From positions 377,464-441,463 of the forward strand of contig JABFRR010000008.1 in NCBI GenBank assembly GCA_013141065.1: DNA of 64,000 nucleotides, in the 5' to 3' direction. The notes beneath the pieces were generated by a model, which worked only from the letters and a program-made list of their open reading frames with translations, made no database searches and was not told where the DNA came from. This DNA comes from Bacteriovoracaceae bacterium (GTDB lineage: Bacteria; Bdellovibrionota; Bacteriovoracia; Bacteriovoracales; Bacteriovoracaceae). Shown here one piece after another: positions 1-64,000 of this stretch; the first letter of the stretch is position 1; every line of letters starts with the position of its first letter. Position numbers and translations under genes: made by a program.

Positions 1-795
1 TTCAACAAGATCTTTTTTTGCCAAAAAGAATAAATGGATTTGACCGTTTATTGTCACAGGTGAAGTAATAGAGCCTTCATCAGTTTCTTTGAGCATGTTT
101 TTTAGATCAGGAGTTAAGCCCTCTTCTGTTATATCGTCGAGGTTTGAAACATTAAGGGTTGAGTAAGCTTCAGGTAAAATCCCACTCGAACGGTATTGTT
201 TTATGATGTTTTCAAAAACACCCTTGGCCGGCTTAGATTTAACTTCAGACGGAAAGGCATAATCAACAAGCGAGTATTTAAAATTCATTCGAGAGTCTTT
301 AATGTTATTTTTAAAGTATGTATTTTTAACATCTTGTTCAGAAATTGAAATCATTGGTGAAATAACTCTGTTAATAAAATAACTATGCTCTATCGCCTCT
401 CTTAGTGTTTCAAAGTATTCATCAAAAGATGTACCTTGTTGTTTTAAAAAGCCCATCAGCGACTTCCGATCAACACCTAGTCGCTCTTGGTTAGCTTTAA
501 TTTGTGCTTCAACTTGATCATCAGTAATTGTATATCCGATATCTGCCAACTTAGAACGAATGAGAAATTTATTAATTGATACTTGAAGAATTTCTTGGCT
601 GGTGAAAGATGACTTATTATAAATCATCGGTGCGACACTTCTTTTAATCGCCAAATTATTTGCAGTTCGATTGATCTGAGAAAGAGTAATAATGTTGTCA
701 TCAACGATCGCGACAATCTTATCGAGGAGCTTTGCTTCTACTTCAAGTGAAAATAAAATTAGAGTGTAAGATATAAAGTGTAAAACGTATTTCAT
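1..795 (-). CDS. SurA-like periplasmic chaperone / peptidyl-prolyl isomerase (partial, C-terminus outside window)
   Basis: Minus-strand reading frame from ATG at 793-795 through window start; MKYVLHFISYTLILFSLEVEAKLLDKIVAIVDDNIITLSQINR is a signal peptide followed by a SurA N-domain-like 'IVAIVDDxIIT' motif. Confidence 0.7.
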   Translation of the reverse strand, partial: MKYVLHFISYTLILFSLEVEAKLLDKIVAIVDDNIITLSQINRTANNLAIKRSVAPMIYNKSSFTSQEILQVSINKFLIRSKLADIGYTITDDQVEAQIKANQERLGVDRKSLMGFLKQQGTSFDEYFETLREAIEHSYFINRVISPMISISEQDVKNTYFKNNIKDSRMNFKYSLVDYAFPSEVKSKPAKGVFENIIKQYRSSGILPEAYSTLNVSNLDDITEEGLTPDLKNMLKETDEGSITSPVTINGQIHLFFLAKKDLVE

Positions 796-884
796 ATAGA
801 CCTTCTCTTAGGAGCTTTTAATTCAAGCCATTAAGAGTAAGTTATATGATTTTACTACGCAAGTCGCAAGATCTAAAAGCTAAG

Positions 885-1730
885 CTATTTTAAGAATTCT
901 TTATTAATCTTAATTTGGGCAGTTTTACGTGCTTCAGCATGGTAACTATCAATAATTTTGTCACGCTTAATATCATAGACAATTTTCTTATAAAGCGCTG
1001 GATCTACTTCTTTCCATTCTCTAACGCCTAAAACTTTAATGATATGATAGCCAAATTGCGTTCTTATAGGAGAAGAAATGAAACCGTTTGGTTTGCCATT
1101 AATTGCCTTGAAGTATTCTGGGGCGTATTTAACGGCCGGTAAATAACCCAAGTCTCCAGCAGCAGGTGCAGTTGAACTTTGAGAGTATTTATTAGCTAGC
1201 TCTGGCCAGTCTTGAGGCTTGGCTTGAAGTTGTTTGTAGATTTCAAGGGATTTTTTCATTGCTTCTTCTGTTTCAGCTTTATCTGGAACAACTCTTACTC
1301 TAAGAAGAATATGTGCTGTACGGTATTCTTTAAATTTTGAGTAATACTCCTGAGCCTCTTTGTCTGTAACAGTAATACCTTGAAGCTTTTTTTCTAGATC
1401 TTTAGAAATTTGAGCGTGGTATAGAACATCTTCCATCTTGTATTTTACGATAGGGTCATTCTGCAAATTAGTGTCTTTTGCTTTTTTAACTCCGATTTCT
1501 CTATTGATAATATCGTAAATAACTTTTTCCTTAGTTACTACCTTATCTGAGACGTACATTAAATTTTGTTCAAAAGCCTGATCTAGCTGGCCTTTTTTTA
1601 TTTCAATACCGTTTACAACGGCTACGACAGCATCTGTATTTGATGTTTTTGAATTAGTCACTGGCTCTTGAGAGTTGGCTACAGTTGCTAGAAGCATTGA
1701 TACGATGACTAAAGATTTCGATGTTTTCAT
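885..1730 (-). CDS. Parvulin-type peptidyl-prolyl cis-trans isomerase, exported
   Basis: ORF 281 aa; signal peptide; AHILLRVR...DLGYLP...GFISSPIRTQFGYHIIKVL parvulin motifs. Confidence 0.88.
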   Translation of the reverse strand: MKTSKSLVIVSMLLATVANSQEPVTNSKTSNTDAVVAVVNGIEIKKGQLDQAFEQNLMYVSDKVVTKEKVIYDIINREIGVKKAKDTNLQNDPIVKYKMEDVLYHAQISKDLEKKLQGITVTDKEAQEYYSKFKEYRTAHILLRVRVVPDKAETEEAMKKSLEIYKQLQAKPQDWPELANKYSQSSTAPAAGDLGYLPAVKYAPEYFKAINGKPNGFISSPIRTQFGYHIIKVLGVREWKEVDPALYKKIVYDIKRDKIIDSYHAEARKTAQIKINKEFLK

Positions 1731-1814
1731 CTCAGTTTTCCTCAGAAAGTTAATTTAACAATTCATTACTAATTCTAATAATAACAGAATTTTAAAAAAG
1801 CGATAAAAAATAAA

Positions 1815-4800
1815 TTAGGTTGGACTTAATTGTCCACCGATGTCTTTTGAAAACTTGAGTAAATCATTTTGTGTAATGGAGGTTTTATGATTGTAGATTA
1901 CTCTGTAATCTGGAGTAAATTGATAGATTTTTGGTCTGGAAATGAAAAAGTTTACAACTTTATCTCTCAATTCGGAATTCGATTCTAAGTATTGCTTGTC
2001 AAATTTTAGGGTAATAGCTGAGCCACCTACTTGAACTGACTTAAGACCTAGGGTTTGTAGCTGAATGCGTGTTTCTAATACGGTAAATAAATTCGAAAGT
2101 TCTTCACTGAAGACTCCATAAACGTCTTGGAACTCTTCTCGGATATTTTCTAGAAGTAATTGTGTTTCACAGTTAGATAGTCGTTTGTATTGCTTAAGTC
2201 TCTCACCAGCATCTTTAATATAATGATTAGGAATAAATGCAGGAAATGGAGTGATGATTTCAATATCTTTTTTGATTAACTTTCTTTCTCCACGCAGTTC
2301 ATGAATAGCATCTTTTAATAATTCCATATAAAGCTCTAGTCCCACAGCTTCCACGTGACCAGATTGTGTTGCACCTAAGATATCACCTGCTCCGCGAATC
2401 TCTAAGTCAACAGAGGCAATATTGAAACCCGAACCCATATCAGCATAGGTTTGAAGTGCATGTAGTCTTTTTTGTGCAATTTCAGAAATCTCTCTCATTC
2501 TCGGAACAACTAAATAAGCATAGGCTTTTTTATCAGAGCGTCCAATTCGGCCGCGCAACTGATGAAGCTGTGCAAGTCCATAAGTATCTGCACGGTCTAT
2601 AATCATTGTATTGGCATTGGGGATATCTATCCCTGATTCAATAATGGTCGTTGCGATTAAAACCTGATAAGTACCGTTATAAAAAGAATTAATTCTGTCT
2701 TCAAGTTCTCGTTCACCCATCTGCCCGTGAGCGAATGTAATTTTTGCCTCTGGAACGAGTTCGCGGATACTGGCCGCATAATCTTCAATGTCGTGAACTT
2801 TGTTATGTACTAAAAAGACCTGACCACCTCTTTGTAGTTCTTTTTGTATAGCAGCCTGAATCGTCAATTCATCTTCTTTAATCACGTATGTTTTTATCGA
2901 TTGTCGCCTAGGAGGTGGTGTTTTTATAAGGGAAAGATCTCTTAAACCCAAAAATGCCATTTGCAGAGTTCGAGGAATTGGTGTTGCGGTTAAAGTAAGA
3001 AAATCAACAGAAGCCTTCATCAGTTTTAATTTTTCTTTATGGCCAACACCAAAACGTTGTTCTTCATCGACGATAACGAGGCCAAGATCACTGAACTTTA
3101 ATTTATCTGATAAAAGTTTATGAGTGCCTATGAGAATATCAACTTCACCACGAGCTGTTTTTTCGAGAATTTCTTTAGATTCTTTGGCAGATTTAAAGCG
3201 AGAAATAAATTCAATGCGCACAGGAAATTCTTTAAATCTTTTTGTAAAAGAATTAAAATGCTGAAGTGCCAAAATTGTTGTAGGGACTAAAATCGCAACT
3301 TGCTTTTTATCTTCCACGGCTTTGAACGCAGCCCTCATTGCAACTTCAGTTTTACCAAAACCAACATCACCACAAACAAGATAATCCATGGGAACAGGCT
3401 TTTGCATACATTCAAGTACGTCTTCGATAGCGCGAGCTTGGTCTGGAGTTTCTTCAAATGGAAAAGCAAGTTCAAACTCTTTATACAAATGATCGGGTGG
3501 TGAAAATGCATAAGCCGATGATGATTGCCTTTCAGCTTGAAGCTTCAAGAGGTCAAAAGCTAAGATTTTTGCGGAATTTCGAGCTCTTGCTTTTAAGGCT
3601 TGAAACTTATTAGTTCTTAAGCTGTCAGATTTTAAACCGGCAGTAGCGTCAGCATGCTTTTGAATGAGATTTAATTTATAAACTGGAACGTAAACCTTAT
3701 CACTTTCGGCATATTTTAAAACTAGGAAATCGCTTTTGTCTCCAGCTATATCTAAAGACTCGAGACCAGCATACACGCCTACGCCGTACTCACTGTGAAT
3801 TACATAATCACCAACTTTTAGAGTAGAAAGTTGTTCCGCAAATAAATCGAGATCAACTTTTTTATGTTTTTGAACTTTAGATTTTTTAGCAGCAAATAAA
3901 TCGCCATCAGTAATGATCAGAAAGTTTTCACTTTCATAATAAAACCCTTCAGAAACTCTAAAGGGAAGAAATGAGATTCGATTTTTTAAATCAGTTGGGT
4001 AATTTTGCAACTCAATGAGGTGTTGAATTTCTTGCCTTGAAGAATCACTATAAGAAGAAAAAAAGAGACGTCCTTGAAATTGAAAATGTTTTTTAATAAA
4101 ATCAAGTGCAGCTATAATGTAATCAGGTTTAGATAAAGTTGGATTTATATGTTCATTAAGAAAAGTTTTAGTTTTAACCAGTCTTAAGTCGACAGAGTCC
4201 CCCATTTCACCAAAGGACATATTTAAATTGAGTTGGTTTACGAGAATTGTCTTTTGGGATTCTAATTTTGAGATAAAATCAAAATTATATATTTTATGAA
4301 ATTCAGGGAGAATGTTTTCACTGTTAAGATTAATTTCAGTATTTTCAAAATCAGTTCTGAGCATCTCTACAAATTCGAGATGCGCCCTATTTGTTTGATT
4401 AGAATTTAAAACAAATGTTAACGTGTCTTCGAAAGGAAAATAATCTAAAAGTGAACCAGGGTGCTTGAAAAAAAGTGGCAAGTAAGCTGGGTAATTTTCA
4501 AAAAGCAGGCCATCGCTTAATCGATTAAAGAGAGCTTTTCTAAATTCAAATTTATTTTTAAATGCTGGGCCAGGTTGTGGCAAGTTCTCTCGAAGTGTGA
4601 CCGAAAAATCACCTTGAGCTAAAATGCCTGCAGCTGGAGAAATACAAACTTTTTCAACTGGAGATTCTCTTAACGTTTTTTGAGTTTCAAGATCTATTGG
4701 AAAAATAGTTTCTATCAAGTCATCAAAATACGAAAGTCTTACAGGATAGGCACCAACTGGAAAAATATCAAAAATTTGACCCTTTTGAATAAAAGTTCCC

Positions 4801-5327
4801 GGCTCTTCAACCGAAGTTGCAGAAGAATAACCCATTGCCACAAGTTTTTTAGCTAAATCAAAAGGTGAGATGATGTCGTCAGTTTTGAGTTCAAAGCTGT
4901 GATCATTAAAAAAACTACGCGGTGGAGTTTTTAGCGAAAGTGCTTCAAACGAAGTGATGAGTATAAATTTATTTTGCTTGAAATTAAATCTATTGAGTCT
5001 GCTGAGAACTTCGAGCCTGTCGTAAAAATTCTTCTCAGAAGAAATAACGCCCGAGTATAAAGAGGCTTCAAGTCCCGGATAAAACAATACTTCTACCATT
5101 TTACTACCGACTACTGGCTGCAGTGAGTTGTAGAAATCTTCGGCTTCATCGTTACTAGAAGTAATAATCAACTGAGACTTTTTTAAAAATAGATTCGCAT
5201 TTTCTCTCAAGAAAGAATTGAAGATGAAAGACCATTGATCTGTACTTGCACCGTATAAATTTAATGGAGAGGAAGAATTCTCATCCCAATTTATAATTTT
5301 TTGAAGCAGGGAATTAAAGTGACTCAT
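1815..5327 (-). CDS. mfd: Transcription-repair coupling factor Mfd
   Basis: ORF 1170 aa; CarD-like RID (VGDYVIHSEYGVGVYAGL), helicase motifs CGDVGFGKTEVAMRAAF, DEEQRFGVGHKEKLK, TATPIPRTLQMAF, QLRGRIGRSDKKAYAYL. Confidence 0.97.
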   Translation of the reverse strand: MSHFNSLLQKIINWDENSSSPLNLYGASTDQWSFIFNSFLRENANLFLKKSQLIITSSNDEAEDFYNSLQPVVGSKMVEVLFYPGLEASLYSGVISSEKNFYDRLEVLSRLNRFNFKQNKFILITSFEALSLKTPPRSFFNDHSFELKTDDIISPFDLAKKLVAMGYSSATSVEEPGTFIQKGQIFDIFPVGAYPVRLSYFDDLIETIFPIDLETQKTLRESPVEKVCISPAAGILAQGDFSVTLRENLPQPGPAFKNKFEFRKALFNRLSDGLLFENYPAYLPLFFKHPGSLLDYFPFEDTLTFVLNSNQTNRAHLEFVEMLRTDFENTEINLNSENILPEFHKIYNFDFISKLESQKTILVNQLNLNMSFGEMGDSVDLRLVKTKTFLNEHINPTLSKPDYIIAALDFIKKHFQFQGRLFFSSYSDSSRQEIQHLIELQNYPTDLKNRISFLPFRVSEGFYYESENFLIITDGDLFAAKKSKVQKHKKVDLDLFAEQLSTLKVGDYVIHSEYGVGVYAGLESLDIAGDKSDFLVLKYAESDKVYVPVYKLNLIQKHADATAGLKSDSLRTNKFQALKARARNSAKILAFDLLKLQAERQSSSAYAFSPPDHLYKEFELAFPFEETPDQARAIEDVLECMQKPVPMDYLVCGDVGFGKTEVAMRAAFKAVEDKKQVAILVPTTILALQHFNSFTKRFKEFPVRIEFISRFKSAKESKEILEKTARGEVDILIGTHKLLSDKLKFSDLGLVIVDEEQRFGVGHKEKLKLMKASVDFLTLTATPIPRTLQMAFLGLRDLSLIKTPPPRRQSIKTYVIKEDELTIQAAIQKELQRGGQVFLVHNKVHDIEDYAASIRELVPEAKITFAHGQMGERELEDRINSFYNGTYQVLIATTIIESGIDIPNANTMIIDRADTYGLAQLHQLRGRIGRSDKKAYAYLVVPRMREISEIAQKRLHALQTYADMGSGFNIASVDLEIRGAGDILGATQSGHVEAVGLELYMELLKDAIHELRGERKLIKKDIEIITPFPAFIPNHYIKDAGERLKQYKRLSNCETQLLLENIREEFQDVYGVFSEELSNLFTVLETRIQLQTLGLKSVQVGGSAITLKFDKQYLESNSELRDKVVNFFISRPKIYQFTPDYRVIYNHKTSITQNDLLKFSKDIGGQLSPT

Positions 5328-5425
5328 AATACATCATTAGAACAAAACAAACTATTTCCAAGATATTATATTTTCGTGTAATCTAAGGAAACTAAAAAAT
5401 TGGATTTTTTATCTCGGAGATCAAG

Positions 5426-5854
5426 ATGTCGACTTTAAATCTAGACGTCTACATGCCGATCGTAATTTTAATTGCGCTCGCGCTACTTGTGGCAGGTGGA
5501 TCGTTATTTTTGGGTAGTTTAATACGCCCACAACATCCAAACAAGCTCAAGGAGACTGCATATGAATGTGGTGAAGAGCCAGTGGGTTCAGCTTGGGCAA
5601 ATTTTAACGTAAGATTTTACGTCGTTGCACTTATTTTTATTATTTTTGATGTTGAAAGTGCACTTATGTTTCCAGTTGCAGCTGTTTTTAAAAAATTTAA
5701 CGAAATTGGTCTCGGTGGAACACTGTTAATGTCAATTCTGACTTTCGTTTCGGTTCTTGTAGCTGGAATTGTTTACTGTTGGAAAAAAGGCGATCTTGAT
5801 TGGGTTAAAAGTTTTAATCAAACAAATCAACCAACAATTGCGAAAAAGGATTAG
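5426..5854 (+). CDS. nuoA: NADH-quinone oxidoreductase subunit A (copy 1)
   Basis: ORF 142 aa; YECGEEPVGSAWANFNVRFYVVALIFIIFDVESALMFP. Confidence 0.95.
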   Translation: MSTLNLDVYMPIVILIALALLVAGGSLFLGSLIRPQHPNKLKETAYECGEEPVGSAWANFNVRFYVVALIFIIFDVESALMFPVAAVFKKFNEIGLGGTLLMSILTFVSVLVAGIVYCWKKGDLDWVKSFNQTNQPTIAKKD

Positions 5855-5856
5855 GG

Positions 5857-7050
5857 ATGAATTCAACTGTAGTTTCATATTTTTCACAATCGAATGAATT
5901 TCAAAACGTCACAAATTGGTTGACTCAAATATTGGGATTCAATGCTTCATCTTTAGTGGCTTTTATTATCTTTGCAGTTTTTTCTTTGATCATCGTTGGT
6001 GCAATGGCAACAATCGGTGGCCTTGGTACTTATGCTGAAAGAAAAATTTCTGCAGATCTTCAAGCCAGAATTGGACCAAACCGCGTAGGGCCCTTCGGTA
6101 TCCTTCAGTTTCTAGCCGATGGTGTGAAGATGATCTTGAAAGAAGATATCGTCACAACAAATGCAGATAGATTTACATTTAATCTTGCACCTGTACTTTG
6201 CCTCGTGGGAGTGTTTGCAACTTTAGCGGTTGTTCCCTACTCGAGTGGATTTATGCTTGCAGATTTAAACGTGGGAATTTTTTACTTAGTGGGAATGGCT
6301 TCGCTGGTTGGTGTCGGTGTTTTCTTGGGTGGATATGCATCGAATTCGAAATGGTCAATGTTGGGTGGAATGAGAGGGGCTTCGCAAATTATTTCTTATG
6401 AAATTCCAGCGACACTTTCAATTATCGCTATTGTTTTACTGGCCGGAGGTCTATCAATGAAAACATTAATTGATGGCCAAGGTGGCGCACCTCAAGATTG
6501 GTATATTTTCCACAATCCTTTTGCTTTCATGGGATTTTTTGTTTACTTCATTTCAGCTCTAGCTGAAACAAATAGAGCTCCATTTGACTTACCAGAAGCA
6601 GAGTCTGAGCTTGTATCAGGTTACCATACAGAATATACCGGAATGAAGTTTGGTCTTTTTGCACTGGCAGAATACATTGAAGTTTTTGTTGTTTGTGGTG
6701 TAGCTGTAGCTCTTTTCTTGGGTGGATACAAAGTTCCATTTGACTTAGGCTCTGGTCAAATTCTCGTTGAAAAATTAGGCCTTGATGGAATGCTTGCTCA
6801 AAACATTGGTCAGTTTTTAGAACTAGGTTCTTTTTTTACAAAAACATTACTTCTTTATTACGTCGTAATCTGGGTTCGCTGGACTCTACCTCGCTTGCGA
6901 GTTGACCAGTTGATGACTCTTTGTTGGAAATACCTAACTCCCATTGCACTTGTTAACCTCATTGGTTGTGCAGTTTGGATGTATGCATTTAATGGAAAAT
7001 CAATTTTTGCTTTAATTTTTCACGCAGCTGGATCAGCTGGCGGACATTAA
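5857..7050 (+). CDS. nuoH: NADH-quinone oxidoreductase subunit H (copy 1)
   Basis: ORF 397 aa; AERKISADLQARIGPNRVGPFGILQFLADGVKMILKED; ETNRAPFDLPEAESELVSGYHTEYTGMKFG. Confidence 0.96.
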   Translation: MNSTVVSYFSQSNEFQNVTNWLTQILGFNASSLVAFIIFAVFSLIIVGAMATIGGLGTYAERKISADLQARIGPNRVGPFGILQFLADGVKMILKEDIVTTNADRFTFNLAPVLCLVGVFATLAVVPYSSGFMLADLNVGIFYLVGMASLVGVGVFLGGYASNSKWSMLGGMRGASQIISYEIPATLSIIAIVLLAGGLSMKTLIDGQGGAPQDWYIFHNPFAFMGFFVYFISALAETNRAPFDLPEAESELVSGYHTEYTGMKFGLFALAEYIEVFVVCGVAVALFLGGYKVPFDLGSGQILVEKLGLDGMLAQNIGQFLELGSFFTKTLLLYYVVIWVRWTLPRLRVDQLMTLCWKYLTPIALVNLIGCAVWMYAFNGKSIFALIFHAAGSAGGH

Positions 7051-7071
7051 TAGGGCGATAAGGAGAATATT

Positions 7072-7608
7072 GTGTTTGCAAATACACTTTTTTTGGCTTC
7101 AGCATGTCTCACAATTGGTGGAGCAATCGCTGTCGTATATAGTAAAAACTTAATGCATGCGTGTATTTATCTACTTGCTTCACTCTTTGGAGTAGCAGGT
7201 CTTTATACTTGTATAGGTGCAGACTTTCTTGCAGCAACTCAATTAGTTGTTTATGCCGGCGGTGTCGTTATTCTTATGTTATTTGCCATTATGTTAACGG
7301 GTGGAACTTCAAACAAAGTTAATCGCTTTGGCCTTGAAAAAATTCCAGCAATGGGAAATAAAAAAACATTCTTTATAGCAAGTTTTGCAGCAGTAGTTTC
7401 TGCAATGATTATTGTAAAAATTCTTATACCGGTACTAAAGCAAAATCCAAGTTCTGCACTTTCACCCAATGAGCCAACGGTAGAAAGACTTGGAACACTT
7501 TTGGCAACGGATCACATTTTAGCTTTTGAAATCTCATCGGTTTTATTGCTCGGGGCCCTAGTTGGTGCAGCGGTAATTTCAAGACCAAGGAAAGAAATCC
7601 ATGATTAG
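7072..7608 (+). CDS. nuoJ: NADH-quinone oxidoreductase subunit J (copy 1), GTG start
   Basis: ORF 178 aa; ADFLAATQLVVYAGGVVILMLFAIML. Confidence 0.93.
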   Translation: MFANTLFLASACLTIGGAIAVVYSKNLMHACIYLLASLFGVAGLYTCIGADFLAATQLVVYAGGVVILMLFAIMLTGGTSNKVNRFGLEKIPAMGNKKTFFIASFAAVVSAMIIVKILIPVLKQNPSSALSPNEPTVERLGTLLATDHILAFEISSVLLLGALVGAAVISRPRKEIHD

Positions 7609-7906
7609 TTTAAGCTCGTACTTATTTATCTCACTAGTCTTATTTCTATGTGGAATATTTGTGATGGTTGCTAGAAAAAACATCATTGCAATTTTACTTG
7701 GAATTGAACTTATTTTAAATGCATCGGCTTTAAATTTTGCAGCTTACACAAAGTTTCTTAACAATAATTTAGAAGGTCATATAATGAGCCTTTTTATTAT
7801 CGTTATTGCTGCGGCAGAAGCGGCAGTCGGCTTAGGAATTGTCATAAGATTTTTCCAACTTAGAGAAAGTATCCATATAGATGATGCTTCTACATTACAG
7901 AATTAA
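7601..7906 (+). CDS. nuoK: NADH-quinone oxidoreductase subunit K (copy 1)
   Basis: ORF 101 aa; NIIAILLGIELILNASALNF; overlaps nuoJ end. Confidence 0.95.
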   Translation: MISLSSYLFISLVLFLCGIFVMVARKNIIAILLGIELILNASALNFAAYTKFLNNNLEGHIMSLFIIVIAAAEAAVGLGIVIRFFQLRESIHIDDASTLQN

Positions 7907-7929
7907 AATAAGGATAGGATAAAGAAACC

Positions 7930-10086
7930 ATGGATTATACACTCACAACAGTTGCGCCCATTGTACTGCTTCCGTTTTTTGCATTTGTCATCAATGCATT
8001 TATTGTTAAGCGATTTACAAAACTTGCTGTCGGTATAAGTTGTGCAGCCATATTTGGCTCATTTCTTTACTCACTAAAAATCTTTATAGATTTTTTAAGC
8101 GTGTACTCAACAAATTATTACATTCATAAGGTTTTTACTTGGTTTGACTTAAGCGCAGGTGAACACCTCTTTAAAGTTAACATGGGTATTTATATCGATA
8201 ACATGACAGCAGTTATGTTGTTGATGGTAACAGGAGCGGCTACGCTTATTCATGTTTTCTCAACATGGTATATGCATGATGATCCACGATTTGGTCGATT
8301 TTTTGTGTATTTATCTCTTTTTACCTCGGCAATGCTGGGCTTAGTTCTTTCAGATAATCTTTTATCAGTTTTTATTTTTTGGGAATTAATGGGCTTTTGC
8401 TCTTATTCACTCATTGGTTTTTACTACGAAAAAGAAGGGGCTGGAAATGCCTCAATGAAAGCATTCATGACAACAAGGGTGGGAGATGTTTTTTTCCTTC
8501 TTGGTATATTGGCCATTTGGTCTGTTGTTGGAAGCACAACTTTTGTCGATATGTACGCGGCTCTTGCAGCTGGAAAGTTAAATGGAATAATGATTTTAGG
8601 AATTCCATTAGCAACTTTTGCAGGATTTTCTGTATTTATGGGCACAATGGGAAAATCTGCTCAAGTTCCACTTCAAGTTTGGTTACCTGATGCTATGTGG
8701 GGACCAACACCATGTTCAGCATTAATTCACGCAGCCACAATGGTAGCGGCTGGTGTTTATCTCTCTTTAAGAATGTATCCAATTATGGAAGCTGGACACC
8801 TCACAACTTTCATTGCCTATATTGGAGCGATTACTGCTTTCGGAGCTGCAACAGTTGCTCTTGTTCAAACGGATATTAAAGCGGTTCTTGCCTACTCTAC
8901 TATTTCTCAACTTGGATACATGGTTATCGGAATTGGAGTTGGATCTTATAATGCTTCATTTATGCATTTAATAACTCACGCAGTTTTTAAAGCCTGTTTA
9001 TTTCTTTCGGCTGGGTCTGTTATTCACTCAATTCACTGCCAAGAAATGCCACAAATGGGTGGATTAAGAAAAAAATTACCTTACACATTTTTTGCAATGT
9101 TACTTTGTTGTTTTGCTATTGCCGGAGTACCTTTCTTCTCGGGATTTGTCTCTAAGGACAGAATTCTTGGTGATGCTTTAGTTATGGCTACAGAAAATAA
9201 AGCTTTCATCGGTGTAGCAATTCTTGGTTTCGGTGGCGCACTATTAACTGCATTTTACATGTTCAGAATGCTCTTTTTAACTTTCTTTGGAGAGCCTCGC
9301 GATCACCATATCTACGATCATGCGCACGAAGAACATATTGGATGGAACTCAAACGTTCCTCTACTTATACTTTCATTATTTACTTTGGGTTTATTTTATT
9401 CAGGATCATTTACAGGCCAAGGCGAAGTTAATCTTTTTGGTTCAAAGTATGAATGGTTTCAAACTTTAATTAAAAAACCAGAAGTTTCGACAGTTGCGCA
9501 GTTTACTGATTATCAACGTGAAGACTTAGGTATGACAGATACGAGAGATAAAGTTGCTCTTACTAAGGCGGCATATGATTCAACTTATGGCTTAAGTGAA
9601 GAAAAAGCTCACCATATTCACGTCGTACATAGAATTGGCGCTGTTTTATCTATCTTTATAGCATTCTTGGGAATCTTCTTAGCCTACTCGATGTACGTGA
9701 AGAAAACACTTAACCCAGGTTGGTGGACAAATAAGTTTGCTGCTTGGACAAGAGCTCTAAAAAATAAATATTATTTTGACGATCTCTACGTCGGAAAAAT
9801 AATTCAAAAAGGATTATTACCATTCAATGATTTGCTATCAAGATTTGACATGGGATTCTATGACAAATACGGTGTAGATGGATGGGCGACAGTCAATCGA
9901 TGGGCCTATAGTGTTTCTCGTTGGTTTGATAACAACATCGTTGATAGTGGTATGGTCGATGGAACTGGTGCTAGTGTTCGTTTGATGAACGTTGTGTTAA
10001 GAACAATACAGTCTGGAAGAGTTCAATTATACTTCATTGTTCTGATTGTTGTGTTAGCTAGTTATGTTTTAACTTTAAGATTTTAG
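7930..10086 (+). CDS. nuoL: NADH-quinone oxidoreductase subunit L (copy 1)
   Basis: ORF 718 aa; proton-pumping transporter family motifs, MGTMGKSAQVPLQVWLPDAMWGPTPCSALIHAATMVAAGVYL. Confidence 0.96.
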   Translation: MDYTLTTVAPIVLLPFFAFVINAFIVKRFTKLAVGISCAAIFGSFLYSLKIFIDFLSVYSTNYYIHKVFTWFDLSAGEHLFKVNMGIYIDNMTAVMLLMVTGAATLIHVFSTWYMHDDPRFGRFFVYLSLFTSAMLGLVLSDNLLSVFIFWELMGFCSYSLIGFYYEKEGAGNASMKAFMTTRVGDVFFLLGILAIWSVVGSTTFVDMYAALAAGKLNGIMILGIPLATFAGFSVFMGTMGKSAQVPLQVWLPDAMWGPTPCSALIHAATMVAAGVYLSLRMYPIMEAGHLTTFIAYIGAITAFGAATVALVQTDIKAVLAYSTISQLGYMVIGIGVGSYNASFMHLITHAVFKACLFLSAGSVIHSIHCQEMPQMGGLRKKLPYTFFAMLLCCFAIAGVPFFSGFVSKDRILGDALVMATENKAFIGVAILGFGGALLTAFYMFRMLFLTFFGEPRDHHIYDHAHEEHIGWNSNVPLLILSLFTLGLFYSGSFTGQGEVNLFGSKYEWFQTLIKKPEVSTVAQFTDYQREDLGMTDTRDKVALTKAAYDSTYGLSEEKAHHIHVVHRIGAVLSIFIAFLGIFLAYSMYVKKTLNPGWWTNKFAAWTRALKNKYYFDDLYVGKIIQKGLLPFNDLLSRFDMGFYDKYGVDGWATVNRWAYSVSRWFDNNIVDSGMVDGTGASVRLMNVVLRTIQSGRVQLYFIVLIVVLASYVLTLRF

Positions 10087-10120
10087 TTTTTATATAGTAA
10101 CTTTTCTAAGGAGATGACCG

Positions 10121-11653
10121 GTGGCCGGTTCAAATTTATTAAGTTGGATTTTGTGGATGCCTATGTTGGGAGTGCTTGGAGTTTTAATCCTACCAAAGGA
10201 TAAGACTACAATGATCAAAGGGTGGGCTTTAATAAACACCATCATAACTTTCATTCTTACGGTAGTTCTCTACTCTAAGTTCGATACGAATCAAGCAGGA
10301 ATGCAAGAAGCGTTCAATGTAGCAATACCTTGGATATCACAATTCAATATCTTCTATAGATTAGGAGTTGATGGTATTTCGCTTCCAATGGTTATCCTAA
10401 CAGGATTACTATTCATGCTTTGTATCCTGAGTTCATGGACACAAATTAAAAAATCAATCAAAGCCTACTTCGCATTATTGCTACTTCTTCAAAGTACAGT
10501 TTTCGGAGTCTTTTTTGCTCTCGATTTTTTCTTATTTTATGTTTATTGGGAAGTTATGCTTATTCCAATGTTTTTCCTTATCGGTGTATGGGGTGGAGAA
10601 AACAGAGAATACGCTGCTGTTAAATTTTTCTTATATACGTTTTTTGGTTCAATCTTGATGCTCGTTGGTATTGTTGCACTTTACTTTGCGACTAACCAAT
10701 CAGTAGATTCATTTAATATCTTAGCTCTCTCGGGTGGAAAGTTTTCTCAATTATCTGTTTCATTATTTGGAACAACGGTATCGTTTTCAAAAATATTCTT
10801 TGTGTTTATGTTCATTGGATTTGCAATTAAGGTTCCAGTGTTTCCATTTCACACTTGGCTTCCACATGCTCACGTTCAGGCTCCAACGGCGATTTCAGTT
10901 ATCCTCGCCGGTGTATTGCTTAAGATGGGAACGTACGGTTTTTTAAGAATCGCTTTTCCAATTTTTCCAGAGTCAGCAAAATATTTTTCTACGGCCATCG
11001 CTTGGTTGGGTCTCATTAACGTTATCTACGGAGCACTCTGTGCCATGGCCCAAACGGATGTAAAAAAGCTTATTGCTTATTCATCGGTTTCTCACATGGG
11101 TTTTGTAATGCTTGGATTAGCGGCAATGACTGTTCAAGGTGTTAACGGAGCAGTTCTGCAAATGTTTAACCACGGAACATCAACAGCAATGATGTTCTTT
11201 ATGATCGGTATTCTTTACGAAAGATCTCACCATAGATGGATTGTAAAGCCAGATGGTTCACGTGGATACGGAGGTCTTTATACACAACTTCCAGTTTATT
11301 CAATCATTTTCATCATAGGTATGTTCGCTTCAATGGGTCTGCCTGGATTATCAGGATTCATTTCTGAAGCACTTATATTTTTAGGAATTTACGAAAGATT
11401 CACTACAATCACAGTTCTTGCTCTCTTTGGTTTATTAATAGGAGCAGCTTATCTTTTATGGATGTTCAAGAGAATGTTCTTTGGAGATGTGAATCCAGAA
11501 GTAAAAGAATATGAAGATATGACGAAGTTGGAAGTTCTTTATATGGCACCTCTATGTGTAGCTGTAATTTTATTTGGTATTTGGCCTTCGCCAATACTGA
11601 ATGTGATGAAAGCATCAGTAGGACAATTGGTGTCGTTGTTAGCAACCTTCTAG
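10121..11653 (+). CDS. nuoM: NADH-quinone oxidoreductase subunit M (copy 1)
   Basis: ORF 510 aa; VYWEVMLIPMFFLIGVWGGENR; FPFHTWLPHAHVQAPTAISVILAGVLLKMGTYGFLR. Confidence 0.96.
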   Translation: MAGSNLLSWILWMPMLGVLGVLILPKDKTTMIKGWALINTIITFILTVVLYSKFDTNQAGMQEAFNVAIPWISQFNIFYRLGVDGISLPMVILTGLLFMLCILSSWTQIKKSIKAYFALLLLLQSTVFGVFFALDFFLFYVYWEVMLIPMFFLIGVWGGENREYAAVKFFLYTFFGSILMLVGIVALYFATNQSVDSFNILALSGGKFSQLSVSLFGTTVSFSKIFFVFMFIGFAIKVPVFPFHTWLPHAHVQAPTAISVILAGVLLKMGTYGFLRIAFPIFPESAKYFSTAIAWLGLINVIYGALCAMAQTDVKKLIAYSSVSHMGFVMLGLAAMTVQGVNGAVLQMFNHGTSTAMMFFMIGILYERSHHRWIVKPDGSRGYGGLYTQLPVYSIIFIIGMFASMGLPGLSGFISEALIFLGIYERFTTITVLALFGLLIGAAYLLWMFKRMFFGDVNPEVKEYEDMTKLEVLYMAPLCVAVILFGIWPSPILNVMKASVGQLVSLLATF

Positions 11654-11673
11654 TAAACGATTAGGACAAACAA

Positions 11674-13140
11674 ATGCATTTAAATTATTTGGCAAATATT
11701 GGTCGTTATATCCCAGAAGTTATTCTGGTGTTATTGATGGTTGGGCTTATCATTCTTGAAGCGACTTATAAAGAAGACGAAAAAAATAGAAAATATATCT
11801 TTATAGCGACACTTGTCGGATTGGTTGCAACACTTGGAGCTTTAATTGCGAATATGTCTGGAAAGGCTGAAGCAATTTTTAGCAATTCAATTATCATTGA
11901 TCAGTTTAGTACGCTTATAAAGATGGTAATGGTCTTAGGAACATTGGCAGCGATTTACTTAAGTAGATTTTCAAAAGATATTTATGAATCACTTAAAACA
12001 GAATTCGCCATTATGGCCGTCGGTATATTGATTGGTGGATTTTTATTGGCTTCGGCTAATAACATGCTTACTTTTTATCTAGGAATTGAAACACTTTCAA
12101 TTCTCTCATATGTCATGGCCGCTCTCAAGAAGAACGATCAACGCTCAAGTGAAGCAGGTTTAAAATACGCCCTTTACGGTGGTATTTCTGCAGGATTAAT
12201 GTTGTTTGGAATGAGCCATATTTTTGGAGTCTTAGGTACAATTCAGTTTGCTGGTGTAGCTAAGATGATACCAACTTTAACTTCGGCTCAGTTGGCGATC
12301 TTAATGCCCTCTTTTGTTTTATTGTTTGCAGGCATTGGTTATAAAATTGCTTCAGTTCCTTTTCACATGTGGTCGCCAGATGTTTATGAAGGCTCTCCTA
12401 CTCCGGTAACAACTTTCTTTGCGATAGTGCCGAAATTAGCAGGGATCGCAGCTCTCATTAGAATTACAGCTGTCTTTTTTGTGGTTGATAGTCCAATGAA
12501 GATTGGGTGGATTGGATTGTTAATTGTTATTTCAGCTTTAACGATGACAGTGGGTAATGTTACGGCCATTGGCCAAAAATCAGTTAAAAGAATGCTTGCA
12601 TACTCATCTATATCTCATGCAGGAATAATGTTAGCTGGTATCGTTGTTATTAACGATGTGGGAATTAGATCAGTTGTATTCTACGGAATAACTTATTTAT
12701 TTATGACACTAGTTGCTTTTTACATAACGAGTATCGTTCAAGATAAATATGGCAACGATCACTTTGATAGATTTTCTGGTTTAATTTACAGATATCCATT
12801 CATGGCAGTCATGATGGCAGTTGTCATGTTCTCGCTAACAGGTCTTCCACCATTAGCTGGATTTGTAGCAAAGTATAATATTATTTCATCGCTTATCAAT
12901 TCAAAGAATTATGCACTAGCTATAGTCCTTGGATTAAACTCAGTAGTATCTGCTTATTACTATTTAAAAATAGTAAGGCTCATGACTTTGAAACCTCAAG
13001 AATCTAATGAAGAAATTGAAGGATTTGGTTTTTTAAATCAAATGGTCATAGTTTCTATGACAGTGCCAGTTTTCGTATTGGGAATTTTTTGGGAAACAAT
13101 AATGAATTTAGCCGCAGGTGCTAAGCTTTTTATTCAATAA
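11674..13140 (+). CDS. nuoN: NADH-quinone oxidoreductase subunit N (copy 1)
   Basis: ORF 488 aa; FYLGIETLSILSYVMAALKKND; PFHMWSPDVYEGSPTPVTTFFA. Confidence 0.95.
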   Translation: MHLNYLANIGRYIPEVILVLLMVGLIILEATYKEDEKNRKYIFIATLVGLVATLGALIANMSGKAEAIFSNSIIIDQFSTLIKMVMVLGTLAAIYLSRFSKDIYESLKTEFAIMAVGILIGGFLLASANNMLTFYLGIETLSILSYVMAALKKNDQRSSEAGLKYALYGGISAGLMLFGMSHIFGVLGTIQFAGVAKMIPTLTSAQLAILMPSFVLLFAGIGYKIASVPFHMWSPDVYEGSPTPVTTFFAIVPKLAGIAALIRITAVFFVVDSPMKIGWIGLLIVISALTMTVGNVTAIGQKSVKRMLAYSSISHAGIMLAGIVVINDVGIRSVVFYGITYLFMTLVAFYITSIVQDKYGNDHFDRFSGLIYRYPFMAVMMAVVMFSLTGLPPLAGFVAKYNIISSLINSKNYALAIVLGLNSVVSAYYYLKIVRLMTLKPQESNEEIEGFGFLNQMVIVSMTVPVFVLGIFWETIMNLAAGAKLFIQ

Positions 13141-13143
13141 CAA

Positions 13144-13518
13144 ATGAGTGAGTTAAATATGGAATTCCTTTCTTTTGTCATTTTTTTGATTCTTGCAACT
13201 GCATTAGGACTTATTCTAATGTTTATCTCAAACTTACTCGGCCAAAAAAAGAAAACAGTGAGAAAAAACGATATTTATGAATCTGGTGTTAATCCAGTTG
13301 GAAGTGCTACTAGGCAATACGATATTAAGTTTTTTTTAACTGCAATTTTATTTTTACTATTTGATGTTGAAATTGTTTTTTTACTACCTTGGGCCATTGC
13401 CTATAACAACGCAACAAATACAGGCTTTCTCATTGCCGGATTTGTTTTTTTCATGGCGGTGCTTTTAGTTGGTTATATTTTTGTTATCAACTCTAAAGCT
13501 TTAAAGTGGGAAGAATAA
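13144..13518 (+). CDS. nuoA: NADH-quinone oxidoreductase subunit A (copy 2)
   Basis: ORF 124 aa; YESGVNPVGSATRQYDIKFFLTAILFLLFDVEIVFLLPWA. Confidence 0.94.
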   Translation: MSELNMEFLSFVIFLILATALGLILMFISNLLGQKKKTVRKNDIYESGVNPVGSATRQYDIKFFLTAILFLLFDVEIVFLLPWAIAYNNATNTGFLIAGFVFFMAVLLVGYIFVINSKALKWEE

Positions 13519-13519
13519 T

Positions 13520-14569
13520 ATGTTAGAAGCAATTATTGAAATTATCATTAAAACAGCAGTTATTATGGCCTTTCCTCTAGGTGCTTTGCCGCTAATTATT
13601 CATGTTGAAAGAAGGGGTGCAGCTTTTATTCAAAAGCGTGTTGGGCCAAATCGTGTAGGGCCTTTTGGTTTACTTCAGCCATTAGCAGATGTTGCAAAAT
13701 TTATGTTTAAAGAAGAAGTTCACCCAAGTCATGTGAGACCATTTTTTTATTCTGCAGCTCCTTTAATTGCTCTAGTCGTTGCACTTTTGCCGCTTGCTTG
13801 TATTCCAATTATGGGGCCATTTCAATTTTTTGATAGAACTGTTTATCCAGAAGTTTTCAGAAGTGACATGGGAATATTTTTCGCATTCGCTGCTTCTGCT
13901 CTAGGTTCATATGGAATCTTGCTAGCAGGTTGGGCATCAAATAATAAGTATACAATGTTGGGAGCGCTAAGGGCCTGCGCCCAAATGGTTTCATACGAAC
14001 TGTCTCTTTCGACAGCTGTTGTCGCCATGATTTTTATCTTTGGAACAAATGACATACATTTGATGGTTGATTGGCAAACAGGATATTGGTTTGGATTTAT
14101 ACCGAAATGGGGAGTTTTTGTTCAGCCAGTTGCGGCCATGTTGTTTCTTGTCGGAATTTTTGCAGAGTCAAATAGGTTACCATTTGACTTAGCTGAGGGT
14201 GAATCAGAAATCGTAGCGGGTTATCACTTAGAGTATTCTTCGATGAAATTTGCAATTTTCTTTATGGCCGAATATGTTCACATGATTGCTCTTTCTGCAT
14301 TGTTTATTATTATGTTTTTTGGCGGTTACAGCGTACTTCCTGGTTTAGACCTCATACCACTATCAAATCCGTTTATTTTGCCTCTTCTACAAGTCACTTC
14401 ATTGACTATTAAAATTGCATTAATGATATGGTTTTTTGTTTGGGTACGTTGGACATTTCCAAGATTTAGATACGATCAATTAATGAACCTGGGATGGGAA
14501 AGACTTCTTCCATTAGGAATTGTTAACTTAATAATCACAGTATTATTTGTCTATTTTAGGAACCAATAA
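13520..14569 (+). CDS. nuoH: NADH-quinone oxidoreductase subunit H (copy 2)
   Basis: ORF 349 aa; RVGPNRVGPFGLLQPLADVAKFMFKEE; AESNRLPFDLAEGESEIVAGYHLEYSSMKF. Confidence 0.95.
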   Translation: MLEAIIEIIIKTAVIMAFPLGALPLIIHVERRGAAFIQKRVGPNRVGPFGLLQPLADVAKFMFKEEVHPSHVRPFFYSAAPLIALVVALLPLACIPIMGPFQFFDRTVYPEVFRSDMGIFFAFAASALGSYGILLAGWASNNKYTMLGALRACAQMVSYELSLSTAVVAMIFIFGTNDIHLMVDWQTGYWFGFIPKWGVFVQPVAAMLFLVGIFAESNRLPFDLAEGESEIVAGYHLEYSSMKFAIFFMAEYVHMIALSALFIIMFFGGYSVLPGLDLIPLSNPFILPLLQVTSLTIKIALMIWFFVWVRWTFPRFRYDQLMNLGWERLLPLGIVNLIITVLFVYFRNQ

Positions 14570-14571
14570 TT

Positions 14572-15102
14572 ATGGCGTATGACATTTTATTAACCATCAT
14601 GACGATGGTGTTTGCACTTATGGTCGTCTTTTCTAAGAAAACAGTTGTTGCAGCTTTTTCTTTATTAATGACTCTCTTATCTATTGCTATGATCTACTTT
14701 CAATTAGGAACAGTATTTTTAGCTGCAATTCAAGTTTTGGTAAACGCCGGAGCGATTGCTATTTTATTTGTTTTTGTCATGATGCTAATTAACCTTGAAC
14801 AATTTCAAAATAATCGAGAAAGAAGTAAATCTAAACTCATTATATCAATCCTTACTACTTTAATTATTCTCGGTGTTTTTTCTTTGATAATAAATAACAA
14901 TATTGAAGTCCTCTCTGCAGTAAATATTTCTGATAATTCAATGAAGACACTATTTGATAAATTATTTACCGAATACTACCTACCATTTGAAATGGCCACG
15001 GTTCTACTATTAGCTGCACTTGTCGCTTGTATTGTCATAACGGGTAGTGAAAAAGGTATTAAGCAAGAGCAAGAAAAATTGCAGGAGAACTTAAATGAGT
15101 AG
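14572..15102 (+). CDS. nuoJ: NADH-quinone oxidoreductase subunit J (copy 2)
   Basis: ORF 176 aa; TVFLAAIQVLVNAGAIAILFVFVMMLI. Confidence 0.92.
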   Translation: MAYDILLTIMTMVFALMVVFSKKTVVAAFSLLMTLLSIAMIYFQLGTVFLAAIQVLVNAGAIAILFVFVMMLINLEQFQNNRERSKSKLIISILTTLIILGVFSLIINNNIEVLSAVNISDNSMKTLFDKLFTEYYLPFEMATVLLLAALVACIVITGSEKGIKQEQEKLQENLNE

Positions 15103-15391
15103 CATTTATTATTACCTGGCAGGTTTTCTTTTTACTCTTGGCTTACTAGGCACGATCTTTAAAAAAGATTTAATATCGATACTCTTATGTCTCGAGCTAA
15201 TGATGGGTGGAGTGAGTTTGTTAATTATTCTCTTTTCACGCTCAACGGGACTTCTAGACGCACAATTATTAGTTTTTTTCATGATCATTGTGTCAGCCTG
15301 TGAAGTCGCAATTGGACTTAGTTTAATCATAGCCCTACATAGAAAAAAGCAAACAATATACACAGACGATATTAAAATCATAACAGAGTAA
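15095..15391 (+). CDS. nuoK: NADH-quinone oxidoreductase subunit K (copy 2)
   Basis: ORF 98 aa; DLISILLCLELMMGGVSLL; overlaps nuoJ2 end. Confidence 0.93.
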   Translation: MSSIYYYLAGFLFTLGLLGTIFKKDLISILLCLELMMGGVSLLIILFSRSTGLLDAQLLVFFMIIVSACEVAIGLSLIIALHRKKQTIYTDDIKIITE

Positions 15392-15399
15392 GAGTTATT

Positions 15400-17373
15400 A
15401 TGTACGAAAACTACTTGGCACTGATTCCCTTGTTTCCACTTTTCGCGTTTTTACTTAACTCTATTTTAATAAAAAATAAGTTAAATAACGTGCAAGCTGG
15501 CGCAATTACCTTTGTGTCTTTATTTATTTCATTTATTTTAGCAATCATTACATCAATTCACGTTTTTGAAAATGGCCCAGTGAGTGTGAAGTTGTGGGAG
15601 TGGATGACTTATGGAAATATCAAATTCAACATTCATTTTATTATGGATGAATTATCAGTCATTTTAAGTCTAATGGTTACAGGTATTGGAAGTGCTATTG
15701 CATTTTTCTCAATTGGCTACATGGACCATGAAGAAAAAGTGGGTAAATTCTTTGCCTTTTTTGCCTTGTTTGCTTTCTCAATGTTACTTCTAGTTCATGG
15801 AGAAAACTTTCTAGTTTTATTTATGGGATGGGAAGGTGTTGGCTTGAGCTCGTACCTTTTAATCGGCTTTTGGTATGAACACACTAAAAATGGTAATGCT
15901 GCAAAAAAAGCCTTTATCGCTAACCGTGTCGGTGACTTTGGATTAGTTCTAGGTATGATTGGCTTTGCACTTGTATTTAATACTATCTCTTTTACAGATT
16001 TAAAAAATCCTGACCTCGCAATTATTTTAGCAAATAAAGAGCTACTCATTGCCTCAAGCTTACTATTGGTTTTAGGTGCAGCAGGTAAGTCAGCTCAAAT
16101 TCCATTGTTTGTTTGGTTACCAGATGCCATGATGGGGCCAACTCCTGTTTCGGCACTAATGCATGCTGCGACGATGGTTACTGCAGGTATATTTCTTCTC
16201 TGCCGAGTTTCAAATGTAATTGTTCACTTTCCAGTTGTACTCGATGTCATTGCATGGATGGGAGCTCTTACAGCTTTACTGGCTTCTTTGATTGCCATTA
16301 CTCAAACAGATATCAAAAAAATACTAGCTTACTCTACAGTTTCTCAATTGGGTTACATGGTGCTTGCCTGTGGCGTTGGTGCATTCTCAACAGGAATGTT
16401 TCACGTTTTCACACACGCATTTTTCAAAGCCCTTCTGTTTTTATGTGCAGCCTCGGTCATTTACGGGTGCCATCATGAACAAGATATTTTCAAAATGGGT
16501 GGCCTAAAAAAGAAAATGCCAATTACTTTTTGGACATTTACGATTGGATTTTTGGCGATTGCCGGGATTCCAGGATTTTCAGGATTCTTTTCAAAAGATG
16601 AAATTTTAGTAATGGCCTTAACTAATCCAGGTAATGGTGTTTGGCTTTATTCAATTGCACTTTTAACAGCTCTGCTTACAGCTTTTTACATGATGAGAAT
16701 GTTAGTATTGGTTTTCATTGTTGAACCAGTGAAAGAAGAAAAAGCCCACAAGAAGCATTCTAAACACGACAAACATGACGATCACGGCAGCCATGATATT
16801 CATGAATCCCCTGGAGTCATGACAGTCCCCCTTATGATTTTAGCTTTTTGTTCACTCACAGCAGGATATTTAGGTCTGCCTCATTTATTAAGCCATGATA
16901 ATTCAAGAGTATTTCAAAATTTTGTTGAAAAATTTGTAGCAAAAGTTCAAGGGCACTCACATATCTCGGCCCAAAATGAAGTTGTCATGATGGTTGTTAC
17001 AACACTATTAATACTCTCTTCTATGGGGCTTGCGTATTATATTTATGTGGTTAATGATCCGAGTAAAATGCGTGACAATCTTAAAAATAAGTTTCAATTA
17101 CTTTGGTCAATAAGCTCAAATAGATTCAAAGTTGATGAGTTTTATTTATTAGCGATCATTAAACCATTATATAAAATTGGTTCCTTTTTAGTCGAAATAG
17201 TGGAAACACACATTGTTAATGGAGTTGTAAAACTTGTTACTAAGCTAACAACATCAAGTGGAAATTTCCTTGATGACTCTAAACCTGAAAGACTAGAGAT
17301 GGGTATTCTTTATATCGTAATAGGTTTAACTATTATTATTACAGCTGTTTTTAACGCATTTATTTTTAGATAA
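15400..17373 (+). CDS. nuoL: NADH-quinone oxidoreductase subunit L (copy 2)
   Basis: ORF 657 aa; GAAGKSAQIPLFVWLPDAMMGPTPVSALMHAATMVTAGIFLLCR; His-rich insertion HKKHSKHDKHDDHGSHDIHES. Confidence 0.96.
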   Translation: MYENYLALIPLFPLFAFLLNSILIKNKLNNVQAGAITFVSLFISFILAIITSIHVFENGPVSVKLWEWMTYGNIKFNIHFIMDELSVILSLMVTGIGSAIAFFSIGYMDHEEKVGKFFAFFALFAFSMLLLVHGENFLVLFMGWEGVGLSSYLLIGFWYEHTKNGNAAKKAFIANRVGDFGLVLGMIGFALVFNTISFTDLKNPDLAIILANKELLIASSLLLVLGAAGKSAQIPLFVWLPDAMMGPTPVSALMHAATMVTAGIFLLCRVSNVIVHFPVVLDVIAWMGALTALLASLIAITQTDIKKILAYSTVSQLGYMVLACGVGAFSTGMFHVFTHAFFKALLFLCAASVIYGCHHEQDIFKMGGLKKKMPITFWTFTIGFLAIAGIPGFSGFFSKDEILVMALTNPGNGVWLYSIALLTALLTAFYMMRMLVLVFIVEPVKEEKAHKKHSKHDKHDDHGSHDIHESPGVMTVPLMILAFCSLTAGYLGLPHLLSHDNSRVFQNFVEKFVAKVQGHSHISAQNEVVMMVVTTLLILSSMGLAYYIYVVNDPSKMRDNLKNKFQLLWSISSNRFKVDEFYLLAIIKPLYKIGSFLVEIVETHIVNGVVKLVTKLTTSSGNFLDDSKPERLEMGILYIVIGLTIIITAVFNAFIFR

Positions 17374-17387
17374 CATTTGGATACAAA

Positions 17388-18872
17388 ATGGATCAATTAT
17401 TTCTTATAAAATTTCTCATTCCACTTTTTTGGGCAATCAGTTTTATGTTTGCACCAAAAAACAATGAACGAATGATAAAGGTGCTGGCACTTATCGGTGC
17501 TGTCGTTACCTTTGCCTATTCGATAAAAATGTTTACTGATCTCCCAGATCCGGGAGTTTTATCTACTTTACTAAAATTTGAAATGCCACTGTTCTTCAAT
17601 ATTTCGTACACATTTGCAATGGACGGTTTGAGTGGATTATTACTCTTATTAAATGCATTTTTATTATTGGTTGTTGTTGTTGCAACTTGGGATATTAAAA
17701 CTGAAAAGCTAAGACTTTATTATTTTTTAATTTTCTTACTTACTTGGGCTGTTAATGGATCATTGCTTTCAACCTCTCTTTATGGTTTTTATATTTTTTG
17801 GGAAGTGATGTTGATCCCACTATTTATCTTGGTTGGTGTATTTGGCGGAGAAAACCGCAGATATGCGAGTTTTAAATTTTTCATGATGACGGCAGCTGGC
17901 TCAATCCTAATGCTGGCTTCTATGTGTTACATGAGTGCACTGGCTTATAAAATAAATGGTTCATATGACTTAACATTTGAGGTTATTCAGTCCCTAAATC
18001 TTAAGTATGATGGGTTCTACTCACCTCAATCATTAATTTTTTGGACTTTTACTATTGCCTTCTTTTTAAAGGTTCCAGTTTTTCCTTTTCACTCTTGGTT
18101 GCCAGATGCGCACGTTGAAGCTCCAACAGCTGGATCGATTATTCTTGCAGGGATTTTATTAAAGCTTGGAATTTATGGTTTTTTACGATTTGTAATTCCA
18201 GTTTTCCCTGAAGCCGTCGAAGCCAATAGAGACATCGTCTTATACCTCGGAGCCATTGGGGTAATTTATGGTGCACTTACCGCTTGGGTTCAAACGGATA
18301 TCAAAAAGTTAGTGGCTTTTTCTTCAATTTCACATATGGGTTATATCATTATGGGTATATTTTCTCAGAATGAATTTGCAGTTAAAGGAGCTATTTTTCA
18401 AATGATAGCACACGGTATATCAACACCAGGTCTCTTCATCGGCGTTCATTATCTTTACACTAGAAGACATACTAAAAAATTAGATCAATACGGTGGTATT
18501 GCGGCAGTCATGCCAAGATTTGCGATCTTGTTTTTTATCATTACTGCAGGATCAATGGCAGTTCCAATGACTTGTGGTTTTGTTGGCGAGTTCATGATTA
18601 TTATGGGTACTTATGAAGTGAATAAAGTGGTGGCTATCTTAGCAGCCTCAGGAATCATTCTTTCTCCAATTTATCTTTTGAAAATGTATCATCTCACGGC
18701 CCTTGGAGAATTAGTTCACGAAGAAAATAAAAAACTTAAAGATCTTTCCCTACTTGAAGCGGCTCCGCTCCTTGTATTGTCTATATTAACAATTGTGCTA
18801 GGACTTTATCCTAAATGGGTCATGGGACTCTATGATGGAACAATTAATTTCTTCATAACGAAAGGTTTATAA
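17388..18872 (+). CDS. nuoM: NADH-quinone oxidoreductase subunit M (copy 2)
   Basis: ORF 494 aa; FYIFWEVMLIPLFILVGVFGGENRRYASFKF; FPFHSWLPDAHVEAPTAGSIILAGILLKLGIYGFLR. Confidence 0.96.
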   Translation: MDQLFLIKFLIPLFWAISFMFAPKNNERMIKVLALIGAVVTFAYSIKMFTDLPDPGVLSTLLKFEMPLFFNISYTFAMDGLSGLLLLLNAFLLLVVVVATWDIKTEKLRLYYFLIFLLTWAVNGSLLSTSLYGFYIFWEVMLIPLFILVGVFGGENRRYASFKFFMMTAAGSILMLASMCYMSALAYKINGSYDLTFEVIQSLNLKYDGFYSPQSLIFWTFTIAFFLKVPVFPFHSWLPDAHVEAPTAGSIILAGILLKLGIYGFLRFVIPVFPEAVEANRDIVLYLGAIGVIYGALTAWVQTDIKKLVAFSSISHMGYIIMGIFSQNEFAVKGAIFQMIAHGISTPGLFIGVHYLYTRRHTKKLDQYGGIAAVMPRFAILFFIITAGSMAVPMTCGFVGEFMIIMGTYEVNKVVAILAASGIILSPIYLLKMYHLTALGELVHEENKKLKDLSLLEAAPLLVLSILTIVLGLYPKWVMGLYDGTINFFITKGL

Positions 18873-18875
18873 AAA

Positions 18876-20258
18876 ATGGAAAACTTAACTTTTGTGCAAA
18901 ATGTTTTAATCTTTTTGGCACTAAATGCTGTTTCACTTTTATGCTTGAATGTGAATAAGATTGGAAAATATTGTTCATTTACTTTTACTCTAATTGCCGC
19001 AATCACATTTTTTGCAATGCTTTTTGGCTCAAATTCTTTTGCCATTAGCGATCTCTTTATGCTCGAAGGCAATAAGATCCTACTTTTAAAAATAGTTTCA
19101 GTATTAAACATCTTTATGATTTTAATAAATGGGTACTATTCACTCGAAAAAGTAAAAAATTCTGTATTAGTCAGCTATATGTTCCTGGGAGGAGTCTTTC
19201 TTTTAGGTGCAAATGATCTGATGACATTCTATGTGGCAATGGAAACGGTTGCTCTCGTTGGATATGCACTGGTTGCTACTTCTGGATTAGAAAACTCACG
19301 AGAAGCTTCGGTAAAATACCTTATTCAAGGTTCGGTTATCTCTGTCATCTTTTTATTAGGTGTAGCTTTTTACCTTGGGGCAACAGGGAGCTTAACTTTG
19401 GTTGGTGCCACGGTTGTCAATCAAGAATTTTATGCAGTCGCATTAGGTATATTCATTTTAACGACTTGTTTTAAGTTGGGAGCTTTTCCATTTCATGCGT
19501 GGATTGCAGATGTTTATTCAAACGTGACACTTGGAAATCTCGCGACTAATTTTTTCATTTCAAAAATTATCATTGGTTTTAAATTTATTACCATGATGCA
19601 AATTTTACTCTTAGAATGTGACCCACATTTTCAAGATATTTTGATACGAATAATTCAGGTCGTAGCGGTAATGTCTGCATTTTATGGAAATATAATGGCG
19701 CTGGTTCAGGGGCAATTCAAAAGGATTATCGCCTATTCATCGGTTGCTCATACAGGCTACATGTTAATGATGATTTGTTTAAATCCAGATGAAGCTTACG
19801 AAACACAACTAATTAGCTATCTTGTAATCTACTCACTGACTGCAACTGGGGTAATTTTAATACTAAACCAATTTGCTGAGTTAAATAAAAATCAAGATAG
19901 CCGAGAAATTCTCAAGGGTGGTTTCTATAGAAATAAAGGACTGTCGATAATGCTGATTGTGTTCGTCTTAAGTCTTGCTGGAATTCCTCTAACGTCCGGC
20001 TTTGCAATGAAATACATGCTTTTTACAAATTTCTTCCGCGAAGGATTTACGATTGAAGCTACATCAATTTTGATTAGTTCTATAATAGGACTAGCTTACT
20101 ACATTAAATTTGTAAGCGACCTATTTGCAGAAGAAGCAGAGGCAAAGTCGCTCCCTACAATAAAAACCCGGTTCAGCGAAACGCTGGTTCATGTTATCAT
20201 TTTAGTGTCTATCTTTACTGTCGGTATTGCGCCGTCACTCTTTTTAGGGATGAAGTAG
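18876..20258 (+). CDS. nuoN: NADH-quinone oxidoreductase subunit N (copy 2)
   Basis: ORF 460 aa; FYVAMETVALVGYALVATS; AFPFHAWIADVYSNVTLGNLATNFF. Confidence 0.93.
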   Translation: MENLTFVQNVLIFLALNAVSLLCLNVNKIGKYCSFTFTLIAAITFFAMLFGSNSFAISDLFMLEGNKILLLKIVSVLNIFMILINGYYSLEKVKNSVLVSYMFLGGVFLLGANDLMTFYVAMETVALVGYALVATSGLENSREASVKYLIQGSVISVIFLLGVAFYLGATGSLTLVGATVVNQEFYAVALGIFILTTCFKLGAFPFHAWIADVYSNVTLGNLATNFFISKIIIGFKFITMMQILLLECDPHFQDILIRIIQVVAVMSAFYGNIMALVQGQFKRIIAYSSVAHTGYMLMMICLNPDEAYETQLISYLVIYSLTATGVILILNQFAELNKNQDSREILKGGFYRNKGLSIMLIVFVLSLAGIPLTSGFAMKYMLFTNFFREGFTIEATSILISSIIGLAYYIKFVSDLFAEEAEAKSLPTIKTRFSETLVHVIILVSIFTVGIAPSLFLGMK

Positions 20259-20268
20259 ACAGGATTAA

Positions 20269-23200
20269 ATGAGTCTTAAGTACAGAATCCGACTTGAAAA
20301 CGAGCGGGTTATCGGGCCATTTTCTGAAGAAGAAATTGGCGAATTATTTATAAAGAATCACATAAAAGGAACTGAGCAGTGCCAACAATTTCCAATTGGT
20401 GATTGGAAACCATTACAATCTTTTAGCCAATTAAGTGAAATAATTAATGAAACTATAAAAAAAATTAACCAGGCAAATGCACAGAACGAAGCATCCATAA
20501 CTAGTGTAAATTCTAAGAAAGTTAGTTCACAAAAATTAAAGTCCAAATCAACCAATGTTGAAAAAAATACTGAAAAAACAGAAGCGCCAATTGTAACATT
20601 CCATGAGTTTAAGTTCGGTAAAGACATCAAAGATGATGTTAACTATGAAGAACTTGAAAAAGAATATAAAAAAAATAATCCCCATGTGCCAACAGAAGAA
20701 GCGATGGAAGAAACACTTGTTGTAAGAAAATTTAGCAACAAAGTAGATAACCTTGATAAGACCGTAGTTGTTCGCCCAAAGTTTGAAATTCCCAAAGCTA
20801 AAAATGAATCCCAAAGTGTATTATATAAAATGGAGTCACCAGTAGTTGTTGAAGAAAAAATGCAACCAACAAGGGAGGAATTAATAAATGAAAAAACAGA
20901 ATTTATTAATCTTGCGCAGGCCCTGCCAACAATTAATGCTCAACTTAGTGTCTCAGAAGTTGAGTTAGATACAAAAAAAAAGATTGAAGAAAGTTTAGAA
21001 ATTAAAAGATTAAAAGATTTAGAAGCTATTATTATTCGTGAGCAAGCTATCGAGCAAGGCCATGAAGATGACGAAATTGAAATTATTGAAGAAGAAGATT
21101 CAGAATCTAAAACAAGCCAGCCTAAAGTAATAATTAAAAAAAAGAAACAAAAAGGAATGTCGATTGTTGCGATATTAGCATTCTTGGGAATTTTTTACTT
21201 TTTTCTTCAAGACGAGGGACCACCTAAGCAGCAAGGAGTTACGTTTTTAGAAGTTAAATTTCCCATTACAGCAGATGAAGAAAATATCCCAGGTGCCAAT
21301 AACTATTTAGTTCAAGCACGTGGATTGTATTCTAAGGGAAACTATAGGGCACGAACAATTGCCTCAAAAATGTATTTAAATTCACTCGCACAAAAATTCA
21401 GTGATAATGAAGCATTAGGTGAAATCATACTCACTTATGCAGAATTGTTAGACAACACAAGAGATCAAACCCAGTCTGCAAGCACGCTTTATAAATATGT
21501 TCAATTAGCAGAATCAAAATTTCTAAGTGATCACAGTGTTGCCACAGGAGTCGCTTTATTTTTTGATAAAATTGGTAAATATCAAACAGGAATTTATACA
21601 ATAAAAAATTATCTCCGCGCCGGACAAAAACCAACGCCAAAGATGTTATCTTACTATTTGGGTTTACTGGTTAAAGCTGGGGAGTTTGTCGAAGCTCGAA
21701 AGGTTTTTGAAACAATTTCTACAATACCCAAAAAACCATTAGAAGCCTATGTAGAATTGGCCCTTTTTCAAATAGCGAATGATAAACCAGCAGAGGCGCA
21801 AACGATTATTCTTGAGGGTATTAAGTATTTTCCAAGTAGTGTAAAGCTATTATTGCTGCTTTCTGATTCTTATCTAAAAGAGCAATCAATAAAACAATTT
21901 GAAGCGACACTTAAAAAAGTAGATAAATTACAAGCAGAGTACTCACCGGTGTATTTGGCAAAATATTTACAATACATGGGGTATCTTGCTGCATTTAAAA
22001 ATAAGAATAAAGAAGCTAGTGTGTTTTTTAAGAAATCATTACAAATCAAAGAGTCAGACGAATTGAGATCAAGTTTAGCGAAGTTAGAAATTGGTGGAGA
22101 TCTAGCCTCTCAAAATTTAATTTTAGAAAGTAAGGTAATTGGATTATTAAAAAAATCTAAGGAAGAATTTAAAAATAGAAACTTAGATTCTGCCTTTCAG
22201 TTTATTATTGAGGCTGTTGATGCAGATCCCGATTATATTCCTTCCGTTTTATTCCAAGCAAAGCTAAATACCTATAGAGGTTTTTTTGAATCGTCCATTT
22301 TTTCATTACAAGAAAAGATCGGTGTCCATCAACAAAACTTTCAATTAAAAAAAGCCTTAGTTGAAGTTTATATTCAAGCCTATAAGTTCGATGAAGCTGA
22401 AAGGCTTCTTTCTGAAATTGCACAAACTAAATATGCCACCTCTTCCGAATATGCTTCGTTGATGGGTTTTTTTTCAGAAGCTAAGAAGAATCCTATCATT
22501 GCAATAAAGTGGTATGACCGTGCACTATCAAGAGATCCCTTGAGTGACGAAAACATGTATCAAATTGCAAAAATATTAGTAAAAAATAAACGATTTGCAG
22601 AAGCCCGTGGGCGAATTTCAAAGGCGCTTTTATTGGATCCAAAGAATGTAAAGTATCACGCGCTCAACGCTGAAATTCTTTATGACCAAGATGGGACTGA
22701 TACTGCACTTGGATACCTTCGAGACACTATGACAGAGCTTGGTGAAGATCCACTTTTAGTTTCAACTATTACCTCACTCTATTTTCGAAGTGGTCAGATA
22801 AAAGAATTTCAAGATTATTATACAAAAATACAAAATTTACCTAAAAAAGATGAAGGTTTGTATGAAGTTCTAATGGCAGCTGCGAAATTAGAAGGCAGAA
22901 AAGACGAGTACGTAAAACATGCCAAAGATTTAGTGAAGCTTAATCCAGGAAACTTGAACATCAGGATGGAGTTAGGGGAGGTATTTTTAAATGAAGGAAA
23001 ATTTGACGATGCGATCGTTCAATTTACAGAAATTAAAGATAAATTAGAATCCTATCCTAAAGTGCATTACCAATTAGCACGAGTATATTTAGCGAGAAAT
23101 AACACTGCAAAAGCCAGAGAAATGGCCACTAAAGAGCTCCAGCTCAATCCGAATTTAGATTCAGCCCATTTTATAATGGGGGAAGTTTTTAGGCTTGAAA

Positions 23201-23508
23201 AAGACTACCGCGAAGCTATTTTAAAATATGAAAAAGCGATTAGCTTAAATCCACGTTCAATTGATGCTCTCTTAGCGATGGCCAATTTAAAATTGCAGCA
23301 AAACTATGCCAATGAAGCGATTGACTTACTTTTAAGGGCACTTAAGGAAGATATGACTAATCCAATGATTCATAAATTATTGGGAGATTCTTATCGTGCT
23401 GCAGGCCGCAGGGCGCTAGCGAAAGAAAAATATGAAGATTATTTAAAGTTGAGTCCCGTGGCACCAGATAAAGACCTCATTGAGTCTTTAATAAGAAGTC
23501 TAAAATAG
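20269..23508 (+). CDS. GYF_2-like N-terminal domain + single TM + TPR repeat protein
   Basis: ORF 1079 aa; N-term YRIRLENERVIGPFSEEEIGELFIKNHIKG; TM around SIVAILAFLGIFYFFLQ; C-terminal repeated TPR-like units (KVHYQLARVYLARNNTAKAREMATKELQLNPNLDSAHFIMGEVF). Confidence 0.85.
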   Translation: MSLKYRIRLENERVIGPFSEEEIGELFIKNHIKGTEQCQQFPIGDWKPLQSFSQLSEIINETIKKINQANAQNEASITSVNSKKVSSQKLKSKSTNVEKNTEKTEAPIVTFHEFKFGKDIKDDVNYEELEKEYKKNNPHVPTEEAMEETLVVRKFSNKVDNLDKTVVVRPKFEIPKAKNESQSVLYKMESPVVVEEKMQPTREELINEKTEFINLAQALPTINAQLSVSEVELDTKKKIEESLEIKRLKDLEAIIIREQAIEQGHEDDEIEIIEEEDSESKTSQPKVIIKKKKQKGMSIVAILAFLGIFYFFLQDEGPPKQQGVTFLEVKFPITADEENIPGANNYLVQARGLYSKGNYRARTIASKMYLNSLAQKFSDNEALGEIILTYAELLDNTRDQTQSASTLYKYVQLAESKFLSDHSVATGVALFFDKIGKYQTGIYTIKNYLRAGQKPTPKMLSYYLGLLVKAGEFVEARKVFETISTIPKKPLEAYVELALFQIANDKPAEAQTIILEGIKYFPSSVKLLLLLSDSYLKEQSIKQFEATLKKVDKLQAEYSPVYLAKYLQYMGYLAAFKNKNKEASVFFKKSLQIKESDELRSSLAKLEIGGDLASQNLILESKVIGLLKKSKEEFKNRNLDSAFQFIIEAVDADPDYIPSVLFQAKLNTYRGFFESSIFSLQEKIGVHQQNFQLKKALVEVYIQAYKFDEAERLLSEIAQTKYATSSEYASLMGFFSEAKKNPIIAIKWYDRALSRDPLSDENMYQIAKILVKNKRFAEARGRISKALLLDPKNVKYHALNAEILYDQDGTDTALGYLRDTMTELGEDPLLVSTITSLYFRSGQIKEFQDYYTKIQNLPKKDEGLYEVLMAAAKLEGRKDEYVKHAKDLVKLNPGNLNIRMELGEVFLNEGKFDDAIVQFTEIKDKLESYPKVHYQLARVYLARNNTAKAREMATKELQLNPNLDSAHFIMGEVFRLEKDYREAILKYEKAISLNPRSIDALLAMANLKLQQNYANEAIDLLLRALKEDMTNPMIHKLLGDSYRAAGRRALAKEKYEDYLKLSPVAPDKDLIESLIRSLK

Positions 23509-23561
23509 AAATCCACTTGTCATATTTATCGAAAGCGCATAATATGACCTTCTAAATAAGC

Positions 23562-23649
23562 GGAGGATTGGCAGAGTGGTCGATTGCGGCGGTTTTGAAA
23601 ACCGTTGAACCGAAAGGTTCCGCAGGTTCGAATCCTGTGTCCTCCGCCA
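23562..23649 (+). tRNA. tRNA-Ser (TGA)
   Basis: Cloverleaf: acceptor GGAGGAT/GTCCTCC, anticodon loop TTTGAAA (TGA), long variable arm, T arm GCAGGTTCGAATCCTGT, CCA encoded. Confidence 0.93.
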
Positions 23650-23694
23650 CTTTAGTTCGTCGAAGTCCCCTGAAATTTAGACTGTTAGTACATT

Positions 23695-23786
23695 GGAGAC
23701 GTGGGAGAGTGGTCTAATCCAGCGCCTTGCTAAGGCGTCGTACCCCGCAAGGGGTACCGTGAGTTCGAATCTCACCGTCTCCGCCA
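23695..23786 (+). tRNA. tRNA-Ser (GCT)
   Basis: Cloverleaf: acceptor GGAGACG/CGTCTCC, anticodon loop TTGCTAA, long variable arm TACCCCGCAAGGGGTA, T arm GTGAGTTCGAATCTCAC, CCA encoded. Confidence 0.94.
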
Positions 23787-23792
23787 TTTTTA
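23775..23792 (+). repeat. attL-like direct repeat (tRNA-Ser 3' end) of a ~20 kb island
   Basis: CCGTCTCCGCCATTTTTA, repeated exactly at 43918-43935. Confidence 0.75.
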
Positions 23793-23890
23793 AGTAATCC
23801 CCTATGATATTAGGGGGCTACTTCTACCAAAAGTCAGATGCAACCACTTGCAACCAGTTCCATAAATTACAGTTTTTTCCAAGTATCAAT

Positions 23891-24007
23891 GCTTATTTTT
23901 CAGTCGTAATATTGTAAAGTTTTTTTGTGAAATCGCTTAAGGCTTGTTCGTCTTTTTTGGCATAGACGAGTGTCGTATCCTGATCAGTAACGCCTAGTTG
24001 TTGCATT
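23891..24007 (-). pseudogene. Remnant of the C-terminus of a tyrosine recombinase next to tRNA-Ser
   Basis: DNA closely matches the 3' end of the integrase gene at 29249-29370 (...tttttttgtgaaatcgcttaaggc.tgttcgtct...catagacgag...cctgat..gtaacgcctagttgttgcat); no full ORF. Confidence 0.85.
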
Positions 24008-24182
24008 CTTTGTATTGAGGCTTGAATTAAGGAGCTGGCGATTAAGAAACTCATCACGCCGAGTCATGTTGTACATATACACCACCTAATTTAGGGTTCA
24101 ATGGTAGCGTTTTGTTCTATTTCATTTCCTAGTAATAATGTCTGAAATTTGGTAAAAAGTTATCTAATTTTTTGGAGATACT

Positions 24183-25211
24183 ATGAAAGCAGGAAGAAAT
24201 GATCCGTGCCCATGCGGTAGTGACAAAAAATATAAAAAATGCTGCCTGAATAAGATTTCAATATATACCTTCGCAGTCACGCCACATAATTTTAAACATT
24301 TTAATTGCAGCATTCGGCTAACGGAAGACGACACTCTCTATACCCTTCACATCCATCTCCAAGAAGCCCTTGAGTGGGACAATGATCATATGTTTTCATT
24401 TTTTATGGATAATAAAATTTGGAATAGAAAATCAGAATATTCAGCTAATCCGTTGGGTGAAGGAAGTGCAAATGTTAGTATGAAAAATTTGTTTCTGAAA
24501 GAGGACCAAAAATTTCTATATGTTTTTGATTACGGCGATGAGCACTGTTTTCAAATTCAACTTGCAAAAATTGAAAAGTCAGACGATTTAGATAATCTGC
24601 CTCTTGGACTTATTGAAAAAAATGGAAATGCTCCAGAACAATACGAATGTTTTGTGGAAGATGAAGAAGATATTGAAAATTTTCTCATCGCACACGATTA
24701 TTTAGAAACAAACTTGGAAATAATATCAAAAAGTTCCAATGAAAGAAGTGCTGAGAATTGGAATTTTAGGGCCTTTTTAAAGATGTATGGTGGCCCTAAG
24801 GACATTGACGAAGAAGTACGTCGAATTAATGATGAAGTTTCAAGTCGGATTGATTGCACCGATTGCGGAAACTGCTGCCAAACGATTAGTCCTATTTTGC
24901 TAGAGGATGATATTGCTAAACTCTCTAGTAGATTATCATTAAGCAAAAAAGAGTTTATAGAAAAACACCTTAAAAAAACTGAAGACGGAGAATTTGTTTT
25001 TAATAAAGCTCCCTGCCCTCTTTTGCTTGAGAATAGATGTACCCAGTATGATTGCCGTCCCAGTGATTGCGAATCATTCCCGCATCTTCACAAGGATATT
25101 TTCGTGTCTCGCTTAATGGATGTTATAAGTAATTGTAGTGTCTGCCCGATAGTGTTTAATGTTTACGAAAGGCTCAAGGATGAATTTCCTGAGTGGAAAA
25201 AGAAATTTTAA
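24183..25211 (+). CDS. SEC-C motif + pRiA4b ORF-3-like + YkgJ-type Cys cluster multidomain protein
   Basis: ORF 342 aa; N-term GRNDPCPCGSDKKYKKCC (SEC-C); middle YTLHIHLQEALEWDNDHMFSFF; C-term CTDCGNCCQ...APCPLLLENRCTQYDCRPSDCESFPH (YkgJ-like). Confidence 0.8.
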   Translation: MKAGRNDPCPCGSDKKYKKCCLNKISIYTFAVTPHNFKHFNCSIRLTEDDTLYTLHIHLQEALEWDNDHMFSFFMDNKIWNRKSEYSANPLGEGSANVSMKNLFLKEDQKFLYVFDYGDEHCFQIQLAKIEKSDDLDNLPLGLIEKNGNAPEQYECFVEDEEDIENFLIAHDYLETNLEIISKSSNERSAENWNFRAFLKMYGGPKDIDEEVRRINDEVSSRIDCTDCGNCCQTISPILLEDDIAKLSSRLSLSKKEFIEKHLKKTEDGEFVFNKAPCPLLLENRCTQYDCRPSDCESFPHLHKDIFVSRLMDVISNCSVCPIVFNVYERLKDEFPEWKKKF

Positions 25212-25232
25212 ATTAAGAATGAGGTAAATAAA

Positions 25233-26879
25233 ATGGAAGTGATAAATTTGCATAGACTTAAATCAGGTATCATAACTGGAATGAAAGGTGGCGGGTATGT
25301 AACCAAGAAAATGTTGACTTCATTTATAGAAGACAATCAAAAACTAAAAATCATAGACAATCTTACAGGTAAAGATATAACGAATGAAATCCTTGACCCA
25401 CTGTTGGAAAAAATTCAGTTTAAGAATGGGAATTTGGAAGTTTTGAATTTGTGGAGACACAGCTCAGGCATTATCACTAAAGTAAAAAACGGAAAGGCCA
25501 TAACCCAAGTAATATTTGAATCATTGGTAGAAAAAAATCAGAAGTTGCGAATTGTTGATAAGGTTACGAATGAAGATATAACAAATGAAATTCTTGATAA
25601 GATTTTAGAGAAGATTCGCATTAAGAAAGAAAATTTAGAGCTAGAAAACAATAAAAAAATAAATCTACCCGAATTGCCAGAGGAGTTTGTACAAGAAAAA
25701 ATTAAAAACGTTAATTCTGAAAATCTTTGCGATAACTCGAATGGTGAATTTAATTTTGTAGATTTATTTTGCGGAGCAGGGGGCCTCTCTATCGGCCTTG
25801 AACAGGCTGGAATGAGTTGCATTCTGGGAACAGACATCAATACCTATGCTATGCAAAGCTTTAGAGAGTATCATAAAAACGCAGAAACCTTTTGCGGACC
25901 AATAAGCTCCCTTACAGATAAAGATTTAAAGGAGAAAATAGGAAACAAGCGAGTTGATCTTGTGTGCGGCGGCCCGCCTTGTCAGGGCTTTTCTACCATA
26001 GGTGAAGGTAATAAAGACGATCGAAGAAATAGTTTATTTGAGGAATTTGTGAGGGTGGTAAGAGTGCTTGGCCCAACCTATATGCTGTTTGAAAATGTCT
26101 CTGGCCTTTTAGCTGCGAAAAATGAAAAGACATTGAATGCAATACTAAGTTCTTTTAAAGCACTCGGATACCATTTGAAGATTAAAGTATTAGAGTCACA
26201 ACATTTTGGTGTACCACAAAAAAGAAAAAGAATTATTATACTCGGTTGTAAAGAAAACTATGCCTTCGATTTCCCAAAACCTATTTTTGATTGTGTTGAA
26301 AATGGTAAATATGTAAGGCCAGTTAACCTTGGAGAAGTGATTGATGACATCGCAACGGAAAATGGTGAGATTTTTAATCATCAAGTAGATAAGGCCACGC
26401 CTGAACGTATTTCGGTCGAAAGAATAAGCTGCATACCCGAAGGTCGAGGTATTCGCTACAAAAAAGATGAAGACGAATTTTTTCCAGACAAATTAAAGCT
26501 GGGATTTGATTGGTCTAAAATGAAGGAAGGCCGCCTAAGAGAGCTTCGTTTTTTCCGTTTATCGAGAATGCAGCCCACCCCCACTATTAATACAGGTTGC
26601 ACTCAGTATTATCATCCTAATGAAAATCGGCACTTTACAGTAAGGGAATTAGCACGCATTCAAACCTTCCCTAACAACTTTAAACTCTATGGCAATATTG
26701 TGTCACAGCGAAAACTTGTAGGAAATGCGGTTCCCGTGTTGATGGGGAAGGCCATCGGTAGGAGCTTGCTGGAATCCTTTAATCTTAAACAACAAGACAA
26801 TGAGGTTTATACGATTGATATTGAAAAATTAAAAGGTAAAGGTTTTTGCTATCGAGAAGATTATACTGATAAGTTTTAG
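25233..26879 (+). CDS. DNA (cytosine-5) methyltransferase with two tandem PhaR-like (PHB_acc_N-like) N-terminal repeats
   Basis: ORF 548 aa; FVDLFCGAGGLSIGLEQAG, CGGPPCQGFSTIGEG, LFENVSGLL, QKRKRIIILG, RELARIQTFP...VGNAVPVLMGKAIG motifs; N-term duplicated ~67 aa unit. Confidence 0.9.
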   Translation: MEVINLHRLKSGIITGMKGGGYVTKKMLTSFIEDNQKLKIIDNLTGKDITNEILDPLLEKIQFKNGNLEVLNLWRHSSGIITKVKNGKAITQVIFESLVEKNQKLRIVDKVTNEDITNEILDKILEKIRIKKENLELENNKKINLPELPEEFVQEKIKNVNSENLCDNSNGEFNFVDLFCGAGGLSIGLEQAGMSCILGTDINTYAMQSFREYHKNAETFCGPISSLTDKDLKEKIGNKRVDLVCGGPPCQGFSTIGEGNKDDRRNSLFEEFVRVVRVLGPTYMLFENVSGLLAAKNEKTLNAILSSFKALGYHLKIKVLESQHFGVPQKRKRIIILGCKENYAFDFPKPIFDCVENGKYVRPVNLGEVIDDIATENGEIFNHQVDKATPERISVERISCIPEGRGIRYKKDEDEFFPDKLKLGFDWSKMKEGRLRELRFFRLSRMQPTPTINTGCTQYYHPNENRHFTVRELARIQTFPNNFKLYGNIVSQRKLVGNAVPVLMGKAIGRSLLESFNLKQQDNEVYTIDIEKLKGKGFCYREDYTDKF

Positions 26880-26946
26880 TATACATAAATAATTTTCAAA
26901 CTTAGTTTTTAACACCACTTATTGTTTACTATTTTTTGAGGTATGA

Positions 26947-27351
26947 ATGGCCAAGTTAAATTCTGCTACAACTAAAATTAAAACATCGACAACGAAGCCC
27001 AAATCAAAAGTTTCCTCAAAGGCATTCCATGATTATGAAATAGAAAATGCCAAAACAGTTCAAGATTGCATCGAAATTGCGATAGTGGACGCTTATGATG
27101 AAGGCGAAGAGGCCAGTGGTTGGTATTCCTGTTTGGAAGACGTTTTTTCGGACATCGACGAAGTTGAATTTATGGGAGAAATTGTGGAATTTAAGCAATT
27201 CGGCTTTCAGGGGGATACTGCGATAGTTGGGATAATCAAGAAAAAGGGAAAAACCGCCAAGGTTTCCCTTGAGTCTTTAGTTTGGATTAAGCCCACTTGT
27301 TTACAAAGTTTGTGGCATAAGGCTTATCTGAAATATCAAGGATTGCACTAG
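26947..27351 (+). CDS. CcbP-like (putative calcium-binding) small acidic protein
   Basis: ORF 134 aa; IEIAIVDAYDEGEEASGWYSCLEDVF resembles the CcbP signature (vDAYDExExxxGWYxYLED). Confidence 0.6.
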   Translation: MAKLNSATTKIKTSTTKPKSKVSSKAFHDYEIENAKTVQDCIEIAIVDAYDEGEEASGWYSCLEDVFSDIDEVEFMGEIVEFKQFGFQGDTAIVGIIKKKGKTAKVSLESLVWIKPTCLQSLWHKAYLKYQGLH

Positions 27352-27389
27352 GTCAGATCGGATAATTGAAAATAGCGTAAGAGGAGTTT

Positions 27390-27953
27390 ATGAATACTAA
27401 ATTTTTAGCAATAGATTTTGAGACTGCAAATTATTCCCGAGAGAGTGCATGCTCCATCGGCATTGTTCGAGTGGAGAATAATAAAATTGTCCACAAGGCA
27501 GTTCATTTGATCAAGCCTCCATCACGAGAATTTATTTTTACCTACATTCATGGGATTTCTTGGAGCGATGTTAAAAATGCTCCTACTTTTAAAGAAGTTT
27601 GGAAAGATATTGCTCCCTACTTTGAAGGGATTGATTTTTTAGCGGCCCATAATGCAAAGTTTGATGCCAGCGTCCTTAAGTCTTGTTGCTCGGTATATGG
27701 TATCACTCCTCCCTCTGTCGCAATAGTTTGCTCAATGGAAATTGCAAGAAAAACATGGAATCTTTATCCGACAAAACTGTCAGATGTTTGTAGTCATTTG
27801 AAAATTAAACTTAATCACCACGAAGCACTCTCTGATGCTCATGCTTGTGCACAAATCGTAATTGCCTCTAAAGCACTGGCCACGCCCAATGTAGCCGCTA
27901 CAAAGATCGCAGTGAAACGAAAACCATCATCTCCAAGTCATGCACCTGTATAA
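27390..27953 (+). CDS. DnaQ-like 3'-5' exonuclease (DEDD)
   Basis: ORF 187 aa; FLAIDFETANYSRESACSIGIVRVENNKI, FLAAHNAKFDASVL, HHEALSDAHACAQIV. Confidence 0.88.
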   Translation: MNTKFLAIDFETANYSRESACSIGIVRVENNKIVHKAVHLIKPPSREFIFTYIHGISWSDVKNAPTFKEVWKDIAPYFEGIDFLAAHNAKFDASVLKSCCSVYGITPPSVAIVCSMEIARKTWNLYPTKLSDVCSHLKIKLNHHEALSDAHACAQIVIASKALATPNVAATKIAVKRKPSSPSHAPV

Positions 27954-27974
27954 CGCTTAGAAGAAGGTTAAATT

Positions 27975-28361
27975 ATGATAGTCAAGAAAAAGTATAAAGA
28001 CTGGATTGAGGCAAGAAAACGCCATCATCTTTCACACATGCAAGTGCAAATGGCCATGGCCGTTGGAATGAATCCAAACAAGCTGGGAAAAATAGATAAC
28101 CATAAGCAAGAATCATGGAAAGTTCCTTTGCCTCAATTTATTGAACATTGCTATTTTAAAAGTTTTAAAAAGGAAAAACCTGAGAAAATTTTAAGCATTG
28201 AAGAGATGATAAAACTTGAGATTAAGAAAAAAAATTTAAAGAAAAAATTAAAAGAGGAGAAAAGACAAAACGAGGAACTTTCTAAAAAGGAAGTAGCAAT
28301 CCAAGATTTTTCAGTTGGAACAAATGAAATTATTGAAATGGAAATATTGCCCAATGAATAA
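27975..28361 (+). CDS. Conserved hypothetical protein
   Basis: ORF 128 aa; KYKDWIEARKRHHLSHMQVQMAMAVGMNPNKLGKIDNHKQESWKVPLPQFIEHCYFKSF, compact N-terminal domain. Confidence 0.65.
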   Translation: MIVKKKYKDWIEARKRHHLSHMQVQMAMAVGMNPNKLGKIDNHKQESWKVPLPQFIEHCYFKSFKKEKPEKILSIEEMIKLEIKKKNLKKKLKEEKRQNEELSKKEVAIQDFSVGTNEIIEMEILPNE

Positions 28362-28794
28362 ATCGCTCTCCCTATGGGCCATAAAAAATGGTAATGGCAA
28401 GGCAATTTCCTTTGCCAGCAAAATGAAATTGCTTCAGCCATATCAAGCAGATGTTATAAGAAACCTCACCGAGATTGATGTGATCCAGTTCATCAAGGTA
28501 AAGGAAAATGCAGTTTGGGCCTCAAGCGAAGCGAAGGGGCATCATAAATTACCAGTGACAAGGCCTGAGCACTTTAGTGCAGTAGGGATACGGATCGAGT
28601 TTGATTTCAAGTTCCAAAATGTGGAGTTTGTAGAAATTAACTCACCTGTAAAAGGATATGGAAAAAAGATGGTAGATGCCGTACTTTCATCTCTTCCACT
28701 GGCCTGGCACCCAACAGTTGTATTTGACCAAAGCGATGGATTTTGGGAGAAGATGAAAGCACACTACTCTAATGTCGAATGGCTTGAAATATGA
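28354..28794 (+). CDS. Hypothetical protein, possible GNAT-like fold
   Basis: ATG at 28354 overlaps the previous stop (translational-coupling geometry); SPVKGYGKKMVDAVLSSLP...FDQSDGFWEKMKAHYSNVEW resembles acetyl-CoA-binding loop and C-terminal GNAT pattern. Confidence 0.5.
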   Translation: MNKSLSLWAIKNGNGKAISFASKMKLLQPYQADVIRNLTEIDVIQFIKVKENAVWASSEAKGHHKLPVTRPEHFSAVGIRIEFDFKFQNVEFVEINSPVKGYGKKMVDAVLSSLPLAWHPTVVFDQSDGFWEKMKAHYSNVEWLEI

Positions 28795-28819
28795 AAAAAA
28801 GTTTTAAAGGAGTTATCAT

Positions 28820-29143
28820 TTGAAAACATTAGTTAAAATAATTGCATTTTTAATAATTGGCCTTGTTGTAGGGTTATGTGTGACCCTGTTTATTTATGGA
28901 GCTGGGATAATCTTAAATAAGATAATTGGAATTGCTCCAATTGTAGGGGCCTCACTATTTCTTGGCTCCCTTGTGCTTGTTATCCTTATGATGGTTGGCA
29001 CGACAATTTCCGATACATACGGTCTTGCGAGTGTAATAAGGGCACATGATGGTGATGACGATTCTTCCACGAAGATTGGACGTAATGATAAATGCCCTTG
29101 TGGTAGTTTGAAAAAGTATAAAAATTGTTGCTATCAAGTATAA
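28820..29143 (+). CDS. Small two-TM protein with C-terminal SEC-C motif
   Basis: ORF 107 aa; two hydrophobic helices then GRNDKCPCGSLKKYKNCC. Confidence 0.75.
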   Translation: MKTLVKIIAFLIIGLVVGLCVTLFIYGAGIILNKIIGIAPIVGASLFLGSLVLVILMMVGTTISDTYGLASVIRAHDGDDDSSTKIGRNDKCPCGSLKKYKNCCYQV

Positions 29144-29248
29144 CTTCTTGATGGTAAATCCAATGACGAGCGGAGTCCTCATCCTTTTGGCCTCGATAGA
29201 CTTTCTGGTGGGATTACAGGGCGAAATAAATGAGGAGGATATTGCGAC

Positions 29249-30559
29249 TTATTTTTCAGCCGCAATATTCCAAAGTTTTTTTGTGAAATCGCTTAAGGCG
29301 TGTTCGTCTCGTTTGACATAGACGAGGGCCGTGTCCTGATCTGTAACGCCTAGTTGTTGCATTACAAGCGAGAGGTCACCACCAGATTTGTTATAGACCA
29401 TACTCGCACCGCCCCTTCGCATGATGTGGGTACCAGAAAAGGGCAGGTTTGCCCCTTTTAACGCTTTATCGTAGGTGTATTGAAGCGAGCGGTACTCCAG
29501 AATCTCTTGATTTAGCCCAGTGAAGATTAAACCTCTTGCCCCAGGAGTATAGAGACGAGAGAGAACCTCAAAAGTTTCTTTGTACATTGGAATTTTTTTA
29601 ACTCCTCCAGTTAAATGTTTTGAATTTTTAAATCCAGGAAGAATTGTGGTGACGTGGCCTTTTTTCCTTGGCCAATAGACATGTTGCCGAACCATGAAAT
29701 AGGAGTTCTCTATGTTTTTCCAATCAAAATAGATATCCTCCCATCTTAAAGCCGCCGCTTCAGAAATTCTAAGTGAGCCGTAGAATTGAACAGTCGCAAG
29801 GTCTGGGAAAACAGATTTAAATTTTCCATTGATGTTATCTCGAAATAAAACAAACTCCTCTTCGGTCAAATATATTTCCTTTAACGCTTTTCTTTTTAAT
29901 GAATTTTCCTTCAAATATTTTTGATACGCTCTCTCCTTGTGACGCTTACGTAGCGGGGGAGAAAAATCAGAATGGCCATAACTATCAGAATACGACTGAT
30001 AGTAGTTAAGGATCGTTCTCAAGAGATCGTACTCATGCTCGAATGATTCTCTGTTTGCATTCAACATGCGAAAGCCTTTTTGATCAAGTATCAAGTCAAG
30101 CCATTCGTCAATTAACGCCAGAGTGATCTTGTTCATGTGCTTATCCATGAAGAAGTCGAGATGATGTTTAATCATTCGATCATACTGACTAATTGTACTC
30201 TGGGCCGCTCCTGAAAGTGTTCTCATCCTCCAGTCAGCAACAACTTTAGAAAAAAGAGGAGTGTGATTAACTTTTTTTATAGGGTCAAATGGATTTACAG
30301 GATTCTCTATCCCCTGTTGCCAATTTCGAGCTTCTTCAAGTTTTTCAAAAAACTTTTGAACCCGTTTCTCGTTTTCGTATCGGCGTGCCATGTAGGGTTT
30401 GCCATACTCTGGGGGATAATATTCTTTCTTGTCTTCATCCCAGATATAAAGTCTGCTAATCCTGTTGGCGTTAGGAGTAGTCACATAGATTCTTTGTTTA
30501 TTCTGAAAAATTTTAGGATTAAATTTTTTCGTCATGGTCTTTTCCTTTTGTTGAGCCAA
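29249..30559 (-). CDS. Tyrosine recombinase/integrase
   Basis: ORF 436 aa; YGSLRISEAAALRWEDI, GTHIMRRGGASMVYNKSGGDLSLVMQQLGVTDQDTALVYVKRDE. Confidence 0.85.
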   Translation of the reverse strand: MAQQKEKTMTKKFNPKIFQNKQRIYVTTPNANRISRLYIWDEDKKEYYPPEYGKPYMARRYENEKRVQKFFEKLEEARNWQQGIENPVNPFDPIKKVNHTPLFSKVVADWRMRTLSGAAQSTISQYDRMIKHHLDFFMDKHMNKITLALIDEWLDLILDQKGFRMLNANRESFEHEYDLLRTILNYYQSYSDSYGHSDFSPPLRKRHKERAYQKYLKENSLKRKALKEIYLTEEEFVLFRDNINGKFKSVFPDLATVQFYGSLRISEAAALRWEDIYFDWKNIENSYFMVRQHVYWPRKKGHVTTILPGFKNSKHLTGGVKKIPMYKETFEVLSRLYTPGARGLIFTGLNQEILEYRSLQYTYDKALKGANLPFSGTHIMRRGGASMVYNKSGGDLSLVMQQLGVTDQDTALVYVKRDEHALSDFTKKLWNIAAEK

Positions 30560-31134
30560 ATCTCAATATCTAAAATGCGAAATCTCACTGTTCGCCCCAG
30601 TTTTTCATAAGGGATTTCTCCTTCACTCATAAGTTTATTAATGTAGGACTTGGAGATACCAAGTTGTACAGCAAGGGCTTCTTTGGAGACACATAGTATG
30701 CTCTTGACCTTGGCATGAGTTTCCTCTTTTTCCTTTCGCAAAAATATTTTAAATTTCTCTGAAAGTGTTTTTCCGCAAAATTCTTCCAGTTTAGAAAAAT
30801 CGACACAATCAATTGTGTTGCTTGTCGCCCATTTCTCTTCATCTGAAAAGTCGCTTTTTTGTAGCTTGTTCAAAGCTACAAGACTTTTTTCAAATTTATT
30901 TTTGTTATCAATAGCTTTTAAAGATTTATCTTGGCCGTGGCATTCAACACAGGTTTTGTTAGTGGGGTTGCGGTCAGATTGAAAGTAAAATGATTCGCTG
31001 GAAAACATTTTCCACCTTCCACACTCTTTGCAATAGAAATCATCTTTGCAAGGAATCATGTCGAGAATAATTTCGTAAGAAACATTGGTGGTGCTTACGA
31101 AAGCTGAAGATGTAAAATAATTTTTAATACGCAT
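30532..31134 (-). CDS. Zn-ribbon + MerR/excisionase-like HTH protein (candidate recombination directionality factor)
   Basis: ORF 200 aa; CKECGRWKMFSSESFYFQSDRNPTNKTCVECHGQ; C-term VSKEALAVQLGISKSYINKLMSEGEIPYEKLGRTVRFRILDIEIWL; overlaps integrase start. Confidence 0.75.
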   Translation of the reverse strand: MRIKNYFTSSAFVSTTNVSYEIILDMIPCKDDFYCKECGRWKMFSSESFYFQSDRNPTNKTCVECHGQDKSLKAIDNKNKFEKSLVALNKLQKSDFSDEEKWATSNTIDCVDFSKLEEFCGKTLSEKFKIFLRKEKEETHAKVKSILCVSKEALAVQLGISKSYINKLMSEGEIPYEKLGRTVRFRILDIEIWLNKRKRP

Positions 31135-31183
31135 AAATTTATCAGGTGAATTCTGTTATAGTTTTAGTATCCTAAAGTTGAAT

Positions 31184-32635
31184 TCAACTCGCTCCCATGA
31201 TGATAGCAATCTGCTCATGGTTGAAGCCGTTCTGAATTAATCTTAGAGCTTGGTCTGATCTTGCATTCATCAGATTTTTATCTATGTCGGTCACGGGAGA
31301 TTCTTTCGCAGTGTCCTTGTAGCCGAAATTGAGCATCTTGTTTACACGATTTGCCTCTAATGCTTTGGCATAAATCTGAACGGTCGCAATATCTTTATGT
31401 CCCATAATTCCCGCCAATTCAGATAACACTGTCGGAGTATCGCCGTACAAATTAAAAAAATGCGTGGCAAATGTATGTCTAAAAGAATGCATGGTTAATT
31501 TTTTATTTGTAAAAAACGGCTTAACTAATTTTAAAAATCTATCAATCGTTTGATAATGTATTGGCTTGTTCTGTCTTCTTTCGTGGCGAAAACATGGAAA
31601 AACTAAATGCAAACCTTCGCAAATAAAATCTTCTGATTTATAATGTTTATATTTTTCTAATATTTCTAATGCCTCTAATGGAAGTGTGACCTTCCTAATG
31701 ATGTTATGTTTTGGTGGCCCAAAATAGCTTCCATTGTTTTCTTTGATAATAGATAAATCGGAGAACGCTTGTCTTTCAACCAATATTTCCTTAGATGAAA
31801 TGCTTTCCCAGCAAAGCCCTAGTAATTCCCCAATCCGAAGACCTGTGATGGTTGAAAACTTTAACATGTCAACGTACACATTATAGCTTTCATTATGATA
31901 TTTTCGATTCCTTTTTGTTTGCATTATATGAGCGACACCTGTTGTAAACTCTTCTAGGTTTTGATTCGTAAGAAATGAAACGTCATAGATTGTTCTTCGT
32001 TTTTCTGGAATACGATTTGCTCGTTTCATTAGGAGGTCGGTATCAACTGGAAATTTGTAATTCATAGCAAGTGCTAAGTTTTTTAATTGTGCAACAATTG
32101 CGACGTAATCCCTCGTGGTGTTGCAATTGCGTTTTTTAGCAAAACAGCAATCAAACATTTCTTGTGTTAATTCGTCAGTATAAAAATCTCTTAATTGAGA
32201 AAAGGTATTAAGTTGAGTCTTCATGGCAACTGCTGAGCTTGGAGCAACTGTTCTTCTTTTTATGAACTCAATAATTAGATTTCCAAAACGTATTCTTTTT
32301 TGTGATTCATTTCCATTTCTATATTCAGGTTGAATCCTTTTAGACTCAAATTCGGTTCTTGCCTTGAGTGCTTCATCAAGTGAAGGACTCCACTTTGATC
32401 TTTTCTTTTCCATGTTGACGGTAACGTCAGCCCTGTAAAGTATTTTCCCCCTACGGTCTTCCTTCATTACAATGTTTTTTTGTCCATTGATTCGGTTCAT
32501 TTGAAACCTCGCTTCAATATTTTTATTTTCCTCCCTGAAGCTTATCTTCCATATTTCATATTCTTTTAAACTCATTTCCATAATTACCTCCGATTTATTT
32601 TCCATAGAGGTAATCTTATGATTGAAAAGCGTCAA
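31184..32635 (-). CDS. Tyrosine recombinase/integrase
   Basis: ORF 483 aa; TGLRIGELLGLCWESI, MHSFRHTFATHFFNLYGDTPTVLSELAGIMGHKDIATVQIYAKA. Confidence 0.88.
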   Translation of the reverse strand: MTLFNHKITSMENKSEVIMEMSLKEYEIWKISFREENKNIEARFQMNRINGQKNIVMKEDRRGKILYRADVTVNMEKKRSKWSPSLDEALKARTEFESKRIQPEYRNGNESQKRIRFGNLIIEFIKRRTVAPSSAVAMKTQLNTFSQLRDFYTDELTQEMFDCCFAKKRNCNTTRDYVAIVAQLKNLALAMNYKFPVDTDLLMKRANRIPEKRRTIYDVSFLTNQNLEEFTTGVAHIMQTKRNRKYHNESYNVYVDMLKFSTITGLRIGELLGLCWESISSKEILVERQAFSDLSIIKENNGSYFGPPKHNIIRKVTLPLEALEILEKYKHYKSEDFICEGLHLVFPCFRHERRQNKPIHYQTIDRFLKLVKPFFTNKKLTMHSFRHTFATHFFNLYGDTPTVLSELAGIMGHKDIATVQIYAKALEANRVNKMLNFGYKDTAKESPVTDIDKNLMNARSDQALRLIQNGFNHEQIAIIMGAS

Positions 32636-32657
32636 TACCCAACAATTCTCAATATTA

Positions 32658-32780
32658 ACACAACCTATTCATTATAACACAATAGGTCGTTAGGTGCAAG
32701 TATATTTTTCCTTATTGCCAAATACTCCATAAAAGTAGAAATTTTATAAATAGGTTGTGTCTAGTAATAACCTATTTGTA
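32658..32780. promoter_or_regulatory. Cluster of inverted AATAGGTTGTGT / ACACAACCTATT half-sites upstream of integrase
   Basis: acacaacctatt (~32658), acacaataggt (~32678), aaataggttgtgt (~32748), aacctattt (~32768). Confidence 0.5.
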
Positions 32781-32824
32781 AATGTTGGTAAGTGTAAGAA
32801 TTTTATTTTTTAGAGGAGAAAAAT

Positions 32825-33361
32825 ATGGCATTTGGAGGTGGTCGAGGCAGTGGCGGAAAACCTGTGACAATAATTCGCCGAAATCCAGAATTTAAAAAAG
32901 GAAAAAATGGTCAATGGTATCAAGCTAAGAAAAATAGACGATGGGAAAGATCTGATTCATCTTATAAAATTATTGTCCAGCTAAGTACAGTACTTGAAAA
33001 AAAAATGATCACAATACCAATAGCAAATAAATTAAAAAAATCTTTTGAGGAAGTAATGGTGAACAAGGGTGAGCTTGTGGAAATGTACACCGACTTCAAA
33101 GATACTGTGTTTTTGTTCTTAAAAATACATCGTAAGTTTTCTCCAGCAGAAATAATATCGACATTAAAAAGTGCATCTAGTAGAGAGATTAAAGATTTGG
33201 TAAATGGCATAGACAGAGGAAAAGGAGTTTATGGTAAGGCATATTGGGGAAGTGGCTATGAAATTTACACTGAATTTTTGGATATTGACCCTGAATGGGT
33301 TGAGCATTTTAAACTAAAGGAATTAAAAGATGATAAAACCAATGAAAAGGAAAGATTGTGA
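32825..33361 (+). CDS. Hypothetical protein
   Basis: ORF 178 aa with RBS-like gaggag upstream; no recognised domain. Confidence 0.5.
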   Translation: MAFGGGRGSGGKPVTIIRRNPEFKKGKNGQWYQAKKNRRWERSDSSYKIIVQLSTVLEKKMITIPIANKLKKSFEEVMVNKGELVEMYTDFKDTVFLFLKIHRKFSPAEIISTLKSASSREIKDLVNGIDRGKGVYGKAYWGSGYEIYTEFLDIDPEWVEHFKLKELKDDKTNEKERL

Positions 33362-33609
33362 TTGGCCGCTGAAGTGAGATGGGTGTTTATCTCGTTATTA
33401 AACTCGAAGTGTTGGTGATGCTTTGAATTTTTTGGTATCTAAAATTTTTAAAGTAGTTTCATCTCAGGTGTTAAAAAGATAGGGCCATTTAATAAAATGA
33501 AAATTGGTCAATAAAATTGAGGGGGTAAGATGTTATTCAGGGGTAGTCCTTCTCTAGCGTTTAACTTGATGAAATAAAAGATATATAAAAGGGTCTCAGA
33601 GTTAGGTTT

Positions 33610-34850
33610 GGATTTGTTTCCTAATTCACTTCCATGTGAAATCAAATGAACGAGATTCTATTAGCGTTTCTGTCCAACAAGTAATCGTAGTCGTTTTCTT
33701 TCCTTTAAGTACTCCTCGTAATCGTCATTGTATGTGTCATTATTTTTTAATAAGTGAAGTGATAATGAAGAAATTTTTCTAGCCAATGCTACCTTGGCAT
33801 CTTTGGCAGAAATTCCTTTGGCCCTAAGTGCATCGTGATAATCACGCAAAGTTGTTTCAGTTCTCATTGCTGATTCTGCTGCGCCAATAAAAACATCTCT
33901 TAACTCACGACGTCCGTGGACTCTTTTATTGCCATATATTTTGCCGGCTGAAATTTGTATATGACGAACTAGCATACAATATCCCCAGAATTGATGTTTA
34001 TTTCGAAATCTTTCTGGCTGACATACGATAGCCGCTATTACATTGGCACGTACAATACTGATCCCTGGAATAGTCATTAAATTTCTAATTGGACGATACT
34101 TTTTTTGATTGTTTTTAAACCAATCTAAATATTTTATTTTTTCATTTTCAAGAAACTCGACCTGACTAAAAAGATTAGTGGCCACAAATCTTGCAGATTC
34201 ATTTTTTAATTCAATACATCGATCTTTGTTTTTATAAAAATTGTTTTCATCCGTCTTAAGCCCCTCAGCTCTAAAGACGGATTTTAATCTATTTTTAAAA
34301 CGTACTATTTCTTGGACAATGTCGATATAGCCACTTACTGATGTCCTCAGTTGTGCCCAATGGGAATTATCGTGAAAAACTTCCTTTAAGTGTCCACATC
34401 GAAGTTCATTAGCTAGATGAATTGCATCTCTAAAATCTGTTTTTGCTCCAGATTTTTTAGCAACATAAGTAGGATTACAAACTAATAATCGATCCACCTT
34501 TTGCTTGAGTGAAATATACAACCACTGTGAAATAGTTGACTCTTCGAATGTGAGAATACGCTCGCCATTTATTGATTCGATGACGTTCCAAAGGTTTTTT
34601 TCCGAGGTATCTACTGTTTTTCTGAGGATGCAATCACCAATTTCATTCAAAACGGCAAAAGTTGATGTTGATGAATGGGCGTCAAGGCCGATAAAATACT
34701 TCATAAGCAGCACTCCTTGTGATCAAAATGTTTATAGAGATACAAACATTTTAATATCCACACGCTTAATTGCTGGCACGCTAGGTTTTGCCTAGATGAG
34801 GCCCAAGTGGATTACGCCCTAAGGCGGTGCTGCTTTCTTACCTTGTCAAA
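33610..34850 (-). mobile_element. IS110-family element, copy A (1241 bp)
   Basis: Same-length, near-identical inverted copy at 62109-63349; boundaries set by where the two copies diverge. Confidence 0.9.
33661..34713 (-). CDS. IS110 family transposase/recombinase (DEDD)
   Basis: ORF 350 aa; YFIGLDAHSSTSTFAVL, C-terminal transposase_20-like LMTIPGISIVRANVIAAIV. Confidence 0.92.
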   Translation of the reverse strand: MLLMKYFIGLDAHSSTSTFAVLNEIGDCILRKTVDTSEKNLWNVIESINGERILTFEESTISQWLYISLKQKVDRLLVCNPTYVAKKSGAKTDFRDAIHLANELRCGHLKEVFHDNSHWAQLRTSVSGYIDIVQEIVRFKNRLKSVFRAEGLKTDENNFYKNKDRCIELKNESARFVATNLFSQVEFLENEKIKYLDWFKNNQKKYRPIRNLMTIPGISIVRANVIAAIVCQPERFRNKHQFWGYCMLVRHIQISAGKIYGNKRVHGRRELRDVFIGAAESAMRTETTLRDYHDALRAKGISAKDAKVALARKISSLSLHLLKNNDTYNDDYEEYLKERKRLRLLVGQKR

Positions 34851-34861
34851 TTTCTGATAAT

Positions 34862-34893
34862 AAAAAAAGCCGAATTGAATTCGGCTTTTTTTA
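34862..34893. terminator. Bidirectional Rho-independent terminator
   Basis: aaaaaaagccgaattgaattcggctttttttat perfect inverted repeat flanked by A/T tracts. Confidence 0.85.
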
Positions 34894-35151
34894 TGCCTTC
34901 TTAGCTAACTACATAAAATCAAAAAATTAACAGTATCAATGAGTTGATAGTTACGCCTTTTTTGTAGTCATGGTCAAAGTCTCTAGAGGTCTCTCTGGAG
35001 TGCTATTCCTGGCTATTTATTTGGCTACGACCGTACCCCTTAAAAAATCGTACCCCTTTTTAATTTTGAAAAGGGGCATTTTAAAGGGGTAACCCTAGGA
35101 AATTAATTGGAGAGCGTACGCTAGCAGAAACATCATTTTTAGGAGGTAAAA

Positions 35152-35763
35152 ATGCAACCAGCGACGCAAAAAGAAAAGATGAATCTCTCTCATGCCAAAG
35201 CATTAAGAAGAGCTAGAGAAATGATGAAGGTAACTCGTATTGAAATGGCAAGACGACTTAATTTAAGTATTGAGGCCATTAAAAAATATGAAAAGGGAGG
35301 CTCTATTATTGATGAGAAGAAGATTCAAAATTATCTTCAGGCACTTCACTTAACAGACGAAGACTATCAAAAAATAAAAAGAGGTAAAGGTATTGGGATT
35401 AATAAGAAGCAAAGAATAGTTTTTTCAAACAGTGATCGCAGAAGTTATAAGCGAATGATCACAAAAGAGGTAAGAGTTTTAAAGATTTTAAGGCAGATGA
35501 AAAATCTTTCTCAAGATCAAGCATCATTCATTTGTGGTTATTCTCGTCCTAGTATCGGGCACATTGAGAATGGACGAATTACACTCGATCTAGATCGAAT
35601 TAAATTTATTGTTGAAAGTTATGGACATAAAATGAGTGAATTTAATCGTCTAATGTGTGAAGAAATATTAAGAGATGAAATTTTAAAATCAGCAAATGAA
35701 AAAATGAAAAACCTTTCTGAAGAAAAATTGAAAATTGTGAATTCTCTTCTTCTGAATCTCTAA
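35152..35763 (+). CDS. Xre-family regulator with two HTH domains
   Basis: ORF 203 aa; LRRAREMMKVTRIEMARRLNLSIEAIKKYEKGG and LRQMKNLSQDQASFICGYSRPSIGHIENGR. Confidence 0.8.
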   Translation: MQPATQKEKMNLSHAKALRRAREMMKVTRIEMARRLNLSIEAIKKYEKGGSIIDEKKIQNYLQALHLTDEDYQKIKRGKGIGINKKQRIVFSNSDRRSYKRMITKEVRVLKILRQMKNLSQDQASFICGYSRPSIGHIENGRITLDLDRIKFIVESYGHKMSEFNRLMCEEILRDEILKSANEKMKNLSEEKLKIVNSLLLNL

Positions 35764-35776
35764 ATTATTTTGTGAA

Positions 35777-35812
35777 GCCTAGGTTTTCAATCCTAGGCTT
35801 CATTTTTCATTC
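35777..35812 (+). terminator. Rho-independent terminator
   Basis: gaagcctaggttttcaatcctaggcttcatttttc stem-loop + T-tract. Confidence 0.8.
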
Positions 35813-36082
35813 TTTCTTTTATTAAATCACGAGGGTTTATCTCTACATCGACAAATTTAGTCGGGCAGTAAAACAATAAGAGTTAAATCCTCAATTTATT
35901 GAGCACTTAAGTGATGGCCGTCCAATTCAATGGGCATTATCATCACTACAACTGCCCTTTGTTCTTTGCTTTTCGGCAATATGTTCCTGTTTTTTAATGA
36001 GAACTAAACCAATATAGAATATTTAATGAAAAGGACTGATAATAGGAAAGAGTTGTAGGCATTTTGAATCTAAGGATTTCTT

Positions 36083-38802
36083 ATGAAATTGGTCGAAAAA
36101 AATAAATTCTCAAGAAATCATGGAGTGATTGGCAATGCAATTGCACTCACTCACTCACTCACTCACTCATAAGGTCGTAACACTGAAGGCATCATCCAAA
36201 CTAATATATTTTTTATTTTCGATATGTTTACTATCTGGTTGTATTGCCAAAGGTAAGAATTGATATTACCTTGCTCGGACCCTTGAAGAATAAACAAATG
36301 GGCATTCTCAATCTCGATGTCGCTACAGTTAAAATAGAAAATGATCAACTGGTCGTGAATGGAACTAATCTTAACGGCATCACTCAAGTCAAACTTGTCA
36401 GGACGGTGTTACTCAAAGCTTCAGCGTTGAATCATCAAGCTCAACCGAAGTTATTGCTAATGGAATAAGTGCCGTCACGGTTGGTGTCGGTCAGGTTTTT
36501 GATATGATCCTCTCGACAGCAAATGCTGCAGCGACAGTCCCAGTTATTTTTAGTTTAACCAACAAAAGTGTCACAGCGACTATGCTTGCGAACATGGGTG
36601 CTCTTTCTGGACAAGTTTTAAAATTTAACGGTACAGACTGGGCACCAGCTTCGCTTATCGATGCTCAGCTTTATAAAGGCACATGGGACCCAGCAACCCT
36701 GCTTCCAGATGTGGGTTTGTCTGCACCAGGAGATTATTGGGTAGTTTCAGCTAGCGGAACAAATCCTGGAGATGGAATTACTTATGCGATTGGTGATTGG
36801 ATTATTTCTGATGGATACAGCTGGAGCAAGTTAGCTTTATCAAAAACATCCGTCACAAGTTTTAATGGTAGAAAAGGTTTAGTTAATTTAATTCCAGGAG
36901 ATTATCCCAACTTAAAAGTGGTGCTGAAAATTCCTGGTTCAAATTTAAATGATCTTGCAAATGTGGATATCACGACAGTTGCTCCCATTGTTGGAGATGT
37001 TTTAAAATGGAATGGAACCAATTGGGTTGCTGGAGCAGGTGGAGGACGTCCGTTGGTTCAACCGAGATCACGGATCTTTCAATTACTGGAGCAGACATTG
37101 CAGAAAATACCATTAATCCCTCGAAGATTTACAGCTCATCAATTGATTTTTTTTATATTTAAGAGGGGCGATAAAACTTGGCAGAATTTTACAGCAGAAG
37201 TTTTAAATGCACCTTTATCAACATACTGCTCTTGATTAAAACACGAAGCCTTCAGTCACGACAACAGATAAAATAGCCCAGCACTTGGAAAGATACAAAA
37301 ATTTTTAAATGATTTGAATACAGATTATATTTCAAAGACCGCAGTTGCTCAGAGTGTATCAGGAAGTTTTAGTTTTACTTCACCGACTTCATTTTTGTAT
37401 ACACAAACGCCTACGGAGTGACGCCGACAGAAGTGACGAACGTCCAGTATGTAAAAGCTATGTAGATGCCGCCGTCGCCACGATGGGAGGATTTGCCCCA
37501 GCAACACTGACAACAGCCACAGCAGCAGCTTCCGGAGACACAACTCTGACAGTTGCCTCAACGACGGGATATCCAGCAGCAGGAACCTTGCTGGTTGGAA
37601 GTGAGGTTATAAGTTATTCGGGAACGACGGCAACCACGTTTACTGGGCTTACCAGAAGAGCCTATGGCACAACTGCAGCAGCAATTACGGGTGGCACGAC
37701 GGTTAACATTTATATTTTACTTTCACGATCGACGACGACTTCAACTCCAAAAATGGTGGTGACAGGAAGTGGAAACGTGGGGATTGGAACTGCTACCCCA
37801 GTTGCTCCATTGCAAGTTGCTGGAGAAGTTGTAGTTGGCAATACAAGTATAAGTTGCACAGCCACTACAAAGGGAGCAATCCGTTACAATAACACATCAA
37901 GTGTTTTAGAATTCTGTAACGGCACTGCATGGAACCTTATACAAGCCGCTGCCTGTACTGACCCCACACCTAACGTCATCTCCTTCGCTGACGAAGCTAA
38001 TGCGACCGCAAGTACTCTCTATACAGCAGCTACAGCCCAGGTCACTGGAATTAATTGTAGCGTGCCTGTGACCATCTCAGGACAGGGAAGCCCGCAGTAT
38101 CAAATCTGTAGTGATTCAGGCTGCTCGAGTGTTATTCAAGGTTGGACGTCTAGTCCAAGCTCAATCACAAATAACCAATACATTCAAACCAGACTGACCG
38201 CAGATAGCGTAGGAGGCTCAAACTTCCAAGCTACTATCATTGTGGGCTCAGGGGCGAGCGTTTGGAGTGTAACAACTGCAGGCGGTGATTGTACCTTAAG
38301 CCCAACCCCCGGAACGGTCTGCGCTGACGGGACTATATACGCCGGACTTTCACCCGATGGAAATGTGAAGATGTTCACCACAAGATGTGATGCTGGTCAG
38401 ACTTGGAATGGCTCAAGCTGCACTGGTTCGAGATCTGGATTAAGTTGGAATAACGGGACTGTTAATTGGTTTACGACTGGAGTCACCGGCAGCACCACGG
38501 GAAAGGCAAACAGTAACACCTTAAACGGCTTGGTCGATGTAGGGGCACCCTATGTAGCTGCCCAGTATTGTGAGAGCTTAAGTGAGAATGGGAAGACTGA
38601 TTGGTACTTACCCGCCCTGACTGAATTAAATGTTCTCTATACAAATAAATTATCAATTAAGAATTTTGAAGTGAGCGGGAGTGTCTATTGGTCCTCGAGG
38701 GAGGCCGGTGACAACAGTGCGTGGTACCAGCGGTTCTCGGTCGACAACCAGAACGGCAACTCCAAGTATAGTGACTGTTTGGTCCGTTGTGTGCGGAGAT
38801 AA
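36083..38802 (+). pseudogene. Decayed surface lipoprotein / tail-fibre-like protein with C-terminal DUF1566-like domain (candidate DGR variable protein)
   Basis: Fragments in several frames (ORFs 36244-36468, 36504-37235, 37345-38802); lipobox LLSGC near the 5' end; C-term WSSREAGDNSAWYQRFSVDNQNGNSKYSDCLVRCVRR. Confidence 0.75.
36144..36167 (+). repeat. Tetranucleotide microsatellite (CACT)6
   Basis: cactcactcactcactcactcact read directly. Confidence 0.95.
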
Positions 38803-38829
38803 TTTAATTATTTAATCATTTAATTATTT

Positions 38830-38850
38830 CTATCGCACGTAGTGCGATAG
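38830..38850. other. 9-bp-stem hairpin downstream of the DUF1566/VR region (DGR hairpin or terminator)
   Basis: CTATCGCAC-GTA-GTGCGATAG followed by TTTTT, 28 nt after the stop codon. Confidence 0.7.
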
Positions 38851-38891
38851 TTTTTCTAAAAATTGACATCGTGCAAGCACGAAAAGGTACA

Positions 38892-39242
38892 ATGGCACAA
38901 TATAAACACCTCCCAATTTACCGATTAACCTATGAATTACTTCAAAGAATTGTCGTAGCAACGAAAGATTACCCAAGAGAATTTAAATTCACTCTTGGTC
39001 AGAAAATGAAAGATGAATCAATTGAACTCATTGTACTAATCTATAGAGCGAACTCTAGTGATGACAAGAAAAGTCATATCGATGCAATCTTGGAGAGATT
39101 GCAGGTCGTTGAGCTTTTGGTGCGACTAAGTCATGACATGAGAATTTTACCAACAAAAAGTTACGCGAGCATTGTCGAAATGACAGAATCTTTAAGTAAA
39201 CAAGCCAGCGGTTGGCGAAAATCAACCTTGAAAACTAAGTAA
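38892..39242 (+). CDS. avd: Avd-like four-helix-bundle protein (DGR accessory variability determinant)
   Basis: ORF 38871-39242 with likely start MAQYKHLPIYRLTYELL; PREFKFTLGQKMKDESIELIVLIYRANSS...LERLQVVELLVRLSHDMRILPTKSYASIVEMTESLSKQASGWRKS is the Avd pattern. Confidence 0.82.
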   Translation: MAQYKHLPIYRLTYELLQRIVVATKDYPREFKFTLGQKMKDESIELIVLIYRANSSDDKKSHIDAILERLQVVELLVRLSHDMRILPTKSYASIVEMTESLSKQASGWRKSTLKTK

Positions 39243-39348
39243 ACAAAATGGTAATGTCACAAGTGAAAAAGAAGAAGTAGCCGGAATAGAAAATGCTAAG
39301 GCGTTTTTTAGTGTGCGACCTCATATCTCGGGATGGTTGCGGTTGGAA

Positions 39349-40938
39349 TCATTGCTTCAACCATTCTTGATCTTGCTTCATTTGAAGCAAGATCTGAAAC
39401 GGTTTTTTCCAATCATATTCAACACTTTTCCCATTCACACGGCGGTTCGAAAGTAGCATTTCTAAGAGATCCTTCTTCTCCTGGGGTGTACGGCTACTCC
39501 ACAATAATTTCGCATTGATGGCGAGTTCGAAAGTTGATCTCACTGTCTCTTCCATTTTTGCCAACGTGGCGTTATCCAAGTTTAGTGCAGGCCTACTTTT
39601 TAGAGACGCTATTTGCTTCTCTATTTCTTCCTGTTGGGCCGTGAAGAAGTCATGCTTGATGATTCCTTTCCTATAGTCCTGATAAAGCGTGTAATGCTCT
39701 TTTTCGAGGGCAGCAATGGTTTCCTCAACTCTTATCGCCTCACGCTTCATTGTCTCTTTTAAAGTGACATGGCCTGCATTGAGTTCAGCAGCCACTTCTT
39801 TTGCAAATTCTTCTGGCAATGAGAGCTGATCGAGGGCCGCTCCAAATTGTTCCCAAATGCTACCCTCTGTTATGTTCACTTGTTTTTCGTGAATACTTTT
39901 CCCATTGGCACAGTGATAGTAATAATGAGTCTTCTTAACTTGCTTTGTTTCTCGATCTATCTTGTCCTTAGGGTCATAGGTCATAAAACAACCGCAACTT
40001 GGATTAGCACAGGTAAGCCAGCCTTCAGAAAAAATTCCATCTTTTGATTGATAGGGATTTTTTAGACCAAACGTAGTCTGCACGGCCCAAAAAAGTTCTT
40101 TGCTGATAAATCTTTCGTGTTTCCCTTCGTGTTCAACACCTTGCCAATCATACCGACAGTCATAGAACTTGTACTGTAATCGTCGTTGAATTGAACCAGT
40201 GTGATAACTTTTAATTTGATCGGTAGGGATTAATCCTTCATCTACGATTATCTTTCTTATCTCTAAATATGACCGACAATTTTGGGGTTCTGATAAATCT
40301 GGAGGACAACGTAATTCAAACTCTCTTTTTACTACAGCCGTTTTCCATGAAGGGTCAATTACAATGATAGTCCCTCTTCGACGTTCAAATCCTTTTTCAT
40401 TTTTTAGATGTTGGTTGATGTATCCCCAAGGTGGACATTGACCAGGGAACCAACCTGATTCTGCCTTTTGTATAAGAGATCTACCGATTTTTGTTGTAAG
40501 ATCTCTTGAGTAATGTTTATTTTGAACTGCTTGATAATCTCGCATAAGAAAATCAGAGTCAGGGCTATTCTTGTGCAAAACTTTTCTCTCTTGCACATAA
40601 TGAAGAACGTATTTATCAGCACGAATATCTTTTTCACCTTGTTCGTTATCTGTGAGGTTTCGTGTTTCACGATCTGCCTTATAAAAGATCCTATGTCGAA
40701 TTTTGTGTTTATCTGCCCAAGCCATTGCCTCATGGAATTTTTTTCTATTTTCAGAGTCTTTGGCTGATTCAATAATGGGAAAGACTTTCACTAAGTTTAG
40801 TTTTAATTTTTTTACATACTCATCAGTGTCTTCATCCTGACTTGTCTCCGAGGTATTATATTGTTGACCTCGACTACTCCGTCTTAAAATCGCAATAGAA
40901 TCACTGCTGCTTCCTCGCCAATCATCGTTTTGAAACAT
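39349..40938 (-). CDS. Large serine recombinase
   Basis: ORF 529 aa; N-term AILRRSSRGQQYNTSETSQDED, RIFYKADRETRN, IGRSLIQKAESGWFPGQCPPWGY, zinc ribbon CANPSCGCFMTY...YYHCANGK, coiled coil. Confidence 0.87.
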   Translation of the reverse strand: MFQNDDWRGSSSDSIAILRRSSRGQQYNTSETSQDEDTDEYVKKLKLNLVKVFPIIESAKDSENRKKFHEAMAWADKHKIRHRIFYKADRETRNLTDNEQGEKDIRADKYVLHYVQERKVLHKNSPDSDFLMRDYQAVQNKHYSRDLTTKIGRSLIQKAESGWFPGQCPPWGYINQHLKNEKGFERRRGTIIVIDPSWKTAVVKREFELRCPPDLSEPQNCRSYLEIRKIIVDEGLIPTDQIKSYHTGSIQRRLQYKFYDCRYDWQGVEHEGKHERFISKELFWAVQTTFGLKNPYQSKDGIFSEGWLTCANPSCGCFMTYDPKDKIDRETKQVKKTHYYYHCANGKSIHEKQVNITEGSIWEQFGAALDQLSLPEEFAKEVAAELNAGHVTLKETMKREAIRVEETIAALEKEHYTLYQDYRKGIIKHDFFTAQQEEIEKQIASLKSRPALNLDNATLAKMEETVRSTFELAINAKLLWSSRTPQEKKDLLEMLLSNRRVNGKSVEYDWKKPFQILLQMKQDQEWLKQ

Positions 40939-41404
40939 CCTTTACCTCCTGCCAAATTTTTTTGAACTCTTCTGGGTCTTGTTGCTGAAGCTCGTCTCTC
41001 CACTGCTTAAGCAAATTAAAAACCTTAAAAACATCATCTTTATCTGATTTGTCTGGTGAGGGGAAGCTTTGTTCTGTAGCTCTTACAAGAACATTTTCTC
41101 GGTTTATATTTTTATCTTTAGACTGGCCGATCTGCTTAGAGCTACTGCGAAGCGTGCGTTGTTTTTGTTTTTTACATTCAAGACAAACACTTTCAAATCT
41201 GTTTCGAGCTTTCCTAAAATAAAAATTTTCTCTAGTCTGTAACTTTTCCTCATCACAACATGTGCATTTTGCTTTCGCTGATGTTTTAGGAGTTCCACTA
41301 TTGTCTTTCTTTATCGAAGCATTATCACCATCTTCGTTTGCCGTGTTTTTATCGTTGAATAATGTTTTTTGATTACCCATAAGAAAATTATATTGGGCAA
41401 TCAT
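40922..41404 (-). CDS. Small Zn-ribbon protein coupled to the serine recombinase
   Basis: ORF 160 aa; CTCCDEEKLQTRENFYFRKARNRFESVCLECKKQKQR; overlaps recombinase start. Confidence 0.65.
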   Translation of the reverse strand: MIAQYNFLMGNQKTLFNDKNTANEDGDNASIKKDNSGTPKTSAKAKCTCCDEEKLQTRENFYFRKARNRFESVCLECKKQKQRTLRSSSKQIGQSKDKNINRENVLVRATEQSFPSPDKSDKDDVFKVFNLLKQWRDELQQQDPEEFKKIWQEVKDVSKR

Positions 41405-41512
41405 GAAATTAAGATTGTGAAGCGATCAGCAAAATTCGACATCGCTTCAAAATCCTAGGTGTCGTTATTCTCTATATAATTATTAAGGGAGTATAAAACA
41501 ACAGGAGGGAAT

Positions 41513-42388
41513 ATGGAGTCAAAAGTAGTTGAAAGCAACATAGAAGCACAAGTCGAGGTAAAAAAAAATAGCCCATGTAACAATCAACAATTTTATGAAC
41601 TACTTAAGCGAGTGTCATCGGTAAAGGCAGATAGTGATGTTGAATTTGTAGAAAAAAATCTATTAATCGCCATAGAGGCACACTCCCACCAGATGTTAGC
41701 ACCCTTGCTATGGGAGCTTGGATTATTTCATTTTAGCCACAGCAATGGTGGCCTATATTCCGTTACACAACATTGGAAAGATAGTGATTGGGCGAGGGTC
41801 GTCAAAGCTAATTTTTCAACATGGGAAGAATTTAGGAAATGTAAAATTCTATATAACTGTTTCTCGAAGTCAAAGCACGTAAACACGCAAGCCTTACTGA
41901 GACTCGCAAACATTCCAGAATCAAAAACAATAAAAATATCGTGGAATAGAATGAATGATGAAGAAGTAATAGATACAATAAAAAAAGAAAAATATGTCGT
42001 AGTTTCTTGTACTCATAGTTTTCATCATTTCTACTTTAGACTTGCAAAGCCTGAATTAAAAAAGAAAATCATAGAGGCGTTGGAATTTAATCGTGTCCAA
42101 GAAGGATTGACGAAATCAAGTTATAGAATGTCCGATGAAGAAATAATTGATAGTATTAAAAAAAACGAAATTACCAATTTAACTGACTGCTACAAAAAAT
42201 CGCCGTCTGTGTACTATCTTCTTCGAGGCCAAAATCAACAAAAAGAAAAAATCAAACAAATGAACATGAGATATGTCAGCTTCGATTACTTGTATTTTTC
42301 CATGACTTTTGTCTTGAGAGAGATCTATTTCTTTTTTTTTCTTCAGTATTCTTACTTACAAAATATTTTGCTTCGTCATAAAGAATAG
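41513..42388 (+). CDS. Hypothetical protein with internal repeats (C-terminal ~40 aa possibly artefactual)
   Basis: ORF 291 aa; repeated R-M-[NS]-D-E-E-[VI]-I-D-[TS]-I-K-K unit; the end runs antisense over the PIN gene. Confidence 0.5.
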   Translation: MESKVVESNIEAQVEVKKNSPCNNQQFYELLKRVSSVKADSDVEFVEKNLLIAIEAHSHQMLAPLLWELGLFHFSHSNGGLYSVTQHWKDSDWARVVKANFSTWEEFRKCKILYNCFSKSKHVNTQALLRLANIPESKTIKISWNRMNDEEVIDTIKKEKYVVVSCTHSFHHFYFRLAKPELKKKIIEALEFNRVQEGLTKSSYRMSDEEIIDSIKKNEITNLTDCYKKSPSVYYLLRGQNQQKEKIKQMNMRYVSFDYLYFSMTFVLREIYFFFFLQYSYLQNILLRHKE

Positions 42389-42494
42389 TGGCGGGAATAT
42401 AAATTTCATAAGAAGAAATTATTTGTTTCCAAACATCATTACGATGGCAGTCAATAATAACATTAGCGTCAAGAATAACTAATTTTGATTTCAT
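42276..42494 (-). pseudogene. Truncated PIN-domain toxin-like gene
   Basis: MKSKLVILDANVIIDCHRNDVWKQIISSYEIYIPATILYDEAKYF then abnormal C-term and stop; start overlaps the 3' end of the ImmA/IrrE gene. Confidence 0.65.
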
Positions 42495-43611
42495 TGTTCT
42501 CAACATCTTCAATTAGGCCATAGTTGTTCAAGGTTTTCTCTAAATCAATTAATGGTACATCTAGAATTTCTGAAAGTTTTGCTCCTGAGATTTTTCCATC
42601 GGTGTAAGCCTGATAACTAATTCTAATCAATCTTTCACTTAAAGAAGATGTGTTTCCTCTGGCCTTGTTTGCCATTATGTTTAGTGCTATAAATTGCGAA
42701 TTAATTAATATGTTGTCTGCTGTTTTCCATGACAGAATTTTTAAACTCTTCATCCTATAAATCATTGCCTGAGCAGAAACCTCAAATTGCCTTGCTAGAG
42801 CAACTATTGAAACATAGGAAAGACTACCAGAGTCGCTCTTCAGTTTTTCACATTCGGAAACAAGAACATCATGTGGAATAAGAAGTCCAGCAGCAAAACA
42901 TTCAGCGAGACGTTCATTTTTTTCCATCATTTTCTGATCATCTTCTAGATTCTTAAATAGTTCTTCATTCCAAGTTATTAAATGAAATAGTTCATGAGCA
43001 ATACTATAATGCTGTCTCCACAGGACATCATTAGCATTTAGCAAAATACATGGGCCGAGCTTGCTGGAAATACTTGTTGCGGCGGCACCGCTCATTAAGT
43101 CTTTGATGATGAATTTCACTCCGTAAATATCTTCCAAAGTCTGGACGAGTGATTTCGCTGGAAATTTACCTAATGCCATTTCTTCTCTTACTCTATCAGC
43201 CATTAAATAAATTTGAGATTCCTCAATCTTGTCGATGGCAAATTTTTCAGATGGGAGTTTTTTCACTGATGAATCTATCTTAAGGAGTCGCTCTATCAAG
43301 GCATAGTCTGATGATTTTTTTAGAAACTCAGCCTGAACTTCGGAGGCATTAGAAGGTCGTTGTCTCCATAAGACAAACGGTGGTTCAGTCGGGCCATCTG
43401 TAACTTTCTTCATCAATTGAGAAATATCCACTTTCAGAACGCTAGCAATTTTTGCTAACTCCCAGGCCTTAATGTCTCTGGAGCCATTTTCCATAGTCGA
43501 CACTTGGACATGGCTACCCCAACCAATGCGTTTGGCTAAATCTTCTTGGGATATTTTTAACTTTGAGCGTTCTTCCTTGATACGCTTGCCAAGTAATTCC
43601 TTATCATTCAC
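42469..43611 (-). CDS. Xre HTH + ImmA/IrrE-type metallopeptidase domain protein
   Basis: ORF 380 aa; LGKRIKEERSKLKISQEDLAKRIGWGSHVQVSTMENGSR; HEXXH-like AHELFHLITW. Confidence 0.87.
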   Translation of the reverse strand: MNDKELLGKRIKEERSKLKISQEDLAKRIGWGSHVQVSTMENGSRDIKAWELAKIASVLKVDISQLMKKVTDGPTEPPFVLWRQRPSNASEVQAEFLKKSSDYALIERLLKIDSSVKKLPSEKFAIDKIEESQIYLMADRVREEMALGKFPAKSLVQTLEDIYGVKFIIKDLMSGAAATSISSKLGPCILLNANDVLWRQHYSIAHELFHLITWNEELFKNLEDDQKMMEKNERLAECFAAGLLIPHDVLVSECEKLKSDSGSLSYVSIVALARQFEVSAQAMIYRMKSLKILSWKTADNILINSQFIALNIMANKARGNTSSLSERLIRISYQAYTDGKISGAKLSEILDVPLIDLEKTLNNYGLIEDVENNEIKISYS

Positions 43612-43917
43612 AGCAAGCCCCCTTATACAATCTTATCGGCATGACTGTAATAAAACATTACAGGTCAATGTCACTATATCACAATTAACCAATAAAATGT
43701 AACAAATTATTACATTTTATTGGTTCTAATAATTTCATTCAGTTATCTCATCTTGTTACTTTTGGAAGAAGGTTTAGCAAATTGTTCTCCATGGCGTTCT
43801 CCACCTGGATAACGAATAACTTTCATGGAGAACGGGGTTGGGAAAAGAACATGAACCATGAAAATTCAGTCACTTACTCATGGAGAACGCAAAACACGCA
43901 GTTCGAAAGCTTTCGCT

Positions 43918-43935
43918 CCGTCTCCGCCATTTTTA
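43918..43935 (+). repeat. attR-like copy of tRNA-Ser(GCT) 3' end
   Basis: CCGTCTCCGCCATTTTTA identical to 23775-23792. Confidence 0.75.
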
Positions 43936-44008
43936 CAATCAACTAAATCTCCTATTGAATTTTAGCCTTGACCGTTACGGGCTTAATCGTTATAAAGTTT
44001 TCATATGC

Positions 44009-44085
44009 GCAGTCGTAGCTCAGCTGGATAGAGTACTTGACTACGAATCAAGTGGTCGCAGGTTCGACTCCTGCCGATTGCGCCA
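44009..44085 (+). tRNA. tRNA-Arg (ACG)
   Basis: Acceptor GCAGTCG/CGATTGC, D arm GCTCAGCTGGATAGAGT, anticodon arm CTTGA-CTACGAA-TCAAG, T arm GCAGGTTCGACTCCTGC, CCA encoded. Confidence 0.93.
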
Positions 44086-44095
44086 TTTTAAGACC
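44073..44095 (+). repeat. att-like repeat 1 of 4 (tRNA-Arg 3' end)
   Basis: GCCGATTGCGCCATTTTAAGACC; identical at 58058-58080, variants at 60488 and 63749. Confidence 0.8.
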
Positions 44096-44294
44096 ACAGC
44101 AACTACCCGACATTATGGACATTTTTACGTTTTTCTGACGAAAAATAGCCGATTCTATGTTCGTGTTGTTTGTCGTGAAATTATTGAGATATTTATAATA
44201 AATTGATGTCGATGAAAATGTTCAAAAAGTTCCACATTACACCCAAAGAGATTTTTCAGCTAAAATTATTCTAACCAGATTAGAAGGATTTAAT

Positions 44295-45146
44295 ATGCCA
44301 GCTTTTAGCCAAATTCAAAATGAATATTTTCATTCATCACATGGAGCTTTTTCACCAGTAAGTGAGTTAGATGAAGCAAATAAGGCCCAGATCACCTGTA
44401 CTGGTTTTGAATACGAAATACTAATTGAATTTTTTCAATTACAAAATATTCATGTTGGCGCTGTTGGATTAAACAGGGCCTTGGCTGAAAAAAGTTTTTA
44501 TAACGACAATGTCGGAAAGTTTATTACTCTTCCGCTAACATTCCCTAAAGCTGGAAAAAATGAACTAAGACTTTACATGAGAAAAGGTGATGACTTTTAC
44601 CCTAATGCCAATCAGATTTGGTATTTATATAAAAGAAACAATGAAGATTTTTTGCACATTGGCTTTATTGACCCAACAGATTGGGAAATTTTATCTTCAG
44701 GCAATGATCCAGTTATTAATGAAGATATAGATGATGAAATATATCAAAATAATTTGCAGAATGTTTTAGCTCGAATGCCTGCAACAACAACGACAAGTCA
44801 GTATCCTCGAAGTTCAGCCGTTGCTAAAATTGCAACAGATCGCGCGAATGGGCTATGTGAAGTTGATAATACCCATGAAACATTTGTGACTTCTGCTGGC
44901 AGTAGCTATATAGAGGCTCATCATTTGATGCCAATAAGTCAGCAACAAAATTTTGAATATAGTTTAGACCACCCTAGTAATATCGTTATCATGTGTCCTA
45001 ATTGTCATAGAAAAATTCACTATGGAAGCATAGAATTGAAATTATCCTTAATTGAAGAACTATATCAAAGAAGAAGAGCAGAGCTTGGCACTCAAGGGAT
45101 TAATTATAATTTTCAACAATTAAAAAGCGTTTACAAAATTCCTTAA
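44295..45146 (+). CDS. HNH endonuclease (candidate restriction enzyme)
   Basis: ORF 283 aa; LCEVDNTHETFVTSAGSSYIEAHHLMPISQQQNFEYSLDHPSNIVIMCPNCHRKIHYGS. Confidence 0.85.
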   Translation: MPAFSQIQNEYFHSSHGAFSPVSELDEANKAQITCTGFEYEILIEFFQLQNIHVGAVGLNRALAEKSFYNDNVGKFITLPLTFPKAGKNELRLYMRKGDDFYPNANQIWYLYKRNNEDFLHIGFIDPTDWEILSSGNDPVINEDIDDEIYQNNLQNVLARMPATTTTSQYPRSSAVAKIATDRANGLCEVDNTHETFVTSAGSSYIEAHHLMPISQQQNFEYSLDHPSNIVIMCPNCHRKIHYGSIELKLSLIEELYQRRRAELGTQGINYNFQQLKSVYKIP

Positions 45147-46336
45147 ATATCAAATTGCTTTACAATTTCTTTTACAACAGGAACAACGACAGAGTTACCA
45201 AATTGTTTATATGAAGGCGCATCGCTATCAGGTAAAATAAAGTTTTCTGGAAACCCAAGTAATCGAGCACATTCTCTTGGAGTTAATTTTCTTGGATTTT
45301 TACCTTCTTGAGGAATTAAACATTCTTTTCCATCTTTTCCATAACGAGCAACAATAGTATTTGATGGTTTTTCAATATCAGCCGTAAATGCTGTGAAGCC
45401 AGTACCTCGTTCAAGGTTATTGGCAGTTCTACGTTGATGACCAGCCCATAATTTGTCGGAAATTGTATATTTGGATAATGGATTTGTTTCCAATATACTT
45501 TTAAGAGCAAGCGGTTTTCCGTCAATTTTGGGAAATTCGAATTTTTTATTTTTGTCTCTATAGCAAACCATAAAACAACGCTTACGTCTTTGTGGCACAA
45601 GGGAACTAGAGTCGATTATTGAATCTTCAAAACTATAGCCTAAATGATCTGTAATAGTTTTTTTAATAACTTCAAAAGTTTTACCGTTATCATGTGATTT
45701 TAAATTACGAACATTCTCTAATAATAAAACAGATGGCCTCATTATTTTTGCAATTCGAACAACGTCAAAGAATAGAGTTCCTTGAATCTCGTCTTCAAAG
45801 CCGTGCTTTAAACCCAAAGAACCTCTTGCCGAAACACCAGCATGACTAAATGGTTGACATGGAAAACCAGCAGCCAAGACATCATGTTTTGGGATTAATT
45901 TTTTTAAATCGGCGTCAGAGATATTTTCATTGGTAAATTTACGAATGTCACCAAAGGGATATTCTCCAAAGTTTTTAAAATAAGTACTTTGAGCAGCCTT
46001 GTCCCATTCACTTGTAAAAACGCACCTTCCTCCAATTTCCTGTAAAGGTAATCGGAATCCACCAATTCCAGCGAAAAGGTCAATGAAATTAAAATGCGAT
46101 TTAGGATTAGGCAAAAATGGAAATTGTGAAAAATCAATAATTACATCTTTATCAGAATTTACATTTAAAATTTTAATCCATTCTTGTTTGTCTTTATTAG
46201 ACAAAAAGATAGGAACAGATATCGGGTTTTGTAGCCAATGAGTAATAACAGCATACAAAGTAATGTCGTCTAGCTTGTCAGAATTATTTTTTTTATAAAA
46301 ATCGAATATTCTACCTAGGGCAATGTCAAAATGCAT
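45143..46336 (-). CDS. DNA (cytosine-5) methyltransferase, convergent with HNH gene
   Basis: ORF 397 aa; NFIDLFAGIGGFRLPLQEIGG, AAGFPCQPFSHAG, LLLENVRNLKSHD, QRRKRCFMV, TPRECARLLGFPENF...KQFGNSVVVPVV. Confidence 0.93.
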   Translation of the reverse strand: MHFDIALGRIFDFYKKNNSDKLDDITLYAVITHWLQNPISVPIFLSNKDKQEWIKILNVNSDKDVIIDFSQFPFLPNPKSHFNFIDLFAGIGGFRLPLQEIGGRCVFTSEWDKAAQSTYFKNFGEYPFGDIRKFTNENISDADLKKLIPKHDVLAAGFPCQPFSHAGVSARGSLGLKHGFEDEIQGTLFFDVVRIAKIMRPSVLLLENVRNLKSHDNGKTFEVIKKTITDHLGYSFEDSIIDSSSLVPQRRKRCFMVCYRDKNKKFEFPKIDGKPLALKSILETNPLSKYTISDKLWAGHQRRTANNLERGTGFTAFTADIEKPSNTIVARYGKDGKECLIPQEGKNPRKLTPRECARLLGFPENFILPDSDAPSYKQFGNSVVVPVVKEIVKQFDI

Positions 46337-46351
46337 TTTGGGCTCCGATTT

Positions 46352-46564
46352 TTAGTCATTATTTTTTTGTTCGTTCTTTTCAAATTCTTGCCAGCCTACG
46401 CTGACCAAAGTTTCTATCACTTCAGATTGGCTATAGTTATATTTTTTGGAAATTTGCTTAATTTTTTTCACAATTGAATTGGGAAGACGAACAGTTAGAG
46501 CGCTGTCTCTTTTTTCTTTTTTGAAAAATAATTTCTTGTCTGTCCCTTTAATCATGTATTGCAA
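46352..46564 (-). CDS. Ribbon-helix-helix family small regulator
   Basis: ORF 70 aa; SALTVRLPNSIVKKIKQISKKYNYSQSEVIETLVSVGW. Confidence 0.7.
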   Translation of the reverse strand: MQYMIKGTDKKLFFKKEKRDSALTVRLPNSIVKKIKQISKKYNYSQSEVIETLVSVGWQEFEKNEQKNND

Positions 46565-46925
46565 ATTGTCATATTAAATAATCAATATCGCAATACATTT
46601 TTAATGTCATCGTCACAAAGTTTCCTAAATGCCCACTTGTCGCAGGGCCCCGCAGTATTCTTGACACATATAAATTGATTAGGGATCATCGTTTAATGAT
46701 TAAAAATTTGGGTAAGTTAAAATATTTTATTTTAAAGAAAGATGACCTAAAGGGTCTTAAGCGAACAGATTTCGTTCAATTTACGATTGATAATCGTATA
46801 TATAAAATTCCAGTTATAATTATCTTAGATCGCTTCAAGAAAAGTGTTGATTGGAATAAAAATGATGTTCATAAACAATCTAGCTCTGTTCCGAAATGGA
46901 TAGAGAGAGCAAATCAAAAATAAAT

Positions 46926-47921
46926 TTAAAAATCGATCGCAAACCCAATTCCCAGTGAAATTGATGTTTTCTTTTCTTTAATAAACTTTCGTGGTTCAGC
47001 CTCAACAAAATATTTTTCGCCATATCTAAGGCCAATGCCGATATAGTTTGATTTGCTTGAATAGCTATTTTCAATGTCGCCACGAGGTGTTTCTTGAGTC
47101 GATTTAAATTTTATAGACGTAATTCCATATACTGGGGAAATACGAAATTCAGAAATTTTGAAAGCGAATCCCAGGCTTAAATCATATCCAGCATGGCCAT
47201 AATATTCGTTGGGCTTGCTTGTTTCTGGTTTATCTTTGCCCGAAACGAGCAGAGATACGCCTATTTTTAAATATGTGTTCCATATAATTAATGTCGAAGC
47301 ATCAGCTCCAAGACCGACAAATGAAACGTTTTTAAGTGAAGAATCTGGATTATTAATCGGAAGACTTATCGTTGAAAGGGTAAAGCTAATGGATTCTTTT
47401 CTAAGTTTTGGTGCAGAGTAATCTTCTTTAATGTTTTTTAAATATGTCAGCGCTGCTTCACTTTGATCAATTCTTTCGACTTCTTTTATTTCAGAAGTCA
47501 GTGCAGCTAGTTGACTAAGTTTTTGCATATTTTCACGAAGTACTTCTAACTCTTTTTCTTTCTCAGAAATCAGCATGTCTATTTCTTTACGATCGATCAT
47601 CATTGTCGATTTTTTCTGTGGAAGTATAGTGTATTGTAATCCTCTGTCACATATAAACTTTTTATTAACTTCAGAACAATCTGTTCGCATTGGCGAAATG
47701 ACATATGCCTGATTTTTACAGTTTTCAGATTCATTACAGAATTTTTTGAATTCATTCTTAGCATTTTCTAATGATAAATCTCTAGCGGTATCGAGTTTGT
47801 CAGCTTCTGAATGTCCACAAGCATAGAAAATATTATCTTCAGCTTGCGAAGCAGCTTCTTTACAAAGCCAAGATGCTTGAGCATTAATTGAAAATATTAA
47901 AGTGAAGATAATATATTTTAT
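46926..47921 (-). CDS. Exported hypothetical protein, apparent ATA start codon (or start-lost pseudogene)
   Basis: Supplied ORF 46926-47690 extends upstream without stop for 77 codons to IKYIIFTLIFSINAQASWLCKEA (signal peptide) after a GAGG Shine-Dalgarno; the initiation position reads ATA, not ATG. Confidence 0.6.
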   Translation of the reverse strand: MKYIIFTLIFSINAQASWLCKEAASQAEDNIFYACGHSEADKLDTARDLSLENAKNEFKKFCNESENCKNQAYVISPMRTDCSEVNKKFICDRGLQYTILPQKKSTMMIDRKEIDMLISEKEKELEVLRENMQKLSQLAALTSEIKEVERIDQSEAALTYLKNIKEDYSAPKLRKESISFTLSTISLPINNPDSSLKNVSFVGLGADASTLIIWNTYLKIGVSLLVSGKDKPETSKPNEYYGHAGYDLSLGFAFKISEFRISPVYGITSIKFKSTQETPRGDIENSYSSKSNYIGIGLRYGEKYFVEAEPRKFIKEKKTSISLGIGFAIDF

Positions 47922-47963
47922 AAAAACCTCATGTTTTAGATATTTATAAAAAATAAAAACGAA

Positions 47964-48461
47964 TTAAAGGCAACGGCTTGAGCAATTACTATCTTTTTCG
48001 CAATTAAATACAAAAGTTTGAAACATATTGTTGTCTTTCTTTTTTAAACTAATAGAAAGAAATCGATTATTTTTATCATAATCAGGGCTTTTTTCACCAG
48101 AAGTGTAAATGTCATATTCTGGGTTTAGTTCAAATATTTCAGGCTTCGTAATCTTTACTCCGCCTGCCAATATAGCAGTTCCAGTTAGAGTAATTTTCGT
48201 ACCATCAAAACTAAATTTACCATTCATTTGCATGTTTTTTTTCTGACTAAATGAAAAATTTAATTCCTTGTCCACCTTAAGATCATAACAAATAACACGA
48301 GAGTCACTATCTACTGTATAATAAACAAAATTTTTCCCTATAAAAAAGTTAGAATTCAATATTTTATATCTTTCGTACATGTCATGTTTAAAAGTTTGTT
48401 TAAGATTACTCATGTCTGTTTTAGAAAATGCCGACGTAGACAATGCAAGAAAATTAAAAAC
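47964..48461 (-). pseudogene. 3' part of an exported protein gene split by an IS5-like element (5' part at 49442-49462)
   Basis: Removing 48465-49441 and one AAT copy restores MKLLFIVFNFLALSTSAFSKTDMSNLK... Confidence 0.88.
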
Positions 48462-48464
48462 AAT

Positions 48465-49441
48465 AGACCTCTTTCATAACCCTGTTTTTACCTTCTGATG
48501 TTTGTTAAAAATCGAGGCAATAATTGTAAATCTTATTCCAAATCTTTTTCGTCGATTTCGATATTTTTCTGCAATAATCCTGAATCTTTTCATTTCGCCA
48601 AATACATTTTCTATCTCAACACGCTCCGAAGATATTTCTCTGTTGATTCTTCTATCTTCTTCTGTAAGTGGATTTTTTTTATTTCTCTTCTTAGGCAATA
48701 GGCTATTGCTATGTAACCTTACGATTCCCTGGTAACCTGAATCAACTGAGACTCTGGTTTTCGGTAGAAAACAAGTTTCACTTTCTTTGAAAATTCTAAA
48801 ATCATGAACCTTTCCAGTGTCTTGAGCGATTGAAATAATTTGCTTGGTACCAGGGCAGTAAACTACTTGGGTTTTTATCGTGTGTTTTTTCTTCTTTCCC
48901 GAGTAAAAATCCTTTTGAATGTTCTTAACTCTACCTGATTTCTTTTTTTTGGACGTTCTATTGGGGATTCTGTTACATCTATTAAAAAATGGTCATGGTT
49001 TTCACTCAGGCATTCTTTCTTACCAGGCAAAGTAAATTGGCCTGACTTTATTAAGATTTTTTCATTTTTTACAACCATTCTCCAAGCTGTAGTTTCACTA
49101 ACATTATAACTTGATGCTACTGAAAACAAAGTACAGTATTCACGATAATATTGAAGCATTAATAGAATCTGGTCTTCAATAATTAATTTTGGTGGCCTTC
49201 CACCTGCAATAAATTTTTTATTTTCAAAATCTTGGATTACTTGAACCATTTCTTCAAAAACAAATGGCCTCACTCCAGTTAAACGTAAAAATTTATCTTC
49301 ACAATATTTTTGTACAGTAGTCCAGCGAATACTCATAAATCTGCCTCAGTTATTAACTTTGACAGTTGGCCATAATTTTACTGAATGGCCAACAAAAAAA
49401 ATCTTAAATGGCCTTACATTTGAAGGTTATGAAAGAGGTCT
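48465..49441 (-). mobile_element. IS5-family-like element (977 bp)
   Basis: 17-bp perfect terminal inverted repeats AGACCTCTTTCATAACC; flanking AAT direct repeats (48462-48464, 49442-49444). Confidence 0.92.
48474..49336 (-). CDS. IS5-like DDE transposase in two frames (orfA 48875-49336 + orfB ending 48474), A8 slippery site
   Basis: orfA reads ...DVTESPIERPKKRNQ; frameshift at A8 gives FYSGKKKKHTIKTQVVYCPGT...VHDFRIFKES...VSVDSGYQG...EHVxGxMKRFRIIAEKYRNRRKRFGIRF-like DDE_Tnp_4 sequence. Confidence 0.85.
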
Positions 49442-49467
49442 AATAAATAATAACTTCATAAAACCAC

Positions 49468-49782
49468 CTAATTAATTTTTTCTACAGTCACTTTATATTG
49501 AGCTTTCCCATCAGTAAACGTGCTTTGAAATAGAATCAGTTTTTGTTGTTCACTGGCCCTGCCACCAAACAATAACTTATCAATTGAGATTTCCAGATGC
49601 TCACTTAATGTTTTTACATGATGTAAGTTCTTAGCTGACGGCAAAGTACCGTGAAGCCATCCATGTAAAACAGATGGCGGTATTGAACATTCTTTTGCTA
49701 GCGAATTCAAAGTCAACTTTCGAACCTTTAGCTCGACTTTTAAAATATCTTGTAATTTAATTTTACTCATTAGTATAATCAT
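49468..49782 (-). CDS. Xre-like HTH regulator
   Basis: ORF 104 aa; VRKLTLNSLAKECSIPPSVLHGWLHGTLPSAKNLHHVKTLSEHLEISIDKLLFG. Confidence 0.7.
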   Translation of the reverse strand: MIILMSKIKLQDILKVELKVRKLTLNSLAKECSIPPSVLHGWLHGTLPSAKNLHHVKTLSEHLEISIDKLLFGGRASEQQKLILFQSTFTDGKAQYKVTVEKIN

Positions 49783-49849
49783 CTGACTTTACTCAATATT
49801 TCCCATTCATATTCAGTCTGCCGAATACTATATTCAGTCGATTGAATTA

Positions 49850-51253
49850 TTAACTGATCAGTTCAATTCGTTTTCCATCAATCAAACTATTCATTTTGGC
49901 TTTTTTGTTCAGCATTCCTGCCAAATGAATATATTGCATCGTTGTCTCTTGTTTTGTGTGGCCCAGCCATTGCTGAATTAATAAGAAATTTTTCGTTTCA
50001 CCAGCAAGTAGCGTCGCTCTTGAATGTCTTAAACAATGCGGAGACTTCGCTCTAAGTTTTAAGTTCTTATATGCTTCGGCCAATGCACGTCTTACTTTTA
50101 TTCTTGTGACATTGGGAAAAAATAAATAATCCTTTTTATCACTACCGTGAAGTCTACGATCAAATTTTTCAGCTTCACGATTAAAACATGTCGCTAAAAA
50201 ATTAAATGCCATTTTATCAATGATTGGAATTGTTCGTGAGTTTTCTGGGGAAATGTCATATTTAGATTTTAATGGCTTTCGAACCACTATCCCTGATTGC
50301 TCATTTCGCACTGGATATTCTTTTGGCTGAGATTCTAATACTAAATAGCCATGACATTGATATCCATATTGACCAAAACTATCTAGTAGTCCCTCTGGTT
50401 CTCCTGGAATAAAATCATCTAGCGATAATCCAAACGCCTCATTTGAGCGTAATCCAGTGAAGTAAAGTACTCGATAATAATCAGCGATCTCCTGATCTAA
50501 CGCTCTCAATTCGCCGTATACCGCTTCAAACTCGTTAGGCAAAACGACATCATCAATCGTTCTTTTAAATTTTCTATTTTTATCAATTGAAGCGCAATGT
50601 TCGATTGATTTTATAATTTTCTTTTCTTTTAAAAATTTAATGAAATTATTAAGTGATTTGATACAATTTGTTTTAGACGCATTAGAAATACCTTTATTTT
50701 TATTTGTTGTAAGCGTAGCTGTATCATTTAACCAATTTTTGAAATCTATATAATTATCTGGCCATAGCATTGGATTGTTTAAGTTGTTTTGTCCCAAAAA
50801 CCAAAACAGAACATAGTTCTCAAGATAAAAATTTGTATTCTTAAAACTATTCGGTGCTCTTTTCGGCATCCACTTTGTTTTAAATTCATCCAATAAGCTA
50901 CTATAGTCTAAAAATTTATTTCGCCATGCTTGAAGTCTTGAGAACTCTAATCGTCTGACTTCCATCGACATTGTTAAAATTCGCTTAGCATCTATTGCTT
51001 GCTCTTCATTAGTTGGCGTTTTGCCATATCGTTCAATAATTTCAGATTCTCGAAGCCTCACATTTGTCTTGTTGTTGTGACAATAATAAATAAATGAATA
51101 TTTTGTAATACCTTCTTTTGAAATGCGCTTTTCTATTCTCATAAGTTCTCCTATTGCTGACGTGCTACCATCATACAAAGTCGAGTCAATCTCCATCTGA
51201 TAACTTAAATATTTATTACGGAACTGTATAATGAGCACTGGAGATGAAAACAT
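49850..51253 (-). CDS. Tyrosine recombinase/integrase of the tRNA-Arg element
   Basis: ORF 467 aa; LYFTGLRSNEAFGLSLDDF; SPHCLRHSRATLLAGETKNFLLIQQWLGHTKQETTMQYIHLAG. Confidence 0.88.
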   Translation of the reverse strand: MFSSPVLIIQFRNKYLSYQMEIDSTLYDGSTSAIGELMRIEKRISKEGITKYSFIYYCHNNKTNVRLRESEIIERYGKTPTNEEQAIDAKRILTMSMEVRRLEFSRLQAWRNKFLDYSSLLDEFKTKWMPKRAPNSFKNTNFYLENYVLFWFLGQNNLNNPMLWPDNYIDFKNWLNDTATLTTNKNKGISNASKTNCIKSLNNFIKFLKEKKIIKSIEHCASIDKNRKFKRTIDDVVLPNEFEAVYGELRALDQEIADYYRVLYFTGLRSNEAFGLSLDDFIPGEPEGLLDSFGQYGYQCHGYLVLESQPKEYPVRNEQSGIVVRKPLKSKYDISPENSRTIPIIDKMAFNFLATCFNREAEKFDRRLHGSDKKDYLFFPNVTRIKVRRALAEAYKNLKLRAKSPHCLRHSRATLLAGETKNFLLIQQWLGHTKQETTMQYIHLAGMLNKKAKMNSLIDGKRIELIS

Positions 51254-51506
51254 GACATACTTAAAAAAATCTGAAACAAATTTTAACTTTATTAATCAAA
51301 TAACTTATCTGATGGAAACTGATCAAATAGAACTGGCCCTTGAGATTGTTTATAGAACTTTTGATCAATTATCTTTATTAGAAAAAAATCTTCTTACGCT
51401 TAATCTTATTGCAGCTACCGAACAATACGATATAAAACCTTATCGCTTACCTGAAAGTTATTTTGATTTCCTGTCAAGTCACGAGTCTGATACCATATTC
51501 TTCTAG
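51231..51506 (+). CDS. Hypothetical small protein
   Basis: ORF 91 aa; divergent from and overlapping the integrase 5' end. Confidence 0.4.
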   Translation: MSTGDENMTYLKKSETNFNFINQITYLMETDQIELALEIVYRTFDQLSLLEKNLLTLNLIAATEQYDIKPYRLPESYFDFLSSHESDTIFF

Positions 51507-51775
51507 TTCCCGGGATCCGATCCCCTTTTTAAATTCTTTCTTCCGATGCTTATCTTTTCTCCTCTAAACTTCTCTGAAATATTAAACACAACAATTTTTC
51601 CACCCTTTACTTTTCTTGTATGAAGTAATTCTGCGTTTCCATATTTTGGGCATGATTTGCCCTTACCTAGCGCTATAAGTTCTTCGACAGTTATACCAAG
51701 TTTATCAGCTTGAGCTTTAATTTTGCTTTGTAAGCCGAGATTTACGTTTTCTTTGGATTTTGCAAATATCATATA
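51503..51775 (-). CDS. Hypothetical small protein, shorter start preferred
   Basis: Within ORF 51503-51952; MIFAKSKENVNLGLQSKIKAQADKLGITVEELIALGKGKSCPKYGN. Confidence 0.4.
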   Translation of the reverse strand, partial: YMIFAKSKENVNLGLQSKIKAQADKLGITVEELIALGKGKSCPKYGNAELLHTRKVKGGKIVVFNISEKFRGEKISIGRKNLKRGSDPGN

Positions 51776-52116
51776 TGTACCCCCACTATGTTTTGCATAT
51801 CGTGGCACAGACAAGAGATCTAGCAACAGAGATCTGACTAATAATGAGAAAAATGTTAGGCCCTCGCCTAGTCCACGCACTATAGATTTAATATCAAGAG
51901 ATTTAAGCCAATGAACATATAACGACATTAATTGACTTGGACTAAAGCTCATATAGCGTATAGGCGCTGATATGTTTGTATTTAGTTTGTCGAAAAAAAT
52001 TCAGTATAGTGATTAAGTTATTCAAGCGACAGAATAAAAGTAATTTCAATTAAACAAATACCGATAAGGTAAAGTAAAAGAATTTTTCTAATCTAAAACT
52101 AAAAAAAGGATAATTT

Positions 52117-53007
52117 ATTAAATTTAAATGGCCATTTCTTATCCTATTTATTTGTTCATGTGCTCATCAAAAGGACCTAGCACCAGAAGATTTACCAAGT
52201 TGTGATGATTCAATTGTAAAACACTTAAAAGATCATCGTTATGAAGAAATAATAAGATCATTACCAGCTGGCGGCAGTGATCCAACTGCATATTGTTCAA
52301 TTAATAAAAAGACTAAACTAAATGAAGTGCAATTAGCTAAGCAACTAGAAGCGGTGGCAATTTATTACAAACTATGTGCTAACAATAAAACTTCAAGTAT
52401 CAAATCTGATAATGATAACAATGCTGAAGATGATGGTAGTCCAGATGCCACTGGAAGTGATATTGATGAATCAGATGTCGGTAATAAGAAAAATGCAATA
52501 AATGAAAGTAAAAAAGCATGCGGAATTGATAGTAATTTGCATGATTCACTTGTTAAATTAAAAAACATTACAGGATTAGATTTTGAGTTTGAAACATTAG
52601 AGAATGAAAAACTTATAAGCGCCACGATAAAAGAAAATGATATTGAAGAGGCCTTAGCCTTAGAGCATAAAAACAAAGAGGAAAATGAAATAAAGGCTCA
52701 AAACAAAAAGCATGATGATTATCAGAATAGTCCAGAATCATTTTATAACTCTATGTGTGGCTTTATAACCTTAAAAAAAGGCTATGAAAAATCTATTGCT
52801 AGAGAAAAACAAGTAGCGAAGATTTCTGGCGTTGTAGATAAAAATGCATTGTATGATTATGGCAAAAAAATTCTTAGTATGGATGATTTAATAAATAATA
52901 TTAGTGAAACCTTTAAAGCCAAGTTTAAGAAGAACATAGATCGGAACAAATGTGTCTGTGTAAATGATAATAAAGCAATATTGAGTATTTCATGTTCTGT
53001 TAAATAA
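52117..53007 (+). CDS. Lipoprotein, apparent ATT start codon (or start-lost)
   Basis: ORF 52327-53007 extends upstream in frame to IKFKWPFLILFICSCAHQKDLAPEDLPSCDD (lipobox) after AAGGA; the initiation position reads ATT. Confidence 0.55.
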   Translation: MKFKWPFLILFICSCAHQKDLAPEDLPSCDDSIVKHLKDHRYEEIIRSLPAGGSDPTAYCSINKKTKLNEVQLAKQLEAVAIYYKLCANNKTSSIKSDNDNNAEDDGSPDATGSDIDESDVGNKKNAINESKKACGIDSNLHDSLVKLKNITGLDFEFETLENEKLISATIKENDIEEALALEHKNKEENEIKAQNKKHDDYQNSPESFYNSMCGFITLKKGYEKSIAREKQVAKISGVVDKNALYDYGKKILSMDDLINNISETFKAKFKKNIDRNKCVCVNDNKAILSISCSVK

Positions 53008-53084
53008 AAGCGTTATAAGTAATGAGCACTGATTATTTCCAATATTTTAAATTAGAATCAGTATTTATGTTTATTATACGGATA

Positions 53085-53102
53085 TGTATATGTAGGGATA
53101 CG
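53085..53102 (+). repeat. Iteron-like repeat 1
   Basis: gtatatgtagggatacgcc. Confidence 0.65.
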
Positions 53103-53110
53103 CCGTAATG

Positions 53111-54295
53111 TTATGTGGTTAAATCTTTAGACTTGGCCATATATTTTTTCATATTGTCCCAAGCTCTCTTGGGTTTGAGTTTACGATCAGGCTTATCCAA
53201 ATAACCCTTTATCGATTGAACCCAATTAAAAAATCGGTCTGGTGTTTCATCTTTACAGAAATGCCAAGCAGCTTTAAATATTTCATCTTCCCAATTTTCA
53301 TCTAATATTTCTGTTGGTAAATTTTCGACATGTCGTCTATTAGACTGATATAGATGATACGACTCAATTATTGCGGCTTTAAGCGTGCCCTTAGCGCGAT
53401 AATCGAGCGCTTTATATCCCTTGCCATAATTTGGGTCAGTAATTTCTAATTGGCCTAAATCGGTTAATAAGCACATCCACTTACGTATAGTTTTTGTGTC
53501 TACTAATAATGTTTTGGCAAAATGCTCTTGTGGTATTGGGTTTCGGCCAAGACCAATTTTAAGTTTAGTAGATGGATCAATTGAAACCAGATTATGTTGA
53601 GCCATTAATATTCTAATAAATTCTTCATATTTGCGTTTCATTGGTTTGGTTGATTGCTGATCTATAATTTCTTGAAGCTTTCTAGGGATTTTGACTGGTG
53701 ATTTTTTATATTCAAATTTCTTTTTCTTTTCATCTGATATTTTAATAATTGGTTCAGGTGCGTGAATTTGGTTGTAACGATTAACCAGCTTTTTTATAGA
53801 AAATTTCTTATCTGTGTCTGAGCTATAGGCAATGGACGTTGAACAATAAAAGAAATGAGTTGCATCTATGGCCTTAAGGTCAATTTTTAATTTCAATGTT
53901 TCTGATATCGCGATTATTAGGCTTTTATAAGTAGCTAGGTCATATACATAATCATCAAGAAAAATTAACAAACGATATCTTTCACATGCTGGTTTTGAGC
54001 CTTTAGTTATAAGGTTGGATTTTGTCGGTGCAATTATATGACAAGTTTTAATTAATTTTTGATGGATTTGTTTCATGTTAAGTTCTTGAAGGTCGTCAAT
54101 ATCTAGAACTAATATGTTGGTCTTGGCCCAATGAAAATGAGATCTATAGGGTGGATTGAAAAAGCCAGTGCTGTAATGAGATCGAGTTATAAAGGTAGAA
54201 ACGTCGTTGACCGTATAAAATATTTTAATTTTACCAGTTGGAAATCCAACGTCTTTTTGTTCTAGAAAGAAGTATTTAGTTTCAGTGTTTGTCAT
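53111..54295 (-). CDS. Archaeo-eukaryotic primase (AEP)-like replication protein
   Basis: ORF 394 aa; ILVLDIDDLQ (DxD), APTKSN...ERYRLLIFLDDYV, LKAIDATHFFYCS spaced like AEP motifs I-III; C-terminal helical/winged-helix-like region. Confidence 0.6.
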   Translation of the reverse strand: MTNTETKYFFLEQKDVGFPTGKIKIFYTVNDVSTFITRSHYSTGFFNPPYRSHFHWAKTNILVLDIDDLQELNMKQIHQKLIKTCHIIAPTKSNLITKGSKPACERYRLLIFLDDYVYDLATYKSLIIAISETLKLKIDLKAIDATHFFYCSTSIAYSSDTDKKFSIKKLVNRYNQIHAPEPIIKISDEKKKKFEYKKSPVKIPRKLQEIIDQQSTKPMKRKYEEFIRILMAQHNLVSIDPSTKLKIGLGRNPIPQEHFAKTLLVDTKTIRKWMCLLTDLGQLEITDPNYGKGYKALDYRAKGTLKAAIIESYHLYQSNRRHVENLPTEILDENWEDEIFKAAWHFCKDETPDRFFNWVQSIKGYLDKPDRKLKPKRAWDNMKKYMAKSKDLTT

Positions 54296-54375
54296 ATGTT
54301 TTATTCAAGATTAATTGTTCTAATCTATATTATACAACTTAGATAATATTACATTGATTATTATTGTATGGATTA

Positions 54376-54394
54376 GTATATGTAGGGAAACGCC
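54376..54394 (+). repeat. Iteron-like repeat 2
   Basis: gtatatgtagggaaacgcc. Confidence 0.65.
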
Positions 54395-54484
54395 ATGAGA
54401 TCAATATTTTGTAGCATGCTTAAATTCAGAAAAATTTCATTAATTTATTATAAAGAGATTAGTTAATGAATATTATATGGATAA

Positions 54485-54502
54485 TATATGTAGGGAAATA
54501 CA
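54485..54502 (+). repeat. Iteron-like repeat 3 (3' half degenerate)
   Basis: atatatgtagggaaatac. Confidence 0.6.
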
Positions 54503-54719
54503 GGACAAAATAGCTGGTAAGTTTCAATTTTAATGATTTCAGATCGAATAAATAATTCAAAATTAAAGACCCATTTCTTTTAATTAAAAAAATATCAAAA
54601 TATTAATTACCGATTTAAAAAATAAATGAAAAAAGTTCGCGCCACTTACGCCGTGCGACGCGCCGTGATATAATCATGGTGAAGCATTCGCTTTATAATA
54701 TTTTTTTTAGAGGTAAAAA

Positions 54720-57257
54720 ATGAAAATGAAAGAAAACGAAATTCTCTATGGACACGGAAACTTAACTGGAATTGTTAGCGTCGAAGCTCGGGCAAATGGT
54801 GAAGTAAGTATTTGGCGAAGAGTTGATGGTAAAATACAAAAATCAACAGATATCTTTGAACCATTTTGTTTAACAAAAGATGAAAACATTGCAAATCATT
54901 TGATACAAAACGGAATAAAGGTAGAGACACTAAAAGGCGATTTACCGTTTCGTTTTAAAATATTAATGAGAAATAAGAATAAGATAAATCGATTATTCGA
55001 TGATTTCTATAAAACAGCTGACTTTGATATTTGGAAAGACCCTCGTTTTGATTATCCTAATTTAACGTCACAATATTTAATAAGTTCTGGGAACTCTTAT
55101 TATAAAGGCCTTGGCTTTGACGATGTCGTGAGAATGGCAATGGATATTGAGACCACGGGGCTAAATCCAGAAACCGAGAAAGTATTTTTAATCGCAATTT
55201 CAACAAATAAAGGAAGAAAAATCATTCTAGAAGAACAAAATGAATTCCTCTTACTAAAAAAATTAGCTTATACAATTCAAGAAATTGATCCAGACATCAT
55301 AGAAAATCATAATATTTTTGGTTTTGATCTAATATTCTTAGAAAAAAGATTTTTTCATCATGGGATAAATTTTAATTTTGGTAGAAGTAATTGTCTTCCA
55401 TATGAATCATATTCTTACTCCGATATATTTTCTGCAAATGATAATAAAGATAAATATTTTACTCGGTTTCATATCGCTGGCCGTGAAGTTGTGGACACGA
55501 TGCAGTTATGCCAAAGATATAACTCGATAACTAGAGTTGTGAAAAATGCCAAATTAAAAGATATGGCGAAACATTTTAATCTTAATGTTAGAAACGAAGA
55601 ACCAATTCCCGGTGATCAAATTTACTTAGAATATCAAAAAAATCCAGAAAAGGTAAAACGTTACGCACTCGCAGACGTAAATGAAGTACAGGGTATTGCC
55701 AATATTTTATTAAGAGATAGATTTGAGCTGGTTAAGTTAGTTCCCATCAGATTTGAAAAAATTTGTACTTGTGGAAACACGAACATAATTGAGTACCCAA
55801 TGATTAGATACTATTTAAAAAACAGTCATTCAATTCCAGAAAAATCAGAAGAAAGAGAATACTCTGGAGCCAAGCCACGGGCGTTGCATGTGGGGTATTT
55901 TGAAAATATTTGCAAGATAGATGTTGCTTCAATGTATCCAAGCATAATAATTGAAAAAAAATTCGGACCGAATTATAAGCAGTCAATTGAGAAAGACCCA
56001 CTCGATGTATTTATCAATAGACTTGAAGCGCTAAAAGAAATGAGACTCGGCTTTAAAAAAATGGCCAAAAATGGCGTTGATTCAACATCTAAATCAACTG
56101 AAAAAGCTTTAAAAATTATCATCAATGCTTCGTACGGTTATCTTGGTTCACCGAATGCGAAGTTCAATAATTATGATAGCGCAGAGGCGGTGACTACTTA
56201 CGCGAGAGAAGTTGTAGATGGCATTGAAAAACAGATTGCTAATAAAAAATGTATTCCTCTTGAGACTGATACAGATGGTGTAATTTGCAAACTAAGTGAT
56301 GATTTAACACCGTCTGGACTTGAGTATGAAATAAATAAATTTCTGAAAAAAACACATCCAGGAATTTTTGTAGAAGCTGAAAGTAAGATAGCGTGGAAAA
56401 GTATTTACGTATATAGAACTAAAAATTATGCATATATAAATGAAAAGAATGAATTGAAAATAGTTGGCTCTGCATTTCATAACAAATCTCAGCCGATTTA
56501 CTTTGAACGATTCACCGCTGAAATGTTAAATCTAATTCTTCGTGGAGAGAGTTATAAGTTTAAAAACACATTTCTTAAGAAAATCTCAGAGATCGAGAAT
56601 AGAAACTTATCAATATTAGATTTTGCGAAAAAAGATTCAAAGATTGGTTTGTGTTACAAATCTCTCGATGGCAATAAAAAGGTTGAAAAATATTTAAAAG
56701 ATTATGACATTGAGTTTTATCGTAAAATATTAATAAAAAAAGCGTGGATGTTTCGGCAATGTTTTAATGAAGTCGATTATGCAAATTTCATTCTTAATCA
56801 ATCAGATGTAGATTTATTTTTAGAAGGAAAGACATTTGACTCAGAAATTGATTTTAAAACACCCGAAGAAGTTAAAACAATGACATTGGGAAAAACTTTG
56901 TCTGAAGAACTGGAAGTAATAAAGTGTTTAAACTTGGAACTGAATAAGTTTGTTCAAAATGAATGCAGGCTTATGTTAACAAGTGTTAAATATAAAAAAG
57001 TAGATACAAAAACATCTGGTTTTAATTTAGAAATATCTTACCTTGATGAATTTAATCAATACGAAGAAGAAAAAATTGTGCGATTTCTAAAGATTGATTT
57101 AAAAAAATGGAAAACTCCATCTATGAGTTCATTTAAAAAACAAGAAAACTTTAAATATTTCATGGAACTTTTACTTAAAGATCTTAACTTCAACAAGGCC
57201 TTGTCCTATATAATGACAGATAAATTAACAATAGCGAATCTATGGGATTTCTGTTGA
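54720..57257 (+). CDS. Family B DNA polymerase with 3'-5' exonuclease
   Basis: ORF 845 aa; ExoI MAMDIETTGL, ExoII IENHNIFGFDLIFL, ExoIII RYALADV; pol motif A KIDVASMYPSIII, motif B KALKIIINASYGYLGSP, motif C LETDTDGV. Confidence 0.93.
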   Translation: MKMKENEILYGHGNLTGIVSVEARANGEVSIWRRVDGKIQKSTDIFEPFCLTKDENIANHLIQNGIKVETLKGDLPFRFKILMRNKNKINRLFDDFYKTADFDIWKDPRFDYPNLTSQYLISSGNSYYKGLGFDDVVRMAMDIETTGLNPETEKVFLIAISTNKGRKIILEEQNEFLLLKKLAYTIQEIDPDIIENHNIFGFDLIFLEKRFFHHGINFNFGRSNCLPYESYSYSDIFSANDNKDKYFTRFHIAGREVVDTMQLCQRYNSITRVVKNAKLKDMAKHFNLNVRNEEPIPGDQIYLEYQKNPEKVKRYALADVNEVQGIANILLRDRFELVKLVPIRFEKICTCGNTNIIEYPMIRYYLKNSHSIPEKSEEREYSGAKPRALHVGYFENICKIDVASMYPSIIIEKKFGPNYKQSIEKDPLDVFINRLEALKEMRLGFKKMAKNGVDSTSKSTEKALKIIINASYGYLGSPNAKFNNYDSAEAVTTYAREVVDGIEKQIANKKCIPLETDTDGVICKLSDDLTPSGLEYEINKFLKKTHPGIFVEAESKIAWKSIYVYRTKNYAYINEKNELKIVGSAFHNKSQPIYFERFTAEMLNLILRGESYKFKNTFLKKISEIENRNLSILDFAKKDSKIGLCYKSLDGNKKVEKYLKDYDIEFYRKILIKKAWMFRQCFNEVDYANFILNQSDVDLFLEGKTFDSEIDFKTPEEVKTMTLGKTLSEELEVIKCLNLELNKFVQNECRLMLTSVKYKKVDTKTSGFNLEISYLDEFNQYEEEKIVRFLKIDLKKWKTPSMSSFKKQENFKYFMELLLKDLNFNKALSYIMTDKLTIANLWDFC

Positions 57258-57478
57258 ATCTAAATTGATTAAAATATTTTAAATAAATACCTATTTGAGT
57301 TGATTATTCTCGTTTAATATATCAAATGAAATGGGCATTTATTTTTTAATAAGAAAATATAAAGTAAAACCTAATAACTTATTTGTTGTTATTTTTCACA
57401 ACGGCTAAGTGTGTTACTCTGTTTTTAACAGAGATGCATGTTTAAGCATGCACTTCTCTTTAATGTTTTGTACGAGAG

Positions 57479-57691
57479 GTGTTTATGAAAAATTCTGACA
57501 ATGTTTTATATCTAAAGCAAAAAAATGGTCTTTATTCATTTTATCCTGAGGTTATTAGTGAAAACAATATTCTCAAAAAAATTAAATTTAAAATAAATAA
57601 GCTTAAAGAATTATCAAAAGTAACAATTAAATATGGACAATTGAAGCCCCGAAAATATATTTTAATATTTCAGTTTCCTGAAGATTTATAA
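57479..57691 (+). CDS. Hypothetical small protein
   Basis: ORF 70 aa after gagaggtg RBS-like sequence. Confidence 0.4.
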   Translation: MFMKNSDNVLYLKQKNGLYSFYPEVISENNILKKIKFKINKLKELSKVTIKYGQLKPRKYILIFQFPEDL

Positions 57692-58057
57692 TTAGATAAA
57701 ATTGAAATCTTATGGTTGAGATTTTAGTTTTTCAAAATTTATTCTGATACTTATTAATATATTCAGGTCGCCATCATGACTTCTACCGATATATCAAATA
57801 AATATTGAGAATATTGCTCTAGCGTCCAATTAATCATTTCGTCTCTTTCTAGATATTGTTAAAAATCGGTTTACATCGTTAGCTTGGGCCAAGTGTTGGC
57901 CACGCTACCATATCTTTAAAATCAATCAATCTAAGCGAACATCATAGCTCGTGACACTTACGCGTAGCTCAAAATCAATGAATTTCTGATCAATCTTGTA
58001 TAATGGTCGTTGGCCAAGCTATGATTATCGCTTAACCGGTGCAGTGGTCTGAATGAA

Positions 58058-58080
58058 GCCGATTGCGCCATTTTAAGACC
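58058..58080 (+). repeat. att-like repeat 2 of 4
   Basis: GCCGATTGCGCCATTTTAAGACC, 23/23 identical to 44073-44095. Confidence 0.85.
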
Positions 58081-58253
58081 TGTATAATCCATGGACATTG
58101 CGGGCCTTTCATTAAATTTTTTAGCTAGAAATGGTGCATTCCGTGTCCTGTTTGTTCTACTGGAAATTACGGACATTTATTTTTAAAAATTAACCAATGT
58201 ATTCTTTACAAAATTTCACTATATTTTTTCAATTGAGGTAAAGACCATTCAAA

Positions 58254-59830
58254 GATAGTGTCCCGTTTTATGTGGGATAAGCGTCCGACAATACCAGTTT
58301 AAAGTTTCCAGTTATAATTATTTTTTCTTTCCAAACTTTTTCCCAGCCAATTTTATCCAATGTATAACGCAGCAACATTCGCCCTAGTTTTTCAGCACCG
58401 GCTTCACTCCAGTTGTGAGCGATACGTTTAAAGCGACGAGCAAACTCTCTCATCAATCTTTCAATTACAGACGTCGTTCGATATACTTCTTCACCTGTTG
58501 TTAAAATATATTTTAGATGAGTGAATAATTCTTCTCTGGCATTTCTGACATAGACTGCCGACTTTAAAAACTTATCTCTCTTAAGATGTGCTTCTAGCTC
58601 TTGTAATTTTATTTCTGATTCAGCTATCGTTTTTATTAAATCTTCCTTTGTTTTTTTCTCAAGCGTATCCATACAGTTATTTATAGCTGTGCCAATTATA
58701 TTTTGAAGTTCTCGACATTGAGTTTTACTTCCAGATTCTTGATAAACATAAGCATTTTTTAAAGTCTCTAATGAAGTGCCACTGACACCGCTGCTCATGA
58801 TAAGCTAAATCTTTTAATCCTTTGATTAAGGCAATTTCACCATCTGTAATGAGAACATTTGCAATTGGTTTAAAAGCCAGTTTTTTATTGGTCGGAGAAT
58901 TCGCTTTTTTATTTCATTTCAACGGCCTTCCAGCCCTTCATTATCCATGCACCAATTGGAACTGGACGGTTAAGACTATTAAGCCCAATAACTATCTTCA
59001 GTTCACCTTTTGATCTTCAAAATGAGGTTTATATCCAGTTCCATCGGCCATTAGTGAATTTATATCTTTAAGATTTGTTATATTCTGAAAGTCCAAGTCG
59101 CAAAGATTTACAATCCGATGAACTTCATTTTTATTTAAACCTAATTTCCCAATGAGGTTTAGACTTCTTGCGCTTCTTCTATAACTTTGCTCTAGAACTG
59201 TTTCACAGCATTTCTTTTGAAGTTCATTGGTAAAGTTAATACTTCGATTAAGTCCAAAGAAGATATTAAAAGGAGAATGAGTCGTATTGCATGATGAACA
59301 CCTCATTCGATTTAGACTCAGTTTTAATTTACCGATTCCTGTCTTTACAGTTTTGCTTGTCCGTCCGTGAAGATGCCATTTGTCACATGCGCAGCACTCC
59401 GTTTTTGTTTCGGGATCACTACACCTTCAATGTTATGAATCAGCAGAGAGTCAATATATTCTAGAATAACTTCCAGAATGCCAGGGAGTCCTTTCGCTTT
59501 AAATACTTCTTCAAATTCTAAGACCACTTCATCAAGAGAAAAATCTAATTTTTGTAGACGAATGAGTAAATTCATTGATAAATTCTGTTTCATAGCATTC
59601 CTTTGCTGGTGAATTTGAGTTTTTTGTCGAATAAAAGTTTAAAGGATGAGGAATGCTATATCCATTAAAACAATCAACGCATTTTATGAATTTTTAAGCA
59701 TTTGGCCTGCCCAAATTTTGTACACTCTGTAAGAAGTACCGGACGCTATTGAGAATTTTTTTAGAGCTGTTAAATTGATCTCATTAACAACAACACAGAT
59801 ATGTGATCCCACACAAAACAGGACACTATC
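58254..59830 (-). mobile_element. Degraded mutator-like (IS256/ISLre2/ISH6-type) IS, 1577 bp
   Basis: TIR GATAGTGTCC(C/T)GTTTT(A/G)TGTGGGAT at both ends; 8-bp TSD CATTCAAA at 58246-58253 and 59831-59838. Confidence 0.85.
58268..59593 (-). pseudogene. Transposase pseudogene in several frames
   Basis: Fragments: ...MADGTGYKPHFEDQK..., VLITDGEIALIKGLKDLAYHEQRCQWHF (other frame), TTSVIERLMREFARRFKRIAHNWSEAGAEKLGRMLL. Confidence 0.8.
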
Positions 59831-59857
59831 CATTCAAACTTTAGATGTGGAGAATTT

Positions 59858-60271
59858 ATGAAAAAATGTCTTGGAATTTTATTGCTTACAATTTCAGCAA
59901 GCGCCTTTGCCTCAATTGAAGGAACATATATTGGTGAAAGTTTTGGTTCAGTCGACGTTAAGAAGTGCAGTATTAAAATCATAAAAGCTTCAAGTGGGTC
60001 TATTCTGACTGAAGTTGGAGGATTAACCGCGTCTAATCGATTAATCAAAATTTCTAAAGATAAGAAAAATTCATTCGAAGGCATAGAGACATTTGAAGAT
60101 GATAAATATTATATAGGTGGATGGATGAAGCAGTTTAGAGAGGTGGTTCATCAAGTTACCTTAGAATTAGATCAAAGTGGAAATCCAACTGAATTTACTT
60201 ACTCACGAAACACTTTAGGTGGACAGCAGTCAATTAATTGCATCCATTTAAACTTAGAAAATTCTAAATAA
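59858..60271 (+). CDS. Exported hypothetical protein
   Basis: ORF 137 aa; MKKCLGILLLTISASAFASIEG signal peptide. Confidence 0.7.
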   Translation: MKKCLGILLLTISASAFASIEGTYIGESFGSVDVKKCSIKIIKASSGSILTEVGGLTASNRLIKISKDKKNSFEGIETFEDDKYYIGGWMKQFREVVHQVTLELDQSGNPTEFTYSRNTLGGQQSINCIHLNLENSK

Positions 60272-60309
60272 CACTTAAGTAAATGATATAGTTTAAAAAT
60301 CAGGAATAT

Positions 60310-60342
60310 CCTCAGGTTAAAACCTGGGGATTTTCTTTTTCA
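60310..60342 (+). terminator. Rho-independent terminator
   Basis: atcctcaggttaaaacctggggattttcttttt. Confidence 0.7.
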
Positions 60343-60487
60343 TGAATTCACTAACCTAAAAAATAATATTAAATATTAAAGCTAATTTTTTTTTTTTAAA
60401 CTTTATGAGCGCAATAGAAGTCTTACAAATTTGTAGAGTGGTTTGGATGGCTGACTTGATTGGATAGGCTAAATGGGTCTCAGGTTG

Positions 60488-60510
60488 GCCGTTTGCGCCA
60501 TTTTAAGACA
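60488..60510 (+). repeat. att-like repeat 3 of 4
   Basis: GCCGTTTGCGCCATTTTAAGACA (2 differences). Confidence 0.75.
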
Positions 60511-60775
60511 TGAATAACCACCGGACATTACAACGCTTTTAAGAATTTTTTAACGGAAAATAGTATAATTTATGTCCTACTGTTTGAGCTTAATTTGGGA
60601 GTAACTTATTGAAAAAAGATCCTATATTGACAAGTTTAAATTTTAAGCTAAATTGTCATTATAAAGAATAAAAAGTTTACGATAAGATAGTTAGATAATC
60701 CGCCGATTCCATGTTTATGGATAGGTTCGCTGGGCCTCAACTTTGTTGGGGCCTTTGCTTTTTTATGGCTAAAAA

Positions 60776-61471
60776 ATGAGCGAACAAGATCTATACCCTC
60801 AGTTGAAATCCAAGAAAAAAGTCGTTGTCTATGTTGATGGATTTAACTTGTATTACGGCTGTTTAAAAGATTCTAAGTATCGGTGGTTAGATTTATTAAA
60901 ATTATCAAAACTTCTTCTTAGCGATGAATATGAAATAGTAAAAATTAACTACTTCACAGCACATATCATTGATCATGGTACGAACGGTTCTACTACTCGT
61001 CAGGGTTTTTATCTTAATGCTCTAAAAACTATTCCAAATTTAGAAATAAAATTAGGAAAATTTAAGAAAAGAGAAAAGACCGTTTATGTTAACCCACCAT
61101 TAAAAATAATTAATGAAAATCCATTTGGTTCAGATCAAAGACCTTTATTAAAAAGCATTTTAAAGGGAACAAGTTATGAAGAAAAAGGCACAGATGTAAA
61201 TCTGGCTGTACAGCTTATAATTGATCTTTATGAAAATAATTTTGACGTTGCAATGGTGATTTCGAATGACTCAGATTATTTATCGGCACTCGAAAAAGTT
61301 CGTCAGAAGAAGAAAGGTTTATTTATTATAAATACTAAATTAGATCAACTTCCCCAGCATGAAATGAGACGCTTTAGTATGGGGAAAAAAGTTTTAACTG
61401 AAGAGAAGTTAAAATCGGCTCAGTTTTCAGAAATGGTAGGAAATATTCGCATACCTAAAGAATGGGAATAA
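60776..61471 (+). CDS. NYN domain (LabA/PIN-like) putative ribonuclease
   Basis: ORF 231 aa; KKVVVYVDGFNLYYGCL, GTDVNLAVQLIIDLYENNFDVAMVISNDSDYLSALEKVR. Confidence 0.88.
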   Translation: MSEQDLYPQLKSKKKVVVYVDGFNLYYGCLKDSKYRWLDLLKLSKLLLSDEYEIVKINYFTAHIIDHGTNGSTTRQGFYLNALKTIPNLEIKLGKFKKREKTVYVNPPLKIINENPFGSDQRPLLKSILKGTSYEEKGTDVNLAVQLIIDLYENNFDVAMVISNDSDYLSALEKVRQKKKGLFIINTKLDQLPQHEMRRFSMGKKVLTEEKLKSAQFSEMVGNIRIPKEWE

Positions 61472-62121
61472 ATCGATTAATGAGGCGAACGAAGAAAGTT
61501 TTCTTAACTCTTTTTATCTTCTTGTTATCGCTTACGATTTTTTTCTTTATTAGAACCCCAAGGAAAAGATTAACAGCAGAAATTAAGCATACTCTTGATG
61601 TGAATAGAAAAGAATATTCGAGAAAGAATCTGATTAATAAGAGTGAAGTGATTAACAAGCCGAGTGAATTGTCAGAAAAATCGGAAGCCTCAGAAAGCAA
61701 TCCTTTCAATGTAAAAATAATGCAGAATCAATCTCTAGAAATTTGTAATGATATACCAGCAGAATTTATAAACGATGTAAAATGTAGCGATATAGAAAGA
61801 TTAAACTTAGAAGAAACAGATAAGTTTTTACGAGAAAACCAGAAACATTTATCGACCATTAAAGAATATATAGTAAATAATTCCTATGACACCGTTTCAA
61901 GAATGGTTAGGTTTATTAATCCCAACGCAAGTGAAGAGGAAGCATTTTCAAAATTCGTAAATAATTTTGGACCAGTATTTAACATGATGGTTATTTCACA
62001 CATCATATCGAGCAGAAAGCACAATATACCCTTAGAAGATATCGACCTCTATGCCATTGCCGACGAGTTTGATGAGTTTTCATCTAAGCTTGAAAAAAAG
62101 ATGCCATTTTTGACAAGGTAA
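61462..62121 (+). CDS. Hypothetical membrane-anchored protein, 3' end at or within the IS110 boundary
   Basis: ORF 219 aa; N-terminal TM LTLFIFLLSLTIFFFI; stop codon lies inside the IS110 repeat that starts ~62109. Confidence 0.6.
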   Translation: MGINRLMRRTKKVFLTLFIFLLSLTIFFFIRTPRKRLTAEIKHTLDVNRKEYSRKNLINKSEVINKPSELSEKSEASESNPFNVKIMQNQSLEICNDIPAEFINDVKCSDIERLNLEETDKFLRENQKHLSTIKEYIVNNSYDTVSRMVRFINPNASEEEAFSKFVNNFGPVFNMMVISHIISSRKHNIPLEDIDLYAIADEFDEFSSKLEKKMPFLTR

Positions 62122-62245
62122 GAAAGCAGCACCGCCTTAGGGCGTAATCCACTTGGGCCTCATCTAGGCAAAACCTAGCGTGCCAGCAATTAAGCGTGTG
62201 GATATTAAAATGTTTGTATCTCTATAAACATTTTGATCACAAGGA
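62122..62245 (+). ncRNA. Candidate IS110 bridge RNA region (5' non-coding)
   Basis: ~135-nt conserved non-coding region with nested inverted repeats: gcagcac/gtgctgc, ctaggcaaaacctag, aaaatgttt...aaacatttt. Confidence 0.55.
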
Positions 62246-63298
62246 GTGCTGCTTATGAAGTATTTTATCGGCCTTGACGCCCATTCATCAACATCAACTT
62301 TTGCCGTTTTGAATGAAATTGGTGATTGCATCCTCAGAAAAACAGTAGATACCTCAGAAAAAAACCTTTGGAATGTCATCGAATCAATCAATGGTGAGCG
62401 TATTCTCACATTCGAAGAGTCAACTATTTCACAATGGTTGTATATTTCACTCAAGGAAAAGGTGGATCGATTATTAGTTTGCAATCCTACTTATGTTGCT
62501 AAAAAGTCAGGTGCAAAAACAGATTTCAGAGATGCCATTCATCTAGCAAATGAACTTCGATGCGGACACTTAAAAGAAGTTTTTCACGACAATTCCCATT
62601 GGGCACAACTAAGAACATCAGTAAGTGGATATCTCGACATTGTCCAAGAAATAGTGCGTTTTAAAAATAGATTAAAATCCGTCTTTAGAGCTGAGGGGCT
62701 CAAGACGGATGAAAACAATTTCTATAAAAACAAAGATCGATGTATTGAATTAAAAAATGATTCTGCAAGATTTGTAGCTACTAATCTTTTTAGTCAGGTT
62801 GAGTTTCTTGAAAATGAAAAAATTAAATATTTAGATTGGTTTAAAAGCAATCAAAAAAAGTATCGTCCAATTAGAAATTTAATGACTATTCCAGGGATCA
62901 GTATTGTTCGTGCCAATGTAATAGCAGCTATTGTATGTCAGCCAGAAAGATTTCGAAATAAACATCAATTCTGGGGATACTGTATGCTAGTTCGTCATAT
63001 ACAAATTTCAGCTGGCAAAATATATGGCAATAAAAGAGTCCACGGACGTCGTGAGTTAAGAGATGTTTTTATTGGTGCAGCAGAATCAGCAATGAGAACT
63101 GAAACAACATTGCGAGATTATCACGATGCACTTAGGGCCAAAGGAGTTTCTGCCAAAGATGCCAAAGTAGCATTGGCCAGAAAAATTTCTTCATTATCAC
63201 TTCACTTATTAAAAAATAATGACACATACAATGACGATTACGAGGAGTACTTAAAGGAAAGAAAACGACTACGATTACTTGTTGGACAGAAGCGCTAA
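62246..63298 (+). CDS. IS110 family transposase/recombinase
   Basis: ORF 350 aa, nearly identical to ORF 33661-34713. Confidence 0.92.
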   Translation: MLLMKYFIGLDAHSSTSTFAVLNEIGDCILRKTVDTSEKNLWNVIESINGERILTFEESTISQWLYISLKEKVDRLLVCNPTYVAKKSGAKTDFRDAIHLANELRCGHLKEVFHDNSHWAQLRTSVSGYLDIVQEIVRFKNRLKSVFRAEGLKTDENNFYKNKDRCIELKNDSARFVATNLFSQVEFLENEKIKYLDWFKSNQKKYRPIRNLMTIPGISIVRANVIAAIVCQPERFRNKHQFWGYCMLVRHIQISAGKIYGNKRVHGRRELRDVFIGAAESAMRTETTLRDYHDALRAKGVSAKDAKVALARKISSLSLHLLKNNDTYNDDYEEYLKERKRLRLLVGQKR

Positions 63299-63748
63299 TA
63301 GAATCTCGTTCATTTGATTTCACATGGAAGTGAATTAGGAAACAAATCCCTTTCTTATTCTTGATGACAGGAAAGCGATTGTTAAATTAAACATAAGGAT
63401 TGTTTCGGGTGAATTAGGGATGAAGGATGAGGCCCAATATTTTCATGTCACGCTAATGATAAGCGATGACCATTTTTTGACTGGCACGCCTTCTTTTTAA
63501 ATCCAACATTATCATGGCACATTACGAGGCCCACTAAGATGAATGAATAAGCTAAGGCGAAATTCTGTTTAAGGTAATGGATTAGTTCACAGATAAAAAC
63601 TTCCAGGTAGAAAATCTAATGAAGCAGTCACTGCTCGTGCGAGGTTCGGCGGGCAAAGCGGCTAAACTTTTACTCTTTCTAGAGGAAAGGAGAAATATTT
63701 TTTAGAAACCACTTGCTTTCTTAAAGATGTAAAAAGGGACTGAGGCTT

Positions 63749-63770
63749 GCCGATTGCGCCATTTCTAGAC
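63749..63770 (+). repeat. att-like repeat 4 of 4
   Basis: GCCGATTGCGCCATTTCTAGAC. Confidence 0.75.
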
Positions 63771-63861
63771 TTCGATAAATCACCAACATTGCGACGACCT
63801 CACGTATAATTTGCTGTAGAATAAATAAAAATTCAAAATTGTAATTATAGTGAGAGTATAA

Positions 63862-64000
63862 ATGAAAAACATACTGCGTTTATTTTTTTTATTAGCAATT
63901 AGCAGCTGCTCAAGCACAAAATACCAAGAGAAAAACGTTGCAAGCTGTAAGGCATCCGAGGTCTCTGGCAAGGTCTCCGCTGCTAATCCAGAAGAAATTC
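63862..64000 (+). CDS. Lipoprotein (partial, runs off window)
   Basis: MKNILRLFFLLAISSCSSTKYQEKNVASCKASEVSGK with lipobox; no stop before window end. Confidence 0.65.
   Translation, partial: MKNILRLFFLLAISSCSSTKYQEKNVASCKASEVSGKVSAANPEEI

Follow-up and report, generated by a model that had tools for sequence, protein, structure and literature searches.

A probable decayed diversity-generating retroelement at a fibre-like gene of a Bacteriovoracaceae bacterium

The window, which is the whole stretch of 64,000 nucleotides analyzed here, is part of contig C6 of an assembly of 3.58 Mb in 21 contigs that is ~92% complete. The locus of interest contains a fibre-like gene, a hairpin, an avd gene, the remnant of a structured RNA and a serine recombinase gene, and part of it is found a second time on contig C14:

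34851-39022, + strand, duplicated segment (regulator, fibre gene, variable repeat, hairpin and 5' part of avd) with its second copy on contig C14
35152-35763, + strand, regulator with a double helix-turn-helix, 5' of the fibre gene, in both copies
36205-37480, + strand, decayed 5' half of the fibre-like target gene, with a lipoprotein-like start and a stalk; compared to the C14 copy it has many indels that break the frame
37345-38802, + strand, 3' half of the target (variable protein) gene, with a MAT-fibre-like centre and an Lcl_C/DUF1566 tip at ~38431-38796
38685-38802, + strand, variable repeat (VR), with the core of variation at 38686-38780
38778-38802, + strand, IMH-like invariant 3' end of the VR, TTTGGTCCGTTGTGTGCGGAGATAA, identical in the C14 copy
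38830-38850, no strand assigned, hairpin/cruciform 3' of the VR with a 9-bp stem and a GTA loop, present in both copies and in eight relatives
38892-39242, + strand, avd (bAvd family), intact, 116 amino acids from the ATG, 71% and 66% identical to the Avd of loci L015 and L016
39279-39363, + strand, remnant of the avd-TR intergenic RNA (TR, template repeat), scoring 88.8 bits with RNA model R1, the window sequence being itself among the eight sequences that build this model; it consists of a 5' stem, the 5' strand of helix P1, GATGGTTG (39332-39339), and helix H1 (39341-39362), and is cut at the CCA at 39361-39363
39349-40938, - strand, large serine recombinase, with its last codons (LKQ stop) read from the RNA; it marks the junction where the TR and the reverse transcriptase (RT) were lost

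The surviving 3' part of the target gene is an open reading frame of 485 amino acids, and Pfam Lcl_C/DUF1566 matched its 3' end above cut-off (3.6e-10). DUF1566 is a common target domain of diversity-generating retroelements (DGRs), reported as CLec (PMC6642488). The centre of the protein matched solved MAT fibres of Bdellovibrio in sequence (8oml, 1.2e-5; 8ond, bd2133, 3.9e-4), and judged from such matches the stalk appears to resemble 8oml, 8ond and 8ojn of Bdellovibrio bacteriovorus (PMC10769870). The MAT fibre Bd2740 carries a C-type lectin tip, the trimer of which matches Mtd (PMC10769870). The locus found here differs from these fibres (PMC10769870) in having an Lcl_C/DUF1566 tip with a DGR VR, and no report of a DGR in Bdellovibrio was found in the literature searched. 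An AlphaFold model of the tip had a pLDDT of 45, too poor for use, and was set aside.

Compared to the C14 copy, the window copy of the fibre gene has 11 indels that are not a multiple of three in 36181-37480 and none in 37481-38802. Because of these 11 frame breaks the 5' halves of both copies cannot both be open, and neither copy was found to have one continuous frame there. The substitutions between the copies in 36205-37480 are without codon-position bias. Just upstream of the lipoprotein-like start lies a (CACT)n tetranucleotide repeat, found at 36144-36169 of the window and at ~6549-6582 of locus L014; its copy number differs between the two copies, and phase variation is possible.

The segment on C14 is a mosaic relative to 34851-39022, with identities of ~76-100%. 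A search of the genome with the VR DNA retrieved only the two VRs, the sole other copy being that on C14 with 89% identity. Within the VR (38686-38780) the two copies differ by 11, 11, and 1 substitutions at codon positions 1, 2, and 3, while the corresponding numbers for 37661-38430 are 9, 3, and 96 (Fisher 2e-15). The latter pattern is that of purifying selection. We used the TRs of six relatives as a proxy for the template, and 16 of the 23 VR differences fell in columns where four or more of the six TRs have A, compared to 22 of the 95 unchanged columns (Fisher p 4.6e-5). The two copies do not differ in the 3' end of the VR or in the hairpin, and in relatives the end corresponding to TTTGGTCCGTTGTGTGCGGAGATAA is common to TR and VR. 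Since the two copies carry independently mutated VRs, diversification has taken place in this genome in the past. The C14 copy has lost avd beyond codon 49, by a different route from the loss of TR and RT in the window copy.

The initial annotation had read an orphan DGR from this sequence. The C-terminal peptide quoted there is encoded at 38674-38799, and the DUF1566 target, the 9-bp hairpin at 38830-38850 and the Avd homologue were borne out by Pfam matches and the fold test. Two of its arguments were found to be weak. The higher GC content of the VR holds relative to the immediate flanks (0.56 vs ~0.37-0.38) but not relative to the upstream gene (0.45-0.55), and the run of NNC/NNT codons (20 of 32 in the VR), although present, is of little weight alone, as the upstream part is similar (245 of 447). 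The initial annotation did not include the second copy of the cassette, the frame breaks of the target gene, the part of the DGR RNA kept after avd, or the role of the recombinase as a mark of the cut.

The hairpin, CTATCGCAC-GTA-GTGCGATAG, occupies exactly 38830-38850. It begins 27 bp past the stop codon of the target gene, within the 4-34 bp downstream of the VR where a DGR hairpin is expected, and none of 200 shuffles folded as well (z -5.5). The reading frame that follows (38871-39242) matched bAvd, PF22296, with 7.8e-18 and 65.4 bits (cut-off 40). Because a MAQY start is common to the relatives, the ATG at 38892 is the more likely start of avd, rather than the GTG at 38871. A search with Pfam PF05635 gave nothing, and the controls were likewise without match.

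We searched 379 genomes of the phylum with the Avd of the window. Seven full-length relatives were found in five genomes, and all seven lie inside complete DGRs of the same order, with a DGR RT adjoining and a TR present in every case. In these relatives the target gene with its VR is followed, in this order, by the hairpin, avd, the structured RNA, the TR, and the RT, and 84 of their 91 TR/VR mismatches are at template adenines. Full-length-Avd loci of the same family in viral contigs have an RT nearby in 19 of 19 cases, and a plasmid search for Avd relatives found none. The relatives compared here come from the same genus, family, and phylum. The closest named match is a Bdellovibrionales MAG, where L015 has variable protein (VP), avd, TR, and RT; here 12 sites distinguish the VR from the TR, and each of them is A in the TR. 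The DGRs of this MAG, clean15 (L015/L095 and L096), resemble the window locus in the C-terminus of the target (54% identical), in Avd (~71-72%) and in having the same RNA, and differ in being complete and in being two in one genome. As evidence against a DGR the initial annotation had named a lack of TR and RT in the genome and its relatives, together with VR differences not biased to template adenines. Both RT and TR occur in the relatives, and the VR differences do favour template adenines; the DGR reading thus withstands this test, and the comparison with the relatives is strong evidence for it.

Two other arrangements were seen among the matches. In a Micavibrio MAG (L016, 10373-11238) a target-avd unit without its own RNA, TR or RT lies tail to tail with a DGR of a different TR; a second DGR of that genome is mismatched too, and it was rejected as serving the orphan VP, since only 20 of 43 mismatches were at template A. 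In the viral contigs L135-L139 the target genes have no RT, and of avd just the initial 18-57 codons come after them, which resembles the C14 copy. These look like accessory target cassettes copied along with part of the downstream flank.

Between avd and the TR, a conserved RNA was found in seven complete DGRs (L095, L096, L097, L098, L099, L100, and L092). Folded singly, the seven sequences have a common shape, a four-way junction in which a closing, long-range helix P1 is followed by H1, H2, and H3. P1 is 8 bp long and its 3' strand ends shortly before the TR. For P1 and H1 together pairing was found in 100% of cells and both-side changes in 8 of 14 pairs, values that none of 500 shuffles reached in either respect, the structure being derived from the tested sequences themselves and the comparison with slid versions therefore not independent. 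The 5' stem covaries also. The Rfam family RT-7 (RF03028) matched L015 with 27.5 bits against a gathering threshold of 116.8, over the 5' stem only, and did not match L096 or the window; other Rfam matches in the window were rejected as chance matches of miRNA/snoRNA families on the hairpin at the recombinase end. A scan of the viral contigs for exact motifs of the RNA core gave nothing, while the search with the RNA model gave diverged copies in viral DGRs. This covarying RNA may be new and is the more novel by-product of the analysis; it is a candidate for an RT/Avd-binding or priming platform.

The window keeps 85 nt of this RNA after avd, which is the only strong match to model R1 in the genome. 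The rest of the DGR was not found. The initial annotation had reported no RT or TR in the window, and this absence extends to the whole assembly. No DGR-type RT was found in it either with Pfam RVT_1 or with the RT of L015 as a query, which gave nothing at E up to 10, while the same query had matches in 13 of 132 genomes from the order, including three from the same genus. The only RT found by RVT_1 is a DRT4 defence RT (2.8e-144) and was rejected as the RT of the DGR. It is located at L001 (G000:C6:4542-4961), as an antiphage RT beside an open reading frame resembling a type I restriction specificity subunit. No TR was found in the whole assembly, where the VR DNA query retrieved the two VRs alone. 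Of the marks of a degenerate DGR, an A-site-biased VR, a hairpin, an Avd, and homology to complete DGRs in the same order were all found; of those of a complete functional DGR, a DGR-type RT and a TR with A-specific mismatches are lacking from the assembly.

The RNA is cut at 39363, where the serine recombinase noticed downstream in the initial annotation (39349-40938, - strand) is indeed located; its 3' end comes directly after H1, on the opposite strand. The recombinase belongs to a family of large serine recombinases found in this bacterial family. Nine homologues, including one encoded in the same genome, can be aligned up to or close to the protein's end. The genes of all nine relatives (L103-L111) end at or within ~45 nt of the 3' end of a tRNA, which is tRNA-Arg, Glu, Leu, Phe or Asp, and in six of the nine the frame visibly continues into the tRNA, entering it at TGG (CCA in the complement). 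At the end of the window recombinase (L102) no tRNA was found. Here the frame passes TGG (complement of 39361-39363) into the DGR RNA, with LKQ and the stop codon. We infer that the recombinase element joined at the CCA at 39361-39363 and that the downstream half of the DGR was lost in that event or in a later deletion. The far side of a simple insertion, with the rest of the RNA, the TR, and the RT, was not found in the assembly.

Altogether, these observations make it highly probable that the locus is a decayed DGR which diversified the tip of a MAT-like fibre and has lost its copying half. When it worked, the DGR most likely varied a surface adhesin at its tip, and the fibre presumably recognised prey or surfaces. 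In this working form the RT would have made cDNA from the TR RNA, inserting random bases at adenines, and this cDNA would have replaced the VR in the 3' part of the fibre-like adhesin gene, thereby altering binding residues of the Lcl_C/CLec-type tip. The copying half (3' half of the RNA, TR, and RT) appears to be gone from this genome. A tRNA-site-specific serine recombinase element is joined to H1 of the DGR RNA at CCA, and the 5' part of the fibre gene is broken in its frame. The recombinase may have caused the loss of the TR/RT half, either by integration at a pseudo-att site or by deletion between the element and a downstream attachment site. We tentatively propose, as one possibility, that the structured domain 5' of the TR in this DGR clade (5' stem and P1-closed four-way junction) was a cloverleaf-like RNA gene which a tRNA-type serine integrase took as an off-target site, destroying the DGR.

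The ability to diversify has most likely been lost in this genome and the locus is presumably inactive. Decay is not total, since both avd and the target's 3' half remain open. The RT/TR unit could also be missing from the assembly, because this is ~92% complete in 21 contigs. The target might still be diversified in trans, by an RT/TR in the unassembled 8% or in sibling cells with an intact allele. The intact VR 3' end, hairpin, and avd and the divergence of the two VRs agree with this, and published work on degenerate DGRs of Thiohalocapsa describes both action in trans and structural variants that are intact (PMC10907252). We nevertheless consider it unlikely, as the TR, the 3' part of the DGR RNA, and the DGR RT are absent from the assembly and the 5' halves of the fibre genes are frame-broken, so that diversification of the tip would probably yield no exported fibre.

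Some of the frame breaks could be errors of assembly. It is quite improbable, however, that they or the recombinase junction are artefacts (indel errors or a chimera) that conceal a complete DGR in the true genome. Two similar copies in one genome can mislead assemblers, and many of the indels are of a single base, but the form of the junction matches the recombinase/tRNA junctions of the relatives, long open reading frames nearby are intact, and the relevant contigs extend >12 kb on each side. That VP and avd never had a TR/RT of their own but form an accessory target cassette which spread by copying of target 3' ends with the start of avd has very little probability, for although RT-less VP genes with avd stubs of 18-57 amino acids exist in L135-L139, the C14 copy with its 49-amino-acid avd resembles these, and the VP-avd unit of L016 is without a matching TR at the two DGRs examined, the window copy has a full avd and 85 nt of DGR RNA cut within its structure, and half of a DGR RNA is not expected on a cassette without its own DGR.

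The decayed DGR can be compared to known systems. The order of VR target, hairpin, avd, TR, and RT in the relatives resembles the mtd-avd-TR-brt order of the DGR of Bordetella phage BPP-1, as do the A-specific mutagenesis and the lectin-like target; the window locus differs in its lack of TR and RT. The RT-recruiting spacer of BPP-1 is located between TR and brt (PMC12875486), while this clade has little room between TR and RT and has the covarying RNA 5' of the TR. The hairpin loop is a 3-nt GNA in most members here, compared to a 4-nt GRNA (PMC3240598).

The type of locus is already known, since RT-less degenerate DGRs with duplicated targets and damage by mobile elements have been published. 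In Thiohalocapsa PB-PSB1 degenerate DGR loci have duplicated targets and have lost RT or TR to mobile elements (PMC10907252); duplicated target genes, mobile-element damage, and RT-lessness (there of some loci) are shared with the case described here. In contrast to the present genome, where none was found, complete DGRs of the same classes remain in that of PB-PSB1, and the disrupting agents there were transposons or MITE-like arrays rather than a tRNA-type serine recombinase.

DGR death is seen here at an intermediate stage, and its breakpoint is mapped. The locus also connects DGRs with MAT-like adhesive fibres of the Bdellovibrio lineage. The known MAT fibres of that lineage act in prey recognition, and DGR-driven variation of such fibres can now be tested in the intact relatives.

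The surroundings of the cassette contain tyrosine integrases, IS110-like copies, and DNA methylases in addition to the serine recombinase. Elsewhere in the window two tRNA-Ser genes are followed by 116-bp direct repeats (23562-23786, 23892-24007, 29248-29363, and 29249-32635). The stretch bracketed by these repeats ends in a tyrosine integrase and is likely an integration site of a genomic island.

Follow-up and report, generated by a model that had tools for sequence, protein, structure and literature searches.

The window, i.e. the whole 64,000-nucleotide stretch of Bacteriovoracaceae DNA analysed, contains an integrative element of ca. 14.0 kb (44,073-58,080) inserted in a tRNA-Arg(ACG) gene, with a size of 13,985 bp from one att copy to the other. 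The region described in the earlier note, 49,850-57,257, covers only the core of the element. The following features were identified in and at the borders of the element, with coordinates given in the window:

44009..44085, + strand: tRNA-Arg(ACG), integration target, the 3' end forming one att site (ARAGORN, Rfam)
44073..44095, + strand: attL, 23-bp exact repeat GCCGATTGCGCCATTTTAAGACC (repeat search)
44295..45146, + strand: HNH endonuclease, restriction-like cargo (PF01844/PF13391 above cut-off; PADLOC type IV REase-like, 1.6e-10)
45143..46336, - strand: C5-cytosine DNA methyltransferase, cargo (PF00145, 1.1e-81)
46926..47690, - strand: protein of unknown function, no Pfam match, 31% identity to the counterpart in the second element
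48474..49336, - strand: broken IS5-family transposase, inserted in the element (NF033581 on two fragments)
49468..49782, - strand: Cro/CI-type HTH protein, putative element repressor (weak HTH matches)
49850..51253, - strand: tyrosine integrase, 467 aa (PF00589, 5.4e-12; 34% identity to the integrase of the second element)
51231..51506, + strand: small conserved protein, 53% identity to the second-element counterpart (comparison with the second element)
51503..51772, - strand: small conserved protein, 60% identity to the second-element counterpart, likely 89 aa from an internal ATG (comparison with the second element)
53063..53104, + strand: element-specific repeat, copy 1, shortly beyond the stop codon of the AEP gene (repeat search)
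53111..54295, - strand: AEP-type initiator/primase-like protein, 394 aa (profile searches, fold comparison)
54353..54394, + strand: element-specific repeat, copy 2, upstream of the AEP gene (repeat search)
54466..54500, + strand: element-specific repeat, copy 3, AEP-PolB intergenic (repeat search)
54720..57257, + strand: family B DNA polymerase (PolB), G3 type, exonuclease-proficient, 845 aa, with a C-terminal extension of ca. 150 aa (PF03104 and PF00136 above cut-off)
58058..58080, + strand: attR, repeating the 23 bp of attL exactly and marking the right end of the element (repeat search)

The three ORFs to which the earlier note had drawn attention (integrase, 394-aa protein and PolB) were all intact, and the PolB motifs quoted there were present. 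In the integrase, the R, HxxR, H and Y positions were located in TGLR (266), HCLRH (406), LGH (430) and QYIH (440). The two small conserved ORFs returned no match pointing to a function. A helicase gene was found in neither of the two full elements, terminase and capsid genes were absent among the scanned ORFs of the window element and not evident in the second element, and Cas1 was absent among the scanned element ORFs. Integrative elements with a PolB of their own include the self-priming pipolins and the casposons; assignment to the latter was rejected on the tyrosine type of the integrase and the lack of Cas1 among the scanned ORFs. The IS5 insertion, together with the rarity of the element described below, may indicate that the element is ageing.

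The 23-bp repeat, which comprises the 3' end of tRNA-Arg(ACG) and its flank, was found at 44,073 and 58,058, and no other 18-mer of the region 43,900-44,300 recurred downstream within the window. Degenerate copies of the att repeat at 60,488 and 63,749 suggest that further insertions are stacked behind the element. In genomes of the same genus, tRNA-Ser(GCT) and tRNA-Arg(ACG) are adjacent, and in one of these relatives (L116) tRNA-Ser(GCT), tRNA-Arg and a homolog of window positions 64942-65475 follow each other uninterrupted. Since the homolog lies directly after tRNA-Arg in this relative, the DNA from ca. 44,090 to a point between 63,772 and 64,942 is inserted DNA. Element genes were also looked for near the extra tRNA-Arg copies of two genomes (G010 and G016) and were not found. 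The proposal of a tRNA-targeting tyrosine integrase element was thus borne out by the exact att repeats, the PF00589 domain, the empty site in the relative, and a second instance in another genus.

This second element was identified in Bacteriovoracaceae bacterium AH-541-E20 (G056), a draft genome of 56% completeness. It extends over ca. 5,446-17,550 of contig L034, at the 3' end of tRNA-Ser(GCT), and is flanked by CTCCGCCATTTT repeats. Identities between the window and the second element were 34% for the integrase, 53% and 60% for the small proteins, 52% for the AEP protein and 32-40% for PolB. The same draft genome has a third copy (L067) with similar att-like ends; it still encodes the greater part of the integrase and the C-terminal 248 aa of PolB, and has lost AEP, most of PolB and the remainder of the gene set. 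Among 132 genomes of the order, the AEP gene was present in two, the window's own and that of AH-541-E20. The set integrase-orf-orf-AEP-PolB has been kept across two genera and in different tRNA genes, and was found in none of the 130 other genomes; AEP and PolB are associated with an integrase and att sites in both genera. An ordinary chromosomal AEP-PolB pair was rejected on this distribution and on the empty site of the relative; the pair was not encountered as ordinary chromosomal genes in the 132 genomes. Neither of the two outcomes that the earlier note named as refuting, such a chromosomal pair or a product unrelated to AEPs, was thus observed.

The 394-aa protein, encoded divergently from PolB, had no direct sequence match in Pfam or PDB, and its kinship to AEPs was therefore reached via its relatives and its fold. 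A profile built on the two copies recovered its N-terminal domain from seven further genomes within the phylum, where it mostly heads proteins continuing into DUF5906/SF3, VapE, DnaB_C or DUF3987, and PHROG primase and helicase families matched as well. Plasmid and phage collections gave no direct AEP match, and the viral contigs returned nothing when searched with the two-sequence AEP alignment; with a wider AEP alignment as query, 32 viral loci with the AEP domain were obtained. In one phage relative, PriCT_1 comes after the domain with a score exceeding the cut-off; the window protein itself gave no significant PriCT-1 match. The AlphaFold model was confident over residues ca. 11-180, and its best Foldseek match in the PDB was the AEP domain of cyanophage S-2L PrimPol (E-value 2.2e-5, probability 1.00), which was the only PDB match below 1e-3, the next being LigD PolDom and AsfvPrimPol at weak E-values. 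Against the viral library, 69 matches below 1e-3 were returned, many of them primase-helicases and RepB- and NrS-1-type primases, in addition to a 1386-aa “DNA polymerase”. The TM-scores were modest. By fold and kinship the protein is an AEP relative, and the supposition of the earlier note was upheld by the domain architectures of the relatives, the PHROG matches and the S-2L PrimPol fold. According to the model, an AEP domain (ca. 1-180) is followed by helices (ca. 205-234), an HTH-like part (ca. 253-300) and a helical C-terminus, the C-terminal/HTH part being of low confidence.

In an alignment of 27 sequences, D65 and D67 of the DxD motif I, D139 of the acidic motif III and R108 were invariant. 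Position 94 (motif II, sxH) was His in 25 of the 27 and gapped in another; only the window copy has Asn there, and the copy in AH-541-E20 has retained the His. The Asn may weaken or abolish priming in the window copy. PolpTN2, an AEP from an archaeal plasmid, is active with Gln at the motif II position (PMC5862659), and as active AEPs with a relaxed motif II His are known, N94 lowers the claim of activity and not that of kinship.

The closest relatives of the window PolB were the copy in AH-541-E20, PolBs of Deinococcus plasmids (29%) and PolBs of Salinibacter phages (28%). The G3 PolBs are characterized by a conserved glutamate in motif C, with phages of Salinibacter and Nostoc as the sole viral members (Kazlauskas et al. 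2020, PMC7544198), and the motif C pattern E-x-DTDG is common to the window (ETDTDGV), AH-541-E20, Deinococcus and Salinibacter PolBs. The structure model was best matched by KOD/Pyrobaculum PolB over ca. 690 alignment columns, PF03175 had no match in the protein, and the viral contigs searched with PolB alone returned nothing. The spacing of motifs A-B and B-C was 64 and 50 residues, respectively, versus 134 and 73 in phi29, which leaves no room for TPR1/TPR2-like inserts. In the phylogenetic trees, the window and AH-541-E20 PolBs were united (100/100), grouped with Deinococcus (92/90), and were separated from host Pol II, from the T4 and phi29 enzymes and from the pSE-12228-03 polymerase, which served as the piPolB reference; the branches are long, the deep order is unsure, and the order of the G3 subgroups depends on the set of rows and is left unresolved by the reduced tree. 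A piPolB or protein-primed PolB was rejected on motif spacing and tree, and a paralogue of host Pol II was likewise rejected, as a separate Pol II is encoded on contig L001 and the trees split the two. The PolB phylogeny called for in the earlier note thus set the enzyme apart from all three reference types, and the exonuclease-proficient, primer-requiring polymerase proposed there agrees with the two Pfam domains, the motif spacing, the tree and the KOD-type model match. The enzyme belongs to the G3 group (EpsilonN-like) and is expected to require a primer.

The repeat ATATGTAGGGAWA occurs in three copies in the 3.58-Mb genome, in one orientation, all in the element and flanking the AEP gene, with a common unit of about 30-40 nt; a reversed-pattern control gave 0 matches genome-wide. 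One related copy was found in the second element, where it follows closely on the stop codon of the AEP gene and is thus in the same placement relative to the gene, with a local alignment score of 23 versus a maximum of 21 in 2000 Markov-resampled controls. The repeats are the best candidate for an origin, an AEP recognition site or an operator.

Our preferred reading, to which we give somewhat better than an even chance, is that a ColE2-Rep-like AEP initiator-primase and a dedicated proofreading PolB form a two-protein replication module on a tRNA-integrated element. The integrase would insert the element at the 3' ends of tRNA genes and excise it again, the C-terminal helical/HTH part of the AEP protein would bind the repeats flanking its own gene, the AEP domain would make a short primer at these repeats, and the divergently transcribed PolB would extend the primer with proofreading. 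Excision, origin function, priming, helicase-free opening and autonomous copying are all inferred steps. There is precedent in ColE2 Rep, an AEP that does without a helicase domain: bound to the origin of its plasmid, it synthesizes a short RNA primer, which is then taken over by Pol I (PMC4538821). RepE and PrimHYQ are further precedents (PMC5862659, PMC4538821). The gene set kept in two genera, the AEP fold and the unique repeats count for the module; N94, the low-confidence HTH model, the lack of a helicase gene, the possible operator nature of the repeats, the signs of ageing and the dispensability of the AEP of ICETh2 (see below) count against it.

Among the alternatives, the AEP-PolB pair could derive from a prophage or phage satellite that has since decayed, as a replication module that once worked together with the helicase and structural genes of a phage and can now copy nothing by itself. 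Related pairs occur in phages, which makes a phage origin of the module plausible and this reading possible: in one locus (L071) an AEP-AAA_25 protein adjoins PolB, a prophage (G339) combines RepB_primase, DnaB_C and PolB, and in a Salinibacter phage the G3 PolB has in its vicinity a protein similar to PriCT_1, with a score slightly under the cut-off. IS5 and the remnants in the array fit with decay as well. We nevertheless consider this reading unlikely, as the helicase-free, capsid-free gene set is retained with intact ORFs in a second genus, and structural phage genes were found in neither element.

The pair could also be cargo for defence or DNA processing (blocking the entry of foreign DNA, fill-in synthesis or repair), with the element copied passively along with the chromosome. 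The AEP of ICETh2 in Thermus thermophilus is dispensable for replication of its element and limits DNA uptake (PMC7693054), so that a defence role is possible; moreover, the HNH endonuclease and the C5-methyltransferase are located on the same element, and the G3 PolBs of Deinococcus plasmids have no AEP of the window-protein family within 10 kb. The unique repeats at the AEP gene and their placement, kept in the second element, fit an origin or autoregulation better, and PADLOC assigned the pair to no system, giving for it only weak similarities of PriCT2 type and to exonucleases. We consider the cargo reading improbable.

About as improbable is a catalytically weak or dead window AEP, acting only as an origin-binding initiator or repressor while host DnaG primes for PolB: of the 27 relatives, no other shows H94N, and a divergent AEP-PolB pair with repeats between and around could also be an operator arrangement, but the acidic positions of motif I and D139 and also R108 are retained, PrimPol-PV1 AEPs likewise have a relaxed motif II (PMC5862659), and the His is present in the AH-541-E20 copy.

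If the two-protein module is real, it would give a biological role to part of the widespread, little-explained bacterial G3 PolB group, make available for in vitro tests a simple replicon of two enzymes and no helicase, and link the AEP-PolB modules of phages with fused HelPrimPolB replicases and with the initiator-primases of plasmids. No earlier description of such an element was found in open-access papers, which is not proof of absence. Tentatively, and at somewhat less than an even chance, the elements may represent an undescribed class of self-copying integrative elements built on two proteins and repeats, with a helicase-free AEP initiator-primase and a proofreading G3 PolB extending its primers. 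As AEP and PolB pairs also occur in phages, the case for a distinct class stands on three copies from a single family, two of them full and one deleted.

Among known systems, the phage and prophage modules (L071, G339) likewise have an AEP beside a related PolB, but both include helicase-type domains, and the latter virion genes as well. PrimPol-PV1 elements also carry an AEP on tRNA-integrated elements, with a relaxed motif II (PMC5862659), a likeness that is not a supergroup assignment; a term search of the text of that paper finds no PolB. In the HelPrimPolB replicases and phage 1706 GP55, AEP and PolB work together, and fused relatives are known (PMC7544198, PMC12205980), whereas here the genes are separate, no helicase is present, the carrier is an integrative element and not a phage, and PolB falls in G3 and not in the HelPrimPolB group. 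To ColE2 Rep, RepE-RepS and PrimHYQ the window protein is similar in the lack of a helicase and in candidate binding sites close to its gene, and may be similar in the order of AEP, helical and HTH-like parts, the latter being modelled at low confidence; PriCT-1, which belongs to the architecture of that group, was significant only in the phage relative. ColE2 uses host Pol I, where a PolB is encoded here, and the window protein is of a different sequence family. With pipolins, finally, the element shares integration in a tRNA gene mediated by a recombinase, att repeats and a PolB of its own (PMC7385651), and the pipolin-like layout seen in the earlier note holds to this extent. The polymerase, in turn, is of G3 type, lacks TPR-like inserts and is far from piPolB, and a separate AEP would prime; membership among the pipolins was thus rejected on the polymerase, even with the tRNA and att traits in place. 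The element is best read as an analogue of the pipolins in outline, with the enzymes split over two proteins.

The PolB of the window element (54720-57257) carries a C-terminal extension of ca. 150 aa, which is longer in the second copy of the element from Bacteriovoracaceae bacterium AH-541-E20 (locus L034, 8575-11586), and structure modelling of the extension was without confidence. It is the C-terminal part of PolB that is kept in L067, the deleted copy in the AH-541-E20 genome. The AEP domain is situated close to the C-terminus in many phage proteins of ca. 700 aa (loci L075, L078, L088, and others), where it is preceded by a region of ca. 430 aa; a Pfam scan of three of these proteins gave no family assignment for this N-terminal region.

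Two small proteins encoded between the integrase and AEP (51231-51772) are kept in both the window and AH-541-E20 elements. Family searches with the two returned no match, and an excisionase or DNA-binding role is possible. Between AEP and PolB, the AH-541-E20 element encodes a protein for which no counterpart was seen in the window element:
L034 11583-11990, 135-aa cysteine-containing, zinc-ribbon-like protein

Downstream of the window element, 58081-63771 comprises a stack of remnants behind additional copies of the tRNA-Arg 3′-end:
within 58081-63771, putative mutator-type transposase pieces (weak)
60776-61471, NYN-domain protein
within 58081-63771, IS110

Because extra 3′-end copies were also found in other genomes of the genus, at L133 (G010:C66) and L134 (G016:C63), tRNA-Arg looks like an integration hotspot which serves other elements besides the window element.

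A second island of ca. 20 kb, bounded by exact copies of GTCTCCGCCATTTT and missing from relatives, was identified in tRNA-Ser(GCT):
23777-43933, two tyrosine integrases, serine recombinase, C5-MTase

Two almost identical IS110-family transposase genes (33661-34713 and 62246-63298) were present, one in each island. The tRNA-Ser(GCT) type that hosts the ca. 20-kb island is also the host of the AH-541-E20 element.
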